Made by a program: the position numbers and the translations under genes. From Paenibacillus sp. L3-i20 (GTDB lineage Bacteria; Bacillota; Bacilli; Paenibacillales; Paenibacillaceae), in assembly GCF_022180385.2 (NCBI RefSeq), contig NZ_BQME02000002.1:1798001-1862000 (forward strand): a DNA stretch of 64,000 bases, given 5' to 3'. The stretch's first letter is position 1, and each line of letters begins with the position of its first letter. Below the pieces are notes generated by a model. That model was not told where the DNA came from and did not search any database. It saw nothing but the letters and a program-made list of their open reading frames with translations. Below, one piece after another: positions 1-64,000 of the stretch.

Positions 1-1962
1 CGGTTGCCACAAGTTTCAGCATTTCAATCGTATTGCCTAATGTTTGGCCTAAATACCCTTTTAGATCGGTAACTCTCGCAGTATGGAAAGCTTGCCCGTA
101 TTCATTGGTTTTCTCCTGTACTGCTACATGTGGTTTTACATCAATAATAGCTTCGAATCGAAGTACGGTTTCAGGCTGGAATGGCAATACTGCCTGTGCT
201 GTACGACCGCCATTAGTGACATCTTGATATATACCGCTAACTGTCATTCCTAGTTCTTGTCCATTCACAACTAAACGAATAACATCTCCGACCTCTTTGT
301 TCATCTCATTACCGTTTAGATAGGATATTGCGATCTCATTTTCTCGAATCGGTGCTGCACCTTTTACATACTCCAATGGGAAAATAGAAAAGTCACCTGA
401 TTCAACCGATATATTTTCTAAAATACCATCCTCATTTACAGTTTTGAGCGAACTGGTCTGCAGTAACGAAAACTGTTCTACATCCCTGTCTTCTTTTAAA
501 TGAGCAGACAAACGCTTAAATTCACTTACGATATTATCTGAATACTGCAAATCAATTCGTATATCACTTCGCTCAATACCTATATAAGTGTTGAAGCCAG
601 AGGATTGCAACGTATTTAATAAATGAAGCGGCACAAGAATGATGAATGATCCTATAATAAACACGAACAACAGTAATCGATACATTTTAAACCGATCGAC
701 GACATCTTTTAGTCCTAAAAAGACAGGCACATTCAATCGTTTACTCTTATGCAACGGTAATGTTAACAATCTCTTCTTCTTTCGTACAAGTCCAACCTTC
801 CCCGATCTAAGCGCCTCTACTGCGGATATATGCTTGAACATGTTGAGCGTTCGCATACAAAAGAACATAACCATTATAAATAAAAGTGCTACTGCAACAA
901 TCGGTATCGCATGTAATAATAATCCCTTCGCGGCCTTGCCAAAATATAGTTCAATATTTGCTGTAAATAGTCCGTTTACTACTAAAGAAACACCATAACC
1001 AACTAGAGATGCCATTGCTGCGATAACTACATATTTTAACAAATACATTTTTTTTATATCTCGATGCCCAATCCCAATTGCCTTCATCACCGCAATCTCT
1101 CTGTAATCTTCTTCTATGGCAGCAAGAATCGTAAACCTTAAACTAAAGATAGCGATAAGACTTAACAAAAAGCTGACTAACAACACCACTGCAGCCAAAA
1201 TACCATCTGTAATTGCGTTAATCATTTTGAACAACTGATGGTCAAGAGTTGGGCCAAGCTTTGGTAAATTGGATGCTTGATAGTTATTTCTAAACTGGGT
1301 CAGTTTACTCGTATCAAGCAACTCATATTCGATCAAATATTCGATCTCGCCAACATTACTTTTTAACCCTTGCCAATCCGAATCACTTATCACAAACCGT
1401 TTGGAATGAATGATGGATGGGTTCATTTGAATATCTCGGACAAAATCAACAACAGTAAACGCCATTTCAAATGTCCCATCTCGGATAGTGACTTTATCGC
1501 CGATTTTCATATTTTTGTGTTGCATATAGTAGATTGGAACTGCAATTTCTCCCTTATTAATCTGTAGCTTCTTATTTTCCATATCTAGCAATATGTCCAT
1601 CTTCTCATTTTGGGTCACAAAACAATGGTCCATTACACTCGTGCTCTCTGGATTCGCTGCATCAGCTAAATAGAGGTTTAATCCGTCAATGTTCAGCATC
1701 TCTACCGTCTGTTGTTGTTTCACAAGCTTGTTATTTGCAGTAAAACGGTCAATTGCAGCCTGATCAATTTCTCCAGCATGCATTTGGACAAAGTGTGGCG
1801 CTTTTGATTTCGTAAGCTGAGCATTCATTGAATGAAATAATTCTGTGATCAAATTAGAGCCACTGGCAACTAACAACGCCGAAAGAGATACAAGTAGAAA
1901 TAGAGTAATCGTTAAACTTTTATTTCTGCGAAAATCTTTACGAAGCATTTTGATCAACATCT
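1..1962 (-). CDS. FtsX/MacB-type ABC transporter permease (3' end outside window)
   Basis: The reading frame is open from an ATG at 1962 to the window edge, about 650 codons, so the C-terminus is missing. A GAAAGGAG ribosome site lies 12 nt upstream. The protein has a basic N-terminus (MLIKMLRKDFRRNKS), one TM helix, a large extracytoplasmic domain, then three helices with the FtsX signature around EEDYREIAVMKAIGIG, a linker, and the start of a second extracytoplasmic half. That is the duplicated FtsX permease plan of peptide or drug exporters. The partner ATPase is not visible and may lie beyond position 1. The gene follows the TetR gene by about 50 nt on the same strand, so the operator-controlled promoter at 2701-2729 probably drives both. 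Export of a toxic compound or peptide is inference. Confidence 0.88.
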
Positions 1963-2016
1963 TGTCAGAGTACTCCTTTCGTCCCTCTATTTTTTTAACC
2001 CCATGTTAGTTCCCGT

Positions 2017-2658
2017 TCATGTGATACTATCATTTTTGCTAATAACACCTAGAATATAGCTAAAACTGCCTGGTGCTGCTCCTAGCGACTTTTCCATAAT
2101 AGAAGTGAATGCTTCAGCTTTTCTCATTAACTCGTGAGGCTCCCATTGAAATATTCCTTCATCAAACAAAAATTGTGAAGAGACAAGTAGAAACTGTATC
2201 GTTTCCTCAGGGTAGTCAGTGGTGAAAGCTCCCTCCTCAATACCTTGTTCAATCACTTCGGTTAAAATTGGTGTCAATTGTAGAATCGTTTCTACAAGGC
2301 TTTTCTGATGCATTTCAGCGTTATTCGCTTGGTGCAGTTGTTCGATCATTTGTTCCTTCCGTTCACTGTCGGGTTTTTGCGCCATTAGAATTTGGAACAT
2401 CTTCTCATGGGCTGTTAGATCCGAACGGGATATGATAGCTTTGGCAGCTAATACCCCCCCTTCGATAAACCTCATCACGATGGCATCCATTACTTCTTCT
2501 TTCGATTGAAAGTAGTAATAAAACGTACCCTTAGCAATACCAACCATCTGTAAAATGTTATTTATCGTTGTTTTCGAGTATCCTTTTGTACCAAATAGCA
2601 CCTCTGCAACATCTAAAATTTCATTTTTTCGTTCGTCATGCTTTTTTATAATTCTCAA
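2017..2658 (-). CDS. TetR/AcrR-family transcriptional repressor
   Basis: 213 aa. The N-terminal TetR helix-turn-helix is clear: residues 10-55 read as ERKNEILDVAEVLFGTKGYS...GIAKGTFYYYFQSKEEV. The C-terminal helical ligand domain is unassigned. The start is a TTG with GGAGGT seven bases upstream. A 21-bp perfect palindrome in its own leader overlaps the predicted transcription start, so it very probably represses itself and the ABC permease gene downstream. This arrangement is typical of efflux systems induced by their substrate; the ligand is unknown. Confidence 0.93.
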   Translation of the reverse strand: MRIIKKHDERKNEILDVAEVLFGTKGYSKTTINNILQMVGIAKGTFYYYFQSKEEVMDAIVMRFIEGGVLAAKAIISRSDLTAHEKMFQILMAQKPDSERKEQMIEQLHQANNAEMHQKSLVETILQLTPILTEVIEQGIEEGAFTTDYPEETIQFLLVSSQFLFDEGIFQWEPHELMRKAEAFTSIMEKSLGAAPGSFSYILGVISKNDSIT

Positions 2659-2676
2659 ACCAGCACCTCCATGTAT

Positions 2677-2697
2677 ATAGACCGACCGTCGGTCTAT
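2677..2697. promoter_or_regulatory. TetR operator (21-bp perfect palindrome)
   Basis: The core is TAGACCGAC-C-GTCGGTCTA, flanked by a complementary A/T pair. It lies between the -10 box and the start codon of the TetR gene, where bound repressor would block transcription initiation. Confidence 0.85.
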
Positions 2698-2700
2698 TAA

Positions 2701-2729
2701 ATAGTAACATCATCCAATTTGACCGTCAA
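2701..2729 (-). promoter_or_regulatory. Sigma-A promoter of tetR-ABC permease unit
   Basis: On the minus strand, -35 TTGACG (2729-2724), a 17-bp spacer and -10 TACTAT (2706-2701). The predicted start site falls inside the palindrome at 2677-2697. Confidence 0.75.
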
Positions 2730-2863
2730 GATCCATAAAAACAAAAACCGTCCAATTCCACCAGTAAAGGATAGCGCCGATTTAAAATTAAGTTCTATAG
2801 GATGAACTTCTACAATATGAATGGGAATGTAAGTAAATATATAGAAAATTTGGAGGGAACGCC

Positions 2864-3187
2864 ATGCCACAAGAATTAGTAACAAGTATCAGATCTGAGA
2901 AAGCTCCATTAAGTGGTCAGAAACATCGTTCGAGCGGAAATTTTAGTACAGAGGTTCTTCCTCCGGGTACAAAAAGATTACGATGGGAAGTAGAAGGCGG
3001 AGGAGTAGACGAGTATGACATCACATTTGATGTCAAACGGGATGTGTCTGCGGGTACAGATCCTACGGAATTAAATGATGTGATTAGTGGAAATACTTCG
3101 ACCGTCATATCGGCAAGATCACTTTATATTGCCAATCCATCTGGTGCTACGTCTTCATTTTTAGTAAAAGTGTATGCTATTTATTAA
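2864..3187 (+). CDS. Small protein of unknown function (107 aa)
   Basis: I do not recognise this protein. The ATG has GGAGGG eight bases upstream and the gene stands alone, ending before a strong hairpin at 3261. It has no signal peptide or TM segment. Composition (Ser/Thr/Val-rich, alternating polar and hydrophobic residues, EGGGVDEYDITFDVKRDV, then RSLYIANPSGATSSFLVKVYAIY at the end) suggests a compact beta-sandwich. A weak promoter match (TTAAGT, 17 bp, TACAAT) ends at 2816. It faces away from the TetR gene. Role unknown. Confidence 0.7.
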   Translation: MPQELVTSIRSEKAPLSGQKHRSSGNFSTEVLPPGTKRLRWEVEGGGVDEYDITFDVKRDVSAGTDPTELNDVISGNTSTVISARSLYIANPSGATSSFLVKVYAIY

Positions 3188-3260
3188 GACACCTAACTTT
3201 CAATAATAAATGCACCACGTTCACATTCTGGGACTGGCGCCATAGCCTGTGACACATATG

Positions 3261-3322
3261 AAAACACCCCCAAAGATTGCAACCATATTGTAAAATATGG
3301 AGGCAGCATTGGAGGTGTTTTT
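3261..3322. terminator. Bidirectional nested-hairpin terminator
   Basis: The outer stem AAAACACCCCCAA pairs with TTGGAGGTGTTTT (one mismatch). It encloses an inner hairpin CCATATT-GTAA-AATATGG. T-runs on both sides allow it to serve the 107-aa gene on the plus strand and the chemoreceptor gene on the minus strand. Confidence 0.8.
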
Positions 3323-3347
3323 TACATTTCTTTTAAATAGGAACCAA

Positions 3348-5453
3348 TTATATTTTAAATTTGGACAGATTATCGAGCAATTCCTGCACCATATCACTGA
3401 GTGAAGCAGATGCTGCACTAACTTGTTCCATGGAAGCGAGCTGCTGTTCAGCTGCTGCGGCTACGCTTTGTGCTTCGGCTGAAGCCTTATCTGCAAGCTC
3501 AGATTGATAATTAACAGTCGCAGATATTTGTTCTGTACCTGCTGTCATCTGCTCCGAAGCTGCTGAGACCTCTTGAAGTTGATCATTCACGCGTACCACT
3601 TCTTGCAGAATTGTTGTGAAGAGAACACCACTTACATGCACAGCATCAACACCAACTTTGATCTCTCGCACACTTTCCTGCATTGAAGCTTCGACTTGTC
3701 TTGTCTCAGCTTGAACTTCACGTAAAATCATTGCAATTTTACTCGATGCAGACTTAGCACCCTCAGCGAGCTTCCTAACTTCACCGGCAACCACCGCAAA
3801 CCCTCTACCGTGCTCGCCTGCTCTCGACGCTTCAATTGCTGCATTTAATGCAAGTAAGTTGGTCTGCACACTAATATCCGTAATCAATTGAATAGCACTG
3901 CTAATCTCATCCGTTTTGCCTGCAAGCTGACGTAACGCTTCTTCTGTATGTGTAGCAGTTTGCTGGATGGAGCCCATCTTCTCTACTGCCAGCTGAATTC
4001 GCTCATTTCCGCGTCTTGTTTGGTCTGCTACTTCCTCTATGGATGCTGTAACCTCACCGCTCGATTCTGATATTCGCATTACACCTTCAGCCATCTCGAG
4101 TATGGCACGTGATGTATCCTCAGATGTACGACTTTGTGTTTGCGCACCTTCCGCTACAGCTTGAATCGATTCTGCAATTGTTTCGGAAGCTCTGCTTGTC
4201 TCGGCTGCCCCTGCCGTTAGTTCTTGCGAGGTTGCACCTACAGACATTGCGAGATCGGATACTTGTCTAAACATATCTCTTAATTTTTGAGACATTGTGT
4301 TAAAGGCTTCTTCCATCTGACCAATTTCATCTTGCGTACGGACAACAAGCTGTCCCCTTAAATCCCCTTCTGCCATTTCTTTCATCTTGCCCATCAGAGA
4401 TCGAATCGGACTTACGATCATTACTTTTACCATAATAAATACGATTACACCTAACAGCAGCATCGCACCTACTGTCATCACCATTGATATGACCCTACTG
4501 CGCTCAAAGTTTGCAAAAATTTGTTCCTTCTCAACTGCTGTTTGTGTAAGCCACACTTGATCAGAGCCAGGAAGATCGAGCGTTTCAAAAGACCTCAAAA
4601 CTTCTTTATTTTTAGAGTTTATTGTATAACCCGATGATGCCTTCCCATTCATTAGGCTATCCCACAATTTAACCTTACCTGGATTATCGCCAAAGTGCCT
4701 ACCAATGGAAGTTGAATCATTTGGATTTGCTATATATAAGCCATCCCCGGTCACCAAAGATACATAACCGCCAAGAGGTTTGAACCCAGCAGCTGCCTCC
4801 TGCAATCCGCTCATTGATAGATCTATTCCCACGATGGCTAATACTTCACCTTTATCATCTAGAATCGGCTTCACAATCGTACTAATAAGTACTTTCTTAC
4901 CAGATATCTCATAAATGATAGGATCTATGTATTGCAATTTCTTCGTTTTCTTCGTAACTGAATAATAATCTCCTACTCCTTCTTGCATATAATCTGCTAA
5001 TATTTCTCGCTTAATCGCACCTTCATCACGTACAAAATAAACGTTAAATCGCCCGGATGGGTCAATTCCTTCTTGTTTACTTGAGGCAACTTCTACATCT
5101 TTTCCATCAAACGCATTAGGCTCCCAAAGTGTATATACACCATGTATAGTTGGGTTTATCTCTAATATATTTTTCAATAGCTTTTCCGCATCATCGCGGT
5201 CCGCTACCTCACTCAAACTGATTAAAGATTGAGATAACGTCGTTAGTGTAGATTCATAACCATGCATAGCGGACGTAATAAGTTGAGAATAAGCTTTACC
5301 AGCACTACTTGCTTCTATTTCCGCCTTCTCGATGCTCACTTTTTTCAAAGTGCTTAAGTTCACCATGCCATAGACACCAAATACAACAACCAGAGCGATC
5401 AGTAAAAAACAAATTAATTTAGCTGATAATTGTAACTTTCGGAAAAACCGCAT
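3348..5453 (-). CDS. Methyl-accepting chemotaxis protein with Cache sensor
   Basis: 701 aa, the normal length for a Cache-type chemoreceptor. TM1 (about residues 12-32) is followed by a periplasmic-side double Cache-like sensor ([13 protein letters not shown]..., [16 protein letters not shown]), TM2 (about 318-340), a HAMP linker ([17 protein letters not shown]) and the cytoplasmic signalling coiled coil. The hairpin tip carries the near-invariant [20 protein letters not shown] motif that contacts CheA/CheW. AAGGAG lies eight bases before the ATG. It is monocistronic. The sensed ligand is not evident; Cache domains usually bind small organic molecules. The next gene upstream encodes a sugar-binding lipoprotein, which may be coincidental. 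Confidence 0.95.
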
Positions 5454-5592
5454 TTGCCCCGCTCCTTATAATCGACTTCACTCTACATTAATCGACACAA
5501 AGTGACAAAAAATGAACAGATATACTCTTTAATTTTTCAGGTAAAAATTTCATTACAATTTCGTTAATCGAGTAACATTGGGAACGTAAAAA

Positions 5593-5619
5593 CTCCGTCA
5601 CTATTAATTAGTGACGGAG
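5593..5619 (-). terminator. Rho-independent terminator of the binding-protein gene
   Basis: A perfect 11-bp stem CTCCGTCACTA/TAGTGACGGAG with a 5-nt loop, followed on the minus strand by TTTTTAC. It sits 17 nt after the stop codon. Confidence 0.88.
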
Positions 5620-5635
5620 CTTGATTAAAAATGTC

Positions 5636-7315
5636 TTATTTCGTATTAACAGATTGGAACCATTCATTAACTTCCTTCGTTACTTGTTCGCCGCCGTTTG
5701 CTTTCCAGCTAGTAACGAAATCATCGAATGCATCTACAGGCAATTTACCGTAAACGATTTTATTGAATGTTTCTAGCTCAGATTGACGAAGCAAGTTCCA
5801 CTTTTCAATCATTGCAGGAGTTGCTGCACCAGTAAAGTAGTTTTGTTTACGAACGTCAGCTTGTGACATTACAACTTTTGCAGCATACCAGTTTTCTGGT
5901 TTGCGGAATAGTTCTTGTTGCTTCTCATAAGGAGTCTCAGCTTTCTCGCCGTTCGCTAGCTTCACTAGAGTACTCATGTAAAGGTTAGGAATACGAGCTG
6001 GTCCTGTAATGTATGGGAATTTGTCGAAGAAACCATCGATTTTTTCTTTTTCATTTGTAGGTTTACCATCAATAATATCCCAGTCATAACCTTTAGCGAA
6101 ACCATATTCGAAGTTGCCGCCTGCTACTGGATTAGCAAGATTTTCTAGAAGATAGTTATAGTAAAGGAAGAACGCCTCAGGATTTTTTGCATCTTTATTA
6201 ATCATAAAGCTACTGTTAACACCTGAGTTTTGCCATTTCGTACCAACATGGCCATCTGGACCTGCAGGAACTGGGTAAGCTTTATATTCGGAACCTTGAA
6301 CGTTTTTCATCAAATCTGGAGCTGGCCAGTCTGGAACCCAGTTAGCGCCAGGCAAGATGCCCGCTTTTCCACTTGTCCAAATTTCAGCTGATTTACCTTC
6401 ATCCCATAGTGCGGAGTCAGGATGTACATAACCTTTATCCATCCATTCACGCATCTTAGCAAGTGCTTGCTTCGCTCCTGGATTAACTGAGCCGTATTCT
6501 AGATTACCGTTTGCATCTTTATTCCATTGCTCTTGAACTGAGCCATAAGCTCCGAACAACCAGTCAAGTCCGCCCATCCAAGTGTTTGTATTGTTTTTCA
6601 TTGAAATAGCTAATGGATAAACATCTTTTGCAGCTAAGCCATCAGGATTTTCATTTTTGAACTTATCCATAATAACTTCTAGATCTGCAATTGTTTTTGG
6701 TGCTTCAAGCTTAAGTTTTGTCATCCAGTCTTCACGAAGCCATAGAAGTGTGTTGTCATTGTCCGTATATTCCAAAATCGGCAAGTTCCACTTCTTTCCG
6801 TCCTTAGTGAACGGGTACCATAGCTCAGGGTTATTGGCAGCATGCTCTTTCCAAATTGGACTTGCATACTTTTCGAACAGTTCTTCAACTGGAAGGAACT
6901 GCTTCGAATCAATAAGTTGATTCGTCAATACTGGATCAGTAGGTACAAATACGAAGTCTGGCAACTTCTCACCAGAAGTAAGTGCTAGTTGAAGCTGCTG
7001 CTTGTATTGATCAGCACCTGCTGGATACCACGTGTTTTTATATTTTAGACCTAGCGTTTCAAGCATCCAACGGTCATGAACATTGTTTTCCTTTGATTCG
7101 CCCTTTGTATATTCCTTAGGCATAATAACGGTACTAATTTCAATTGGAGGGTCGTACTTGCCCTTCTCGAACGCAATATCACCTTCGGATTTCGTTGTTG
7201 CAGTTGTGCCAGGATTCTCAGCGCCCGAGTTTCCTTTGTTATCGTCTTTACTGCAAGCCGATACGATGAGCATAATGGCAATTAGAGGCAACAATAACTT
7301 CTTGAATTTACTCAT
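5636..7315 (-). CDS. Sugar ABC transporter solute-binding lipoprotein (LplA-like)
   Basis: 559 aa. A lysine-rich signal peptide ends in the lipobox LIVSAC (Cys21), so the protein is lipid-anchored outside the membrane. The rest matches the large family-1 extracellular sugar-binding proteins of Paenibacillus (WMLETLGLKYKN, LRLQLAL-like repeats, NKDAKNPEAFFLYYNYLLEN). These usually bring oligosaccharides to two LplB/LplC-type permeases and use a shared ATPase encoded elsewhere. Here the permeases lie 3.7 kb away on the other strand, with the two-component pair between them. GGGGGAAATC precedes the ATG. The substrate is unknown; a plant-derived oligosaccharide is plausible given the nearby GH3 enzyme. 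Confidence 0.93.
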   Translation of the reverse strand: MSKFKKLLLPLIAIMLIVSACSKDDNKGNSGAENPGTTATTKSEGDIAFEKGKYDPPIEISTVIMPKEYTKGESKENNVHDRWMLETLGLKYKNTWYPAGADQYKQQLQLALTSGEKLPDFVFVPTDPVLTNQLIDSKQFLPVEELFEKYASPIWKEHAANNPELWYPFTKDGKKWNLPILEYTDNDNTLLWLREDWMTKLKLEAPKTIADLEVIMDKFKNENPDGLAAKDVYPLAISMKNNTNTWMGGLDWLFGAYGSVQEQWNKDANGNLEYGSVNPGAKQALAKMREWMDKGYVHPDSALWDEGKSAEIWTSGKAGILPGANWVPDWPAPDLMKNVQGSEYKAYPVPAGPDGHVGTKWQNSGVNSSFMINKDAKNPEAFFLYYNYLLENLANPVAGGNFEYGFAKGYDWDIIDGKPTNEKEKIDGFFDKFPYITGPARIPNLYMSTLVKLANGEKAETPYEKQQELFRKPENWYAAKVVMSQADVRKQNYFTGAATPAMIEKWNLLRQSELETFNKIVYGKLPVDAFDDFVTSWKANGGEQVTKEVNEWFQSVNTK

Positions 7316-7422
7316 TTTGATTTCCCCCTGCTGTGTAAGTTATGTTCTAGTATTACTTTACCAATGGGTATAGGAGGCCATCTATATGATATTTTCAGTT
7401 TCCATAGGACTATGTTAGGTTG

Positions 7423-9030
7423 TTAATTTCCTTCCCTATATTCTTGCGGTGTAGTTCCGAATTGTCGCTTAAATACTTTGATGAAATATGCTGGGTCCAA
7501 ATAACCGATATCCGCACTAATCTCATACACCTTTTTATCCGTTGTTTTTAGCTTGTGACATGCCGTCTCCATTCGAAGACGCGAGACGAAATCACTTACC
7601 CCTTCTCCCGTTTCAATCTTGTACAGCTTGGACAGATGGGTTGGGTGAAGGTTTACATGGTCAGCTAGTGCACGAAGCGATACGTCGAGATGTAAGTTAA
7701 GCTCTACAAACTTCTGAATTTTCTTCACATATAACGAACGAATATCCTTCACTTCACTAGAAGCTTTTTCCTTCAGCTTGCCCATTGTGTCAAATGTCCA
7801 ACTCCGAAGTTTACCGATTGAAGAGAAAACTTCTCCGTTTTGCAATAATTCAATATCTCTGCCAAGAAGACTTTCAAGCGAATGTCCGTTGCGATGGGAG
7901 TAATGAGTGAAGGTGGATGCAATCAAATACCCCGCTTCCAAGCAATGTTCCCAAGAATCGGACCACTTCTGATCCAGTTCAGCAAATACTTGAGTCAACT
8001 TCTCGTCCACCGAATCCCATCGTCCGGCCTCCAGCAAGTTTTTTAAACTAGGGGGAGCATGGATTACGTCCAAAACCCCTTGCGATACTTGCCGGTCATG
8101 GTCGTCTGCCCGCATAACAAATTCTCGTTCGTCTCCAACGATTTGCCTGAAACAAGCAAGTGCATGACGGTATTGGTGGGAAAGTTTACTCGGAAAATCG
8201 AATGGCTCCGTCATTACTACGGACAGTGATCCCTTCAAGTATTGCTTTACTTTCGCTTGGAGCTGTATAGCTGCTTTTTCAACTTTCAATTCTTTAGCAG
8301 CGCTTGGAAGCTCCTCCTTGAACTGCAACAGAAATGCGAGATAACCGTGTTCTTCTTTCGCGCTCCATACATATGCAAATTCGCCAAAGATCTCCTCAGC
8401 AATATTCATAATAGCGAATTCCATTAAATGCTGCCCGTTACTTCGAAACAGTCCATATTCCTCTTCTATTCGAACAAGCAACAACGCACATTCACCAAAA
8501 TGAAGTGGAAGGTTATAACTTTCAAGCTTTTTATCCCATTCATGAGCTGACAGTTGTTCTCCCCGCAACGCATTTAACAACAATTGACTGCGTAATTGAG
8601 GCAAGCTTTCTCTAAGAATCGTTTCAATTCTTTCGTAAGAGCTCACGTTCCCCCACTCAGCCTCTAGTTGCTTAATCGCTGATTTCACTGCACCGAGCAG
8701 TTCCTGATCAGTAGGTGGTTTTAACAAGTAGTCAACCGCTTGGTTCCGAAGAGCTTCCTTCGTATATTCAAAGTCCGAATATCCTGAAAGGATAATACAT
8801 TTTATCTTTTTGTCACGATTGCGGATTTCTTCCATCAGCTCAAGTCCTGTCATCTCTGGCATAAGAATGTCGGAAATGACTATGTCAATTGGATGAATTT
8901 CAATTAACTGCAGTGCCTCTTGTGCGGAATATGCTCGATGAACTTGTTCAATTCCTAGTGTATGCCATGGTTTAGTCGTAGATAGGTTATCTACCCAATG
9001 GGCTTCGTCATCAACGATGATCATTTGCAT
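7423..9030 (-). CDS. AraC-type response regulator of the sugar transporter
   Basis: I place the start at the ATG at 9030 (MQMIIVDDEAHW), because AAGGAG lies 11 bases upstream and the receiver domain begins there; the open frame extends 29 codons further into the kinase gene. The N-terminal receiver has the acidic pair DDE and the phospho-acceptor aspartate in ISDILMPEMTG. A long central helical region follows, then two C-terminal AraC helix-turn-helix motifs (VSLRALADHVNLHPTHLSKLYK; KVYEISADIGYLDPAYFIKVFKRQFGTTPQEYR). It is the YesN-type partner of the kinase 16 nt upstream. It probably activates the divergent permease genes and/or the binding-protein gene. Confidence 0.94.
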   Translation of the reverse strand: MQMIIVDDEAHWVDNLSTTKPWHTLGIEQVHRAYSAQEALQLIEIHPIDIVISDILMPEMTGLELMEEIRNRDKKIKCIILSGYSDFEYTKEALRNQAVDYLLKPPTDQELLGAVKSAIKQLEAEWGNVSSYERIETILRESLPQLRSQLLLNALRGEQLSAHEWDKKLESYNLPLHFGECALLLVRIEEEYGLFRSNGQHLMEFAIMNIAEEIFGEFAYVWSAKEEHGYLAFLLQFKEELPSAAKELKVEKAAIQLQAKVKQYLKGSLSVVMTEPFDFPSKLSHQYRHALACFRQIVGDEREFVMRADDHDRQVSQGVLDVIHAPPSLKNLLEAGRWDSVDEKLTQVFAELDQKWSDSWEHCLEAGYLIASTFTHYSHRNGHSLESLLGRDIELLQNGEVFSSIGKLRSWTFDTMGKLKEKASSEVKDIRSLYVKKIQKFVELNLHLDVSLRALADHVNLHPTHLSKLYKIETGEGVSDFVSRLRMETACHKLKTTDKKVYEISADIGYLDPAYFIKVFKRQFGTTPQEYREGN

Positions 9031-9046
9031 GTAATTTTGCTCCTTC

Positions 9047-10846
9047 TTATTGGGATGGATGATGCTGTACATCGCCAGCATTGAGCTCCCACACGATTGT
9101 GGCCCGAACTCCTCCAATTTCCGATTTAGTAAAAGTAAGATTCGATTTTCCTCCGAACAAATGAATAATACGTTGGTTCGTATTCCAGAAGCCGTACCCC
9201 ATATCTTCCCGAAGTGGTTGACTCATACTAGCGTTCAGCATCTCTAACTGTTCTTCTGTCATTCCTGGTCCGTCATCCTCTACAGAAAGTTTGCAGAAAC
9301 CCTCTTCTATTTGACCGGTAATTCGAATTTCACCTGACGAAAACGTCTTTCCAACTCCATGAATAACTGCGTTTTCTACAATTGGCTGAAGCATTAATCG
9401 CGGTACTTGCTGTTTCATCATTTCCGCTGGAATATCTATGTGATAATGAATTCTAACGTTACGAAGTTTCTGAATGTCCAAGTAATTAACGATTAAGCCA
9501 ACTTCCTCACTCATGAAAGCTGTTGGCCGCTCTAATCGCGTCATGTACCGATAATAAGCACTTAGATTGTGCCCCATTGAAACGACTGCCTCTTCATCCT
9601 TCATTTCTGCCATATTGATCATATATCCGATACAATTGTACAAAAAATGCGGATTGATTTGAGCTTGCAATTGTTTTAAAGTCGCTTCCCTTACTCTAAG
9701 CTTCTCGTTTAATACATTATCAATTAACTCTTGAATTTGCTGTGACATATCATTAAACCGATAAAATAAAAATGCAAACTCATTATTTACATTCGATTCT
9801 ATTCGCACCGAGAAGTCGCCCTTTTGTACACTTTGCAAACCAAGGATTAACTTGCGAATTGGGCGTTGAACATTCCGATAGAGCAACACCGAAGCGGAAA
9901 GCCCAACAACAAAGAGCAAGCCCATCGCCAAATAAAATAAATTACGATTCTTCGATAACGGGTCCAATATTTGATCGAGAGGGACAATATCTACTAAATG
10001 CCATCCTAACGAAAACGATTTCACAGAACTGATCAAGTATCGTTTATTCTCCAGTTCTACAACTTCCTGCATCGTATCTTCAAGTTCTATCCCATCTAAA
10101 TAACGAACAAGTTCACTCGACAAATCCTCACTAGCACTTCGATTTAAGATCGGCGAATTTCCATTGTGATAGAGCAATGGATCACCTTGACCGCCTGTTT
10201 TATACGCATCTAGCATATTTTGAATATTTTCATGATAAAAGCTAGCTTGTACGACTAAATTACTGCCTATAAGAGCATCTTGTTCTCCGAAAGAATCGGT
10301 ATAAAACCAATGGAATGCCGCCGGCTTTTCTGGAGTGACTGCTTCCCCATCACCATAAGACCATCTACCGGTAACATTTCTTTTCAAATATTGCTCTTCA
10401 TACTGCACCATTCTATCAGCATTCGAGATAGCCTCTTTGTTCAGTTGTGAATATACCGTGAATTCTACTGGCCAAATATTCATAACCCCTGATTGGAGCA
10501 TCATCTTTTCTTGAATAACAAATTTTGTCTGCATCCGATCATAACGATCATCCCATATGTTCAATCCATTAAATTTACGTACGTTCGGATCTCTTGAGAA
10601 GGTAACGACAAAATCCATCGTTTGATTAATCCGCGCTTCCATTTGGCTCGAAAAATAGGTCAACTGTTTCAAATTCGATGCTTGAAGCTCTTTATCAATA
10701 ACTGCTAATGAAGCTTTGTTTGAGTATGTGAAAAAGATGATTACCGGAATAAAAAGGATGATAATCAGCCAATTTATTTTCGCAAACAAGCTCATTTTAA
10801 AACCTAACTTTCTTCTAATCATGCCTATCCCTCTTCCAACCATCAT
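9047..10846 (-). CDS. YesM-type membrane sensor histidine kinase
   Basis: 599 aa. TM1 (about residues 19-42) and TM2 (about 302-324) flank a roughly 260-residue extracytoplasmic sensor. A HAMP segment (PIRKLILGLQSVQKGDFSVRI) follows, then the YesM-class phospho-acceptor motif QINPHFLYNCIGYM and an HATPase domain (N box around PIVENAVIHG, G box DDGPGMT). The start is the first of two ATGs behind GGGGGAAG; a later ATG (M9) is possible. It is cotranscribed with the AraC-type regulator and is expected to sense the transported sugar or its binding protein. Confidence 0.94.
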   Translation of the reverse strand: MMVGRGIGMIRRKLGFKMSLFAKINWLIIILFIPVIIFFTYSNKASLAVIDKELQASNLKQLTYFSSQMEARINQTMDFVVTFSRDPNVRKFNGLNIWDDRYDRMQTKFVIQEKMMLQSGVMNIWPVEFTVYSQLNKEAISNADRMVQYEEQYLKRNVTGRWSYGDGEAVTPEKPAAFHWFYTDSFGEQDALIGSNLVVQASFYHENIQNMLDAYKTGGQGDPLLYHNGNSPILNRSASEDLSSELVRYLDGIELEDTMQEVVELENKRYLISSVKSFSLGWHLVDIVPLDQILDPLSKNRNLFYLAMGLLFVVGLSASVLLYRNVQRPIRKLILGLQSVQKGDFSVRIESNVNNEFAFLFYRFNDMSQQIQELIDNVLNEKLRVREATLKQLQAQINPHFLYNCIGYMINMAEMKDEEAVVSMGHNLSAYYRYMTRLERPTAFMSEEVGLIVNYLDIQKLRNVRIHYHIDIPAEMMKQQVPRLMLQPIVENAVIHGVGKTFSSGEIRITGQIEEGFCKLSVEDDGPGMTEEQLEMLNASMSQPLREDMGYGFWNTNQRIIHLFGGKSNLTFTKSEIGGVRATIVWELNAGDVQHHPSQ

Positions 10847-10987
10847 TTATCTTCCCCCCGAAAATTCCATAACAAAACCCTATCGATCCTAATAAAGTCT
10901 TATAGTTCGATGATCATACGTGTTGGTATTATATATAGCAGGGCTTCGCCTTATATACAAATGAAATTTTTAGAAAGGGAGAGAATA

Positions 10988-11938
10988 ATGGACCAGCTAA
11001 CTTCAACACATCCCAATCTCAAAGCCTCACGGAAAACGAAGAAGAGAACAGGTTACAGAATACCTTGGATACTTCATTTAATGGTGCTTCCAGCTGTAAT
11101 ATCCGTTTTCATTTTTTCCTATATACCTATGGGCGGTATCGTTATGGCCTTCCAGGATTATACGGCTGCACTTGGAATTACAGGCTCTCCATTCGTAGGT
11201 TTAAAGCATTTCCGGTACATGTTCGAAAATGATTACTTCTTAAAAATTACGCTGAATACCGTTATTTTTGCTTGTTCCAAAATTGTTTTGAATTTATTTA
11301 TTCCATTTATCTTTGCACTATTGTTAAACGAAGTTCGGAATATGGCTTACAAAAGATCTATTCAGACACTCGTTTACCTGCCTCACTTCCTGTCATGGGT
11401 TACACTAGGAGGAATTCTGATTGATCTGCTTGCCCAGACCGGTATTATCAATCAACTACTGACTGCTCTCTTCGGTACTAAGCCTATTTTCTTCTTAGGA
11501 GATGGTACTTGGTTCCGACTTACTATCATTTTCAGTGATGTTTGGAAAGAATTTGGTTTTAATACGATCTTATTCCTTGCCGCACTCGCTGGAATTAATC
11601 CTGCCCTGTATGAAGCTGCCGAGGTTGATGGCGCAAGCAGAATCAAACAAACATTGCATATTACGATCCCTTCGCTAACTCCGATACTAATTGTTATTGC
11701 AACGCTTGCACTTGGTAACGTACTTAACGCAAACTTTGACCAAGTATTCAACTTGTATAGCCCAATGGTCTATCAACAAGGTGATATCATTGATACATTT
11801 GTCTACAGAGAAGCTATGCTTAGCGGACAATTCAGCTTTGCAACTGCTGTCAGCTTGTTCAAATCACTAATCAGCCTAGTCCTAATTATTGTTTCATACC
11901 GTCTAGCTAGTAAATACGCTGGATATCGTATTTTCTAA
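10988..11938 (+). CDS. Sugar ABC transporter permease (LplB-like)
   Basis: The start is the ATG at 10988 behind GAAAGGGAG; a longer frame opens upstream but lacks a ribosome site. 316 aa, about six TM helices, with the permease EAA loop around EAAEVDGASRIKQTLHITIPSLTPIL. The N-terminus is basic (KASRKTKKRTGYR), as in LplB and YteP-type permeases. It diverges from the kinase gene with about 140 bp between, where the response regulator probably acts, and is followed after 41 bp by the second permease. Together they form the channel for the substrate delivered by the lipoprotein at 5636-7315. Confidence 0.94.
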   Translation: MDQLTSTHPNLKASRKTKKRTGYRIPWILHLMVLPAVISVFIFSYIPMGGIVMAFQDYTAALGITGSPFVGLKHFRYMFENDYFLKITLNTVIFACSKIVLNLFIPFIFALLLNEVRNMAYKRSIQTLVYLPHFLSWVTLGGILIDLLAQTGIINQLLTALFGTKPIFFLGDGTWFRLTIIFSDVWKEFGFNTILFLAALAGINPALYEAAEVDGASRIKQTLHITIPSLTPILIVIATLALGNVLNANFDQVFNLYSPMVYQQGDIIDTFVYREAMLSGQFSFATAVSLFKSLISLVLIIVSYRLASKYAGYRIF

Positions 11939-11979
11939 TACGAATCGATCGAACTATTTACTTGAAAGGGTGACCACTT

Positions 11980-12852
11980 GTGTATCATAAAACCGTACCA
12001 TATCGCATATTTAGCGTGTTCAACTATATTTTTCTTGGCATAGTTTCAATTTTATGTTTGATGCCGCTCTACCACTTGCTCATGGTTTCCTTCAGTGATA
12101 CCGCAGCAGCCAACGCAGGACTTGTTACGTTGTGGCCCATCGATTTCACCCTTGAGGCTTACGCTCGTACATTCGAAAATGATAACTTTACAACATCACT
12201 AATGGTCTCACTTAAGCGTACTATTCTAGGTACAGCAATGGCACTTGTAGTTAACGCAATGGCTGCATACGCTTTGTCCAAGGATAGCCGTATATTCCAT
12301 GGTAGAAACGTGTATCTCTGGTACTTTGTCGTTACTATGTTATTCAGTGCTGGTCTTGTGCCAGGCTACATTCTAATACTAAAACTTGGCCTTCTGAATA
12401 ATATTTTCGCATTAATTTTGCCAGGACTCGTTGCTGTTTATAATGTAATTCTGCTATTGAATTTCTTCCGCTCTGTACCTAAGGAACTAGAAGAAGCAAC
12501 CTTTATTGACGGCGCAGGATATTTCAGAACCTTCATCTCGATTTATATTCCAATCTCAATGCCAGCTATTGCAACAATTGCATTGTTTACGATGGTGGGA
12601 CACTGGAATGCGTACTTCGACGGACTGATCTACATGAAGGGCGTAGAGAACTTGCCGCTTGCCAGCTTCATGCAAACATTAATCGTACAAGGCAGTCAAA
12701 CTGGCTTTGATTTATTACAAATCAAAAACATGTCAGAGCGAACACTTAGAGCATCGCAAATCTTTATAAGTGCTCTTCCAATCCTGATCGTGTACCCATT
12801 ACTACAACGTTTCTTTGTAAAAGGTATTGTTATAGGTGCTGTTAAGGAATAA
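11980..12852 (+). CDS. Sugar ABC transporter permease (LplC/YtcP-like)
   Basis: 290 aa with a GTG start behind GAAAGGGTGA. About six TM helices; the EAA loop reads EEATFIDGAGYFRTFISIYIPISMPAI. The C-terminus ends FVKGIVIGAVKE, typical of this permease class. It is the second half of the heterodimeric permease and is followed by a strong terminator. No ATPase gene is present here; these importers commonly share a multi-sugar MsmX/UgpC-type ATPase encoded elsewhere. Confidence 0.94.
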   Translation: MYHKTVPYRIFSVFNYIFLGIVSILCLMPLYHLLMVSFSDTAAANAGLVTLWPIDFTLEAYARTFENDNFTTSLMVSLKRTILGTAMALVVNAMAAYALSKDSRIFHGRNVYLWYFVVTMLFSAGLVPGYILILKLGLLNNIFALILPGLVAVYNVILLLNFFRSVPKELEEATFIDGAGYFRTFISIYIPISMPAIATIALFTMVGHWNAYFDGLIYMKGVENLPLASFMQTLIVQGSQTGFDLLQIKNMSERTLRASQIFISALPILIVYPLLQRFFVKGIVIGAVKE

Positions 12853-12884
12853 CATCTTGTACACAAGCAAATAGCGACACAATT

Positions 12885-12908
12885 GGGGCTGTCCTTTGGG
12901 ACAGCCCC
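12885..12908 (+). terminator. Rho-independent terminator of the permease operon
   Basis: A perfect 10-bp GC-rich stem GGGGCTGTCC/GGACAGCCCC with a 4-nt loop, 32 nt after the stop codon. The downstream T-run is weak (TTCGTATTGTTT). Confidence 0.85.
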
Positions 12909-12968
12909 TTCGTATTGTTTAGATGTAAACTTGATGCTTACAATTATCTTTTTACTTTCCGTTAAACA

Positions 12969-15176
12969 CTATTTCTCTAATCGGAATGGAAGTGCTGTAT
13001 TGGACTTGCTGTTCGGACCTACGAATGCAACAAATGCTCCTGCATCGCTATCATGAGTAAGATCAGAATGGTAGTAACGCAACTGGTTCTCCGAAAGGAC
13101 AAATTCGATCTCCTTGCTTTCTCCAGGCTGAAGAGCCACCTTACGATAATCCTTTAGCTCTTTAACTGGACGTACAACCTCACCTGACATATCTCTAACG
13201 TATAGTTGAACGGTCTCCACACCAGCAACGCTGCCTTTATTCGTCACCGTAACAGTCACTTTAATCGACTCTTCTACCGTTATAACATCTGATGATAATT
13301 GTGCTGCACTATATTCAAAATCAGAATAGCTAAGGCCGAATCCAAATGGCAACAGCGGTTCATTAGGGATATCTAAAAATTGAGATACATAACGAACCTG
13401 AGCATCTGGAGCACCTTGTGGACGTCCTGTGTTGTAAGCATTGTAATAAACAGGTACTTGACCTACGCTATATGGGAATGACATGACCAATCTTCCGCTT
13501 GGATTCGCATCACCGAACAAAAGTTCAGCTACTGCACTGCCCGCTTGTGAACCCGGGTACCATGCTTCTAAGATCGCATCTGCTTCTTCGTACACACCAT
13601 GCAGATCTAATGGACGTCCATTGAATAGTACAGCTACCATTGGTTTATCTAACTCTTTAAGCTTACGAACCAACTCAAGCTGAATATGTGGCAGACGAAT
13701 ATCAGCTCTGCTTGCTGCTTCACCGTTCATGTCCGAATGCTCACCTAATGCGAGTACAATAATATCTGCATCCTGTGCTGCTTCAAGAGCAGCTTGCCAT
13801 TGCTCTTTCGTGCCAGTCTCAATGCCACAGCCTTCTGCTACTAGCAGTTGTCCATGTCCGCTTAACTTATTGTTCATTCCAGTCGCAAGCGTAACTGCGT
13901 CTTCCTTAGCGCCTGTCCAAGACCAAGGACCAAGTACATCATTGTTTGCTGCAAACGGACCAATTAGTGCGATCTTATGATCACGCTTAAGCGGCAAGAC
14001 ATCATTATTTTTGAGCAGAACACAAGATTTTATAGCCAGATCTTGTGCAACTTCGCGATGTTCCTCGCAGAATACGATCTCTTTCTCTCGCACTGGATCA
14101 GCAGCACGATAAGGATTTTCGAATAAACCAAGCTTCTCTTTTAATTGCAAAATGCGTAGGACCGCCTCGTCGATAAGCGCTTCATCCACTTCTTTATTCT
14201 CCACTAGCTCGGACAAATGCTTCACATAACAAGCCGTCATCATTTCGATGTCTACGCCTGCTTTGATCGATTTAAGCGCTGCTTCAGATTCATCAGCAGC
14301 AATTCCGTGAGCGATCAATTCTCTAACTGCTCCCCAGTCGGAAATGAGAATACCGTTAAAGCCCCATTCTTCCCGCAGCAACTTTCTCATTAACTTAGAG
14401 TTGCCTGTCGCAGGAATACCATCTACTGTGTTGAAGGATGTCATCACCATCTCACAGCCCTCATCTAGTGCTGCTTTATATGCTGGCAAATAAAACTCAC
14501 GCATCTGACGATCTGAAAGATCTACTGTGTTATAGTCACGACCAGCTTCAGCAGCACCATACGCTGCAAAGTGTTTCACGCAAGCGGCTACTCTGTCCAT
14601 ATCATTTGCAAGATCTTTACCTTGGAATCCTCTTACGAAAGCTTTAGAAAACTCAGCGTTTAGATATGGGTCTTCTCCGGTTGATTCTACAACACGTCCC
14701 CATCTTGGATCACGCACTAGATCTACCATCGGTGCGAAAGTTACATGCACACCAGATACAGCTGCTTCCTTGGCAGCAATTTCTGCGCTTTTCTCCGCAA
14801 GATCCATATCCCAAGAACATCCAATTGCTAATGGAACTGGGAATATCGTTTTGAAACCATGCACAATATCCGCCATCATCAAAAGAGGTATGCCGTGACG
14901 ATTGTAATTAAGATGTGTGCGCTGTACATTAATAACTTCTTCCGCTCCAGCTATACCTAGTACCGAACCAGAATTATGAACCGTTTCTTCTTTAATGCCA
15001 AGGGAATCCATCGGTCCTGTAATTAGTCCGTCACCGTGCGCACCTTCATAGAAAGGTACCGCCAGTTGTATAAGCTGAGCCACTTTTTCATCAAGTGTCA
15101 TTTGTTTAATTAATTCATCTAAATTCACTTTGTTACTAGCTACGTTTGGAGTCTGTTCGTTTTGTTTTGACATCAT
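12969..15176 (-). CDS. Glycoside hydrolase family 3 beta-glucosidase-type enzyme
   Basis: Starting at the ATG at 15176 (MMSKQNEQ), seven bases after AGAGAGGT, the protein has 735 residues, normal for bacterial GH3. The N-terminal barrel has KHF in VAACVKHFAAYG and the nucleophile aspartate in ILISDWGAV. The C-terminal alpha/beta sandwich carries ALGEHSDMNGEAASR, and a fibronectin-like domain closes the protein (VTVTVTNKGSVAGVETVQLYVRD). There is no signal peptide, so it acts in the cytoplasm on imported beta-linked oligosaccharides. A perfect LacI-type operator precedes it and the LacI gene diverges, so it is probably repressed until substrate arrives. Beta-xylosidase activity cannot be excluded. 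Confidence 0.94.
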   Translation of the reverse strand: MMSKQNEQTPNVASNKVNLDELIKQMTLDEKVAQLIQLAVPFYEGAHGDGLITGPMDSLGIKEETVHNSGSVLGIAGAEEVINVQRTHLNYNRHGIPLLMMADIVHGFKTIFPVPLAIGCSWDMDLAEKSAEIAAKEAAVSGVHVTFAPMVDLVRDPRWGRVVESTGEDPYLNAEFSKAFVRGFQGKDLANDMDRVAACVKHFAAYGAAEAGRDYNTVDLSDRQMREFYLPAYKAALDEGCEMVMTSFNTVDGIPATGNSKLMRKLLREEWGFNGILISDWGAVRELIAHGIAADESEAALKSIKAGVDIEMMTACYVKHLSELVENKEVDEALIDEAVLRILQLKEKLGLFENPYRAADPVREKEIVFCEEHREVAQDLAIKSCVLLKNNDVLPLKRDHKIALIGPFAANNDVLGPWSWTGAKEDAVTLATGMNNKLSGHGQLLVAEGCGIETGTKEQWQAALEAAQDADIIVLALGEHSDMNGEAASRADIRLPHIQLELVRKLKELDKPMVAVLFNGRPLDLHGVYEEADAILEAWYPGSQAGSAVAELLFGDANPSGRLVMSFPYSVGQVPVYYNAYNTGRPQGAPDAQVRYVSQFLDIPNEPLLPFGFGLSYSDFEYSAAQLSSDVITVEESIKVTVTVTNKGSVAGVETVQLYVRDMSGEVVRPVKELKDYRKVALQPGESKEIEFVLSENQLRYYHSDLTHDSDAGAFVAFVGPNSKSNTALPFRLEK

Positions 15177-15208
15177 TAGCACAACCTCTCTTGTTGTCAT
15201 TCACAACT

Positions 15209-15228
15209 TAATCGAAACGTTTCGATTA
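15209..15228. promoter_or_regulatory. LacI-family operator in the GH3 leader
   Basis: A 20-bp perfect palindrome, TAATCGAAACGTTTCGATTA, with the CG centre typical of LacI/GalR operators. It lies 33 bp upstream of the GH3 start codon. Confidence 0.82.
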
Positions 15229-15340
15229 GTCTATAATTGAATTATAATTGTCCCTTTCTATTGCTGTCAAATGGAATATAACGAGTATTATAGTGCTATA
15301 TAGAGGGGTTGAATGCCGTTTCCAGTTCGGTTATAGTTAA

Positions 15341-15356
15341 AATCTAAACGTTTCAC
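15341..15356. promoter_or_regulatory. Second LacI-type operator upstream of lacI
   Basis: AATCTAAACGTTTCAC keeps the AAACGTTT core and left half of the operator at 15209-15228 but departs on the right side. It lies about 26 bp before the LacI start, consistent with weaker autorepression and possible looping to the first site. Confidence 0.65.
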
Positions 15357-15381
15357 CAAATATTGTAGAGGGGCGAGGTCT

Positions 15382-16362
15382 TTGGTTAGTATTAAAGATA
15401 TTGCAAAGCAAGCCGGCGTCTCTATTTCGACCGTTTCATGTGCACTTAATGGCAGCGATAAGGTAACGAAAGAAACGACAGCCAAAATATTAGAAATCGC
15501 CCAGCAATTAAATTACGTTCCCCATGCTGCTGCTCGATTACTCAAAACCAAAAAATCAAACATGATTGGTATTTTTCTTACCGATTTCAATGGCAGCTTC
15601 TACGGTGATCTATTACAAGGCATTAAAGACTTCCTTAACGCTAGAGGCTATGATTTGCTCGTATGCAGTGGGCCTCAATCACGCAGGTTAATTGCTGAGA
15701 GAATGATCGATGGGGCAATTATTCTCGATGTCACGTTCACCGATGAAGAACTCATTCAATATATGAACCAAGGTCATAAGGCAGTTGTTTTAGATCGTGA
15801 AATACAACATCCACATATTAACCAAGTACTTCTCGATAATAAAGCAGGTGGAACACTTGCTATGGAGTACCTAATTGAACAAGGACATGCCAACATTTAT
15901 GTCGTAACTGGCCCCGAAGGCTCGTACGATGCTGGCCAGCGTTTACGCGCTGTTAAACAAGTGATCGAGCGTTCGCCACATCTATCATTCCATGAAGTAA
16001 AGGGTGACTTCAGTAAATCATCTGGCGAACAAGCTGCAAAAATCATCGCAGCCGAATATGAACAACCTTCCGCGGTATTCTGTCTCAACGATGAGATGGC
16101 AATTGGCTTCTACGGCTATATTCACAATCATACTGATCTCGTAATAGGCGAGCATATTCATCTTATCGGATTCGATAATATTGAGCTGTCACAATTTGTT
16201 CAGCCTAGACTAGCAACTATCGATTATTCTATGCGGAAGTGGGGGGCACTCGCTTCAGAGCAGTTGCTCAAGATGCTGTCTGGTGAACCAATTGAGCACG
16301 AACGAGTCTATGTTTCATTAGTTAAAGGAGCGTCCGTTGCTCCCTTTCATGGCGAAGCTTAA
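15382..16362 (+). CDS. LacI-family transcriptional repressor
   Basis: 326 aa, TTG start behind AGAGGGGCGAGG. The N-terminal helix-turn-helix and hinge are classic (IKDIAKQAGVSISTVSCALNGSDKVTKET... and the AARLLKTKKSNMIGIF junction). A periplasmic-binding-protein-like effector domain follows, with the usual second domain entry SAVFCLNDEMAIGFYGY. It diverges from the GH3 gene with two matching operators in the 200-bp gap, so it most likely represses the glucosidase and itself, with the derived sugar as inducer. CcpA is excluded by the local context and sequence differences; the regulon could include the ABC importer. Confidence 0.93.
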   Translation: MVSIKDIAKQAGVSISTVSCALNGSDKVTKETTAKILEIAQQLNYVPHAAARLLKTKKSNMIGIFLTDFNGSFYGDLLQGIKDFLNARGYDLLVCSGPQSRRLIAERMIDGAIILDVTFTDEELIQYMNQGHKAVVLDREIQHPHINQVLLDNKAGGTLAMEYLIEQGHANIYVVTGPEGSYDAGQRLRAVKQVIERSPHLSFHEVKGDFSKSSGEQAAKIIAAEYEQPSAVFCLNDEMAIGFYGYIHNHTDLVIGEHIHLIGFDNIELSQFVQPRLATIDYSMRKWGALASEQLLKMLSGEPIEHERVYVSLVKGASVAPFHGEA

Positions 16363-16374
16363 ACAACAATTACG

Positions 16375-16412
16375 AATGGTGAGCTCGGATTAGTCTCTGA
16401 CTCACCATTTTC
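16375..16412 (+). terminator. Terminator of the lacI gene
   Basis: The stem AATGGTGAG/CTCACCATT with a 17-nt loop is followed by TTC, 13 nt past the stop codon. Confidence 0.7.
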
Positions 16413-16445
16413 AAATGGCAGATTGGATGATTAAGGCATAATTGC

Positions 16446-16474
16446 TTGCATATAAATGACATGTCATTTATTAT
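16446..16474 (+). promoter_or_regulatory. Sigma-A promoter of the lactonase-MarR operon
   Basis: -35 TTGCAT (16446-16451), 17-bp spacer, -10 TATTAT (16469-16474). The spacer is filled by an 18-bp palindrome, so repressor binding would directly occlude RNA polymerase. Confidence 0.75.
16453..16470. promoter_or_regulatory. MarR operator 1 (18-bp perfect palindrome)
   Basis: TAAATGACATGTCATTTA lies between the -35 and -10 boxes. The same ATGAC-x2-GTCAT core recurs at 16488-16499. Confidence 0.75.
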
Positions 16475-16487
16475 CATAGATAAATAG

Positions 16488-16499
16488 ATGACGCGTCAT
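16488..16499. promoter_or_regulatory. MarR operator 2 (ATGACGCGTCAT)
   Basis: A 12-bp perfect palindrome just downstream of the -10 box. Its centre is 32 bp, about three helical turns, from the centre of operator 1, so two dimers would sit on the same DNA face. Confidence 0.72.
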
Positions 16500-16519
16500 T
16501 TAAAAAAGGAGATGTTCCC

Positions 16520-17326
16520 TTGACTACTATTCATGTATGGCATTGCGGGCAAGTGTACGTTGATCAAGCTCTTGCTTTTCGGGAAAAATTGCTTCACCCT
16601 GCTCCTTATACCGGTATTCTTCGACCTAAATCCAAAAAAAACTGGGTGCCCGTATCTACTTACCTCATTCAACATCAAAAAGGGAATATACTTATCGACA
16701 CTGGATGGAGCGAGGAAATACGAACTTCTCCAAAAAAACATTTAGGATGGTTCTCACATGCCCTATTTAAAGCTAAGCTACTTCCAGGTCAATCTGTTCG
16801 GGAGCAATTATACGCTATTGGACTTCGTCCAAAAGATTTAGATATTGTACTGCTCTCACATCTGCATGTTGATCATGTAAGTGGGATTAAGGATTTGATA
16901 GACTCTAGTAAATTTTTAACTAGTGCTATTGAATGGAAATCCGCCAACAAAGACGTTGGCTATAACCGCTCTATGTGGCAAGATGTTCCGATACAAACCT
17001 TCGAGATGGAAACCATTCCGTTTGGTCCGTATAATAAAGGAATAGATTTATTTCAAGAAGGTACCGTATATTTAGTATTTACTCCCGGACACAGCAAAGG
17101 TCTTTTTTCAGTTATGGTGAAGACTGATGGAGGTTGGGTTCTGATTGTAAGCGATGTAGCTTATGCTGAACGATCATGGAAAGAGAGCATTATTCCCGGT
17201 ATAACAAGCAATGCCGAAGAAGCGCTTCGGTCACTCCAATGGGTTCAACAATTTTCTTTACGAGATGATTGTCGCTGTATTTTAGCTAATCACGATCCAA
17301 CTATTAAACCACACATCATTACATAA
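16520..17326 (+). CDS. Metallo-beta-lactamase-fold hydrolase, AHL-lactonase-like
   Basis: 268 aa, TTG start eight bases after AGGAG. The zinc-binding motif HxHxDH is HLHVDH; later ligands are visible in FTPGHSKG (His), VSDVAY (Asp, with the tyrosine seen in AHL lactonases) and LANHDP (His). Motif order and length (AiiA is about 250 aa) fit the N-acyl homoserine lactonase branch. It could open a lactone ring of an AHL signal or another cyclic ester; the natural substrate is not determined by sequence. It is the first gene of an operon with a MarR repressor 14 nt downstream and two matching operators upstream, which suggests induction by the compound it degrades. Confidence 0.85.
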   Translation: MTTIHVWHCGQVYVDQALAFREKLLHPAPYTGILRPKSKKNWVPVSTYLIQHQKGNILIDTGWSEEIRTSPKKHLGWFSHALFKAKLLPGQSVREQLYAIGLRPKDLDIVLLSHLHVDHVSGIKDLIDSSKFLTSAIEWKSANKDVGYNRSMWQDVPIQTFEMETIPFGPYNKGIDLFQEGTVYLVFTPGHSKGLFSVMVKTDGGWVLIVSDVAYAERSWKESIIPGITSNAEEALRSLQWVQQFSLRDDCRCILANHDPTIKPHIIT

Positions 17327-17340
17327 ACGGAGGAAACACT

Positions 17341-17808
17341 ATGGCACTATCCCACTATGAATTTGATCGATTTCGTCATTCACTAATAGCTGCCCAAAGG
17401 CTCGGTAGCCGCCAAATCAGCGAATACATGAAAGCAATCGATCTGACTCCTTCTCAATCTGAAGTCATTCAAGTGTTAAAACGATGGCAGCCCCTTTCGC
17501 TCAAAGATCTAGGAACACTGCTTGTATGTGAGAAGGACAGTCCTTCTCGTTTGATCGAGCGGCTTGTTAAAGATGGTCTTATCGATAAAGTTATGAATCC
17601 AGCTGACGCTAGATTTGTTCTCTTGCAGTTAACAGACTTGGGTCAAGAAAAAAGTCTACAAATCGAAGAGATTGAAGAAAAGCTACGAGGGAATTTAGAA
17701 AAGGTATTTAACGATGAAGAGTTGTCATTAATGAGCTCAACACTAGAGAAGATGCTAGTTCACTTCCCCGATGCAGAAACACTTCGGAAACGTGGATTAA
17801 TGAAATAA
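17341..17808 (+). CDS. MarR-family transcriptional regulator
   Basis: 155 aa with a GGAGG site before the ATG. The winged helix reads QPLSLKDLGTLLVCEKDSPSRLIERLVKDGLIDKV, with the wing MNPADARFVLLQLTDLGQEK typical of MarR. Flanking helices form the dimer interface. It is cotranscribed with the metallo-hydrolase and is the obvious candidate to bind the two ATGAC-x2-GTCAT palindromes at 16453-16499, giving negative autoregulation relieved by a small phenolic or lactone ligand. Confidence 0.92.
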   Translation: MALSHYEFDRFRHSLIAAQRLGSRQISEYMKAIDLTPSQSEVIQVLKRWQPLSLKDLGTLLVCEKDSPSRLIERLVKDGLIDKVMNPADARFVLLQLTDLGQEKSLQIEEIEEKLRGNLEKVFNDEELSLMSSTLEKMLVHFPDAETLRKRGLMK

Positions 17809-17846
17809 TTTCGGTGGCTAGGAAGATTTTCACTTGTGTGAGAAAA

Positions 17847-17875
17847 ATGGTTGTCGAGACTGGCTCGACAACCAT
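17847..17875 (-). terminator. Terminator of the cysteine-rich peptide cluster
   Basis: A perfect 12-bp stem ATGGTTGTCGAG/CTCGACAACCAT. The T-run (TTTTTC) lies on the minus-strand side, so it ends transcripts reading leftward from 18611. It may also act weakly on the MarR operon. Confidence 0.8.
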
Positions 17876-17914
17876 GATAAAACTTAATGTGTAAGTTCCA
17901 TTTGCTTCTTTAAA

Positions 17915-18052
17915 TTAGCAATCACAAGTAGTAGTTGAATAAGTGTGTCCATTAAGACAACGTATAATACTCACTTTACCATACTTTGCTGGTTGCCCGT
18001 CTGGACTACATTTGGATCCACCAGTGCAATAACTAGCAACTTCTTCACACAT
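17915..18052 (-). CDS. Cysteine-rich peptide 1 (45 aa)
   Basis: A 45-residue peptide with AAGGAG nine bases before the ATG. It begins MCEEVASYCTGGSKC and ends with CDC. The six cysteines are at residues 2, 9, 15, 32, 43 and 45. The pattern (C, Y-C-T, C, C, then C-x-C at the very end) is shared with the two other peptides of this cluster. It has no signal peptide, TM segment or obvious leader. It is the last gene of the minus-strand cluster and is followed by a strong terminator. I do not recognise the family; a disulfide-rich or modified peptide, or a spore-layer component, are all possible. Confidence 0.75.
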   Translation of the reverse strand: MCEEVASYCTGGSKCSPDGQPAKYGKVSIIRCLNGHTYSTTTCDC

Positions 18053-18127
18053 TGATTTCAACTCCTTACAGAAGGGGCTAACTGATTATACGGTTACTGC
18101 ATAAAATACAAATAAAATTACTCCCAC

Positions 18128-18277
18128 TATATTGGAAATTTAGCAACTACAAACATAGGCCTCCCATTTTTCTGAGCAAAATGGACCCGCCATATCATAA
18201 ACAACTTTATAATAGCGAGGATTTCCTGAATCGTAGCAGGGAATAGATGTGCAGTAAGAACCTGAATCACATGGCAT
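18128..18277 (-). pseudogene. Cysteine-rich peptide 2, apparently frameshifted near its C-terminus
   Basis: The ATG follows AGAGGAGGTGATAAT, almost identical to the leader of peptide 3. The start MPCDSGSYCTSIPC matches the family, with cysteines at 3, 9 and 14. As I read the sequence the frame then runs on to a 49-residue product without the terminal cysteines. Adding one base near 18179 restores a 45-residue peptide with Cys34, Cys43 and Cys45 ending CSC, the exact spacing of peptide 3. So it is either a one-base deletion that broke the gene or a sequencing error in a short A-run. Confidence 0.6.
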
Positions 18278-18368
18278 ATTATCACCTCCTCTTGAGAAGC
18301 CACTACTTACTATAGCTTTGTTGCATCAAATAAAAACAGAAACAATAATGCTGCTCTGTTAATTTTAT

Positions 18369-18446
18369 TTAGCAAGAACAAACACTAAATTGGTGCACAA
18401 CTTCACATTTATAGTCATTTTGTTCACCATCCATCAGTATAAACAT
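18369..18446 (-). pseudogene. Remnant of a cysteine-rich peptide gene (C-terminal half)
   Basis: A 25-codon frame ends DYKCEVVHQFSVCSC, with a Cys-x8-Cys-x-Cys ending identical in spacing to peptides 2 and 3. The N-terminal half with its SYCT motif is absent, and there is no ribosome site before the ATG. It looks like the surviving tail of a fourth tandem copy. Confidence 0.55.
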
Positions 18447-18464
18447 AATTTATGAATTAATTGT

Positions 18465-18611
18465 TTAGCAACTACAAGAATGAGATTCACTTGCATGCTG
18501 GCATTGATAGCCATGAAAAGTAACAGTCGTTTGAACCCATGCAGGTGATCCTGAGCTATAACATTGAGTGCCAGTACAATAACTATAAGAACCACAATTT
18601 GGCTGAGACAT
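18465..18611 (-). CDS. Cysteine-rich peptide 3 (48 aa)
   Basis: First gene of the cluster, with AGGAGG nine bases before the ATG. It begins MSQPNCGSYSYCTGTQC and ends HSCSC. The six cysteines are at 6, 12, 17, 37, 46 and 48, giving spacing C-x5-C-x4-C-x19-C-x8-C-x-C. It is also rich in Ser, Tyr and Gly and has no signal peptide. A possible sporulation-type promoter lies 35-60 bp upstream. Unknown family. Confidence 0.78.
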   Translation of the reverse strand: MSQPNCGSYSYCTGTQCYSSGSPAWVQTTVTFHGYQCQHASESHSCSC

Positions 18612-18644
18612 ATTAACACCTCCTCTTATCGTATTAGGAAATCT

Positions 18645-18674
18645 ATATTATGATTTCTTATTACTAGAATATCC
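18645..18674 (-). promoter_or_regulatory. Possible sigma-E/sigma-K-like promoter of the peptide cluster
   Basis: On the minus strand GGATATT (18674-18668), a 15-bp spacer and CATAATAT (18652-18645) resemble mother-cell sporulation promoters (kmATATT/CATAnnnT). The predicted start leaves a leader of about 28 nt. The match is imperfect and no sigma-A promoter of comparable quality was seen. Confidence 0.35.
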
Positions 18675-18950
18675 CTTGCTCTTGATTTAGTCTGTTGACT
18701 ATGAGTAACATTTAAAAATATTTGTCAGTTGAGATAAATAGTTAAATAGGTAATATTTGCTATGTATAGAGCAACAAAGTACTTCATCATAGTGTTGATT
18801 ATGAACAAACCTACACGTAATACATATGAATTTTGTCTGTTGTACGAAGAAAATAAAGTATTAGACTGGAGTCATTGATTTAAGGCAGTTTTGGGTTTGA
18901 AAATCGTCAGTTTTCGAAAAATAAGGTTTAGACTGATCCATTAATAAATG
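18675..18950. other. AT-rich intergenic stretch
   Basis: No coding frame with a ribosome site. It contains scattered TTAGACTG words that recur in the hairpin just downstream (18951-18996) but no clear gene. Confidence 0.5.
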
Positions 18951-18996
18951 CAGCGGCAGTCTAAGACTTGATAAATAAAGTCTTAGACTGCCGCTG
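18951..18996. repeat. Perfect 19-bp inverted repeat (hairpin)
   Basis: CAGCGGCAGTCTAAGACTT is repeated inverted around an 8-nt loop GATAAATA. It lacks a good T-run, so it is less a standard terminator than a structural or recombination-associated repeat. It lies at the left edge of the recombinase-bearing cassette region. Confidence 0.8.
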
Positions 18997-19000
18997 TTGT

Positions 19001-19031
19001 CGTTTAACTAACGTTACCCGTTAGTTTAACG
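19001..19031. repeat. Cassette-boundary repeat S1, with 13-bp palindrome arms
   Basis: CGTTTAACTAACG and CGTTAGTTTAACG form perfect inverted arms around TTACC. The right part CCCGTTAGTTTAACG (19017-19031) is identical over 15 bp to 20315-20329. Confidence 0.75.
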
Positions 19032-19055
19032 CTAAAATATATTCATTGTAGTTTT

Positions 19056-19214
19056 TCACCCATAACCTATTGAAAATAGAATTGCAATTTGCCACAATGA
19101 AATGGCTAGTGGAATAATTGATAGTAGTTTAATCCACTTCTTTTTAGTTGCAAATCCAATCGAAAACATTACTATTCCTAAGATTAAGACTGCTATGATA
19201 GTTAAAAATGACAT
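19056..19214 (-). CDS. Small two-helix membrane protein (52 aa)
   Basis: The start is the ATG at 19214 behind a GGGGGGG tract; the frame extends 17 codons further upstream without a better site. The peptide is two TM helices joined by a basic turn (SIGFATKKKWIKLL). Function unknown. It lies between boundary repeats S1 and S2, like a single-gene cassette. Confidence 0.6.
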   Translation of the reverse strand: MSFLTIIAVLILGIVMFSIGFATKKKWIKLLSIIPLAISLWQIAILFSIGYG

Positions 19215-19330
19215 AGTTCTGCCCCCCCATCTCGAAAAAAGCTCGCCCAACATCTTACAAATCAATTGTAAATAAAACTTATGTATAAGACGAGTACCAA
19301 CTTTATTTAGTACCTGTTGTTGTATTCCAC

Positions 19331-19350
19331 TAACCTGCCCTTTAGTTTAA
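19331..19350. repeat. Cassette-boundary repeat S2 (divergent)
   Basis: TAACCTGCCCTTTAGTTTAA matches the longer consensus TAACCTGCCCGTTAGTTTAACG with one substitution and a changed end. A 7-bp hairpin (AGCGGAT/ATCCGCT, 19352-19375) follows immediately. Confidence 0.6.
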
Positions 19351-19388
19351 TAGCGGATCATTAACGCAATCCGCTGCTAATACACAAG

Positions 19389-20231
19389 CTAAAAGAATCT
19401 GCGGTAAAGTTCTCTCCGGCGTTCGCCGCGGAGCTGAGCATAGATTTGCGTGGTTGACGCTTTTTCATGACCTAACATACCTTGGATGAAATCCAGAGGT
19501 GCACCGTTATCTAGTAGCTGGCAAGCAAAAGTATGTCTAAATCGGTGCGGATATACATTCGCATCGATTTCTCCTCGATCTGCAAGCCGTTTTAAAGCCC
19601 ATCTAATCGTAGGAATGGCCATACGCTTAATGGGTTGGGTTTCCGTCACGAACAATGCTTTACAGGTATCTTCACGACTGGCGAGATACTTCTTTAGCCA
19701 TATCTTGCACTCAGTTGTGAAGTAAACTTCTCTCTGTTTTGAACCCTTGCCAATAACTATCGCAGAGCAATGTTCCCAATTCAGATCCTCAATGTTGATC
19801 TTCTCTACCTCCCCAACACGACAGCCAGTACAGTAAAGAAACTCGAGCAGAGATCTTTCCCTCAATGACTGACAAGAGTTCTTCAAGTGAATGACATCTT
19901 CTTCAATTAAAAACTTAGGAATGCGCTTATCCAATTTAGGTTCTCTTAATTTTAGTGAAGGATTTGAAGTCAGGTAAGCTTCTTCATAAGCGTAACGGAA
20001 AAGAGAACGAACAAACCGAATACGATGTCCCAGGCTGCTCGGCTTTAACCGATCTGCCTGTTTCGCCAAGTACTCTTTTAACATTGTTAACGTTATATCA
20101 GCTATATCATGGTCACCAAGTTCCGACATCAGCATTCTATGCTGAAGGATATACGCTTTTAATGTCTTCGGACTAAATCCTTGAATACGTTTGTCAGCCT
20201 CATATGACCGCCACAACTCACTTAGATTCAT
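19389..20231 (-). CDS. Tyrosine recombinase / phage-type integrase
   Basis: 280 aa from the ATG at 20231, seven bases after GGGAGG. An N-terminal SAM-like core-binding domain (LWRSYEADKRIQGFSPKTLKAYILQHR) is followed by the catalytic domain. The active-site residues are all present: Arg in CTGCRVGEVEK, Lys in GKGSKQREVYF, HxxR in YPHRFRHTF, His in MLGHEKASTTQ and the nucleophile Tyr in IYAQL. It is XerC/D-like in size and has no excisionase or phage genes around it. Identical 15-bp repeats flank the segment that carries it, and related repeats separate the neighbouring small ORFs, so it may move or shuffle these units. Confidence 0.93.
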   Translation of the reverse strand: MNLSELWRSYEADKRIQGFSPKTLKAYILQHRMLMSELGDHDIADITLTMLKEYLAKQADRLKPSSLGHRIRFVRSLFRYAYEEAYLTSNPSLKLREPKLDKRIPKFLIEEDVIHLKNSCQSLRERSLLEFLYCTGCRVGEVEKINIEDLNWEHCSAIVIGKGSKQREVYFTTECKIWLKKYLASREDTCKALFVTETQPIKRMAIPTIRWALKRLADRGEIDANVYPHRFRHTFACQLLDNGAPLDFIQGMLGHEKASTTQIYAQLRGERRRELYRRFF

Positions 20232-20314
20232 AACAAAACCTCCCATTTAGAAGCTATTAAATCTAGTTTGCTTCTTATGGAAGGTTTTAATCTGGCCTTT
20301 TTGATCTAGCATCT

Positions 20315-20329
20315 CCCGTTAGTTTAACG
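20315..20329. repeat. Cassette-boundary repeat S3
   Basis: CCCGTTAGTTTAACG, identical in sequence and orientation to 19017-19031. The two copies bracket the small membrane gene and the recombinase gene. Confidence 0.78.
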
Positions 20330-20546
20330 AAAGGCTATAGTATTGTGTTGTCAGCGGCAAGAGAGCGCCCCCATCAGTCGTTATCCAAAAATCCATCAGG
20401 GTTTACAAATTAACCGCACGATATTAAAAAAAAAAGCGATACGGGCAATCGCTTTCCTACACCTAAATTAGATATGTAAACTCCAATATTATGAGATACA
20501 ATAGCTATAGCAAAAGTACCAAAATCAATTGCAAAGTAGATTTAAA
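20330..20546. other. Non-coding leader between recombinase and Ntn hydrolase genes
   Basis: Holds repeat S3 at its left edge and a hairpin at 20433-20455. No further gene is seen. Confidence 0.5.
20433..20455 (-). terminator. Minus-strand terminator between cassettes
   Basis: The stem AAAGCGAT/ATCGCTTT with a 7-nt loop is followed on the minus strand by a run of ten T. It would stop leftward transcription before the recombinase gene. Confidence 0.75.
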
Positions 20547-21173
20547 ATGACTTTTATATCTACTGTAATTACGGACAGGTACCTTACTGTTATGGCTGAC
20601 CGGCGCGCTACTAGTATCCTGCCAGATGGAAACTATGGTGATCCTGTTGCTGAAGACGCACAGAAAATCATTCAGGTCTCTAAAAATTCGTTTTATGCGA
20701 TCGTAGGAGCCGTGGAAACGACACTATCATTCATGCAAGTTACTAAATTTGAAGACACCATCTTTACGCGCCTTGGCATCATAAAAGAAAAAAATATAAA
20801 TCCATGGCTTGATGAAAATAAAAACACTCTACTAAGTGTACCAAGCTCATTTCAGTTCATCTTTGGAGGGCTAACTTCGCTTGGGACATATAAGGTTTAC
20901 TCACTTGATAGCAAGACCGCTGAGTTAAGCTACATTGAACGTGAATCGGGGAAACTCAACTACAACGTTTTTTCAAGTGATTGTTTTCCCTACCAAGGTG
21001 AAATCGCGGCGATTTGGCTTGAAGAAATAACCACCATGCATCCTCACAATACTAGTCGCGATATGATTAGGATACAAAGTGAACTAAACGACAAAGTTGC
21101 TGATGTAGATAAATCAGTAAATAAAGCGAAAACCATATTTGTGATTGATTTTGAAGAACCGGCACATCCATAA
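20547..21173 (+). CDS. Proteasome-beta-like Ntn hydrolase
   Basis: 208 aa from the ATG at 20547; an in-frame TTG six codons earlier is possible. The N-terminus after Met (TFISTVITDRYLTVMADRRATS) follows the proteasome beta/HslV plan. Taking the Thr after Met as residue 1, Asp17 and Arg19 fall exactly at the catalytic positions, and a Lys-Ile pair (AEDAQKIIQV) occupies the Lys33 region after a six-residue insertion. Next come AIVGAV, like the AGLxAD strand, and FQFIFGGLTSLGTYKVYSLDS, like the GGYD-ly-D segment. I infer an Ntn-fold threonine hydrolase or a relative. No ClpY or proteasome ATPase is nearby. It lies between repeats S3 and S4. Confidence 0.65.
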   Translation: MTFISTVITDRYLTVMADRRATSILPDGNYGDPVAEDAQKIIQVSKNSFYAIVGAVETTLSFMQVTKFEDTIFTRLGIIKEKNINPWLDENKNTLLSVPSSFQFIFGGLTSLGTYKVYSLDSKTAELSYIERESGKLNYNVFSSDCFPYQGEIAAIWLEEITTMHPHNTSRDMIRIQSELNDKVADVDKSVNKAKTIFVIDFEEPAHP

Positions 21174-21206
21174 TGAAACCTCATATCAGGAAAGGGTGGA
21201 GATCAA

Positions 21207-21220
21207 ACTGCCCGTTAGTT
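21207..21220. repeat. Cassette-boundary repeat S4
   Basis: ACTGCCCGTTAGTT, sharing CTGCCCGTTAGTT with the consensus and diverging afterwards. It lies between the Ntn hydrolase gene and the PH-like gene. Confidence 0.6.
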
Positions 21221-21259
21221 GAGAAAAGCCAGTGCGGTAGACCTTTCGGTATTGAGCTA

Positions 21260-21634
21260 TCACGTCAATCTTTCGGAGATAGTTTTACTTATTTCTTCAG
21301 GGTTTTTAACATCAATGATTAACTTTGATATTTTAAATTTACCAACAAGAAAATTATTCATGTCAAAATGAAGGGTGTCAACCTCATTATTAAAAAAGTA
21401 GAGATGATAATCTCCATTGAATCTAAATAATCCATTTCTTGTTCCTCCAAAAGAAAAACCATAAAGCTTGAAAGCATTTGGTATGGGTCTACCTGTTGTT
21501 ATCCCCTTAATCGAAGAGTATGGTATTTGCAATCCGTTATCTAATTTTAAAAAGGGCGGATTTCCAAGATCGATATTTAAATGGGTTTCCATTAATTGAA
21601 TTGTACGTTCCATTCGTTTAGCCCACCATTTCAT
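21260..21634 (-). CDS. Bacterial PH-domain-like protein (possibly N-truncated)
   Basis: 124 aa. The pattern LKLDNGLQIPYSSIKGITTGRPIPN...LYGFSFGGTRNGLFRFNGDYHLYFFNN...LIIDVKNPEEISKTI resembles bacterial pleckstrin-homology domains with the final DPEEF-like motif. These usually follow TM helices; here none are present and there is no good ribosome site before the ATG, so the 5' end may be lost. Binding to membranes or a partner is inferred only from the fold resemblance. It lies between repeats S4 and S5. Confidence 0.55.
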   Translation of the reverse strand: MKWWAKRMERTIQLMETHLNIDLGNPPFLKLDNGLQIPYSSIKGITTGRPIPNAFKLYGFSFGGTRNGLFRFNGDYHLYFFNNEVDTLHFDMNNFLVGKFKISKLIIDVKNPEEISKTISERLT

Positions 21635-22245
21635 AACGCTTTAGTATTTTTAAAATATATTTTCATATTATACCATATATAATCTTATTTATAGAATTTA
21701 AGCTAATTTACCCAAGAACTGAACATGCAAGCGAATATTTCGCCGGTTGCATGATGGAATACTACATTATCCTGCCAGTTAACTTAATGAAGCTTCTGCT
21801 AGTCTAATACTTTATTTTCTTTGGACATCTGTAATAGATTGTGTAGTAATACCTATCCAAAACAAAACTTTATCATCAATAAAAATTTTCCCTCGCTATT
21901 AAACTTTATCATTCGACAAAATGAACCAAAATAGCTAATCTGATTTACAAAGTCATATCCCCAAAGTCCTAGTTAGTGTTTCAAAAGTTATTTATCGGAA
22001 AAAATAGTTGCATTTTCACCTCGCTTTATGTCAATATTGGTTTAGATTTATTGAGCTTTCTATCGGTAATACCTCATAAGATCCCTATTAAAATGACTGT
22101 TCCTCTTAGATATACAAAACATCAGGATTCGCAATATTAAACTCAACTTTCCAAATGAGATCACACACTTGATGCCACCAATTTATTAGATCTGCATAAA
22201 GAAACAATCTAATAAAAAAATTTAACGTGTGAAGGAGTAGCTGCG
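21635..22245. other. AT-rich non-coding stretch with divergent repeat S5
   Basis: About 600 bp without a supported gene. CCTGCCAGTTAACTTAA at 21771-21787 is a degenerate copy of the boundary repeat. The rest shows no gene, RNA or strong hairpin that I can support. Confidence 0.5.
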
Positions 22246-22968
22246 TTGATAGATATCCGTATTGATTTCGGCCACCGAATAAAGGAGCTACGTAATCGGG
22301 TAGGTATGTCCCAAGAGTTATTAGCACACCTCGCAGAATTGGATCGAAGCTATATAAGCTCCATTGAAAGTGGACAAAGGAATATTAGTATTGTAAATAT
22401 TGCAAAGATTGCTAAAGCACTAAAGATTACAATCCCTTATTTATTTTCAAATGAACGATTTTGTATTACTCCAGCCTATCAGCAGCAAGATTCCAGAATT
22501 CCATTTGTCGATAGATTTATGTATTATCTCGATTACGAAAAAAATGTACTCGCTTTTCAAGTCACAGGTTTATTTTCTAGTTATAAGGACTTCGATTACT
22601 TAGCCTCAACGATACTTGGCATTTGCCTTCGTTACGGAAAGCGGAATTTAAATATAATGGCTGATTATAGATATATGTTAAGTGCAGATGGTCAACCTGC
22701 TGCATATTCACCTGAAGTTATGGAACGTGGTGTGGTCTTTCAGCAAAAGTTATTAAAATATTGTAACAAAGCTGTCGTACTCTGTAACAGTGAGTACATG
22801 GTGCAGCAGTTGAACTATATTTCAAAGGAAAGTGGAATGTCACCGCTCCACTTATACGGAGTGGATGAGGAGATTGTTGCGAAGGCATTTAACTATCTCG
22901 GCATCTATGAAAATAATATTGTTCAAGTAAATAACTATTTACCTTGCATGCGGAATGTATCTATGTGA
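22246..22968 (+). CDS. XRE-type regulator with C-terminal SpoIIAA/STAS-like domain
   Basis: 240 aa, TTG start eight bases after AAGGAG. Residues 8-65 form a clear helix-turn-helix (RIKELRNRVGMSQELLAHLAELDRSYISSIESGQRNISIVNIAKIAKAL). The remaining 150 residues begin VLAFQVTGLFSSYKDFDYL and contain LNIMADYRYML and AVVLCNSEYMVQQL, a strand-helix pattern like SpoIIAA-type STAS proteins. That assignment is tentative. It ends head-to-head at a shared terminator with the GTPase-associated operon, so it is not cotranscribed with it; regulation of that operon is possible but unsupported. Confidence 0.8.
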   Translation: MIDIRIDFGHRIKELRNRVGMSQELLAHLAELDRSYISSIESGQRNISIVNIAKIAKALKITIPYLFSNERFCITPAYQQQDSRIPFVDRFMYYLDYEKNVLAFQVTGLFSSYKDFDYLASTILGICLRYGKRNLNIMADYRYMLSADGQPAAYSPEVMERGVVFQQKLLKYCNKAVVLCNSEYMVQQLNYISKESGMSPLHLYGVDEEIVAKAFNYLGIYENNIVQVNNYLPCMRNVSM

Positions 22969-23012
22969 ATGATACAACTATAAACATATAGTACTACTTT
23001 GTAATTATAAAA

Positions 23013-23049
23013 AGAGTGCCGAGAAGCAACTAAGCTTTCTCGACACTCT
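23013..23049. terminator. Shared bidirectional terminator
   Basis: The stem AGAGTGCCGAGAA pairs with TTCTCGACACTCT (one mismatch) between two convergent genes. Confidence 0.75.
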
Positions 23050-23076
23050 AACTACTTCAATATTCAGTATTGTTAA

Positions 23077-25962
23077 TTAAGGTCTACTTTGTACTTTAAA
23101 AGGTTCTGTCGCATCCCCTACCCAGACAAGGCTCCCTATAGGAATATCCATTTCTTTTCCTAGCTTTATAGCAACACGACTTTTGTATTGCTCGTTTTGA
23201 TTATCACTGGGTACTTCATCTGTTGTACTAGTAGATGGGACTTGTGAAGTTGTAACTTCCGAATTAATTGGTTTATCTGTTGATTGCGTATCGATCGACG
23301 CATTTGTTCCTTCAGCTTTACAAACTCCTAAAACGGTTAACTCTCTAAATATAACTTTTTCTGCTTCCGAATTTGGAAACTGAATCGACAACTCTTCTGG
23401 TTTAAAATTTTTGCAGATCAATTCACTTTTAAACTGAAACACAAGAGAAGCATGCGCTTTTTCTCCCACTGCAGGTTGCAATTGCTCTACAAATACAATT
23501 GTATTTGACCCGTCAGCAATGTTAGTTTCGGAAGAAGGCGTAGGTGAGGTTGTCGTTACTGGAACATTCACAATCTCTTTATTTGTATTACCATTACCCG
23601 AGAACGACATCACAATACCAGAAATAATCATGATCGTTCCTAGAGCGAAAGTAAATAAAATTAACGTTTTTGAACGATTTTTGCGAAACATCCGTACAAG
23701 CGGCGAAGAAAGTTCTAGTTGTGCTTCTTTGAAAATAGCTTTAAGTCGATCTCCACTCTGATCAAAGTATTCCTTCCAATTGCTTCTTTTTTTCAGCGCT
23801 GTAGGATCATGCTCTACGAAATATTTAATAATTGCTAATTTATATGCAGGAACAAACCCTCTCGACCTCATGAAATGGGTATGTGACTCTGTCCATATGA
23901 AGAAACGATAAACCGTCTCCTTTTCAAAGCTTTTCCCATGGATAAAGTCTATTAAACTATTATAATCTATCACTTCAAGTTCTGGAGCACGAAGAAAGGC
24001 CAGCACAAGCTGTGGAAAGTCGTCTGCATTCAGTCCTGCAGATAAAATGTGACGACCAACGCCCTGCACACGATTAACTTCCTGTGATGTTAATTCATCA
24101 AACAATTCCTCATTAGGCGCCTTTTGTGAAAACCAATTATATAAAGCGCCAAGCATACGGGCTACTGCACTCTGATTAGAATCTTTAAGTTCTTTATTCC
24201 AACGCTTTAATCGCTCGTTATCACTCATAAACGTTGCTTGCCGTAGCGCATCCCTAGTTAACTTCTCCGGCTCAAGTCCCGTTAACATGGACGAATAGAC
24301 GGCGATCTCAAGCTCTTTCACCAAGTCTATAACCTGGTTATCCCCTCGTTCATTACTTTGCTTTGAGCTTGTGTCAAGCGCCTTCAATTGCTCCAATAGT
24401 TGGTTGGATGCTCCAAGTGAGTAACGTTCTTTTGCTAACTTCAAAACTATATTGTCACGTGCAATCGTATAAAACATCTCATACTCATATAGCTTGGGAA
24501 ACGCTTTACCCCATTCCACAATCGATGAAACCATTCCTTTAAAAGAGGTTGCCTTTAGCTTTCCTGTTAAATAAGGGAAGAATAAACGATCTGCAAATCT
24601 ACCTTCATTCACAATTTTACTAAAAAAGGCTTTGCCTAACGTCGTATGACCTTCAATTATTTCAAAGAAAGAGGAGGCAGAATTTTCATCCCCACCTTTA
24701 ATGGCATTGGAGATCGCATATATAAGAAATGCAACAAGCTTGTTTTCAATCAATTTGCCTGCGATTCCATAATAGTCTCTTAATATAAGGACAGAATCCT
24801 GCGATGGGATAGCACTATTCAATAGCTTATCATATTCAAGATCAAAGAAAGACAGGAACAAATCATTCAACTGTACCTTAGTATCAAGTGCACCTGGTGT
24901 GCTCAAATAGTGGAGTGCACTACTAAGTATTGCTATTTGATTGTTAGCAGTTCCTAATTCGTCGCCTTCTATGCAACGATACAAGACACATAATTCATGA
25001 TAGCTAGCTGGAGATTGAGCTTGTTCAGCGCCCATATCTTCAAGCATTAAAACTGCCATTTTACAACATTTCTCTATCTCAACTTTGTTATTTAAATTTG
25101 CCCACATATAATTGAGGTAAGGAAAATCCAGTCCATCCAAATCAACATTCAAAATACGATCATTTGCTAAGTCAAAAATAAACTCCTTCTCTATTTCACG
25201 CTCAACAGAGCGCAGGCTGCTCGACTCCACAAAAGTAACATGTATCCCTTTCCGACTAATCGGTTCTTTTGAATAAGTCATAAATCCTAATAGCTTACGA
25301 TGAGCATGCGGTAAGCAGCTGTATAAGACAGCGAGCAGTTCCTTTGCGCTATTCGAAAGTTCACCAATAGGAACTGGTAATGAAATATATACTTTTTTCT
25401 TGCCGCCAAGGGATGCCATTACCGCATGTAATAATGCTTTAAACTCCCTTTCACCTATTCCTAACTTCGTTAGCAGTTCACTAGACGATACTTCACCTTT
25501 ACTACTTGAAGCTTGAGGAAGACGAGGAAGCTGTTCTATTTCAGTTCCTAACTCTATCGAATAGCTCTCTACAAATGCCGCTGACAGCAAACTCATATAA
25601 TCTAGATCAGCCTTATCATCGTAATTCGCAGGAATAATATAGTGATGAGTAAAAAATGTGCTGCGCAGTCCTGTGAAATCAGCCTCCTGATAAACACTTC
25701 GACCCAGTACAATTTCTCCGTTATCCAGTTGAATAAGATGCAACGCCTCAGGATAAGCATTATTATCCCTTTCACCGCGAGCTGTCAGCTCAGCAGGCGC
25801 ATCATAAACACATAGAGGATGAAGCACCTTCTTCACAAACGAAGAGTCTAACCCACTTGATTTCGCAATCGTGTCATACCCTTCAGTAGAGCGGAATATG
25901 CCGCGCCTCTCACGAGTGTACATCTGTTGCTGAATAGCAGTGCGGGGCGTATAGTCTGTCAC
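23077..25962 (-). CDS. GAP1-type GTPase-associated protein with C-terminal membrane anchor
   Basis: 961 aa; last gene of the seven-gene operon. The N-terminus QQQMYTRERRGIFRSTEGYDTIAKSSGLD matches, as I recall it, the GAP1-N2 domain of GTPase-associated proteins, followed by a long helical middle domain (LLAVLYSCLPHAHRKLLGFMTYS). A single TM helix (about residues 766-788) precedes a Ser/Thr/Pro-rich linker and a small beta-rich tail with paired cysteines. The start is a GTG that shares one base with the GTPase stop codon (TAGTG), indicating tight coupling. It is expected to partner the adjacent GTPase; the biological output is unknown. Confidence 0.82.
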   Translation of the reverse strand: MTDYTPRTAIQQQMYTRERRGIFRSTEGYDTIAKSSGLDSSFVKKVLHPLCVYDAPAELTARGERDNNAYPEALHLIQLDNGEIVLGRSVYQEADFTGLRSTFFTHHYIIPANYDDKADLDYMSLLSAAFVESYSIELGTEIEQLPRLPQASSSKGEVSSSELLTKLGIGEREFKALLHAVMASLGGKKKVYISLPVPIGELSNSAKELLAVLYSCLPHAHRKLLGFMTYSKEPISRKGIHVTFVESSSLRSVEREIEKEFIFDLANDRILNVDLDGLDFPYLNYMWANLNNKVEIEKCCKMAVLMLEDMGAEQAQSPASYHELCVLYRCIEGDELGTANNQIAILSSALHYLSTPGALDTKVQLNDLFLSFFDLEYDKLLNSAIPSQDSVLILRDYYGIAGKLIENKLVAFLIYAISNAIKGGDENSASSFFEIIEGHTTLGKAFFSKIVNEGRFADRLFFPYLTGKLKATSFKGMVSSIVEWGKAFPKLYEYEMFYTIARDNIVLKLAKERYSLGASNQLLEQLKALDTSSKQSNERGDNQVIDLVKELEIAVYSSMLTGLEPEKLTRDALRQATFMSDNERLKRWNKELKDSNQSAVARMLGALYNWFSQKAPNEELFDELTSQEVNRVQGVGRHILSAGLNADDFPQLVLAFLRAPELEVIDYNSLIDFIHGKSFEKETVYRFFIWTESHTHFMRSRGFVPAYKLAIIKYFVEHDPTALKKRSNWKEYFDQSGDRLKAIFKEAQLELSSPLVRMFRKNRSKTLILFTFALGTIMIISGIVMSFSGNGNTNKEIVNVPVTTTSPTPSSETNIADGSNTIVFVEQLQPAVGEKAHASLVFQFKSELICKNFKPEELSIQFPNSEAEKVIFRELTVLGVCKAEGTNASIDTQSTDKPINSEVTTSQVPSTSTTDEVPSDNQNEQYKSRVAIKLGKEMDIPIGSLVWVGDATEPFKVQSRP

Positions 25963-27221
25963 TATTCTCTTCTCCCCTCAATATAGTTCAGCTTGTACAG
26001 CAGCCAAATAAAAGGCTCATCCACTCGAATAGGGCTCACGACTGTCTGCAGCTTCTGATCCACAGGATTACTACCTAATGCAGATACGGCGTAATAGGCT
26101 GTGTCTGTAAAATAAACATCCATCGTCCCCTTAAAGGGGCGGTCTACCTTTTCGATAAAGCGTCGAATTTCACCGTCAATATTTTCAAATTCAGTAAGGT
26201 TAAAATAATTACGATGAACCATATTGTTAAAAATGTTGCTGTTGCTCTTAATGTATTCACCATCTTCATCTTTGAGCGAATGCAGCATATCACTTTTTGT
26301 CAGTACAACAGCCGTTGGAATATCTGTTTTCCCTTTGTCTTGGTGAGCAATAAAGTCGCCAAACATCGTCAATACCACATCGCGTGGCTCATCATACTGC
26401 GACACCCATTCTCCACGTGTATCACCATGCTTAATTCTAATTTTGTCACGAATGGAACGAATTTGCAGCGGATCTACCATAAACAAAATACCAGCTGAAT
26501 TTTTAATATGTTGACCGTGCAGACCAAGATAATCTTGCTCTACCATACCTTCACCCGCTACATCAAAAAATACGAGTGTCAAAGGCGGCGTCTCTTCGTC
26601 CTTAAATACAAATTGGAATATAAACGGTTCTTGCATCTTCTCCTTCTGGGTAGAAGCAAGCAAATCACCGCGCTCAAACAAAGGTTCTTCATAGTTCGTA
26701 CGGAACTTCCGGCTAATCTCAGCATTTAATGGCATACATGCAGCGTTAAAGTGATCTGCCGTTGTATGTTGGAGCGTATGAATGAGTGCAGTCATGTACA
26801 CAGATTTACCGACCTGTGAAGCACCAATAATAGAAATAATGTTGCTTGGCACTTTTCCTGCTGTTATAGGAATTTCATTATGACATTTCGGACATAACCT
26901 TCTGCGAGTAAGCTCCCCATATCGATCACGAAGCCCAGTGAGAACATGACCAGAATAAATATGTTCCTCTGTCGGTACATCTTGCGGGCTAATTACAGCT
27001 TCAATATCGTGTAAGGAATCAAGCCCGAAGCGCTCTCTGTATTTGTTCAGCTCTTCATCTTCGCCTAATGCAAAGTCTTCATCGTCTTCACGAGAATGTG
27101 AAGCACGGAATACAACTTCATCTGGTGCAAATTTACTGAAGCAATATGGACAAACAATATCATAAAATAATGGCTTTGGCTTACTCTCCGGCTTTTTCCT
27201 AAATAGATCCATAAGACCCAT
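25962..27221 (-). CDS. Zinc-ribbon TRAFAC-type GTPase (double-GTPase-like)
   Basis: 419 aa. A split zinc ribbon uses Cys24/Cys27 and Cys110/Cys113 (CPYC, CPKC). Walker A is GASQVGKS at 133-140. Switch II is FFDVAGEGMVEQD, and the guanine-specificity motif is TKSD in VVLTKSDML, so it should bind GTP. This layout fits the DO-GTPase2 class of conflict-type GTPases that co-occur with GAP1 proteins. No TM segment. The gene is separated from the upstream gene by an unusual 130-nt hairpin-repeat spacer and overlaps the downstream GAP1 gene by one base. Confidence 0.9.
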   Translation of the reverse strand: MGLMDLFRKKPESKPKPLFYDIVCPYCFSKFAPDEVVFRASHSREDDEDFALGEDEELNKYRERFGLDSLHDIEAVISPQDVPTEEHIYSGHVLTGLRDRYGELTRRRLCPKCHNEIPITAGKVPSNIISIIGASQVGKSVYMTALIHTLQHTTADHFNAACMPLNAEISRKFRTNYEEPLFERGDLLASTQKEKMQEPFIFQFVFKDEETPPLTLVFFDVAGEGMVEQDYLGLHGQHIKNSAGILFMVDPLQIRSIRDKIRIKHGDTRGEWVSQYDEPRDVVLTMFGDFIAHQDKGKTDIPTAVVLTKSDMLHSLKDEDGEYIKSNSNIFNNMVHRNYFNLTEFENIDGEIRRFIEKVDRPFKGTMDVYFTDTAYYAVSALGSNPVDQKLQTVVSPIRVDEPFIWLLYKLNYIEGRRE

Positions 27222-27242
27222 ATCCCATCACTCCTTCTCCAA

Positions 27243-27347
27243 GGTTTGCGAAGCAAACCTACTTCGTAAGCATTATCTTTGGTTTGCGAAGCAAACCTAC
27301 TTTGTAAGCAGCATCCAAGGTCAGTGCAACTAACCTGCCCTGCTTGC
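27243..27347. repeat. Tandem hairpin repeats in the operon spacer
   Basis: Two near-identical 30-bp units, at 27243-27272 and 27281-27310, differ by one base. Each starts with the hairpin GGTTTGC-GAA-GCAAACC. A third, decayed unit (AGGTCAGTGCAACTAACCT...) follows. They fill the only long gap inside the operon and may set mRNA stability or partial termination ahead of the GTPase gene. Confidence 0.8.
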
Positions 27348-27352
27348 ACGGT

Positions 27353-27988
27353 TTATCTCGAAATTAATTCATACAACTGTCCATGTGTTCGACCATCAGC
27401 TAAAAACAAACGAACATAGTCCGATTTCCCAACCTCAAAAGTAGGCAGTATGTTTCTTCCCGCTGAGAATGAGGCTACAAAAGGATATAAGATGCCATCT
27501 TCTCGGTTTGCTGGATAACTTCCACTTTTTTTCACATAGCACAATACATCATTCCCAAGAGCTACTTCCGTATTTACTTCGATCTGAATACTCTTCTGTG
27601 TACGGAATAATCCGCCCTTTTCCGAGATGGAATAATAGACTTTAGCTCTTCCAGCACTTATTTCGATCGTATTATCTCCCTTTGGCTGTTTAAGCAAATA
27701 TGAACCATCTTGGGACTCAACAAGAGCATACACAGTAAATCGATACAGGCGGGCGCGATCAAGTCGAGTAACGTATCCGTTATTCGCTTTATATTCTGCT
27801 TTTGTGTATAGATTAAAGTCATCGTTATGTTCAATCTCTTCTTCTGAACCGTTCAAAGCGAGCTTGTTTATATAAACTGCGTCGACTCCTCGCGGCCACG
27901 TAAAGCGCAATGTGCAACGATCCTCTTCAAGTGAACGCGAAAGTCCTGTAATAAGGGGTGAATCTTCTTCTGCGATTATAAACTGCAT
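27353..27988 (-). CDS. Beta-rich (fibronectin-III-like) protein of the GTPase operon
   Basis: 211 aa from the ATG at 27988 (MQFIIAEEDS), with AGAGGGG nine bases upstream. An in-frame GTG at 28024 overlaps the VWA stop codon but has no ribosome site. The segment FTWPRGVDAVYINKLALNG...YKANNGYVTRLDRARLYRFTVYALVE looks like a fibronectin-III-like sandwich, and a second strand-rich unit follows. No signal peptide or TM. It probably acts as an adaptor within the complex. Function not known. Confidence 0.72.
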   Translation of the reverse strand: MQFIIAEEDSPLITGLSRSLEEDRCTLRFTWPRGVDAVYINKLALNGSEEEIEHNDDFNLYTKAEYKANNGYVTRLDRARLYRFTVYALVESQDGSYLLKQPKGDNTIEISAGRAKVYYSISEKGGLFRTQKSIQIEVNTEVALGNDVLCYVKKSGSYPANREDGILYPFVASFSAGRNILPTFEVGKSDYVRLFLADGRTHGQLYELISR

Positions 27989-28023
27989 GTTCTCCATCCC
28001 CTCTTTATTGTAAAAACAATTCA

Positions 28024-29301
28024 CTAAAAGCCATGACTGCGTCCCTCTTTGCCACGTCCACCTCTACCACTTGCAACAGGGCTCTCTATCGCTCCACCTT
28101 TATCCCGTCGAGTGTTTTTGCGCTCACCTACTGGAACAACTAAGGTAAACAGGGAAATTACTGCGGCAAGTACAAGTGCAGCGATCAATCGGTACATCCC
28201 ATCTGTAAACGGTACACCCGACAATCCCGCATTCAAAATAAGACCAGAGATCAAACCTCCGACAATCCCGCCAGAGCCAAAGCTAAGTGCTAAGAAACGG
28301 TTATCGAACATTAGCCCTAATGCTATTCCTAAAGTTAATCCGATAATAACAAAAGACAAGACACGCAAAAATTTATATATGGAATGCTCATCTGGTGCAT
28401 TAGCGTTAATTGCATGAAGCATCCGATTATCGATTGTCATATAAATATTTTGGAATGCGTCCGCAAGTCCTTCCGACTTAGAGACATCATAATATTTCCC
28501 GCTAGTAGATTCTGCTATCTCTTGAAGCAAAATAACACCTTGGTCATAGCCCATTTTGAGCCCGATCGTATGAATTGCAATGTTTTGGCTTTGAAACTCA
28601 CTAATTTGCTCCGTAATATTAGATTCACTGAATCCGTCCGACAATAAAATAACCATCGTCCCACGTTCTGCAAATTCCTTCTCTTTTATAACAGCTAAAG
28701 CTTGGTCCAGAGCTGCACTATAGTTCGTTCCACCATCAGATACTTGAATCGTATCAATTACTCCATAGACACTCGATTTCTGTTCTTCTGTACCTACATT
28801 CGCAAATGGCATTAACAATTCCGCTGTATCGGCAAAAGTAACAATTGCTACCCGCTTTTCTTTATCCATTTCGGCTATTAGCCCCTTGGCAGCTTCAAAA
28901 CGATCATTGTTAGGATCTGTTTCAAGCATGCTGCCAGAATTATCGATAACAAGTACGATATCTCTTACCTTCTTCGTATCACCGAAATCAAGACTATAAA
29001 TAAGCTGGAGTACAGCACCTATTACAAACATTAGAACAAGTGTAGCTGGAACTAGCAGCTTCCAAGATATATCGACATATCGTTGTCGCCATGAGTGTCC
29101 ATTTAACTTCGGTGAAACGAGTTCCGCAATTAGACAGGATAGACCAATACTTAAAGCAAGTATGCCGAAATAAAGTCCAACGACAACGTAGCTTGGCCAA
29201 TCCTCTGGCAGCGTAAGCATGACAACCTCGCCAATTGCAAACCCAATTGCTGCACCTAATAAACTAAACAGCAGAAGCAGCATATTTATTTTCCGTTGCA
29301 T
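28024..29301 (-). CDS. Polytopic membrane protein with VWA domain
   Basis: 425 aa. About three TM helices precede a von Willebrand A domain (about residues 118-290). The metal-ion site is intact: DNSGS in VLVIDNSGSMLETD, the Thr in DGGTNYSAAL and the Asp in LLSDGFSE. About four more helices follow, then a Gly/Arg-rich tail. VWA domains bind a partner through a Mg ion, so this protein likely docks other components at the membrane. It lies inside the operon, 53 nt after the gene upstream. Confidence 0.9.
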   Translation of the reverse strand: MQRKINMLLLLFSLLGAAIGFAIGEVVMLTLPEDWPSYVVVGLYFGILALSIGLSCLIAELVSPKLNGHSWRQRYVDISWKLLVPATLVLMFVIGAVLQLIYSLDFGDTKKVRDIVLVIDNSGSMLETDPNNDRFEAAKGLIAEMDKEKRVAIVTFADTAELLMPFANVGTEEQKSSVYGVIDTIQVSDGGTNYSAALDQALAVIKEKEFAERGTMVILLSDGFSESNITEQISEFQSQNIAIHTIGLKMGYDQGVILLQEIAESTSGKYYDVSKSEGLADAFQNIYMTIDNRMLHAINANAPDEHSIYKFLRVLSFVIIGLTLGIALGLMFDNRFLALSFGSGGIVGGLISGLILNAGLSGVPFTDGMYRLIAALVLAAVISLFTLVVPVGERKNTRRDKGGAIESPVASGRGGRGKEGRSHGF

Positions 29302-29354
29302 GTTGACAGCACCCTCTCTCCTTAACTATTGATCTAATACCTAATTTGATTCGT

Positions 29355-31742
29355 TTATCGAAGAATGGAAAGCTCAGATTCGTCAATCGAATGAAATTTA
29401 TGGCCATCATGCAAGTAAGCTACATAGAACACTTTTGCATTTCGGAAATAAATAAGATCTTCCATATGAAAACCGCCCATCAAATGAAGCTTCTCTACCT
29501 CACTGCTGCGCTTTTCATTCAAACATCCGAGCTTATGAATGCGTGACGCTTCATCCATTCCGAACGCATAACGAATAAATTCACTGCTTCGATCTCCGAA
29601 CAAATACTTTTCTTCATAACGATTTTTGTGCATATAATCGAACAGTCGAATATTAATCGTCGCATTGTCCTCTAGCATGCGGTAAAGCTGCTGAAACAGC
29701 TCCTCCTTAGGCAATGCTTTCCGATTATTATAGGACACAGACACATTTGCTCGCTCCAGCAATTCTTCCTCAAACGATAAAGCGAAACGTTCAGTTGTAA
29801 AAATGTCTCTTCGGCAAACGACAATCAATCTCTCAATGAACAGGGATTGTTCCTGCTCCAACAGTTCCGCTACATTCCCTATGTAACGTTCCTCAAACAA
29901 TACAGATGACCCGCGTTTCTCCTCAAGTTCTAGAACAACATCTGACGTTACACGTTCGTAATAATCAAACACATTTTGCCCGATATAGTCATCTCCTAAG
30001 GAAATGCTTTGCTTCGCTGCTGTTTTTAATTGAGCTCTTAGATCATGCAGACGTTCAATACGAACACGGTACCATTGATTCAAATGTTCAAGCTCAGCAG
30101 CAATACGTCGATAAAGAGTAAGTTCCGCTTTCAGTCGCAGCACTTCATATCGCAGTCCGTAGACTCCCTCTAAGAAAGCATTGATGAAGGAGCGTACATT
30201 TCTTTTGTCCATAAAAGGAATCCGTTGAAACTTCAAGTTCTCAACTCGCGTAGCACTTGTTACCTCAAGCTCTTCTTGGGCATGTTCAATAGCTCGGGTA
30301 AGATCTCGAATTTTTTCGCGGACAGCTCCTATTACTTCACCTTTCCCATCACTATCGTCTGTCCACTTGAACAAATGAAACAAGGAAATATTCGTATTTT
30401 CTTTCATGTTCCGAGCAAGTGTAGCCTTGATGTCCTCGGCAACTTTTAATCTTTCAATCAGCCGTTCAGTAGCTTCTACAAAATGTTTGTTGAAGAAGGT
30501 ATCGCAACCATTTCCATATAAGGCGTGCTCTGCTTCTAACAACGTCATACCTCGTAGTTGTTCATAGCTAACTCCACTCGTGATAAGCCCCTTCAAATCT
30601 TCAAGCCGATCTGCTCCAGGAATTAAGCTGTTGCTTCTTGCAGCAAGTGTTACATGATCTACTCCGAAGAAACGAAGCTTCTCCTTCTGGTCAAGTTCTT
30701 GTACAGCCTGCAACCTTACGATGACTTGGTCAAAGAGGTGGTATAACACTGTTAATGCAATGGCATATGCGGGACGCTGTACTCTTGCTAAACCAGCCGA
30801 TACATATCCCATTTTACCGGATTCAGCCTTCAAACTATTTTTAAAAGAAGTGTTGTTATAGCTTTCTCCGCTGAATTGATTGCTGGCATCTTTGCGACTT
30901 CGATTTTTCAATAACATGACTCGGCAGATGATTTCATAATTCTGCTCCATACCATTAAGGGCAGTCATTCCTCTTTCATTGCGATCTGATAACAAATAAA
31001 CGAGATCAAACAGCGCGGATGGTCCATGATTTACTTGTATCGTTAATCCGTCACCAGTCAGCTGAAGAGGTGCGCTGTACGTGAAATCAGGCCGCTGCAC
31101 CCGCTCCAACTCTCGTAAGAAACTAACGCCTAATGCTGCTGCATAACCAAATGAATCGCCTTGTTCTCTCTCTTGAATTAGAGCGAATAAATCCATCTGA
31201 ACCGACTTGAACAATGTGCCAAATATTGATTGTGCTAACAGCGTAATGTCAGGCATCAAAATATTTATTGGATCATCAACACGTGTAATTACTGCTAGAT
31301 GAAGGCGATCAAATGATGCATACATCCGTCCATAATCACCGATTGTATCGTTAATCTGGCGGAAGGTTCGATTAAGCAGTATCAAATGATCTCTACTCGA
31401 AAAAAAAGTACTGCTTAATCGTTCACGCTTTGTCCGTTTATCGACAAGCTCTGATGGAAGACCCGTCAAAGGTATTGTAAATAGATTTGCAGAAGCTTCG
31501 TCCGAATTTGCTGATTCACTTACAGATGCGCCAGTTGATACGTGACAATAAACAACACCCCTGTTATTCGCCCATCTTAGCGCATTGGACTTCATCATAG
31601 GTTCAATTGCTTGCCCAGCCTCATCACCAACAAATAAAAAGACAGTTGGATAATGAATACTGCTCTGGTCATCTTCCGACCCTTTTAATCTTTGTTCAGC
31701 TGCCGAATAATCGGCAGCAAATTGTTCTACCATATCTCTCAT
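29355..31742 (-). CDS. Degenerate tubulin-like paralogue (795 aa)
   Basis: The start may be the ATG at 31742 or, with better ribosome-site spacing, the ATG three codons later. The protein has no clear catalytic motif. Its N-terminus VFLFVGDEAGQAIEPM lines up with ILIIGLGGTGIDALL of the tubulin-like protein next door, and ALFDLVYLLSDRNERGMTAL lines up with PFNLCHLISATNTEGKLL. The GGTGSG phosphate loop is absent. I infer a paralogue that has lost nucleotide binding, possibly the partner in a heteromer. A long helical region rich in Glu/Arg follows. It starts within 3 nt of the preceding stop codon. Confidence 0.62.
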   Translation of the reverse strand: MRDMVEQFAADYSAAEQRLKGSEDDQSSIHYPTVFLFVGDEAGQAIEPMMKSNALRWANNRGVVYCHVSTGASVSESANSDEASANLFTIPLTGLPSELVDKRTKRERLSSTFFSSRDHLILLNRTFRQINDTIGDYGRMYASFDRLHLAVITRVDDPINILMPDITLLAQSIFGTLFKSVQMDLFALIQEREQGDSFGYAAALGVSFLRELERVQRPDFTYSAPLQLTGDGLTIQVNHGPSALFDLVYLLSDRNERGMTALNGMEQNYEIICRVMLLKNRSRKDASNQFSGESYNNTSFKNSLKAESGKMGYVSAGLARVQRPAYAIALTVLYHLFDQVIVRLQAVQELDQKEKLRFFGVDHVTLAARSNSLIPGADRLEDLKGLITSGVSYEQLRGMTLLEAEHALYGNGCDTFFNKHFVEATERLIERLKVAEDIKATLARNMKENTNISLFHLFKWTDDSDGKGEVIGAVREKIRDLTRAIEHAQEELEVTSATRVENLKFQRIPFMDKRNVRSFINAFLEGVYGLRYEVLRLKAELTLYRRIAAELEHLNQWYRVRIERLHDLRAQLKTAAKQSISLGDDYIGQNVFDYYERVTSDVVLELEEKRGSSVLFEERYIGNVAELLEQEQSLFIERLIVVCRRDIFTTERFALSFEEELLERANVSVSYNNRKALPKEELFQQLYRMLEDNATINIRLFDYMHKNRYEEKYLFGDRSSEFIRYAFGMDEASRIHKLGCLNEKRSSEVEKLHLMGGFHMEDLIYFRNAKVFYVAYLHDGHKFHSIDESELSILR

Positions 31743-31744
31743 CC

Positions 31745-34700
31745 TTACTTCAACTTTCTGCGAATATCATGAAGCTTGGCAGACATCCCTTTGTAAAACT
31801 GATACAGTTCCTCACCGTTTGCCAGCTCAGCCCTCTCATATTCCAGACGCTCACGGGCATCAAGGTATATGCCGAATAGATCATCTAGCTTAGTAACAAG
31901 TACCGAAGTATCTTCATTAGCTGTAAGTTCCGTCACCCGGCGGCCAGCTTTACGCAGCAATGTGTTGCGGCTTTTTTCATCTAATGCACGGAAGCTTTCG
32001 AACACATCATATTCAATATAGTTGCCACCCTTCATCAGGTTGGCAAACGGCGACCATGCTTCCTCTTCGGCATCTCGATCATAGACATATAGCGCTCCGC
32101 GCTTACAAATTGTATCTGTATACAAAGCCTCAATAAATTGCTCCAACCACTTCTCTTCACTTTCATGAAGAACTAACAATCCTTCTAGCTCCTTAATGGA
32201 AGCTGCGATTGCATCCATCTTCGCAAGCTCCTCACGAACTTTCCTCAATTGTTGAGGTGATCGGATCAAATTTTCTTGTGCCAGCTCTTCTGAATAACTA
32301 CCGAAAATATCCTTTGTCGACTCAACCTCTAAGCCGCCTGCCAACAATCTCTTCAGTTCTATAACCGCACACTTCACTTCACCCAAGTTCGGCTTTGCGC
32401 TTTCCAATTGCATAGTGAATGACTTTAGCACATCCGACAGTTGGAAAGGTTTAGTAAACCGAATGTTGTATCGATTGCTAAGCGGATTGTCGATACCCTT
32501 CTCGGCAATAATTCCATAGTTCACCGCACTCGCAAACTCCACTCGAATTCTTGCGTTATAGCTCTGCACCCGGGCATTCACATATGTTTCTCCCCATGAC
32601 TTCTCAGGGATTGGCGACGGCAAGAAGGTCCAATTATCCTTGTCGCTCTGAACAAGATGGCGTCCGATGCCTTCTTTGTCCAAAATCGTACGTTCATAGC
32701 TCTCTTCATAAACTTTCAATGGAGTATAAACAAAAAGTGGCACACCGTTTTTCGTATTGAGCCAGAAAATTCGATTGCGAACTTCACTTTCTTTTATCGT
32801 AAAGTGGGACTTGCCAATCGAGCTATTCTGATAGTTACGAATCCCCCGCAGTATGCTAGGCGCCTGTACAGGAACCGATACGAAGCCCCATGAAGGAACA
32901 TGTAAATTACCTGCACTATTGCTAAGATGGAACACAGGAATCGCTTCCTCATCCAGCTTGCTCGCAATATTACGCTCAACAAATTTTTCAATTGATTCAT
33001 CATTGCCATATTTCATAACAAGGAAATCTTCCATCGATTTCGTAATCAAATCTCCGAACTTATCCGTCAAAAATTCTGAGATTGAGCCGACAATATCGAT
33101 TTCTTGCTCCTTGACCCATAGATTGGAATGATCAAGCAATTCCCGGGTAAAGTCACGAATGAGATCCTCACCGTCTTTATTGTCCATCACTCGGCTGATC
33201 ACATTAGATATATCAGGCACACTAACGATATTCCAATAATACGTTTTGTTGCCTTTATGGTCTCCTTGCTCTTCACCACTCGTTAGTATTTCACCGTTTT
33301 TCGCAAAGATCGTATTAAGTACATTCAAAATTTCAGTGTATACGTTATAAATACGGTTATTCTCCGCATTAAGAAGCTCATATAAATCTTCATAAAATTC
33401 GATCATGCGCTCCATCCGCTCAACATCTGCACGGAGCCAATATTCATTAATTTTTGCTTCGATATAATTGTTCTTTTTCTTATCCTTGGATACAAAAGCG
33501 CTCTTCGCATCGCCCATTCTCTCATCTGCTTGATCTCTGGCCGCTTCAATTTCACGTGGAAGTCTTTGCAAACCTTCTTTAAGCGATTCAATATATGAAA
33601 GCAACATCTTTAACAAACAAAAGCCTTTTTCCGTGTACAAAAGTCGTGATACATAAAAAGGACCTTGCTCTGGATGAAGAAAAATCCGACGTATTTGATC
33701 CTTAAACTTCTCAACGCTTTCACCTGGAAATTGTTTCTTCGCTTTAATATATTCCTCACGTGCTCTAGTCAAAAAATTCAGCTCAAGCTCAGTATCCATG
33801 TTGACTGCTTGCATCTTAATGACATTATTGTAGCTCATACGTTCACTATTCTCGAAGCCAGGCAGCGGCTCAGGAACGCGAGCATCAAACGTCTTCATCA
33901 TAGACTCGAGGTCAATCCCAAGTTTGTGGACAAACTTCTCCACATCTTCCTGTGACGGTGCTTTGTGGAACATTCCTTCCATCTTTTGAAACAAGCGATA
34001 TGCCAAATATGTTGTCATCTCTTCAATCGGCAATACTGCTGACGAAGCACCAATGATGTTGTAGTCATAGTTAGCAGGGTACATCTTGTTCATTTGGGCG
34101 ATATTCGTTCTAATGTTGCTAATATAGTCATGTATCGCAAACTCTTCACCGGATTGTTTCTCTTCACTCGATATAAAGTTAGTAATGTTCTCCGCTGTTA
34201 CGTTCATGCAATAATCGTAAGCATTGTCCAATAGCTTGCCTTCTGTATTCGTAGCAGAAATAAGATGACATAGATTAAACGGCGGCAGGGGTGAATTTAC
34301 AGACAAAATGTTGCCATATTGCTGCTTGAACCGTTCTCCTCTTGCATCTACGTTCATCCAATAATCCAATTCTTTTAACGCTGCATATCCATTTTTCTTA
34401 ATATATTCTCTTGTATGATCACTTAAACTGTTGTTCGCAAGGTTGATGTCCGGTGTGAACAAATAGCCTAATGTATTGACTCGATCGATTCCTGCAGCAC
34501 CGTGATCACGTTCAATAATGCCTCTTACAATATAAGAAATATCGAGGAAACAGCCGCTGCCGGTTCCACCTGATAATCCCGTTAGAAGAAACACCATCAG
34601 CTTTTTATTTGTACCAACAGATAACGTCTTCACCTTTTTATCAATGCTTTGCACAACTTGGTTAATCTTAGTGAATAAAAGTAATCTTCCTGCTTGACGG

Positions 34701-35134
34701 ACCCCCGCCGCACCGTTCATACCATCCGTAATACTTAACTCAGGAGAAAGCCAATCCGTTATATATGGTTCCAAAATGCTGCGATTTTGCAACAATCCCC
34801 CTACTTCGGCATTTGATAGCAGTACAAATTCATTAATGGGATCGAGACCGACCCCTTTATATTTTTTGTTGCGATCCTGTTCATTCGTCTCAAAAGCGAG
34901 AAACTCTACATTATCGGGCTTGTCACGCTTTCTTTTGGAAATTGGGTCCTCCGGCAGTTTAAATCTGCGATTTATTTGATATTTCAAACGGAGCAGCGCA
35001 TCGATACCTGTTCCACCTAGCCCAATAATAAGGATTGGATTATCAATCGTATCTACTCTGATCTTTTCACTGACGATACCCCCGCCTAACGATACATCCA
35101 GCTGCTGTATATGCTCTCTAACGATTGGTTTCAT
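31745..35134 (-). CDS. Tubulin/FtsZ-superfamily-like protein (1129 aa)
   Basis: The nucleotide-binding features are clear: an N-terminal GLGGTG (residues 38-43) in ILIIGLGGTGIDALL, and the tubulin signature loop GLSGGTGSG at 186-194. This matches the large bacterial tubulin-like group (Tubulin_2 type), not cell-division FtsZ, which is about 380 aa. The C-terminal 800 residues are helical and unassigned. AGGAGGT lies eight bases before the ATG. It is the second gene of the operon, between the VWA gene and its apparent degenerate paralogue. GTP-dependent assembly at the membrane is inferred. Confidence 0.88.
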   Translation of the reverse strand: MKPIVREHIQQLDVSLGGGIVSEKIRVDTIDNPILIIGLGGTGIDALLRLKYQINRRFKLPEDPISKRKRDKPDNVEFLAFETNEQDRNKKYKGVGLDPINEFVLLSNAEVGGLLQNRSILEPYITDWLSPELSITDGMNGAAGVRQAGRLLLFTKINQVVQSIDKKVKTLSVGTNKKLMVFLLTGLSGGTGSGCFLDISYIVRGIIERDHGAAGIDRVNTLGYLFTPDINLANNSLSDHTREYIKKNGYAALKELDYWMNVDARGERFKQQYGNILSVNSPLPPFNLCHLISATNTEGKLLDNAYDYCMNVTAENITNFISSEEKQSGEEFAIHDYISNIRTNIAQMNKMYPANYDYNIIGASSAVLPIEEMTTYLAYRLFQKMEGMFHKAPSQEDVEKFVHKLGIDLESMMKTFDARVPEPLPGFENSERMSYNNVIKMQAVNMDTELELNFLTRAREEYIKAKKQFPGESVEKFKDQIRRIFLHPEQGPFYVSRLLYTEKGFCLLKMLLSYIESLKEGLQRLPREIEAARDQADERMGDAKSAFVSKDKKKNNYIEAKINEYWLRADVERMERMIEFYEDLYELLNAENNRIYNVYTEILNVLNTIFAKNGEILTSGEEQGDHKGNKTYYWNIVSVPDISNVISRVMDNKDGEDLIRDFTRELLDHSNLWVKEQEIDIVGSISEFLTDKFGDLITKSMEDFLVMKYGNDESIEKFVERNIASKLDEEAIPVFHLSNSAGNLHVPSWGFVSVPVQAPSILRGIRNYQNSSIGKSHFTIKESEVRNRIFWLNTKNGVPLFVYTPLKVYEESYERTILDKEGIGRHLVQSDKDNWTFLPSPIPEKSWGETYVNARVQSYNARIRVEFASAVNYGIIAEKGIDNPLSNRYNIRFTKPFQLSDVLKSFTMQLESAKPNLGEVKCAVIELKRLLAGGLEVESTKDIFGSYSEELAQENLIRSPQQLRKVREELAKMDAIAASIKELEGLLVLHESEEKWLEQFIEALYTDTICKRGALYVYDRDAEEEAWSPFANLMKGGNYIEYDVFESFRALDEKSRNTLLRKAGRRVTELTANEDTSVLVTKLDDLFGIYLDARERLEYERAELANGEELYQFYKGMSAKLHDIRRKLK

Positions 35135-35158
35135 TGCAACTTACCTCCTGGGTTCTAG

Positions 35159-36934
35159 TTATACGAGATATTCGATATAGATCGTTTTGTCTACTTGTGT
35201 AAGTGTAACCGTAATTCGATCACCGCTCTGAAGCTCCAGGTCACGCCCTGCAACTATCGCTCTTCCGAACTTTTCTACCTTACATATGGAGTCATTCACT
35301 AACAGCACGCGATCATTGTTAGCTGGCTTAAAAATAATTTTTTCTGTTTCCTTAAGCTCAGGAGCAAGTTGCAGCAACTGATGCAGCTGAAATTTACCTT
35401 TAAAGTGGTGTAGCTTCTTATATTGGGGCGAAGATTTATCCCCTGTATTTTCATCTCGAATTTCAATAATCAATTGTCCAACGAAACCACGACTTTTCTC
35501 CTTAAGTATCCGCCATAACCAATACCCAGCAGCAAGAACGACAATAGCAACAATTGCTCCGATGACCACAATTAATGTTGGAAACGGCTTATCCTCCGCT
35601 GTTTTGTCAGGCTGGTTAGTCGGCTTAGCTGCTCCAGTCTTCGCAGAAATGTTAAGTGCAGCGCTCTCGCGGAAGAAGCTTTGCTCCTCTGCTCTCACTT
35701 TAATTTCATAATCATTGCTGTTAGCAATTTTGTATTCCCCTTGGAAATAATCGTCCGTCGTCTTCATTTCTATTTGTTCTGTTTTTCCAGTCGTTAAATC
35801 TTTAACGTACATTACAGCCTGCATGTTGCTGTATTGCGATACATCGCTCAGCGGTTTGCCGCCACTCGCCAAAAATGCGTTAATTTCAACCTTGTCACCT
35901 TTGGAGAAAGTTGTTGATTGAAGTGGTGAAAGCTCTAATGTCAAATCATAATTAAATATCAAGTTGACATCGATCTTATCCTTTGCAACACCTTTGACCT
36001 TGAGCGTCCAATCTCCTTCGATTGGCTGCATCAGCTTAATTAAAGAATAGCTCTTCGACTTGGATAACAAAGCATTCTTCGATGGAATAGCAACGGTGTT
36101 GCCACTCGGATCAACGAGCTGCGCATCAACTGGCTTTGCTGACATAATCGAAATATTAGCTTCCAGCACATTGCTGTTAGGAACAGTTATTTTTACGTCT
36201 TGATAAGATCCATTAGCGGTAAACGAGTTGACTGGAACAATATTCAGTTCCAAATGACTAGCAAATATTTCACTTAAAATTTGTGGTAAATCATCTGCTG
36301 AATCCGTTACAAACGATTTACCAGCTGTCTTTTTGGAGAGATCAGCAAGTGCAGCTTTGTTAAGCTTACCGTCAGCGTTAAGACCGATTGTGTATATCGG
36401 AATACCGCTGTCTTTTGCCCCTTTCACCGCTTTATCCATATCTGCATTCGATTCAGCTTCTGTCCGTCCGGACTTCGGATCAAGCGAGTTGTTCCCATCC
36501 GCTAATAGAATAATGATTGGCTCACGATTGGGAGCTGCCCCATCCTCTAATATTTTCACAGCTTCCTTCACACCAACAGAAACGTCCGTATACGAACCTC
36601 TATCTATTTGATCAATAAATGATTTTAAATTTTCTTTATCCTCTGCGGAACGAATTTCTAGCAGCGCTTTTTCACGTTGAATTTGATCGGTATAAGCGAC
36701 GACGCCAACACGATCTCCCTTCTCAGACAACATATCGATAAACATTTTCATAGCTTCATTACCAATCTTGTCACGATCACTGTTATCCATAGAATGACTT
36801 ACATCAAGAACTAGGACAGCATCAATTTTGGATGCTCCTCCAGCTGCTGCTATAGTCGTCACACTGCTGAAACTCATTAAAACAACAAGTGCTAGTATGA
36901 TAGAATAATGTACATATTTTTTAAGTGAAATCAC
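35159..36934 (-). CDS. Secreted/membrane-anchored VWA protein
   Basis: 591 aa, GTG start behind GAGGAGG. A signal peptide (residues 1-31) is followed by a VWA domain with the metal site DVSHS at 44-48 and LLADGNNS further on. Beta-rich domains come next, then one TM helix (about 455-478, TLIVVIGAIVAIVVLAAGYWLW) and a cytoplasmic tail of about 110 residues with a beta-rich FHA-like or ubiquitin-like look (GRAIVAGRDLELQSGDRITVTL). The VWA domain should face outside and the tail inside. It is the first gene of the operon. Confidence 0.88.
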   Translation of the reverse strand: MISLKKYVHYSIILALVVLMSFSSVTTIAAAGGASKIDAVLVLDVSHSMDNSDRDKIGNEAMKMFIDMLSEKGDRVGVVAYTDQIQREKALLEIRSAEDKENLKSFIDQIDRGSYTDVSVGVKEAVKILEDGAAPNREPIIILLADGNNSLDPKSGRTEAESNADMDKAVKGAKDSGIPIYTIGLNADGKLNKAALADLSKKTAGKSFVTDSADDLPQILSEIFASHLELNIVPVNSFTANGSYQDVKITVPNSNVLEANISIMSAKPVDAQLVDPSGNTVAIPSKNALLSKSKSYSLIKLMQPIEGDWTLKVKGVAKDKIDVNLIFNYDLTLELSPLQSTTFSKGDKVEINAFLASGGKPLSDVSQYSNMQAVMYVKDLTTGKTEQIEMKTTDDYFQGEYKIANSNDYEIKVRAEEQSFFRESAALNISAKTGAAKPTNQPDKTAEDKPFPTLIVVIGAIVAIVVLAAGYWLWRILKEKSRGFVGQLIIEIRDENTGDKSSPQYKKLHHFKGKFQLHQLLQLAPELKETEKIIFKPANNDRVLLVNDSICKVEKFGRAIVAGRDLELQSGDRITVTLTQVDKTIYIEYLV

Positions 36935-37084
36935 GATAGTCCTCCTCGGTCATATTGCTAATTGACGTAATTAGTTCAAAAGTCATTGTTAGTCATGCTT
37001 GCCACTATGATGATATACTATCAACAAGTATACTCGATCGAATTCCAGAAATCACTTCTTTTGTCATATTAGGGAGGCACTAAA

Positions 37085-37234
37085 ATGGTTACATATATTG
37101 TTATAGGACTCATCGTTTTTATCGTTGTTATAAAAGCTATACAGTACCGTTCATTAAGGAAACGCGCTCCTTCGGAGGAACAAATAAGCAAGCTTGTATT
37201 GTCCATATTAAAACGCGGGCAGAGTGATCTATAA
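37085..37234 (+). CDS. Single-TM small protein, first of divergent pair
   Basis: 49 aa with GGGAGG before the ATG. One N-terminal TM helix (YIVIGLIVFIVVIKAI) precedes a basic cytoplasmic tail. Its stop codon overlaps the next start by one base (TAATG). It is transcribed away from the VWA/tubulin operon across a 150-bp shared promoter region, so it is probably part of the same system. Confidence 0.72.
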   Translation: MVTYIVIGLIVFIVVIKAIQYRSLRKRAPSEEQISKLVLSILKRGQSDL

Positions 37235-38169
37235 TGATGAAAAAGATAGCCGTAACTTTACAGCCTTATACACCTGCACGTTATCCCTATCAAAAACTTG
37301 AAGTATGCCGAAAGTGTGATCATTTTACCGTGTTAGGTGATACGGTTTGTACACATTGCGGTAAATCTACACTTCAACCAGTCGAGAAGCGAGCCGCTGT
37401 CACCGTACAAAAAAAACTATGGAAAACGAGACTTCTCCTTCTTCTGCTCATTGGAATTGGAATTCCCTTTAGTACTTCTCCTTTAGAGATAGGACTACTC
37501 TTAGCATGCGGCATTGCATTCCTATCACTATTATGGACGTTGCAGGTTAGATCCACCCCTGCACTTAGACGAGTACAGCTACAGAAAATGTTTCAACAAT
37601 ATGCAAATACACTCATTTCTGGCCTAGTGCGAGATCATCAAGCTGCCTTCACAGTATTCCAACAAGGTAACAAACCTTTAACTTATGTGATGTTACGAGA
37701 AATTGGGGCACTTGTGCAAACAGATCAGCTACGCTTGGAACAAATTATGCTCCTGCAAACTTTCCGTCTGCGTAAAGATATGGATTTGATGTTAGAGCCA
37801 CTGTTAATGGAAAAATTCAACGTTGATCTTGTTGCCTATATCGGAGAGCTTGCCAAAATTAGGCGCGATCTGCTAAAAGAAAATACATTCCGTTATGTAC
37901 TTCAATATGAAGCACAAATATTAAAACTACCTGATGGTGAAGCCATCCTAACCAGCGTTGCAGGTGCTGCTGTGCGCAAGAAACGTTATCTCACTTTATA
38001 TCCCTACTTATTAATTCGTTATTCACGCCTGCTTCCAAGGGATCGTTTCCTGCGGTTATATCGAATCATTAAGAGCGATACCCTAGTCCGATCGGGACCA
38101 TTGTACGATGAGGTTATTCGCATTTATGAAGAGAAATACCACCTAGACTCTGATTTCCGTAACAACTAA
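37234..38169 (+). CDS. Zinc-ribbon membrane protein of the divergent pair
   Basis: 311 aa. The N-terminal zinc ribbon is CRKC...CTHCG (VCRKCDHFTVLGDTVCTHCGKSTL). Two adjacent TM helices follow (LLLLLLIGIGIPFSTSPLEIGLLLACGIAFLSLLW), then about 200 helical residues that are not recognised. The combination of a zinc ribbon and membrane helices echoes the zinc-ribbon GTPase of the opposite operon. Translation is coupled to the preceding 49-aa gene. A strong terminator follows at 38277. Confidence 0.75.
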   Translation: MMKKIAVTLQPYTPARYPYQKLEVCRKCDHFTVLGDTVCTHCGKSTLQPVEKRAAVTVQKKLWKTRLLLLLLIGIGIPFSTSPLEIGLLLACGIAFLSLLWTLQVRSTPALRRVQLQKMFQQYANTLISGLVRDHQAAFTVFQQGNKPLTYVMLREIGALVQTDQLRLEQIMLLQTFRLRKDMDLMLEPLLMEKFNVDLVAYIGELAKIRRDLLKENTFRYVLQYEAQILKLPDGEAILTSVAGAAVRKKRYLTLYPYLLIRYSRLLPRDRFLRLYRIIKSDTLVRSGPLYDEVIRIYEEKYHLDSDFRNN

Positions 38170-38276
38170 TTTATCAGTCTAATCGAGTTCCATTCAGCAT
38201 ACAGCGCTCATAAATAATCGAAAACCTACTTTAGTCTCGACAGATGCCAGACTTTAGTCTAGGTTATACCGCAACA

Positions 38277-38306
38277 AAAACCACGTCCGAAAGACGTGGT
38301 TTTTTC
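38277..38306 (+). terminator. Terminator of the divergent pair
   Basis: A 12-bp stem AAAAACCACGTC/GACGTGGTTTTT with loop CGAAA, then TTTTTTC. Strong. Confidence 0.9.
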
Positions 38307-38374
38307 GTAAATCTTTATCAATGGGGAAAGCAAACAGTTCCTAGCAAGTACTCTACGCTATATGGCAGTAGTAG

Positions 38375-38806
38375 CTACTTTTTCTTAAACAATAATAGAC
38401 CCACGATTAAAACGGTTATACCTACTGCTTTTTGGAACGTAAAAGGAACGATCTCAAGTCCAAACCAACCCGCGGAGTCCCACCATAATGCACAAATGAG
38501 CTGCGAAGCCATTACGATAGATATTGCATAACTGGCTCCTAGTAGCTTCACTCCATTTACGACACAAATGACAACGCCTACCCCAAGCAATCCACTAAAC
38601 CAATACCAAGTTGGCATGGAGTCTAAAGATAAAAAACTTGTCCCTTCAATGAGCATTCCCATAGCAAACGACGCTAACATCCCCATACCTAGCACTAAAG
38701 TCGTTGTCACCTGAGAGCTTACTGCTTCGTTCACTTTGTTATTAAACATCGTTTGAACACTAATCAACGAACCTGCTGCCAAAGCCATCATGATGCCTAC
38801 TATCAT
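38375..38806 (-). CDS. YdcZ/DUF606-family DMT transporter (second copy)
   Basis: 143 aa and about five TM helices (MALAAGSLISVQTMFNNKV; WYWFSGLLGVGVVICVVNGVKLLG; GWFGLEIVPFTFQKAVGITVLIVGLLLF). This is the small DMT/DUF606 half-transporter family, which often occurs as adjacent pairs that may act together. It overlaps the Crp regulator gene by 47 bp. AGGAG lies 11 bases before the ATG. The substrate is unknown. Confidence 0.85.
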   Translation of the reverse strand: MIVGIMMALAAGSLISVQTMFNNKVNEAVSSQVTTTLVLGMGMLASFAMGMLIEGTSFLSLDSMPTWYWFSGLLGVGVVICVVNGVKLLGASYAISIVMASQLICALWWDSAGWFGLEIVPFTFQKAVGITVLIVGLLLFKKK

Positions 38807-39521
38807 AGTTTAGTTCTCTCCTAATTCCTATTTCATAAATATTACGGCCAGCCACATCGGACAAACCTTTCCAATCTCTCACAATAAGCAGTCCTCTACT
38901 CCGTTCCACCAATCCTGTAGAACAAAAGCCTCGCAGAACTCGGTTCAAATGCCGGTAACTCGTGCCGATGAGATTAGCAACATCCTTTAAACTCTCTATG
39001 CTTACGTGTGAATGTGATTCCAACTCTTCTTCAGTTGATACAGAAAGTAAATAACTCGCTAGCCTAACTTCTACGGGATGCATAAGATTGAAACTGAGAG
39101 ACAACGACTTCAGATAAAACTTTTGGGTCACCATATCGAGCAAAAAACGAAGAAACGGCGCTTCCTCTCCATACTGGCTTAGCCAACGCTTATGAAATGC
39201 AACTGTTTCTACTTGCGTAACCGCAGTTACCGTATTAAGATTTTCCCCGCCTCTTACACATTCGATTTCTCCAATGAATCCGAATGGCGTATTAAAGCTT
39301 AACAGCAATGTTTTACCTTCCAATGAGGTTGTATAAACCTTTACTTTCCCTTTCACCAGCATGTATAAGTAATGTGGTTCTTCGCCTTGTAGACAGAGTG
39401 CCTCATTAGGCTCAAAACGGTGTATGATCAAATGTTCTCTTAACGATTCTGGGAATACATTTTCTAGTTTATACTCTTTGATATATTGATTTATTTTCTC
39501 ATTGTCCTTCATTTCTTTCAT
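38760..39521 (-). CDS. Crp/Fnr-family regulator (YeiL-like)
   Basis: 253 aa from the ATG at 39521, behind GGAGGG. The N-terminal cyclic-nucleotide-binding fold (FEPNEALCLQGEEPHYLYMLVKGKVKVY) is followed by a C-terminal winged helix (ESLKDVANLIGTSYRHLNRVLRGFCSTGLVERSRG). It sits between two YdcZ-type transporter genes and overlaps one of them, so it very likely controls the transport pair. The conserved Arg/Glu needed for cAMP binding are not apparent, so another effector or none is possible. Confidence 0.9.
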   Translation of the reverse strand: MKEMKDNEKINQYIKEYKLENVFPESLREHLIIHRFEPNEALCLQGEEPHYLYMLVKGKVKVYTTSLEGKTLLLSFNTPFGFIGEIECVRGGENLNTVTAVTQVETVAFHKRWLSQYGEEAPFLRFLLDMVTQKFYLKSLSLSFNLMHPVEVRLASYLLSVSTEEELESHSHVSIESLKDVANLIGTSYRHLNRVLRGFCSTGLVERSRGLLIVRDWKGLSDVAGRNIYEIGIRRELNYDSRHHDGFGSRFVD

Positions 39522-39557
39522 ATCCGCCAATCCCTCCGAAAGCGGCTATAGCATTCC

Positions 39558-39983
39558 TTATAGTGTTAAACAAAGGATACCAATAACCATTAAGCCTAAA
39601 CCAGTCCATTGCACAGGTTTTATACGTACTTGCGCAGTTCCGAACCAGCCACTTTTCTCTAACATTATAGTTACGACCATTTGGGCAATTAATATAGCCG
39701 AAATCGTCAAAGCAGCACCGTTCATGTGAAATGCCTTAATATTGCTGAACAGAATAAAAGCCGCAAATGCTCCACCAAAGTGATACACTGGCTTCACTTG
39801 ATTGAGATTTCTCCAAGATTGATCGCGAAACATTAACATAATAAGTAGAGCTGCTATAAATCCAGTTCCTTGCGTAAGCGTAGCTGCCTGCCACGTACCA
39901 ATCCTATCACCAATGGCTGCATTAGCAGCTCCTTGCAAAGTCAGGAACACCCCTCCTAGACATGCATAGATAACACCCTTCAT
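39558..39983 (-). CDS. YdcZ/DUF606-family DMT transporter (first copy)
   Basis: 141 aa from the ATG at 39983, eight bases after AAGGGGG. Four to five TM helices; begins MKGVIYACLGGVFLTLQGAANAAIG and ends TGLGLMVIGILCLTL. It belongs to the same family as the 143-aa protein at 38375-38806, with the Crp-like regulator between them. The pair may form one transporter. Confidence 0.85.
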   Translation of the reverse strand: MKGVIYACLGGVFLTLQGAANAAIGDRIGTWQAATLTQGTGFIAALLIMLMFRDQSWRNLNQVKPVYHFGGAFAAFILFSNIKAFHMNGAALTISAILIAQMVVTIMLEKSGWFGTAQVRIKPVQWTGLGLMVIGILCLTL

Positions 39984-40111
39984 TCGTTGTTCCCCCTTGT
40001 CTTTAACGCTCATTCCATTAAACGATAATTACGAGTTGCAGGAAAGGACATATGTCCTCAACTCATTATCAACTAAATTAAGCTATCCGAATCAAAGCTG
40101 GTTCACAAATC

Positions 40112-40151
40112 AATAGGGTATGCCATCACTTGGACGGCACACCCTATTTTT
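40112..40151. terminator. Terminator downstream of the UbiD-like gene
   Basis: The stem AATAGGGTATGCC pairs with GGCACACCCTATT (one G-T-type mismatch), with an 11-nt loop. The T-run is on the plus-strand side, so on the minus strand it is weaker. Confidence 0.65.
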
Positions 40152-40184
40152 AAAGATTCATGTTCTATTAAAGTTTTAATTGTT

Positions 40185-42023
40185 CTACTTGATTTTAACT
40201 CCACTTAAACTAGCACCATTTACAAATACTCGTTTTATATTTTGTTCGACAGTTGGATCAGCTACTAATGGGGGTGCTTGATGCGGCTTGGTGCGTGCAT
40301 CGATTATGAGATTATCACATCCCCAATGCTTATGCGCATAATAACCATTCACGCCGTGAATATCATGAGACGGGTTGCTGCGTGTGAACGCGGCCCATAA
40401 AAAGTTATTAACTGTCGCACTCATAAATTCGCTGTCATCACACAAAATGATCATCGGACATGACGGAATCGCACCGCGCTCACTAATTGCGTTACTGAGT
40501 TCATTTATTTCCTCTTGTACTGCCGTGTAACTTACAAAAGCAGGTCCTTGAATCGCCACAATCCCTGGCATGATCAGTTTGACCGCTTCATATCCCTTTA
40601 TTCCTTTTAGTCCATTCGGTACTTCCTTACACAGCTCCCGCTTCTTCTGCCCTACAGCTGCAAATACAACCTTACTCCCAGTATTAAGTCCGGTTCCTGA
40701 GTAATCTAACGTATCAATCGTTGTATTGGTTTGAAAATGAATATCGCGATGAAGATCAATCCGCTCCAGCATATATGTTAAAAATTCCTCAATATGATGC
40801 GTACTTAATCTGTCCTTCTCATCGGCTGCAATAAACAAATATTTGGCTAAGCTTAGTTGACCTGTTCCGAGTATCCGATTAGCAAGGGTCAAAATCTCAG
40901 CAGGTTGCTTCACCTCTTGATAAGGTGTGTATCGCTCACTGCCAATTGCAAAGAGCAATGGGTGGACGCCTGCTGCATCGACTGCATGAACCTCTTTTAA
41001 CCCTGGAATCTCTTGCTTAATTGCTCCTCCAGTCAGCTCATGGATAAGCTCTCCGAAAGATGTATCCTCTTGCGGTGGACGACCAACGACGGTAAATGGG
41101 AAGATAGCTTGTTGTTTGGCATATACTTTATGCACTCTCATGACAGGAAACGGATGGGTAAGGCTATAATAACCCAGATGATCGCCGAAAGGACCTTCCG
41201 GTTTCGTTTCACTAGGGTGGATTTCGCCTGTAATAACAAAGTCCGCATCATTGCTAATGCAATGTCCTTCAACATAGCTGTATCGGAAATGGCGCCCTGC
41301 AAGCAGCCCTGCAAAGGTCAACTCACTCATCCCTTCAGGAAGGGGCATTACCGCTGACAATGTGTGTGAAGGAGGACCACCAATAAATATACTAACTTTG
41401 AGAGGTTTCCCTAGTTTGTTCGCCTTGTCCTGATGCACGCCAATACCGCGGTGAATTTGATAATGAATGCCCACTTCTTTGTTCAACTCATAATCATTGC
41501 CATCGAGCTGAACACGGTACATCCCTAAATTGGCGTTCATAATACCCGGCTTATCTAGATCCTCGGAATACACTTGAGGTAAAGTGACAAATGCGCCACC
41601 ATCCATCGGCCAACTTTTTATTAATGGAAGATCAGAAATTTGGATTTCCTGAAATCCCGAAGGTAAACCGCTAGATGATTTGATAGGCAATGCTTTTTTG
41701 GCAGCTAGTCCTGTACTAACATGTTTGAAGGGGCTTTTGATCGCCTTTATCGGATCGTTGCGAAGTGCGATAACATCTTGGGTTGACTCAAGCGTATCAC
41801 GGAATATAAACTTGCTGCGCTCAAGTGTACCAAAAAGGTTAGATAAGGCACGATACTTCGAACCCTTCACATTTTCAAATAATAACGCTGGACCTTCTGC
41901 CGCATATACTTTCATATGAATAGCTGCCATTTCAAGATTGGGATCTACTTCTTCATGTATCCGAACCAAATGACCATGTTTTTCTAAATCGATAACGCAT
42001 TCTTCCAAGTTGCGATAGCTCAT
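40185..42023 (-). CDS. UbiD-family (prFMN-dependent) decarboxylase
   Basis: 612 aa from the ATG at 42023 (MSYRNLEECVIDLEKHGHLVRI), seven bases after GGAG. The start matches the usual UbiD N-terminus; an in-frame extension upstream is less likely. Diagnostic segments include LLFENVKGSKYRALSNLFGTLER, EGPFGDHLGYYS and the C-terminal DARTKPHQAPPLVADP. The size is above typical E. coli UbiD (about 500 aa). Family members decarboxylate aromatic or unsaturated acids with prenylated FMN, made by a UbiX-type flavin prenyltransferase not seen here. The substrate cannot be named. It stands alone, 220 bp from the FhuF-like gene. Confidence 0.9.
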   Translation of the reverse strand: MSYRNLEECVIDLEKHGHLVRIHEEVDPNLEMAAIHMKVYAAEGPALLFENVKGSKYRALSNLFGTLERSKFIFRDTLESTQDVIALRNDPIKAIKSPFKHVSTGLAAKKALPIKSSSGLPSGFQEIQISDLPLIKSWPMDGGAFVTLPQVYSEDLDKPGIMNANLGMYRVQLDGNDYELNKEVGIHYQIHRGIGVHQDKANKLGKPLKVSIFIGGPPSHTLSAVMPLPEGMSELTFAGLLAGRHFRYSYVEGHCISNDADFVITGEIHPSETKPEGPFGDHLGYYSLTHPFPVMRVHKVYAKQQAIFPFTVVGRPPQEDTSFGELIHELTGGAIKQEIPGLKEVHAVDAAGVHPLLFAIGSERYTPYQEVKQPAEILTLANRILGTGQLSLAKYLFIAADEKDRLSTHHIEEFLTYMLERIDLHRDIHFQTNTTIDTLDYSGTGLNTGSKVVFAAVGQKKRELCKEVPNGLKGIKGYEAVKLIMPGIVAIQGPAFVSYTAVQEEINELSNAISERGAIPSCPMIILCDDSEFMSATVNNFLWAAFTRSNPSHDIHGVNGYYAHKHWGCDNLIIDARTKPHQAPPLVADPTVEQNIKRVFVNGASLSGVKIK

Positions 42024-42170
42024 ATTTAAACTCCAATCTATGTAAGGAAATAATTTCATTTTTAAATCCAATAACCGTTCTGCCACAGTGGATCAATCTA
42101 TCGATTCATAGGTGTACATCTTTAGTGAATTACTCTCTATGTATCTTAATTTATTCTATTATATAAAGCA

Positions 42171-42195
42171 AAAAAACCTTTCCCCTAAAGGAAAG
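42171..42195 (-). terminator. Terminator of the iron operon
   Basis: On the minus strand CTTTCC-TTTAGG-GGAAAG is followed by GTTTTTTT, 48 nt past the FhuF-like stop codon. Confidence 0.75.
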
Positions 42196-42242
42196 ATTTC
42201 CGATTTTTGCAATTGTTCCACGATCTCGATCTATCGACTCAT

Positions 42243-43028
42243 TTAACTCCGTAAGTGAGCAGGTTTCGGGCAGGCTAAACAATATTCGGAAGAGATTTCG
42301 TAATACAAGCAGCATGTTTTACGTAATTTATTTGTAGTATCACAAATAGTTGTATTATTCATCATACTCACAAACTGAGTAAGGGGATTCCGCCGTTCCC
42401 CAAACATGCCCGCTTCTGCTATCCGTACAATATAATCAAAGTCCTCATGAATAAGCACTTTTGCTGCTAAATCTTCTTCCCTATCCGACTCTTCTTCGTA
42501 AACCCGAATGATTCGTACAAACGCATTTTCCCATAGAATCGCCATCGGTACCCCGCCAACCTGAGATAAAGAACGAAATACTTTAGTCAGATGATCTGCA
42601 AATATAGAACGGACTACGTCTTCCCGCCACTTCTGCCTCGCCCCTGCTTTTGGTTCCGTAACCGCATATTCACTAAGGTGAAGTTCGGGAAACTTAGAGC
42701 CGCTCACATTGCCTGCACCACCATCAGGCGGTTCCAGTCGACAACTCTCTAAAGATAATATCAATCCTTTGTTGTAGACTGTCATCGAATAAAGGACAGG
42801 TGCAACCGTTAGAAAAGCATACCTTTTTCCTAGCATCGATGCCGTAACTCTCCTTGACGGAGAACTTATATTTCGTGATAGCTCATCTAGATAAGTTTCA
42901 CATTTCACCCAATCAAGTAAATGGCTCGCTAACAAGGATTGCTCTGAAACATACGGTTCATCATCAGGAAAAATACTGAATCGAGTCTTTAAATATTCCA
43001 ACTCTACACTCGTCAGTAAATTGGACAT
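42243..43028 (-). CDS. FhuF-like [2Fe-2S] siderophore-iron reductase
   Basis: 261 aa. The C-terminus RKTCCLYYEISSEYCLACPK has the C-C-x10-C-x2-C [2Fe-2S] ligand set characteristic of FhuF. The rest matches the IucA/IucC-FhuF-like domain. It is expected to release iron from imported ferric siderophore in the cytoplasm by reduction. The start codon is one base after the stop codon of the binding-protein fusion, so the two are translationally coupled and presumably share Fur control. Confidence 0.87.
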   Translation of the reverse strand: MSNLLTSVELEYLKTRFSIFPDDEPYVSEQSLLASHLLDWVKCETYLDELSRNISSPSRRVTASMLGKRYAFLTVAPVLYSMTVYNKGLILSLESCRLEPPDGGAGNVSGSKFPELHLSEYAVTEPKAGARQKWREDVVRSIFADHLTKVFRSLSQVGGVPMAILWENAFVRIIRVYEEESDREEDLAAKVLIHEDFDYIVRIAEAGMFGERRNPLTQFVSMMNNTTICDTTNKLRKTCCLYYEISSEYCLACPKPAHLRS

Positions 43029-43029
43029 A

Positions 43030-44997
43030 TTATGGAGTACCTATGAACGCTTCTGTAATCTGATCAACCACCATATTAATGGCAATTGGACCATAGTAGG
43101 CAATCCATAACGTTGTATCTACTTCGTAAACTCTATTATTCTTAACTGCATCAATAGACTTCCAAACTTCAGTGCTTTGGAACTCTTCTGCCAATGATTT
43201 GAACATATCATCCTTGAGCAGGAAGTAATGGTCAGCACCAACATCTGACATGGCCTCCAAAGAGATATGATACGCAGTATCCTTCTCAACCTTTACTTGT
43301 TCCGGAGCCGTTAATCCCAAATCATTATACAAAATTGCTGCTGTGCGATGACTAGGTGTATGTACTCGAATCCCATCATCTCTTGGGCGAATTAATGCAA
43401 CGCTCTGCCCATTCAGCTTGAGGACCAAATCAGCCTTCAACTTATCAACCTTCTCCTGGTACGCTTCCAAAACGGATGCTGCTTCCTGCTCTTTGCCTAC
43501 AATTTTCCCAAAAGTAACTAGCGTATCTTTCCAATCCTCATTCCGATTCAGCATAATGGTCGGAGCGATCTTAGTTAAGCTCTCATATATTTCTTCTTGA
43601 AATTCAGTACAAATAATAAAGTCAGGAGCCATGCCTAAAATAGCTTCTAGATTTGGTTCATCCTTCGTTCCAAGCACTTTTACATCTGTTAACTTATCCA
43701 TTAAATAATTCGGGAAATCCGACGTATCCCCAGCTGCTGTAACACTCCCTGCTGGCTGCTCATTTAATGCTACCAGTTGATCAACAAACTGAGTATCGAG
43801 CACAGCAATCTTCTCTGGGCGTTGTTCCAACGTATATTCACCCTTCATATGTTTAATAACTACTGGGTAGGATTGTTGCGTTGCCTCTACTGGCTGGGCA
43901 CTTGGTGATACTGTAGAGGACTGAGTTGTTTGATTGGCATCTCTACCATTGTTCCCTGTACCACCACCAGTGGTACATGCACCCAACAATAATATCAAAC
44001 TTAACATCAAACTAATTGCTAACATTGGTTTCGTACTTCGATTCATGTTTCGAACTCCTTCGCCGTATTTTCGATAATGATTATCATCTTCAACACTATA
44101 CGAAAGAATATCGTTCGAGCCAATGGAATTCTGCGACAAATAGGATGGATTTAAACGACAATTGTACCGATAATGAATTGGTGAAACGCCAACAAACTTT
44201 TTGAATGCACGGCTGAAATAATAATGGTCTGCATAACCAACAGATTCCGCTATCACTTTAAGTGTGGCGTTCGTGTTCACTAGCATAGATTGCGCATGAC
44301 CCATTCGAACTTGAATTAAGTACTCCAACGGACTAATGCCTAGCTTTTCCTTAAATAAGCGCTGTAATTGTCTTGGCGTGCAATGAAGTACACTTGCCAG
44401 ATCATCAAGACTGATGGCGTCCCCATAATGTTCCTTCATGTAACGAATCGTTTGACTTACGTAGTCCGGCTGATTTGTAGATGCTCCCGTGCATCCATTG
44501 AATTGCTGAAACAACTCATACACAAACTGATGAAATAGTGCTCTCACATGAAACTTCTCTAATTGAGCATCCAACTGCCATTGCCGGTTCATGTGTTCAA
44601 TTCTCGATTGGATATTAAGCGGATTAAAGGGGGCAAATCCATATTGCACTTGAAAGGGATTGTTATTCTGATACATGGTTAGCAGTTCTTTCCGACATGG
44701 CAATGCCATCATTGCTTTGTAGAATATTAAATAATAGTCGAGTCTCTCTACGACTTGGAAGATATCTAGAGAAGCGCCCTTACCAGCATGACATACATAA
44801 ACACGATCTATAACATGTTCATTTCCATCGATTCGAACCTGTGCTCCACCATAAGTTGCGATTAAAAATGCGCTTGCTGGTAAACGGAAATTTTGTATGC
44901 TTTCACCCTGTTGGACGAAAGACCGCCGAACATCAAGCACCCTTATCGAAGCATGATTCCATAGCGGCAGCTGTTCTAGTAATGTCACTTCGTTCAC
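43030..44997 (-). CDS. AraC regulator fused in frame to siderophore-binding lipoprotein
   Basis: A single 655-codon frame. Residues 1-290 are an AraC-type regulator with two helix-turn-helix motifs (ISLDDLASVLHCTPRQLQRLFKEKLG; VIAESVGYADHYYFSRAFKKFVGVSPIHYR). Residues 318-655 are a complete FeuA/FhuD-like lipoprotein: Met318, hydrophobic stretch, lipobox LLGAC (Cys341), then the ferric-siderophore-binding domain. The junction encodes a Fur box and a GAAGGAG site eight bases before the Met318 codon, so the second half can be made alone from 44046. B. subtilis Btr is a soluble AraC-binding-protein fusion; this one contains a lipoprotein signal instead. The region looks like two genes joined by loss of a stop codon, or a dual-product gene. 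Confidence 0.85.
   Translation of the reverse strand: MNEVTLLEQLPLWNHASIRVLDVRRSFVQQGESIQNFRLPASAFLIATYGGAQVRIDGNEHVIDRVYVCHAGKGASLDIFQVVERLDYYLIFYKAMMALPCRKELLTMYQNNNPFQVQYGFAPFNPLNIQSRIEHMNRQWQLDAQLEKFHVRALFHQFVYELFQQFNGCTGASTNQPDYVSQTIRYMKEHYGDAISLDDLASVLHCTPRQLQRLFKEKLGISPLEYLIQVRMGHAQSMLVNTNATLKVIAESVGYADHYYFSRAFKKFVGVSPIHYRYNCRLNPSYLSQNSIGSNDILSYSVEDDNHYRKYGEGVRNMNRSTKPMLAISLMLSLILLLGACTTGGGTGNNGRDANQTTQSSTVSPSAQPVEATQQSYPVVIKHMKGEYTLEQRPEKIAVLDTQFVDQLVALNEQPAGSVTAAGDTSDFPNYLMDKLTDVKVLGTKDEPNLEAILGMAPDFIICTEFQEEIYESLTKIAPTIMLNRNEDWKDTLVTFGKIVGKEQEAASVLEAYQEKVDKLKADLVLKLNGQSVALIRPRDDGIRVHTPSHRTAAILYNDLGLTAPEQVKVEKDTAYHISLEAMSDVGADHYFLLKDDMFKSLAEEFQSTEVWKSIDAVKNNRVYEVDTTLWIAYYGPIAINMVVDQITEAFIGTP
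44072..44086. promoter_or_regulatory. Fur box inside the coding sequence
   Basis: CGATAATGATTATCA matches the Bacillus 7-1-7 Fur consensus TGATAATnATTATCA at all but one position. It lies 26 bp upstream of the internal lipoprotein start (44046) and is read as Asp-Asp-Asn-His-Tyr in the fusion. Confidence 0.82.
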
Positions 44998-45037
44998 CTT
45001 CCATGTCCGATTGCTGCTTTTATCTCTTCTATTATAG

Positions 45038-45052
45038 TAATAACCATTTTCA
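45038..45052. promoter_or_regulatory. Probable Fur box upstream of the AraC start
   Basis: TAATAACCATTTTCA matches the 7-1-7 consensus with three mismatches and lies 41 bp before the AraC start codon. Confidence 0.45.
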
Positions 45053-45087
45053 TTTTCAAAGATTAAATTGTATTTATTTACTAGGCA

Positions 45088-45936
45088 CTATTTTTTATTT
45101 ACGATACTTCTCATCGCTCGAATCACAATTCGTTTAGTTTCTTTTGTATCCGAACCCTTCGCCCACTGATTACAGATGTCCATTACCCAGCTGGGATTTG
45201 TTTTACTTGCATCATTTAGCCAATTGCTTACTGAATCCTGTACATATTTGCTTGAATCAGACTTAACAAGTTCAAGAAGCGGCAATGCAATGCTCGGATC
45301 TTCTTTTAAGGCTGTAATATGTTTAGCCCATACACCGTGCGGACGTGTCAACTCAATAGCAAACCTTCTAATGTTCGCATCTTCATCACGAGCCCAATCT
45401 ACTAAATAATGAACAGACTCATTTAGCTGATTAATCGTTGCCTCCCGCATCGCCATCCAAGCAATTTCACGTACACCAAAGTGAGAGTCAGCCGCAAATG
45501 GGCGAATACCTACTAATTTTTCATTTAAACTCAATTGCACATTAAGTCCTATCATATAAGCAGCCCAACAGCGAACACTGTCTGAATGGTGCTTAGCCAA
45601 AAAAGCATAATGCTGCAAACGATCGGGTTCAGTCATATCTTCTAAGTGCACTAACCACTCATGAGCAATTGCCGGAATTATTTTCATCACTTTCTTTTCC
45701 GACATATGTGTTACCCTTTGTATAATTGCTTCAGACTCTCTCACTACCCCCAGCTCATCCATCACATTTTGCAAAAGTACAGTATGGTCTACAGCCAGCC
45801 ATTCCGTTAAATTAACGGTTTGTAATTGTCCTCTCAGTAACAATGCAATAACCTCAAGGGGAATATCGCTTATCTTTCGGGCACCTTTTCTATTTAAAAT
45901 TTCATTACTGATCAGAGGTTTACCTTCATTATGCAT
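45088..45936 (-). CDS. HEAT-repeat protein, DNA-alkylation-repair-like
   Basis: 282 aa from the ATG at 45936, seven bases after GAGGAAG; the frame is open for 48 further codons upstream without a good start. The C-terminal two-thirds are paired helices with HEAT-type periodicity (VRCWAAYMIGLN, GVREIAWMAMREA, DANIRRFAIELTRPHGVWAKHITAL, SKYVQDSVSNWLNDASKTNPSWVMDICNQW), closely resembling the AlkC/AlkD-like family. Those enzymes remove alkylated bases; whether this one is active is unknown. It follows the Crp regulator on the same strand with about 130 bp between. Confidence 0.75.
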   Translation of the reverse strand: MHNEGKPLISNEILNRKGARKISDIPLEVIALLLRGQLQTVNLTEWLAVDHTVLLQNVMDELGVVRESEAIIQRVTHMSEKKVMKIIPAIAHEWLVHLEDMTEPDRLQHYAFLAKHHSDSVRCWAAYMIGLNVQLSLNEKLVGIRPFAADSHFGVREIAWMAMREATINQLNESVHYLVDWARDEDANIRRFAIELTRPHGVWAKHITALKEDPSIALPLLELVKSDSSKYVQDSVSNWLNDASKTNPSWVMDICNQWAKGSDTKETKRIVIRAMRSIVNKK

Positions 45937-46067
45937 AAAAAAACTTCCTCTCTTATCCGATTTGAAAGATATGATGACTACTTTTTCATCCCCATTATAA
46001 GTATCACTAAGGAAAAAAGATGTAATCTCATTCACAACTCGGTTTCTGAAAGGAAGTCTTTGATTTT

Positions 46068-46751
46068 CTATTTTATACACCTGGCTAATATTTTCTCGCG
46101 ATTTATATGAATCGTTTTGAAACCTGTATGTATTACACCTTCTTTTACAAGCTCCTGCAATGCAACAGTAACAGCTTCCCTGCTTGCTCCTATCAGACTA
46201 GCAATTTCTTGATGAGATAATGGAATATCGATTAGTGCATAGTTATCGTCACTCTTAATCCCATGTTCGTCGAATAACTTCAATAGAACAAATATCAATT
46301 TATCATGTAGACTTCCGACAGCTAAATTTTGTGTTAGTTGGCTCATACTTTTAATACGGCTGCTTAAAATACGCAATAGCGACATCAGAAATCGTGGCCT
46401 ATAGCTAATAAACTCCTCGAATCTAATGTTATCAATAAAACAAATATGGCTTTCTTCCATCGTTTCTATATAATGCGCTCTCGTTCCAAATGATATCGTT
46501 CCAAGTTCGCCAAACACATTGCCTTCGCCTAGTATGTCCGACGTAAACTGTTTACCTTCTGCACTTAATTTATATAAGCGAACCTTCCCTTTTTTCACAA
46601 AAAATAACCGCTCACTAAACGTTTCTGGTCTTTGAATAAACGTTTGTTTAGGAACAATTGTAATTGAAGTCAGTTCGTCCATCTCAATTAAATCATTCCT
46701 ATCTAATGCTTGAAGCAAATCAAACTGTGATAAATATTGAATGCTGTCCAT
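46068..46751 (-). CDS. Crp/Fnr-family transcriptional regulator
   Basis: 227 aa from the ATG at 46751 (MDSIQYLSQFDLLQAL), behind GGAG; the frame extends upstream without ribosome sites. The cNMP-binding barrel (ITIVPKQTFIQRPETFSERLFFVKKGKVRLYKLSAEGKQF...GNVFGELGTISF) is followed by the DNA-binding helix in LSHQEIASLIGASREAVTVALQELVKEGVI. The SREAVTVAL recognition helix is typical of Crp. No cysteine cluster, so it is not an FNR-type oxygen sensor. Its target may be the HEAT-repeat gene downstream. Confidence 0.9.
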   Translation of the reverse strand: MDSIQYLSQFDLLQALDRNDLIEMDELTSITIVPKQTFIQRPETFSERLFFVKKGKVRLYKLSAEGKQFTSDILGEGNVFGELGTISFGTRAHYIETMEESHICFIDNIRFEEFISYRPRFLMSLLRILSSRIKSMSQLTQNLAVGSLHDKLIFVLLKLFDEHGIKSDDNYALIDIPLSHQEIASLIGASREAVTVALQELVKEGVIHTGFKTIHINREKILARCIK

Positions 46752-46843
46752 TGCTTCTCCAGAATTAGTCATGTTGTTGTACTTACCGCTCGGTAACTCG
46801 CTCCCGTATTCACCAAGGATAACTATTTTAGATTGCAACTTAA

Positions 46844-46928
46844 CGTGCACCTCACTTTTTAACTGCTCTAAAAATATGTTTTATAAGTTCGCTGCTATGC
46901 TATACGTCTCCAAATCAACTTTTTTGGT
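46844..46928 (-). pseudogene. Duplicated 3' end of a tetR gene (left copy)
   Basis: About 85 bp closely match 51095-51174, which contain the stop and last codons of the tetR gene: CGTGCACCTCACTTTTT and CTCCAAATCAACTTTTTTGG are identical. Read on the minus strand it begins KKVDLETYS and then breaks. The gerA operon lies between the two copies. Confidence 0.75.
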
Positions 46929-47134
46929 TGCTCCTTTTTGATCATTTAACTAAAGAGCTGATTGATTAACCGAATAGTAGCATGAGCATATCTCGTCGTC
47001 AACAACATCGAATAAACCAAACACTTTATGGTCTGTCCCGGTAAAAAGGAACCTCATTCACACGGCGATATTTGGTACATATTTACGGCTTGTACGGACA
47101 AACTATGAATCGGGAAATGAAAGGAGCATCCAAT

Positions 47135-48580
47135 GTGAATAAACGATATGACCAAGCTGTTAAATTACATGGCAAATCATCTGATTTCCTTCACTTTGTA
47201 TATCCTACTCCTTCTTTCACCTTTTATATTTGTTATTACAAAACGTTAGTTAATAGCAACAGCCTAAACCAATATATTTTGCCTACTGTTCATGGATTAA
47301 CAAATACATCTATCCAAAAAATTTATGAGGAGCTTCCTTTCTCTGACCGAACCATTCTGACTGATTATGAGGAAATGACAAAAAAACTTCTAATGGGTTA
47401 TATCATGCTTTTTAACCCAACAGAAGATGCTTGTATTGCGCTTCAAGTTATTCAAACCGAATCTCGTTCGATAGAAGCTCCCCAAATTGAATTCAGCGTT
47501 ATTGGGCCAAAAGAATCTTTCATCGAATCATTGGATACAAATATTATGCTTATTCGTAGACGGCTTCCTCTAACTCAATTAAGGGTTGAAGAGTATATAA
47601 TCGGCAATGTTACGCAAACGCGATGTGTTGTGATGTACATAGAAAATATCGCAAACCCCATCAATATTGCTCATATGGTGAAACGGATAACTAGCCTTAA
47701 TACCGATGTCATTACAGACAGTACAAGCATGACTCAACTAATGGAAGACAATAAATATTCGTTATTTCCTCAATTTATTGAAACAGAGCGTCCGGATCGT
47801 TTAGTACATGTGCTATCGGCGGGAGGAATTGCTGTTATTGCAGACGGCTCTTCTCAAGCCTTTTCTGGCCCCGCAACACTTGGACAATTTATTGTTGCTT
47901 ATGAGGACTATTACTTGCCTTGGCATATCGGGTCATTTTTTCGTATTTTGCGCATCTTAGCTATTTTGTTTTCTATTTTAATTACTCCGATGTACATTGC
48001 GGTGTTGACTTATCATTACCAGCTGATTCCTACTCTATTGTTAGATCCGATTATTTCATCTAGAATCAGTCTGCCTTTTCCGCCTTTTATGGAAGTGATT
48101 TTTATGGAGTTAACTATTGAGTTATTGCGTGAAGCTGGTGCGAGGTTGCCATCCAAAATTGGACAAACGATCGGCATTGTAGGCGGGATTGTCCTTGGGA
48201 CAGCGGCAGTACAAGCTGCTCTTACGAGCAATATTTTGCTAATTTTAGTTGCTCTGTCAGCTTTATCATCGTTTACCGTTCCAATTTTTCATATGAGCAA
48301 TACGATTCGTGTATTGCGATACCCGTTTATATTCGCTGCTTCTATGCTCGGTCTTGTAGGCATTTTAATTTGTGCTTGTTTTTTGCTCACTCATTTATTG
48401 CGTTTAAAGTCACTTGGCACGCCATTTCTACAGCCATTTTATCCTCTTCGTCCGCAGGATTGGATGGATTCAATCATTAGGGCACCTTTAAACGACTTCA
48501 AAAACAGACAAACGCTTAATCGACCACTTTTCAAAAGCAAAAAAAGAAAGTTAAAGCCATTGCAGGATATTGATGAATAA
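47135..48580 (+). CDS. GerA-family spore germinant receptor subunit A
   Basis: 481 aa from a GTG at 47135, eight bases after AAAGGAG; a longer frame upstream has no ribosome site. The soluble N-terminal half is followed by about five TM helices with the family motifs RLVHVLSAGGIAVIADGSSQA, PPFMEVIFMELTIELLREAGARLP, and a basic tail. It is an inner-membrane subunit of a nutrient receptor in the spore. The operon order A-B-C matches ger operons of Bacillus. The germinant it recognises is unknown. A sigma-G promoter is expected upstream but I cannot place one with confidence. Confidence 0.95.
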   Translation: MNKRYDQAVKLHGKSSDFLHFVYPTPSFTFYICYYKTLVNSNSLNQYILPTVHGLTNTSIQKIYEELPFSDRTILTDYEEMTKKLLMGYIMLFNPTEDACIALQVIQTESRSIEAPQIEFSVIGPKESFIESLDTNIMLIRRRLPLTQLRVEEYIIGNVTQTRCVVMYIENIANPINIAHMVKRITSLNTDVITDSTSMTQLMEDNKYSLFPQFIETERPDRLVHVLSAGGIAVIADGSSQAFSGPATLGQFIVAYEDYYLPWHIGSFFRILRILAILFSILITPMYIAVLTYHYQLIPTLLLDPIISSRISLPFPPFMEVIFMELTIELLREAGARLPSKIGQTIGIVGGIVLGTAAVQAALTSNILLILVALSALSSFTVPIFHMSNTIRVLRYPFIFAASMLGLVGILICACFLLTHLLRLKSLGTPFLQPFYPLRPQDWMDSIIRAPLNDFKNRQTLNRPLFKSKKRKLKPLQDIDE

Positions 48581-48592
48581 AGGAGTTGCATC

Positions 48593-49684
48593 ATGATGAA
48601 GACGGCGTACAAAGTTCCAGAACATTTGACCATACCGCCTTCATCTGTTTTTTATTTAGCTTTTGGAGCGCAAGCAGGACTCGATTATTTAACTTTCCAG
48701 CGAAGAATTGCTATCATTGCCGGTCAAGATGGTTGGATCGCTATTATTATCGCAGCTCTCGTCATGCATATTGGCATTTGGTTTATGTATGCTTTGTTAA
48801 ATCGTGAACAAACCGACCTTATAACCATCAACAAGCGGATGTTCGGCAGCATAATAGGGGGTATTTTCAACTCTGTTTTAATTATAAATTTTTTGTTCGT
48901 AGGTGCCCTTAGCGTACGGTTATATGCGGAAATCATAAAGATTTGGATTTTTCCAGACCTGAAAATAAGCATACTCATCTTTCTCTTATTGCTATTAGCC
49001 TATTATATTGTATCGGGGGGATTCCGTGTTATTGTCGGATTCTTTTTGTTTGCCCAATTATCGATAGCTCTTATCGTCATTTACGTTAATCTGATGCCTT
49101 ATTATTATCCTTCAAATTTGCTTCCTGTCTGGTCACATAACATGACTGAATTATTCGAAGCCTCTTGGAGCATGTTGCCAAGTTATCTTGGCATTGAAGC
49201 GCTACTTATCTTTTACCCCTTTATTAAACATGGGAAAAAGGCTCAGACTTGGTCCCACTGGGGAAATGTCGTTACGATGGTCATTTATTTAATGGCATTT
49301 ATCTTTTCAATCATGTTTTATAGTCTAGAACAATTAAAAGAAGAGCAATGGCCGATCTTAACATTGTTTAAATTTGTTGAACTGCCCTTTATGGAACGTG
49401 TAGAATTTATTGGTGCTTCTTTTCAGTTATTTCGGCTCGTTCCGCTGCTATCCTTATATGCTTGGATGGCCATTCAATCCACTAAACTACAATTTCATTT
49501 TTCTAAAAGAAAGACGCTTCCTCTTGCACTTGTTTTGATCCTTGTGTGCAGCTTGGCATTTAAAGATACGGAAAAAGTTATGGTTTTTTATCGGATCGCC
49601 AGTTATTTCGGATTTGCGCTTATATTTCTTTACGTTCCTATTCTCTTCCTTATATCGAAATTCAAAGGAGCTGTAAAGTCATGA
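48593..49684 (+). CDS. GerB-family germination permease-like subunit
   Basis: 363 aa, ten TM helices in the amino-acid-permease (APC) style. Starts MMKTAYKVPEHLTIPPSSVFYLAFGAQ with AAAGGAG upstream. The GerB subunit is thought to bind the germinant. It lies 12 nt after subunit A and its stop overlaps the start of subunit C by four bases (ATGA). Confidence 0.94.
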   Translation: MMKTAYKVPEHLTIPPSSVFYLAFGAQAGLDYLTFQRRIAIIAGQDGWIAIIIAALVMHIGIWFMYALLNREQTDLITINKRMFGSIIGGIFNSVLIINFLFVGALSVRLYAEIIKIWIFPDLKISILIFLLLLLAYYIVSGGFRVIVGFFLFAQLSIALIVIYVNLMPYYYPSNLLPVWSHNMTELFEASWSMLPSYLGIEALLIFYPFIKHGKKAQTWSHWGNVVTMVIYLMAFIFSIMFYSLEQLKEEQWPILTLFKFVELPFMERVEFIGASFQLFRLVPLLSLYAWMAIQSTKLQFHFSKRKTLPLALVLILVCSLAFKDTEKVMVFYRIASYFGFALIFLYVPILFLISKFKGAVKS

Positions 49685-50769
49685 GATGGATCATTTTTAT
49701 TTTGATGGGCTGCTTATTGACTGGCTGCACAGTGAGGAAAGAAATCGTAGAAGATATTTATATTGCGTTAGGAACTGCTGTAGATTTGGAAGAAAAAGTG
49801 CCGACCGACGACTCGCACAGTGATCATAGCAGCAATTTGTACCGAATTACGATAAGTGTTCCTACCTTCCACAGCGATCATAAAATTGTAAGTCAATTTT
49901 ACAAAGGAAAAGGGGATAACTTAAAAAGTGTATTAATGAATATGAACCATACTAGCGACCAATATATTTCAACTAGTAAATTCAATATACTTCTCTTTAG
50001 CAAACCCATTATCCAATTAGGTATTCAAGATTTTACTGAAATATTATCACAAGATCCTCTGTTAAGTGGCAGAATAACTTTAGCGATGACGACAGGTGCT
50101 GCCGATCGAATCTTCAGTACGCAGTTCCCGCATACGAACCAGCCGCTCGGACGTTATCTCTACCAAGTGATTGAAAACAACACTCGGACGTTTGGATTGC
50201 CGCGCATGAATCTTCACCAATTTATTTATGAACTGAAGGGGGAAGGAATCGATCCCATCATGCCCATCATTGACATCGTTGACGAACGAGTGGCTTTAAC
50301 CGGAATTGCATTATTAAGGGACGCTGCTTATGTCGGAAAGATGTCTTTGGACGAAACCTATCCTTTTAGCTGGATGAAACAGAAACGTACCGAAACAAGT
50401 TATTTTAAAGTAAGACTAAAGGATCACGATGAAATTTCCATCCGCAACTTAAAAACAAAATTGCGGCATCATTACTCTGAGGCAAGCAAAGAAATGACAC
50501 TGTATATCCGAATGACAGGCAAACTTATGGAATCAAATGAAGCCGAACCACTCGATATGACTCCTGCAGAAATGGACAAAACGATGACAAATCAACTTGT
50601 TAAAGAAAGTGAAGCTTTAGTGAAAAAGTTTCAAAAATTGCAAATAGACCCGCTCGGTCTTGGCAATTACGTTAGAGCCCATTCAAGAAAATGGAGCGAA
50701 CAAAAGTGGAAAGAGCAATATTCTGACATCAAAATAAAAGTTGTCATCGATAGTACAATTGAAAAGTGA
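49681..50769 (+). CDS. GerC-family germination lipoprotein
   Basis: 362 aa. The lipobox LLTGC gives Cys16 as the lipid-anchored residue. The Ger(x)C signature is visible in KEIVEDIYIALGTAVDLEE and LVKESEALVKKFQKLQIDPLGLGNYVRAHSRKWSEQKW. It is the outer-face subunit of the receptor and the last gene of the tricistronic operon. Confidence 0.94.
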   Translation: MRWIIFILMGCLLTGCTVRKEIVEDIYIALGTAVDLEEKVPTDDSHSDHSSNLYRITISVPTFHSDHKIVSQFYKGKGDNLKSVLMNMNHTSDQYISTSKFNILLFSKPIIQLGIQDFTEILSQDPLLSGRITLAMTTGAADRIFSTQFPHTNQPLGRYLYQVIENNTRTFGLPRMNLHQFIYELKGEGIDPIMPIIDIVDERVALTGIALLRDAAYVGKMSLDETYPFSWMKQKRTETSYFKVRLKDHDEISIRNLKTKLRHHYSEASKEMTLYIRMTGKLMESNEAEPLDMTPAEMDKTMTNQLVKESEALVKKFQKLQIDPLGLGNYVRAHSRKWSEQKWKEQYSDIKIKVVIDSTIEK

Positions 50770-50807
50770 ACGGTATTAGCTAAACATGGAGATCATTTGA
50801 ACACAAA

Positions 50808-50834
50808 AAGGAGCTGCCCATACGACAGCTCCTT
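50808..50834 (+). terminator. Likely terminator of the ger operon
   Basis: A 9-bp stem AAGGAGCTG/CAGCTCCTT with a 9-nt loop, 38 nt after the stop codon. The T-run is weak. Confidence 0.65.
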
Positions 50835-51094
50835 GTCTAACTTTATGGTGTCACTACACTTTTATATCTGCCCTATCTTTTTTTCTACAATGCATGCTCC
50901 CTTGCCTTCATTCACCGACCGTTCATACTTATCCCTTGATAACTCAATCCCAAATTTCCCTAGGATAACGAATTGTTTGCCATCTAAAAAACAGCTTCAA
51001 TATCAGTAGACGAAACTACATACAAAAAAACAGTTATTGTTGCGGTGAATCCTCTACTGATTTATGATTGTTACTACTTTAGAGTGAATTCCGT
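50835..51094. other. Non-coding gap between ger operon and tetR
   Basis: No supported gene. The stretch ends at the right copy of the duplicated segment (51095-51174). Confidence 0.5.
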
Positions 51095-51174
51095 CGTGCA
51101 CCTCACTTTTTGACTGCCCTATGTATAAGTTTTACAAGTTCATTGCTATATGTCTCCAAATCAACTTTTTTGGT
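51095..51174. repeat. Right copy of the duplicated tetR 3' segment
   Basis: Contains the tetR stop codon and final codons, matching 46844-46928. The two copies bracket the ger operon in direct orientation. Confidence 0.75.
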
Positions 51175-51729
51175 AATTGCGAAGTTCAACATATATTCAC
51201 CAATAGCACCTTGGATCATATTGGCCATGACGTCCACTTGGAAATGATCGAATTCTCCTTGTTTCTGTCCTTCATGCAACAACTGCACAAGCTCCAGCAT
51301 AATGAGGTCTTCATCATCATCATTTTCATTTATTTTATAGTACGGAATATTATCTGGTGTTCTTGCATTAAACACGATTTCTATAAGCGCAGTATAACGA
51401 GCTGGGTGTGTCCCCTGATAAGCAAGACTTGCCAATATAAATGCTTTAAGCTTGTCCGTAGATGAGCTCTCTTGATTAACTCTCTCCATAATATAAGCAG
51501 TAGATTTTTCGACTAATTTCTGAAGCAGATGGTTCATTAGATCGTTTTTGTCTGTAAAATGATACGAAATTAACGCCGTACTAATGCCTGCTCTTTTCGC
51601 TATTTGAGCTAAGCTTGCATTTACGTAGCCAATATCATCAAGGGTTTGGATTGCAGCTTCAATCATTTGCTCGCGTCTTGCTTCAGCGATAAAGGATAAC
51701 TTTTCGTTCTGGTTGTTAGGTTCCTTCAT
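51103..51729 (-). CDS. TetR-family transcriptional regulator
   Basis: 208 aa from the ATG at 51729, five bases after AAAGGAG. The N-terminal helix-turn-helix is AIQTLDDIGYVNASLAQIAKRAGISTALISYHFTDKNDLM. The ligand domain ends ITKKVDLETYSNELVKLIHRAVKK. No clear operator or divergent target gene is visible; the neighbours are a gene remnant and the ger operon. Confidence 0.92.
   Translation of the reverse strand: MKEPNNQNEKLSFIAEARREQMIEAAIQTLDDIGYVNASLAQIAKRAGISTALISYHFTDKNDLMNHLLQKLVEKSTAYIMERVNQESSSTDKLKAFILASLAYQGTHPARYTALIEIVFNARTPDNIPYYKINENDDDEDLIMLELVQLLHEGQKQGEFDHFQVDVMANMIQGAIGEYMLNFAITKKVDLETYSNELVKLIHRAVKK
51175..51180. other. Boundary of the duplicated segment inside tetR
   Basis: Sequence identity with the left copy stops after TTTTTTGGT; beyond this point the intact tetR continues and the left copy does not. 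Confidence 0.4.
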
Positions 51730-51907
51730 AAAATCTCCTTTAAACAAGAAATTTGATCACTTAATCAGCAACCTGATTTATAGAGCAAATATTATCATAT
51801 CAATATTTTTCAGTCAATTTGTCAATTTCGGATCAAATCAATACAGTCTAGGGAACAATTATTCCCCATACTTACCTTTAATCAAATACACGCCCTGCGA
51901 GGCGTGC

Positions 51908-52126
51908 TTAATCCCACATATTTCGGTTTGCAAAATTCCACGTGTACACTTGCTCTTTTCCAGCCACCGTATAAAAATAATTGGTTACCGTTCTGTCTTG
52001 AAAGGAAGCCACGCCCAAATTATGCTGGCTTACATATTTAGAATTATATGCATCATTGATACGTTGTCTGAACGGGCTGTACATATCGTGTGCAGATCTG
52101 AGAAAAGTATGAATGCTTTGCCGTGA
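51908..52126 (-). pseudogene. C-terminal gene remnant (about 72 codons)
   Basis: An open minus-strand frame preceded by a stop reads ...SIHTFLRSAHDMYSPF, then INDAYNSKYVSQHNLGV, ending VYTWNFANRNMWD and TAA. It looks like a natural protein C-terminus but has no start region. A 6-bp hairpin (CACGCC/GGCGTG, 51891-51908) follows. Family not recognised. Confidence 0.4.
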
Positions 52127-52458
52127 TTAAGCTGAGTAACTGACAAGGGGATGGCTATCAACATAATAAACTGTGGTATACGCGGGTATATTTCACTGAT
52201 AAAATCAAAAAGAAAACTTCATGTTTGAGAAAGAAATTGGATAAATATTCGTGAAAAAGGTTGTGGTTTCCTGCACTAAGAGGCAGCTACAATTTAAATA
52301 AGATCAGAAGTGCTACAATTAACTTAACCATTTGTGTATGTAGCACTACTATTTATACTTTGTTAATACTTTTTTAGTAGCCCGTTTAGAGTAATCATTT
52401 AAAATGAGTTAATGTACGAATCAATGCAATACAAAAGAAGAAAGGATGGGGAACTGCG
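52127..52458. other. AT-rich leader of the ankyrin gene
   Basis: No supported gene. Contains a 9-bp direct repeat GCTACAATT. Confidence 0.45.
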
Positions 52459-53175
52459 TTGCGATTTTTATTAATACTATTATCACTAGTACTCTCTGGC
52501 TGTCAGGTAAGTCCAGATCATTCCATAACGAACAAAGAGCAACAAGCAGCCCATGAGGTGAAAAAAATCAAAATGGAAAAAATGAATGAACAACTGCTAG
52601 CGGCAACTAAACGCGGAGATGAAGCTCAAATAAGCAAACTGCTTACCGATGGAGCCAATATTAATGCAACTGACAAAAGTGGAAGAACTGCTGCAATGAT
52701 TGCTGTACACACAAACCAACTTCCTGTTTTTGAGTTATTGGTGGCAAAAGGGGCGGACATTAACATCCGTGATGATCGTTCTGACAATCCACTTCTCTAC
52801 GCTGGGGCAGAGGGAATGCTCCCGTTTGTTCGGGCATCAATTGCTGCTGGAGCGGATACAACCATTACGAATCGATATGGGGGTACTGCGTTAATTCCTG
52901 CTGCGGATCGAGGACATGTGGACATCGTTAATGAACTGTTGACTACATCTGACGTCCATATTGATCATGTCAATAAGCTTGGCTGGACCGCTCTGCTTGA
53001 AGCAGTTATTCTTGGTGATGGCGGGACTAACCACCAAACAATCGTAAAGCTATTAATTGATCACGGCGCTAATGTAAATCTTCCAGATTCCGATGGCGTT
53101 TCTCCATTGCAACATGCCAAAAATAAAGGATACACAAATATGATAGAAATGTTAGAGCATGCAGGGGCAAAATAA
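52459..53175 (+). CDS. Ankyrin-repeat lipoprotein
   Basis: 238 aa, TTG start behind AAAGGATGGGG. The signal peptide ends at the lipobox LVLSGC (Cys15). A charged linker (AAHEVKKIKMEKMNEQL) leads into about five ankyrin repeats (GDEAQISKLLTDGANINATDKSGRTAAMIAVHTNQ..., ending IVKLLIDHGANVNLPDSDGVSPLQHAKNKG). The protein should be anchored on the outer face of the membrane as a binding scaffold. Partner unknown. Confidence 0.9.
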   Translation: MRFLLILLSLVLSGCQVSPDHSITNKEQQAAHEVKKIKMEKMNEQLLAATKRGDEAQISKLLTDGANINATDKSGRTAAMIAVHTNQLPVFELLVAKGADINIRDDRSDNPLLYAGAEGMLPFVRASIAAGADTTITNRYGGTALIPAADRGHVDIVNELLTTSDVHIDHVNKLGWTALLEAVILGDGGTNHQTIVKLLIDHGANVNLPDSDGVSPLQHAKNKGYTNMIEMLEHAGAK

Positions 53176-53213
53176 TGCTATCAACGATTTTTAATGTGCA
53201 TACCCATTTGCAT

Positions 53214-53244
53214 GACCCTGTGCATGACTTTCCGGTGCAGGGTC
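53214..53244 (+). terminator. Terminator of the ankyrin gene
   Basis: GACCCTG pairs with CAGGGTC across a 17-nt loop that can pair further, followed by TCTTTGTG. Confidence 0.6.
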
Positions 53245-53252
53245 TCTTTGTG

Positions 53253-54122
53253 TTAGCTTTCTTTTAGCAGGAAAAGTAACGTAATCTCGTTCACAACATC
53301 TGCATGCTCGATCGTTAGTGAATGACCTGCGCCAGCAATTAAATGAGTCTCTAGATCTGGAATGCAGCTCTTCGCTTTTACTATCGCTTTGTTAGCGGGG
53401 TAAATGACTTCTTTATCCCCTATTAGCAGCAAAGTAGGCGTCTGGAACCTTTGGAATTCCGCTTTGGAAAAGACGGAGGGCATTAGCTGTAAAAGCGGCT
53501 TGGCATTGCTATAACCTGCGATAACTTGAGAACGAAATATGGGATGAAGCGGCTCTCCCTTGCCTGAAAACCATTTAAAAGCTTTGTCGACCCACTTCTC
53601 CGATTTAAACAACAACGCTGGATATATTTTGACGAAAAATTTCAGACTCATTCTATAAAAGGTTCCAGCAGGCGCATAAAGTAATAACTTCGAAACCCGC
53701 TCTGGATAAGCAAGTGTAAAGTTTAATGACAAAAAGCCACCCATCGAGTGGCCTGCCAAATCTACCGTTTCTACATGCAGCCCGTTTAAAACTTCTAATA
53801 ACCACTTTCCTGCATCGATTCTATTTTTTATGGCAAATTCGGGCTTGCTTTTCCCAAAATCACCCATTACATCAATTGCATAAACGGAACGTTCTTTAAC
53901 TAGTTGCTTCATATTGGGATACCACATCGTACTGCTCATAGTCATACCATGCAGAAGCAACAACGGCTTCTTATTAGGATCACCGAAATGAATAACATAC
54001 GTCTCGCCAAACGAGGTTGGGATATAGCTTGATGTGAAGTCCAGTTCGAACATACGTAAACTATTCTCGTAATAATTATAATATTCTTTTTCAGTCTGTT
54101 CATTTCTAAAAATAGATCCCAT
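53253..54122 (-). CDS. Alpha/beta-hydrolase fold protein
   Basis: 289 aa. The oxyanion-hole motif HGMTMSS is followed by the nucleophile elbow GHSMGG (Ser), an acidic residue in LLIGDKEVIYP and the catalytic His in IAGAGHSLTIEHADVV. It carries no signal peptide. It could be an esterase or a lyase-like hydrolase; substrate unknown. It is convergent with the ankyrin gene. Confidence 0.9.
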   Translation of the reverse strand: MGSIFRNEQTEKEYYNYYENSLRMFELDFTSSYIPTSFGETYVIHFGDPNKKPLLLLHGMTMSSTMWYPNMKQLVKERSVYAIDVMGDFGKSKPEFAIKNRIDAGKWLLEVLNGLHVETVDLAGHSMGGFLSLNFTLAYPERVSKLLLYAPAGTFYRMSLKFFVKIYPALLFKSEKWVDKAFKWFSGKGEPLHPIFRSQVIAGYSNAKPLLQLMPSVFSKAEFQRFQTPTLLLIGDKEVIYPANKAIVKAKSCIPDLETHLIAGAGHSLTIEHADVVNEITLLFLLKES

Positions 54123-54334
54123 CGAGCTTCCCCATTCCCACCATATCTTCTAGCTTCCTACTGTATAGTTTACCATTTTTTACAACATCAGTAACCCCGT
54201 CTCTACCCAATGGTCATGATTTCCTTTAAAAAATGCTCGACCTTTTGGATGAAAATTTATTTCCTTAATTTTAACTCTATTTATATTTAAGGTTTATGCA
54301 ACGCTAGTGTTATTGAGTGAATGGATCATTTAAT

Positions 54335-54339
54335 CTATA
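54335..54339. repeat. Target-site duplication, left (CTATA)
   Basis: CTATA immediately before the left inverted repeat matches 55962-55966 after the right one. Confidence 0.85.
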
Positions 54340-55961
54340 CCTGAATCCGTGAAGATCACTTACTAAAATCAATAGATTTTAAGAGATATCAGGAGTAAAA
54401 TTGAGATAACAACGTATTTTTTACGATTGTTAATCTACACCCCTGAGGTGAGTGCTGTGAAAACGACATTCAAGCTTGAAACGTCCAGCGACTATTTAAC
54501 TTCTCGTGCTGGTCTTATTATCATCGGACAATTATTAGCTGCTACCCATATAAATAAACGATTGAACCGTTCCGTTATCGATGACGTAAACGTTCCTCTC
54601 ATTTCTCATGCGGATAACGTTCGTGTTTATTTAGGTCTTCTTTGCCAAGGAAAGAGCGACTATGATCACATCGAACCCTTTCGCAAAGATGAATTCTTCC
54701 CGAAGGCACTTGGTATGTATAAGATGACCTCTGCACCGACGATGCGCCAGCGATTTGATCAAGCAGCTCCGAGTAACCTATGGCAAACCAATTTACTTGA
54801 GGAGTCTGCCGATCTGCTCAAACGGGTTAAAGCACCCCTTCCTCCTGTTCAGGTAAACACTACCGCGGGTGAAGTGAAGACTAAATGCCACTCGATCTTG
54901 ATGTCTCTCCCTTTGACAATTCAGGAACAAAGAAAGAAGGTGTGTCGCGCACCTACAAAGGCTTCGACGGCTACTCCCCGTTTTTTGCCTATCTTGGACA
55001 GGAGGGCTATTGTGTTCATGTGGCACTCCGGGAAGGGAAAACCCATGTTCAAAAAGAAGCGGATGACTTCATTGATAGGGCGCTTCGTTATGCAAGGCGA
55101 GTGACGGACGAAAAGCTGTTCGTTCGCATGGACAGCGGTAATGATGCTGCAGACAACTTAAATCTTTGTCTGGATCATAAGGTCGATTTCATTATTAAGC
55201 GAAATCCACGTAAAGAACAACCCGAGCAATGGCTAGATCTTGCTAAACGAGAAGGACGCAGCAAGGAGGTCCGACTAGGAAAGCATCTCTATGTGGGGAG
55301 TATGGTCGTGCAACCTGATCGACTGATTAAGCCTGTCCGCTTGGTTTACCACGTGACCCAGCGAACCACTGAACGAGATGGCCAAGCCTTGCTCGTACCA
55401 GACATTGAGCTTTCATTATATTGGACGACCTTGAATGGGGTAAGCGAAGAGCAGATTACTGACCTGTATCAAGACCATGCCACAAGCGAACAATTTCATA
55501 GCGAGATTAAGTCAGAACTCGACTTAGAACGTATGCCTTCAGGCAAATTTGCTACGAACGATCTCATCCTGCACATGGGTGTGTTTGTGTACAACTTACT
55601 TCGAATCGTTGGTCAAATTGCATTGACAGACATGGATGCACCAAGAAAGAAGAAAGCGGTGTTTCGACAGCGCATACGAACAGTTATTCATGATCTGATG
55701 TTAGTTTCTGCTAGGATGGTCACCCATGCCCGGAGTTTCAAGCTGTGCTTCGGCCGATGGAGTCCATGGTTCCCACAACTTCGTCGTCTCTACTTACATT
55801 TCTCTTGATGAAGAACGTTCATATTTAACCAATTCGGAGCTTCACAACACGGAGCTTCTCCTTTGTGTTGCACAATTTGAATAGTAGAACTTATTGATAC
55901 AGAAAGGGTAGTCATGGCTGATGCAATTTGACTACGTAGAAAGAAGCATCACGGATTCAGG
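54340..55961 (+). mobile_element. IS1380-family insertion sequence
   Basis: 1,622 bp. The terminal inverted repeats share CCTGAATCCGTGA perfectly: 54340-54352 on the left, 55949-55961 inverted on the right. A 5-bp CTATA duplication flanks them, showing a clean transposition event. It carries one transposase gene, which is frameshifted. Confidence 0.9.
54457..55808 (+). pseudogene. IS1380-family transposase, frameshifted
   Basis: The N-terminal part (GTG at 54457 behind GAGGTGA, VKTTFKLETSSDYLTSRAG...) runs to about 54880. There the frame must change to continue as MPLDLDVSPFDNSGTKKEGVSRTYKGFDGY...HATSEQFHSEIKSELDLERMPSGKF...LHFS, a typical DDE transposase of this family. The two frames overlap at 54885-55104. 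IS1380 transposases are normally one frame, and no A6G-type slippery site is visible, so this is likely a disabling single-base change and not programmed frameshifting. Confidence 0.85.
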
Positions 55962-56165
55962 CTATATTTATTTTGTCCTTAGATGGTTGAATTTTATGTT
56001 CTTTTTATTTTTAAATATTCCCAAAATAAAATATTGTTTACATATTTACAATTATTTTGTTTGTGATATCATTTATCTTAGGTGACTGGCCAGCATCTAA
56101 CTCTATTAACTAGATTCAATGTATTTGGTATAACGAATGAAAAACTAAATGAGCGGGGGATTTCT
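55962..56165. promoter_or_regulatory. Leader of the secreted protein gene
   Basis: Starts with the right target duplication CTATA. TTTACA and TATCAT, 16 bp apart near 56040-56070, form a plausible promoter. Confidence 0.4.
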
Positions 56166-56609
56166 ATGAAAATCAAAAAAATGTTTATGCTACTTATTTG
56201 TATGACTATGCTACTTACTTTCTCTAATTCCGCATACGCAATCTCAGGCAATTGGGATACTCAGGATACTGCTGCCGTACTGCAAACTAGTAATGAAGTA
56301 AGGAATCTATGGCTAAGCGAAGAAGCTGATGAAGATTGGTTCCAATATACAAACACTACGGGAAGTAACCAATTTGTTTATGCTTCTTTAGACGGTACTA
56401 ACATTGATCCTGCTTGGAATCTGTCATTCAAAATAAAGTACTCTAGAAGCGTTGAAACTAACTTACTGCAAGGTACTGGAGGTCGTTATTCTAAAACGAT
56501 CAGTAATATCCTTCTTCCTCATGGTGCCACTATCTTCTACAAAATAAATCTTGCTGGTTCAACACATGCTACCGACATTAACTATAAGTTAACCCAACAT
56601 GCAAATTAA
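56166..56609 (+). CDS. Secreted beta-sandwich protein (PPC-like)
   Basis: 147 aa from the ATG at 56166 behind GCGGGGGA. A signal peptide ends about SNSAYA. The mature part (VLQTSNEVRNLWLSEEADEDWFQYTNTTGSNQFVYASLDG) resembles bacterial pre-peptidase C-terminal type sandwiches, normally attached to proteases; here it is free-standing. Function unknown. Confidence 0.75.
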   Translation: MKIKKMFMLLICMTMLLTFSNSAYAISGNWDTQDTAAVLQTSNEVRNLWLSEEADEDWFQYTNTTGSNQFVYASLDGTNIDPAWNLSFKIKYSRSVETNLLQGTGGRYSKTISNILLPHGATIFYKINLAGSTHATDINYKLTQHAN

Positions 56610-56695
56610 TAAATATAGGCGATTGGTGAATTCAAAAGTATGACCAGTAAGTTGAGTTGCTTTGTTTCACATTTGTCACGTTAGTTTATAAAACC

Positions 56696-56760
56696 AAAGA
56701 AACCGTAACTCCTTAAGATGGTGGTATACTATTCAACCATTTGTTGGAAGCGGTTTCTTT
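56696..56760 (+). terminator. Long-stem terminator
   Basis: AAAGAAACCG pairs with CGGTTTCTTT around a 45-nt loop with inner pairing, followed by TTTTTTG. Confidence 0.6.
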
Positions 56761-56919
56761 TTTGTTCGAAAAAAATGATACATACTAATCGACAGTCTTG
56801 AATAGAAGGTTTTAAAACTTGAATTCCTATTGATGTGGGGAAGAGTTTTGAAAGGTTCATAAAATTATCATCTACATCTCAATTATTAAACACCTATGGA
56901 GAATGGGTGGTTGCACTAT

Positions 56920-57165
56920 TTAAGGTTTTAAATAAAGATTTTTAAAAGAAAGCCCCTGGATTGTTGCTGATAATAAATGGTTCCTGTGTTCTGCAGGAGT
57001 CATCTTTATTAATGTCCACTGATTTCGATCTGTATTGTAGTACTCGATATCGTTTTCGATGCTATCTCTTAACATAAATGATTACTTCATGATAAATATT
57101 ACCTCTAAACGCTCACTGAGACTGTCCAGTGTACGTTCAACGATTGTCATTTCCAAGGTTTCGAT
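56920..57165 (-). pseudogene. Decayed IS3-family transposase remnant
   Basis: The minus-strand frame 57075-56920 encodes MLRDSIENDIEYYNTDRNQW and MTPAEHRNHLL, the C-terminal signature of IS3-type OrfB. Just upstream, in another frame, IETLEMTIVERTLDSLSERLE matches the part that normally precedes the HSDQG motif. The connecting catalytic region is lost. No intact ends were found. Confidence 0.6.
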
Positions 57166-57235
57166 AGGGATTGGCTTGACGCAATGTAACAACTGGCCCA
57201 TACTTACGCCAGATTTCAAGAACAAAATAAATCAG

Positions 57236-57262
57236 GGCCATTCCACTCGAACTGGAATGACC
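57236..57262 (-). terminator. Terminator of the protease gene
   Basis: GGTCATTCCA/TGGAATGGCC (one mismatch) with a 7-nt loop. On the minus strand it is followed by CTGATTTATTTTG. Confidence 0.65.
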
Positions 57263-57329
57263 CCGATCCTACTCTTTTAACATGCTGTCAATCAAAACTA
57301 AAGTAATGGTCCAATCGACTAACTACACC

Positions 57330-59393
57330 TTATAGATCAGTCCAGCGAGCAACAGTATCTTGCTTCAACTGCGCATCACTTGTTACCGTATACGGACGAG
57401 GAGTAACGTATCCCCCGGTATTTGATAATTCTATAGTACCCCAAGAGCCTCTGCTGAAATTATAGTGGAACGTCGTTCCGATAGGCACATTAAGTGTAAT
57501 GCTGTACGTGCCATTTGTATTTCTTGTCATTTTAAAGTTCGGATCATTTAAAGACCAGCTGTTGTTCAGACCATGAACATACAGATAAACATCGGCATTG
57601 GCAGGCGTATTCGCAGGTACAGAAAGGACAATTGTTTGACCTTGTTGCAAACTAGTCGTCACGGAGACAGCATTACTAGCAGCAGATATATTGTTTGAAG
57701 CATCCTTCGCTTTTATAGTAAAGGAATACGTTGTACCATCTGATAAACCCACTGCCGTATATGTGGTGCCTGCAGTCGAAGCAATCTTGGAGCCATTTCG
57801 ATAAACATCATATCCAGCCACGCCGATATTATCTACTGAAGCTGTCCATGCCAAATCAACACTTGAATGGGTTACATTTGACGAAGTAAGATTCGCAGGA
57901 ATACTAGGTGCAATCGTATCGCCCGATGCAGCGGCTGGTGCAGGCATGTTGTCGATTATGTTTTTCAAGTTAGGTAACGTACCGATTTCATCCAAGCTTG
58001 GGTTCGCTGACGGAGTATTATAAGTTGTATTTCTCAATAAATCCCTTACTTCAGTTGGTGAGAACGGAACACCATATTTTGCTTTTGCTATCCCTTGTAA
58101 TGAAATGACAGCTGCTGTAACGATTGGAGAAGCTGAAGATGTGCCGCTAAAATACGTCATGTAACCTGTTGTTGAATTTCGATCAACCGCGTCAAGTGTA
58201 TGTACGTTATGACCATAGCCATAGTTGTCGATTCGGCTGCCGTAACTAGAGAAATATAAGCGCTCATGAGGTGCAGCAGAACTTGATGCGCCTACTAATA
58301 TTGCACCAGAATCTCTAAAATCAGGGCTGTTAACATTTAATATTAATTTACCATCGTAATCCCGATATGTATCCAGATCGACAGAACCGTTTGCACCAGC
58401 CTCAACAACAGTTATCCCTTGATCTGTGGCGTAACGGATAGCATCAAATTCAGCTTGAAATACTTCCATCGGCACATATTGACCATTCGAAGTACCAGAA
58501 GTAGATTGTGCCTCTATCAAAATAACGTCGCCTCGTTGCAACGCTGGAACAGATGCTAGAATTGCCGAAGCAACACTAATTGATCCATCAATCCGTCTCC
58601 ATGAATTCACCTTTGGCGTTGCTTTGTTAGCTAATCCAATATGACCAATTGAATTATCTACTGCCGAAATAACTCCTAATACAGCAGAACCGTGACTAGC
58701 AGATGAATCTACCATGTAACTAGGCAAAAGTTCGATATTGTGCGCTGCAAGATCCTCATGATTAAGTGCCCAGCCTTGTTCAACATCGACATAAGTAATG
58801 CCTTTTCCATCGCCACCCTCAAATTGCCATGCATAAGGTGCATCAATACCTCCAGGTGCAACTTGTCCATGCGCTTGATTCAAATAAAGTGGATCATCGT
58901 TTGGCTGGACCGGCGTTGTATTAGGAGCATAAGGAATTATCGGATCTGCAATTGCCACCGGAGCCAAATAAGCTACATCTACAAGTGGAGACTTATTCAA
59001 CTTTGCAAGTAACTCCTCTGCATTTACACCGCTTGGAACAGCAGCAGTAAAGTATTGGTGAAATAATGATATGCTGCTATCCACCAACTGTGTCTTCACA
59101 TCGAGATTATCAAACAAACGATTCAACTTAAGGTCTTGATGTTCGATTAATACGCTCGAAAGCGAGGCATCTGTTGTTGACTGTAGCGCTCGTTCCGCAC
59201 CATCGTAATAAGGAAGTTGTGCTTCCGGTTTAAATTTGATAACAATTTCTCCTGATTGATTTGCTTGGTCCGCTTTCGTTACAACATTTGTTAGTCCTTC
59301 ATCCGCTGCAAAGACAGGGACATTACCGTTAACCACAATTGATACAAATAATAATACCGCAATCATAAAACTAGCTATCCTTCTTTTAAACAT
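57330..59393 (-). CDS. Secreted subtilisin-like serine protease with FN3 and CBM20-like domains
   Basis: 687 aa. The signal peptide ends near VPVFAADEG, followed by a propeptide region. The S8 catalytic triad is Asp in ITYVDVEQGW, His in SSASHGSAVLGVIS and Ser in FSGTSSASPIVTA. A fibronectin-III domain follows (IPANLTSSNVTHSSVDLAWTASVDNIGVAGYDVYRNG), then a C-terminal domain with FHYNFSRGSWGTIE, like starch-binding CBM20 modules. The protease probably acts extracellularly; the binding module may target it to a polysaccharide. AGGAGAG precedes the ATG by about nine bases. Confidence 0.92.
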   Translation of the reverse strand: MFKRRIASFMIAVLLFVSIVVNGNVPVFAADEGLTNVVTKADQANQSGEIVIKFKPEAQLPYYDGAERALQSTTDASLSSVLIEHQDLKLNRLFDNLDVKTQLVDSSISLFHQYFTAAVPSGVNAEELLAKLNKSPLVDVAYLAPVAIADPIIPYAPNTTPVQPNDDPLYLNQAHGQVAPGGIDAPYAWQFEGGDGKGITYVDVEQGWALNHEDLAAHNIELLPSYMVDSSASHGSAVLGVISAVDNSIGHIGLANKATPKVNSWRRIDGSISVASAILASVPALQRGDVILIEAQSTSGTSNGQYVPMEVFQAEFDAIRYATDQGITVVEAGANGSVDLDTYRDYDGKLILNVNSPDFRDSGAILVGASSSAAPHERLYFSSYGSRIDNYGYGHNVHTLDAVDRNSTTGYMTYFSGTSSASPIVTAAVISLQGIAKAKYGVPFSPTEVRDLLRNTTYNTPSANPSLDEIGTLPNLKNIIDNMPAPAAASGDTIAPSIPANLTSSNVTHSSVDLAWTASVDNIGVAGYDVYRNGSKIASTAGTTYTAVGLSDGTTYSFTIKAKDASNNISAASNAVSVTTSLQQGQTIVLSVPANTPANADVYLYVHGLNNSWSLNDPNFKMTRNTNGTYSITLNVPIGTTFHYNFSRGSWGTIELSNTGGYVTPRPYTVTSDAQLKQDTVARWTDL

Positions 59394-59723
59394 TGTCCAT
59401 CTCTCCTATTCTCTCTTTTCAAATCTCATTACTATCCCATCAACCCTCGATTCTCAACCTATTAAAACTTGAAACGAGGTTGAGAATAATTCTATAATCC
59501 TCATAAATGGGAAGTAATGAGAATAAATATAGACGATTCTTTTTGGGAACACTGTCGAATTGAATCGATGAAAATAGCAAAATACTTCCTATGGTATTAA
59601 TTGTCATAGAATCGACAAATATGAACACTTAATTAAACAACACATTCACTACTCTTCTAGTAATGTCACTTATTTTCCACGCAACAAAAAAGACGCATCG
59701 GTCGTAACCGTGCGCCTTACTTA
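59394..59723. other. Promoter/terminator gap, no gene
   Basis: Carries the protease leader on one side and the sigma-factor terminator (59685-59717) on the other. No supported gene. Confidence 0.5.
59685..59717 (-). terminator. Terminator of the ECF sigma operon
   Basis: A GCGCACGGT-type stem with one bulge pairs with ACCGATGCG, and is followed on the minus strand by TTTTTTG. Confidence 0.75.
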
Positions 59724-60593
59724 CTATTTGTGCAGATGATGTAACTTGTCTGGATTCATTACGATATAAACATCCGATATAACGTGTCCTTTTATTTGGA
59801 ATGTAATAACTGAAAATGTTAGTTTCCCCACCTTAATAGCGATACCCGGGCTGCCATTAATTCGAAGTACTTCACATGTAAAGTTCGCAGGTACTTTGGG
59901 TCTGATTCCTGTAAAATAACGCACAACAAGATGTTGACCAATAATCGGACGCAAAGCCGCATTTGCTTTTCCTCCGCCATCCATATGCAAAATAGCATCC
60001 TTCGAAAGTATTTCCAGCAATTTATCCAAATTGCCTGTCATGAGCGCATTTGCAAATTGCTCCGTTATCACATTTGTTCTCTCCACAGGCGGAATTTCCT
60101 TACCTGAAACTGAGCCAATGCTCCCTTTTGCTCTGAAATAAATTTGTCGACAGTTTCCGCTGCTTTTATCAACGATGACAGCAATATCTTGAAATGAGTA
60201 ATGAAATAGCTCTCTCAGTAGAAAAACAATCCGTTCCATAGAAGACAACTGCTGCAATAGCAGCAAGTATGCAGTGGACAGCGACTCTTTTGAAATATAC
60301 AGATGAAGTGGATCATTGGTTTGCAAACCATTTGCAATAAGAGGTTCTGGCAGCCATGGACCTACATACATTTCTCGCTGCTTGCTAGCTGACTTTAATT
60401 TGTTTAAGCATTTATTCGTAACAATTTTACACATATATGCTTTCATAAACTTGATATTTACTGGTTCTTCTTCGTGTAGTGTAATAAACGCATCTTGGAC
60501 AATATCTTCCGCATCTGTGACACTGCCCAACATTTGATAAGCAAGCGAAAATAATAATGGCTTCAATTCAACATACAGCTGTTCTGTATTCAA
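59724..60593 (-). CDS. ECF41-type sigma factor (SigJ-like)
   Basis: 289 aa, TTG start directly abutting the upstream stop codon, with AAAGGGGCGGG before it. Sigma-2 is LLFSLAYQMLGSVTDAEDIVQDAFI and sigma-4 is near SMERIVFLLRELFHYSFQDIAVIVDKSS. The linker carries the ECF41 hallmark WLPEPL, and the SnoaL-like C-terminal extension has DGGGK and the final NPDK. In this group the C-terminal domain controls activity in place of an anti-sigma factor. It is cotranscribed with a flavin oxidoreductase, a usual partner type. Confidence 0.92.
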   Translation of the reverse strand: MNTEQLYVELKPLLFSLAYQMLGSVTDAEDIVQDAFITLHEEEPVNIKFMKAYMCKIVTNKCLNKLKSASKQREMYVGPWLPEPLIANGLQTNDPLHLYISKESLSTAYLLLLQQLSSMERIVFLLRELFHYSFQDIAVIVDKSSGNCRQIYFRAKGSIGSVSGKEIPPVERTNVITEQFANALMTGNLDKLLEILSKDAILHMDGGGKANAALRPIIGQHLVVRYFTGIRPKVPANFTCEVLRINGSPGIAIKVGKLTFSVITFQIKGHVISDVYIVMNPDKLHHLHK

Positions 60594-61907
60594 TTAACCC
60601 GCCCCTTTATTATTTGCATGTTGATTTATTATTGCCAATGCGGCTCTTCTAGCGCTGGCAAGTACGGTGTCCACTAATACCTCTCCCTCATGTCCAGTCC
60701 AATCACCTGCAACATAAAGTCCCTTCATTTCTGGAACTTCGGGGCCAGGATATATTCCCTTTTTGTCAATGGAACAAAAATCGTTCGAAACGGTTATACG
60801 TGGTAAAAACTGGCGAGCCTTTTCTTCCTTCCGCCATCCCGGCTGTATAAGATCCAATGCTTGCTCCAATTGCCGTTCATCTTCCTTAGGGTTACTGGGA
60901 TTTTTCCCGAGCAACTTGACCATATGAATTACGGTTAAATCTCCATCTTCACTATGGGTTGCAACGGATGTTGGGTTGTTATAGAAGATCGGTGCATCTA
61001 ACCAAAACCCGGCTACGAATGACGAAGTTGACTGTGGCAAGCGACTTAATACGAGATCTAGGCAGGCCGCTTTAATGGTATGAGCTTCTTCCTTCCAATG
61101 GACCAAACTTGTTTGAGCAGCGCCCTTTACGAGCTTACAAGCATCTGCCGGTCCTGTAGCTATAATCACGTATGAGGCTGAAATCGAATCTCCATTAGCA
61201 AGACGTAACTGAAATCCATCTTCGCTTGAAGAAATTTCACCCACCGAATGACTTGTCATAATAGTAACTCCGGCACGTTCTGCCCTTTGTTTCAAATCAT
61301 TTACTAGACTAGACCAGCCTCTATCCATATAAAAGGCCTTTCCACCAAACGTGCGTTGAAGTTGCCTAACCGCAGTTGAGGCCAAATGTAGCTCAGGATG
61401 GGGTACAAAAGTATTTGTCCGTGATATGGCATATACAACATGCCGGATCATCGGATCAGTAATCTCCCTCTCCGCCCATTCCCGAAAGCTTATTCTGCCA
61501 AGTTTGGATGTATCTATTTTACCAAGTTTATACATGAACTTGGCAAGCCCTACTTTCCCGGTCAATGAAAACAACCTCGAAGTTAGCAACTGTATTGGAC
61601 CTGTCGGCAATGAATAGATATTATTGTTCCATATAGCAGCGACAGAAGCCGGCGGATTAGCGCCTCTCAGCTCTACTCCAAGCTCCCTAAGTACTTCTTC
61701 ACCCTTCCCATCTTGATAAAAGGCATGTACACCTAGGTTGAGATATGCTCCATTCTTTTTCATCGTCAATGCTCTTCCACCTAGCTCAGTCGACTTTTCC
61801 GCTAGGAGCACCGAAAGACCCGCTTTAGCTAAATAAATAGATGCTGTCAAACCAGATAATCCACCGCCAATAATGACCACGTCATAAGTTGTTTTTAATA
61901 CGTTCAT
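60594..61907 (-). CDS. FAD/NAD(P)-dependent oxidoreductase (phytoene-desaturase-like)
   Basis: 437 aa from the ATG at 61907, with GAGGTGA upstream. The N-terminal dinucleotide-binding motif VVIIGGGLSGLTASIYLAKAG is followed by SVLLAEKSTELGGRAL, and the C-terminal FAD motif is GLYVAGDWTGHEG. The fold is that of amine oxidase/phytoene dehydrogenase enzymes. The substrate is unknown. It is the first gene of the operon with the ECF41 sigma factor, which probably regulates it. Confidence 0.9.
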   Translation of the reverse strand: MNVLKTTYDVVIIGGGLSGLTASIYLAKAGLSVLLAEKSTELGGRALTMKKNGAYLNLGVHAFYQDGKGEEVLRELGVELRGANPPASVAAIWNNNIYSLPTGPIQLLTSRLFSLTGKVGLAKFMYKLGKIDTSKLGRISFREWAEREITDPMIRHVVYAISRTNTFVPHPELHLASTAVRQLQRTFGGKAFYMDRGWSSLVNDLKQRAERAGVTIMTSHSVGEISSSEDGFQLRLANGDSISASYVIIATGPADACKLVKGAAQTSLVHWKEEAHTIKAACLDLVLSRLPQSTSSFVAGFWLDAPIFYNNPTSVATHSEDGDLTVIHMVKLLGKNPSNPKEDERQLEQALDLIQPGWRKEEKARQFLPRITVSNDFCSIDKKGIYPGPEVPEMKGLYVAGDWTGHEGEVLVDTVLASARRAALAIINQHANNKGAG

Positions 61908-62023
61908 GCAAATCACCTCATCTTTTTGCACATATGACAAATGAGTGGGGTGTTTTGTTACAGAATGGTTTGCTATATGCAAAATAAAATGAATTCTCCG
62001 CATTATCCAATCTATTCGCACGC

Positions 62024-62048
62024 AAAAAAACGGCATTTCCGCCGCTTT
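62024..62048 (-). terminator. Terminator after the broken dehydrogenase gene
   Basis: AAGCGGC-GGAAAT-GCCGTT followed by TTTTT on the minus strand. Confidence 0.7.
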
Positions 62049-62085
62049 CGTGCAACAGATTAGTTGGTTCAACAAATCAACCAGA

Positions 62086-62842
62086 TTAGTCTACATGATC
62101 TATCGTAATTACTACATTCCCTTTTTTATGACCCTTATCAACATATCTATGGGCCTCAGCAATTTGATCCAGCGGATAGTGTCTATCTATTACTGGTTTA
62201 ATTTGACCTGCTTCTAGAAGATCTCTGAGAAATAATAAATCTTCCGTACTTGTTTTTACGATTCCTTGTCTAACCGACACGAACATCCCACTTGGAGCTA
62301 ATGCTTTTTTACAAACCGATTTGGACTTTTTTCCAACTGCATTAAAGATCAGATCATAACGTTCATCGTTTATTGTAAAATCATCTTTCGTGTAATCAAT
62401 TACTTTATCAGCTCCTAGTGATTTCGCCAGTTCCAATCGCACCCGAAGCACCGTAAATAAGAACTTTTTGCTCGCTTTGCAGCTTTCCTTTTTTCAAATA
62501 ATATAGGGCTGATGTTCCGGCAAAAGGAATGGCTGTGGCCTCCCTATACGTTAAATTATGCGGCTTTAGTGTCACAACACTATCTCCAGATATGCTTAAA
62601 AATTCAGCATGAGCGCCGAAACGCATTCCCGTGAGGGCGTAAACTTGGTCGCCTTTTTTAAATCGTGTTACCTCTCTTCCTATCGATACAACTTCTCCGG
62701 CTAGTTCTACTCCGAGTATTGGTTTCCTTGGAATTGTAAAACCTAAAACGATTCGCATCGGAATCCAAAATAATACAGGGCTTTTGAAACCTCGAACTCT
62801 ACAATCCCCTGAGGTTACAGTTGTCGCGTGTACCTTAACCAA
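62086..62842 (-). pseudogene. Zinc-type alcohol dehydrogenase / quinone reductase, broken
   Basis: Two frames belong to one MDR-family protein. 62842-62408 encodes MVKVHATTVTSGDCRVRGF...GVELAGEVVSIG...VLIYGASGAIGT; 62451-62086 encodes LELAKSLGADKVIDYTKDDF...YVDKGHKKGNVVITIDHVD. At the junction roughly 20 residues of the Rossmann fold, normally between GAVGT and the LVKSLGADKVIDY segment, are deleted and the frame changes. The N-terminus also lacks the usual first 25-30 residues, with an in-frame stop just upstream of NNEILVKV. It is not functional. Confidence 0.88.
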
Positions 62843-62982
62843 AATCTCATTGTTTTACTAAATTATTATTTAAAGTTTCTCCTCTGCGTACAGACTCTAA
62901 AGGTACATCTGAAGAACTAAACAAGATTTCCTTCATCCATCAAATGTAGTAGGATAAGGTATCAATTAAAAGGAGTTTAGAA

Positions 62983-63849
62983 ATGGTTTTAAAACAAATA
63001 AGAAAGCCAACTATCTTGTTACTTCTTCTATGGGCTGTACTTATGATCATTTTCAGCTTTGCCGATTTGTCATTTTCAAAAGCCGTTTATGACGAAACGA
63101 ATTCTTCTTACGGCGCATTTTTCGAAAAGTTTGGTGCTTTTCCAGCCTATCTGCTTTTATTCGTATCCGGCAGTATTCTCTTTCATACCGCAAGATATGG
63201 CCAGTCCGCTCAACTTTTACTGATTCGTCTAGTTAGTGGGTTATCGACGATGATGGGTGGATTTGCGATTATTCATAAAGTTTTAGCGGGACTATTCGAT
63301 CTGTCTCCGCGGATGTATATAGTTGTATGTTTTATCGGTACAGTCGTCGTTTTACTCGTTTTCCAATGGCTGCTGCATTTTGTACCTATACAGAAACTAG
63401 AAGCTTACAATCGGGTTGCATGGGCGTGTATGATCATTGTTATCGCTGAGATGGTCATTGTAAATGTCCTGAAAATGGGTTGGGGACGGATGCGGTTTCG
63501 CAATTTGGGTGACGACCATTCACAATTTACGCATTGGTTTCTGCCGCAAGGTTTCCGTGAGCCGACATCACAAATTTATAAATCTTTTCCTTCCGCACAT
63601 TCTGCGAATGGATGGGCAATGGTTGCATGGATGTTGTACATGCCTATCAAAACGAAATGGCGAAATGTCATGTTAGTGATGGCAATTGCGTGGGGATTAC
63701 TTACTTCATACAGCCGAATTGTGATGGGTGATCACTTTGCTACCGATGTGTTATTTGGTGGTTTTGTAACGATCTGCTGTACCATTGTCATATGCAAAAT
63801 TGTGAAAGTTGATCTCTATCCTGACTCTACTTTATTGGAAAAAAAGTAG
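62983..63849 (+). CDS. PAP2-family membrane phosphatase
   Basis: 288 aa, ATG behind AAAAGGAG. Six or more TM helices. The acid-phosphatase motifs are present: K-x6-R-like KMGWGRMRFR, PSAHSANGW (His) and SRIVMGDHFATDVLFG (Arg and His). Family members dephosphorylate lipid phosphates such as undecaprenyl pyrophosphate or phosphatidic acid on the outer face of the membrane. It stands alone. Confidence 0.9.
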   Translation: MVLKQIRKPTILLLLLWAVLMIIFSFADLSFSKAVYDETNSSYGAFFEKFGAFPAYLLLFVSGSILFHTARYGQSAQLLLIRLVSGLSTMMGGFAIIHKVLAGLFDLSPRMYIVVCFIGTVVVLLVFQWLLHFVPIQKLEAYNRVAWACMIIVIAEMVIVNVLKMGWGRMRFRNLGDDHSQFTHWFLPQGFREPTSQIYKSFPSAHSANGWAMVAWMLYMPIKTKWRNVMLVMAIAWGLLTSYSRIVMGDHFATDVLFGGFVTICCTIVICKIVKVDLYPDSTLLEKK

Positions 63850-63892
63850 ACTTTTCATGTACTCGGGAAGTTTTCATGACGATTACAATGAT

Positions 63893-63940
63893 AAATGTGT
63901 CTAGCTATGTTCATCCCTTTGCCAACACCCAGACACATTT
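63893..63940 (+). terminator. Terminator or hairpin after the PAP2 gene
   Basis: AAATGTGTCT/AGACACATTT, 10-bp stem with a 28-nt loop, followed by TGCCTAATT. Confidence 0.55.
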
Positions 63941-64000
63941 TGCCTAATTAACCTAGGCTAATAAAATGTTACAATAGGGTAAGTCCAATTACACTAATAA

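Follow-up and report, generated by a model that had tools for sequence, protein, structure and literature searches.

Layout of the locus

The window, a 64,000-nt stretch of the Paenibacillus sp. L3-i20 genome, carries a block of nine linked genes in two divergent arms (Table 1). A sequence-only reading had outlined eight large open reading frames here, and their coordinates match ours; a small frame whose 49-residue product has one hydrophobic helix completes the divergent pair. The junctions it described also stand, as the GTPase and GAP1 genes have base 25962 in common, the ends of TubB and TubA are 2 nt apart, and a single upstream region is common to both arms. In a 37-row alignment the adaptor's Met13 shows a conservation of at least 90%, so that the adaptor probably starts at 27988 rather than 28024, in which case its overlap with the VWAm gene vanishes.

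Table 1. Features of the module, in window coordinates
Feature	Position	Strand	Basis
GAP1: GAP1-N2 and GAP1-M, one TM helix	23077..25962	-	Pfam, TM prediction
Zinc-ribbon DO-GTPase	25962..27221	-	Pfam, motif counts
Adaptor, modelled as two tandem FN3-like domains	27353..27988 (ORF open to 28024)	-	AlphaFold2, Foldseek, VIA-align
VWAm: multi-TM protein, VWA domain predicted outside	28024..29301	-	Pfam, TM prediction; side from topology
TubB: degenerate Tubulin_2 partner	29355..31742	-	Pfam, motif counts, hhalign
TubA: full Tubulin_2 protein	31745..35134	-	Pfam, motif counts
591-aa VWA protein: N-terminal hydrophobic stretch, MIDAS, TM 451-469, conserved tail	35159..36934	-	Pfam, hydropathy
Upstream region common to both arms, 150 bp; putative promoters	36935..37084	.	
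49-aa single-TM protein, opens divergent arm	37085..37234	+	Small ORF, BLAST
311-aa protein: zinc ribbon, hydrophobic hairpin, helical repeat-like domain	37234..38169	+	AlphaFold2

How are the two arms expressed? The upstream region contains two face-to-face TATACT boxes, at 37032-37027 on the minus strand and 37014-37019 on the plus strand, which are kept in three clades of the genus and are putative divergent promoters. A promoter consensus scan found the plus-strand site, and the minus-strand site is absent from its output; the scan returned 25 promoter-like sites, fewer than the 39 seen in shuffles. Assignment of these promoters to a known regulon was rejected, there being no clear regulator box by eye.

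The proteins and their predicted topology

The guesses of a GAP1-type protein and a GTPase are borne out by Pfam matches over the cut-off. One protein carries both GAP1-N2 (PF20013, 3.9e-44) and GAP1-M (PF20014, 6.8e-26), and directly upstream of it lies a DO-GTPase (DO-GTPase2, PF19993, 1.5e-7) with an N-terminal zinc ribbon and a conserved Walker B glutamate. Walker A, DxxGE and two CxxC pairs are each present in 126 of 126 GTPase sequences. The predicted transmembrane helix of GAP1 (residues 767-785) is followed by a tail of about 175 residues, predicted to lie outside, which is the fastest-evolving part: in a comparison of the protein before and after the helix, dN/dS is 0.22 for the tail versus 0.087, and the highest tail ratio is 0.53. 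Profiles of the GAP1, zinc-ribbon, adaptor and TubA proteins found no credible relative among PDB sequences; a multicystatin match in the PDB profile search (9.3e-6) was set aside as spurious, because no single stretch passes alone.

The two tubulin-like proteins had also been recognized correctly, TubA as Tubulin_2 (Pfam, 3e-76) and TubB as a degenerate partner (1.5e-6). The GGTGSG loop is found in 125 of 125 TubA sequences and in none of 124 TubB sequences, a looser pattern matching 1 of the 124; judged by its sequence, TubA has the tubulin signature loop and TubB does not. Joint encoding of two tubulin-related proteins is familiar from the BtubA/BtubB and alpha/beta tubulin pairs. The present pair differs in that TubB is degenerate and only distantly related to TubA (hhalign probability 69, E 4.3e-5), with no evidence of a regular heterodimer.

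Two proteins match Pfam VWA, as had been guessed, and the MIDAS motif DxSxS is kept in 121 of 122 VWAm sequences and in 124 of 125 of the 591-aa protein, where the miss is on a short contig. The latter had been called secreted. It does not appear to be freely secreted, as it has a second hydrophobic stretch and, on the predicted cytosolic side, a conserved tail of about 120 residues without a family match (dN/dS 0.027). An FHA-like identity for this tail was rejected, with no support in Pfam (25 members) or in the PDB profile search. The idea that the two VWA proteins are oppositely anchored is likewise contradicted by the predicted topology, as hydropathy and the positive-inside rule suggest that both VWA domains face outward. 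Even with matches allowed up to an E of 1, Pfam shows no YtkA domain on the VWA proteins.

The adaptor models as two tandem FN3-like domains, Pfam finding no FN3 in its sequence. The AlphaFold2 model has a pLDDT of 89.6; its best Foldseek match is to FN3 domains 1-2 of NCAM (E 2.2e-5, TM-score about 0.3), the first domain gives a VIA-align Z of 11.3 (2.1 A, 93 residues), and there are two-domain FN3 rows such as one of Z 10.5 (5.5 A, 168 residues).

In the divergent arm, BLAST finds the 49-aa protein at 78 of the 80 named loci and, within the genus, at 23 of the 25 loci that are intact. The 311-aa zinc-ribbon protein is modelled with a pLDDT of 91.8 and has no Pfam family over its cut-off; assignment to a fold family was dropped, the best Foldseek E (0.036) and the best VIA-align Z (7.7) both lying in the range that helical repeats reach by chance. 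A third divergent gene is present in 33 of 80 named loci, and in 31 of these 33 its product has one predicted transmembrane segment; of seven third-gene proteins that were scanned at other loci, one has an SH3 domain at its end.

Distribution, constraint and genomic setting

Do these genes belong together? GAP1-N2, a strong Tubulin_2 match and the divergent zinc-ribbon family occur in the identical 61 of 398 Bacilli genomes, so for these three markers the independent occurrence that would have told against a single unit is not seen; in another six genomes, Tubulin_2 is matched weakly and GAP1-N2 is missing. Of 26 fetched genus loci, 25 have the eight large genes together and in one order, the exception being a contig with only a distant GTPase; so do 18 of 20 loci from other genera or families, L081 and L088 being cut by contig or stretch ends. 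Every named locus of sufficient length, 79 in all, has the identical gene order. Because of the shared 61 genomes and the single order in 79 of 79, we assign the divergent zinc-ribbon gene to the module. L174, a 6.2-kb contig, falls outside the 79, and it, L081 and L088 are excluded from the complete loci. Counted as present were L094, with its zinc-ribbon and VWAm genes in pieces, L050, with a short VWAm, and L110, L114 and L118, in which GAP1 is seen by tblastn with no closed reading frame. A proposed identification of the second module-bearing family (f23) as the Bacillus cereus group was dropped because four fetched loci have 40-55% G+C. Locus L156 comes from a P. polymyxa strain.

Extra genes are rare. 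Among the complete loci, 8 of the 79 named and 4 of the 43 unnamed have reading frames of at least 90 aa in their gaps, and the three frames that exceed 150 aa have no Pfam family over the cut-off; in L088 an oxidoreductase gene is inserted in the block. Variable effectors between close relatives were not found at the locus itself, where the set is nearly fixed. Purifying selection acts on each of the nine genes, with median dN/dS, from up to 15 close pairs and omitting those with dS undefined or at least 2.5, of 0.014 for the GTPase, 0.016 for TubA and 0.06-0.11 for the others. In absolute terms dN between genomes G000 and G042 is 0.004 for rpoB versus 0.043 for TubA, so constraint on the module core is strong but not extreme. 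Taken together, this shows that the module is kept as a single nearly fixed unit, not as a patchwork defence system. (Alignments for the structure work dropped 4 of 40, 4 of 36 and 2 of 34 picked sequences in sets A3, A4 and A5.)

The module is also dispensable: of the 49 genus genomes with rpoB, 24 lack it, a pattern that takes no fewer than 7 gains or losses. Changes were counted in two ways, each giving 7; G015, which has a different GAP1-N2, was scored absent in the rpoB tree and dropped from one of them, G022 and G044 had no rpoB match and stand outside the tree, and the frameshifted rpoB of G012 was retained as DNA. The TubA tree requires 8 changes for 9 taxonomic groups, the minimum possible, and follows taxonomy except for G016 and G020, whose divergent lineage suggests either that the block was transferred or that a second lineage has long existed.

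The site is syntenic on both sides with that of a sister species, which lacks an adjoining recombinase block and retains the module. No match was found in 50,697 phage records, and 72,556 plasmid records yielded a single distant one (26%, covering 28% of the protein), so that neither collection showed a close copy. PADLOC at 1e-3 gave zero matches among the eight large module proteins. The flanks were rejected as a defence island; at the same threshold 3 of 10 flanking window proteins scanned were matched, namely an XRE-type regulator, with matches to 16 families that are mostly of control proteins, a metallo-beta-lactamase-fold protein, with a partial match to LmuA at 5.8e-7, and a third protein whose CARF match, at 8.8e-4, is weak. 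No division gene was recognized among those flanking proteins of the window that were scanned. The window carries a GerA germination gene, and the host is therefore probably a spore former.

Known relatives and possible functions

The sequence-only reading was right to point to computational work on conflict-type NTPases, and wrong to call the seven-gene core undescribed: the Firmicutes layout is the tubulin theme of the GAP1-N2 systems in Kaur et al. (2020; PMC7159879). In common with the theme as described there, the locus has a zinc-ribbon DO-GTPase upstream of a GAP1 protein (N2 and M) with a C-terminal extension, two tubulins, an FNIII component (here by predicted structure) and two vWA proteins, one of them multi-TM with a vWA domain that here, too, probably faces outward. 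The passages on the theme also describe a C-terminal coiled coil on the tubulins, a vWA-YtkA fusion and a highly polar GAP1 extension. There are differences. The GTPase there usually has two zinc ribbons, whereas only two CxxC knuckles are matched here; variable effectors are stressed there, whereas the present gene set is nearly fixed; and those passages are silent on the divergent arm, be it the zinc-ribbon gene, the small TM gene or the third one. A second set of relatives is the FtsZl1 operons of Makarova and Koonin (2010; PMC2875224), which, in the part of that account bearing on them, have in common with the locus Tubulin_2, vWA and diverged GTPase neighbours and predicted membrane association. 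In contrast to those operons as described, the present loci always have a second tubulin that lacks the GTP loop; some of the FtsZl1-linked families may overlap the divergent arm.

What might such a module do? With roughly even confidence, we read the locus as a Bacilli tubulin-type GAP1-N2/DO-GTPase module that most likely forms an envelope-spanning, GTPase-controlled tubulin scaffold for envelope sensing or maintenance. The basis in sequence is the nine linked genes, the intact GTP-binding motifs of the GTPase and TubA, the missing GGTGSG loop of TubB, the intact MIDAS motifs of the two VWA proteins, and the membrane helices predicted for these two, for GAP1 and for the divergent pair. The outward VWA domains and the GAP1 tail would bind a wall or surface ligand, and the single-pass VWA protein, through its conserved inner tail, would relay this to GAP1 and the GTPase. 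With GAP1 keeping it at the membrane, the GTPase would permit the predicted polymerisation of TubA. TubB, not expected to bind GTP by the usual loop, might be a cap, spacer or nucleator, and the FN3 adaptor and zinc-ribbon protein would keep the polymer tethered at the membrane.

Kaur et al. (2020; PMC7159879) report, for GAP1-N2 systems at large, a strong association with the multicellular habit, and read these as conflict systems; applied here, GAP1 and FN3 would sense an invader, the GTPase would set a threshold and tubulin polymerisation would be the effector. The family assignment and that published interpretation speak for it, as do the clade-wise presence of the module in roughly half of the genus, the fast outer GAP1 tail and the divergent lineage in two genomes. 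Against a scaffold we count the dispensability, the same lineage and tail, an absolute dN above that of rpoB, and the published association and conflict reading. We nevertheless favour the scaffold over phage defence. In its favour are the co-occurrence and fixed order, the few insertions, the low dN/dS, also in the inner VWA tail, the taxonomy-following TubA tree, the two-sided synteny, the lack of phage matches with only a single distant plasmid match, and the third divergent gene with its membrane segment and one SH3 end. A conflict role seems rather unlikely to us; against it count the lack of PADLOC matches in the eight large proteins, the lack of close copies in the phage and plasmid records, the few insertions, the purifying selection in every gene tested and the sister species that keeps the module without the recombinase block. 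A slowly evolving defence system would, however, be compatible with all of these points.

The FtsZl1 precedent (Makarova and Koonin, 2010; PMC2875224), at least in its account of vWA and diverged GTPase neighbours, raises instead a machine for membrane remodelling or morphogenesis, as those authors proposed for the FtsZl1 operons, in which FtsZ-like polymers would act in vesicle formation, septation, sporulation or spreading over surfaces. TubA as a full Tubulin_2 protein and a probably spore-forming host fit such a machine; we consider it improbable, as about half of the genus does without the module, which is thus not generally needed for division or sporulation, and no division gene was seen nearby. 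No experiments on the module were found in the open-licence literature, among the matches listed. The most speculative proposal, to which we give little credence, is an integrin-like linkage, in which outward, I-domain-like VWA proteins with MIDAS motifs would grip the wall or neighbouring cells and connect, via the GTPase/GAP1 switch and FN3 adaptor, to a two-component cytosolic tubulin polymer with one GTP-dead partner. If true, force or state would be carried across the membrane both ways.

Relative to the core as Kaur et al. set it out, what is added here is the membership of the divergent arm, the near-fixed nine-gene boundary and the loss of the TubB loop in 124 of 124 sequences. A tubulin machine with its own GTPase and, as predicted, outward VWA domains is strongly constrained yet dispensable. 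The nine-gene boundary, the divergent arm and a conserved GTP-dead second tubulin make up a concrete parts list, which offers a clear route to decide between defence and envelope maintenance.

Composition of the module and its earlier description

The contig carrying the window measures 2.4 Mb and the genome 5.3 Mb; the module in the window comprises a minus-strand operon and a divergent arm (table). Among the module proteins Pfam names GAP1-N2, GAP1-M, DO-GTPase2 and DO-GTPase1, VWA in two proteins, and Tubulin_2, which is matched at 3e-76 by TubA, the full tubulin-like protein, and at 1.5e-6, over the last part of the profile only, by its partner TubB. These profiles agree with the GAP1, GTPase, tubulin-like and two VWA families assigned in the sequence-only reading, and the divergent pair with its second zinc-ribbon protein is likewise as that reading described it. 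For the eight large proteins NCBIfam gave general VWA models only, all below cut-offs, and PADLOC no match at 1e-3.

Coordinates of the module and of other features in the window and in related loci
Locus	Position	Strand	Feature
Window	36934 down to 23077	minus	Seven-gene operon: single-pass VWA protein, TubA, TubB, multi-TM VWA protein, adaptor, zinc-ribbon GTPase, GAP1
Window	starts 150 bp from operon	plus	Divergent arm: 49-aa membrane protein, then 311-aa zinc-ribbon protein
Window	37014-37032		Two face-to-face TATACT boxes between divergent genes; spacing variable, kept in three clades
Window	16520-21634		Tyrosine recombinase (19389-20246) and metallo-beta-lactamase-fold protein; block absent at matching site of sister species G042
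Window	38375-40013		Two DMT_YdcZ-type exporters and Crp-like regulator; missing at matching site of G042
Window	47072-50769		GerA-type spore germination gene, then two genes syntenic with G042
L110	18223-18975	same strand	250-aa ORF between adaptor and GTPase genes; without Pfam family
L088	654-4261 and 12588-14009		Single-pass VWA gene tandemly duplicated; pyridine-nucleotide-disulphide oxidoreductase gene inserted in operon
L093	15573-17417		Third divergent gene; product a single-TM protein with bacterial SH3 domain at C-terminus
L055 (genome G015)	1-7134		Distant DO-GTPase-like ORF, 25% identical, then 876-residue ORF at weaker GAP1-N2 match

The core had been proposed as a candidate undescribed machine, which is not supported: it is the Firmicutes tubulin-theme GAP1-N2 system, already reported in the available passages of Kaur et al. 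2020 (PMC7159879). There the tubulin theme occurs in about 52% of GAP1-N2 neighbourhoods and is confined to Firmicutes and Actinobacteria. Its Firmicutes form comprises two tubulin genes, an extended GAP1 and two vWA genes, one product of which has several TM helices and an outward vWA domain. The FtsZl1 operons, for which the portions available of Makarova and Koonin 2010 (PMC2875224) propose membrane remodelling, likewise carry vWA and GTPase genes beside an FtsZ-like gene. The accessible text of PMC11237479, on phage shock proteins, contains a single mention of a DO-GTPase. Among the matches listed in the literature searches, no experimental work on the module was found.

Membership and protein parts

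How constant is the module? Within the genus, GAP1-N2 and Tubulin_2 were each found in 27 of 51 genomes, 26 of which hold both; the GAP1-N2 of G015 is of a different kind and no Tubulin_2 match accompanies it, while G024 shows nothing but a weak match to Tubulin_2. The eight large genes keep the window's order in 25 of 26 fetched genus loci and in 18 of 20 from other genera and families, the remaining two being cut. Of the 80 named loci one is too short; in each of the other 79 the eight genes are ordered alike, with the GAP1 of three scored by tblastn only. The small TM protein gene is present in 78 of the 80, and a third divergent gene in 33 (mostly 578-677 residues, one of 183). ORFs of at least 90 aa in the block gaps are rare (8/79 named and 4/43 unnamed complete loci), and no Pfam family passes its cut-off for the three longer than 150 aa (L110, L114, L080).

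The expectation that the genes would not occur independently was borne out in 398 Bacilli genomes, where GAP1-N2, the zinc-ribbon family and strong Tubulin_2 all fall in the same 61, save for six others with weak Tubulin_2 matches only. GAP1-N2 occurs in 23 of 26 genomes of genus g27, which belongs to another family (f23). Across 299 genomes of the phylum the full-length zinc-ribbon family occurs in five, all within the window's taxonomic family, and three others match over short stretches only; elsewhere there are two clear GAP1-N2 matches and a weak one, each without that family. By these counts, the divergent zinc-ribbon gene accompanies the core wherever looked for in Bacilli. Two putative promoters at the facing TATACT boxes may be mutually exclusive.

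GGTGSG is kept in 125/125 TubA sequences and found in 0/124 of TubB, where a looser pattern matches one; TubB, still linked to TubA by profile comparison (E 4.3e-5, probability 69), is the degenerate partner proposed earlier. The MIDAS DxSxS is kept in 124/125 single-pass and 121/122 multi-TM VWA proteins, a pattern for the later aspartate matches 109/125 and 102/122 of these respectively, and 111/126 GTPases match TKxD. The adaptor is predicted to form two FN3-like domains (pLDDT 89.6), its model matching NCAM FN3 domains in Foldseek (E 2.2e-5, TM-score about 0.3). VIA-align gave the first domain Z 11.3 (93 residues, 2.1 A) and the two domains together Z 10.5 (168 residues, 5.5 A). The zinc-ribbon protein has a confident model (pLDDT 91.8), in which a hydrophobic hairpin accompanies a helical-repeat-like domain, and structure searches gave it no significant match.

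Inheritance and selection

The TubA tree, built from 45 rows, accounts for 9 taxonomic groups with 8 changes, the fewest possible. When mapped on an rpoB tree (49 genomes), module presence takes 7 changes against 16.5 in shuffles (0/500 as low), the module being kept throughout some clades and missing from others. Two genomes, G016 and G020, carry a divergent TubA lineage apart from the other members of their genus, on long branches whose placement the tool flagged as unsure, which suggests transfer. Neighbouring genes are shared within some subclades (e.g. L035, L036, L052), not between most; in G042 the same neighbours as in the window flank both sides. No close TubA was found in the plasmid and phage collections searched.

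Median dN/dS, over up to 15 close pairs (11 for the small protein), is lowest in the GTPase (0.014) and TubA (0.016), followed by the two VWA proteins (0.06 and 0.069), TubB (0.073), the zinc-ribbon protein (0.087), the adaptor (0.092) and the small protein (0.095), and highest in GAP1 (0.114). For rpoB the ratio is of similar magnitude (about 0.01-0.03 for most printed pairs), but its dS and dN are both lower, so TubA cannot on this ground be called as slow as rpoB. In GAP1 the ratio rises from 0.087 ahead of the membrane to 0.22 beyond it, across 10 pairs of which one is undefined, and the highest value is 0.53.

Defence or scaffold

Fast-changing defence systems usually come without fixed membership, a single copy, purifying selection or absence from mobile elements. 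The module is nearly fixed in its gene set, as a rule present once per genome, under purifying selection and absent from the mobile-element collections, all untypical of such defence; we therefore think it less likely to be a conflict system, the reading given to GAP1-N2 systems in the available passages of Kaur et al. 2020 (PMC7159879). Whole clades without the module show that it is dispensable. On the same four features we favour, at about an even chance, a putative envelope-linked, GTPase-gated tubulin scaffold that would serve sensing or maintenance.
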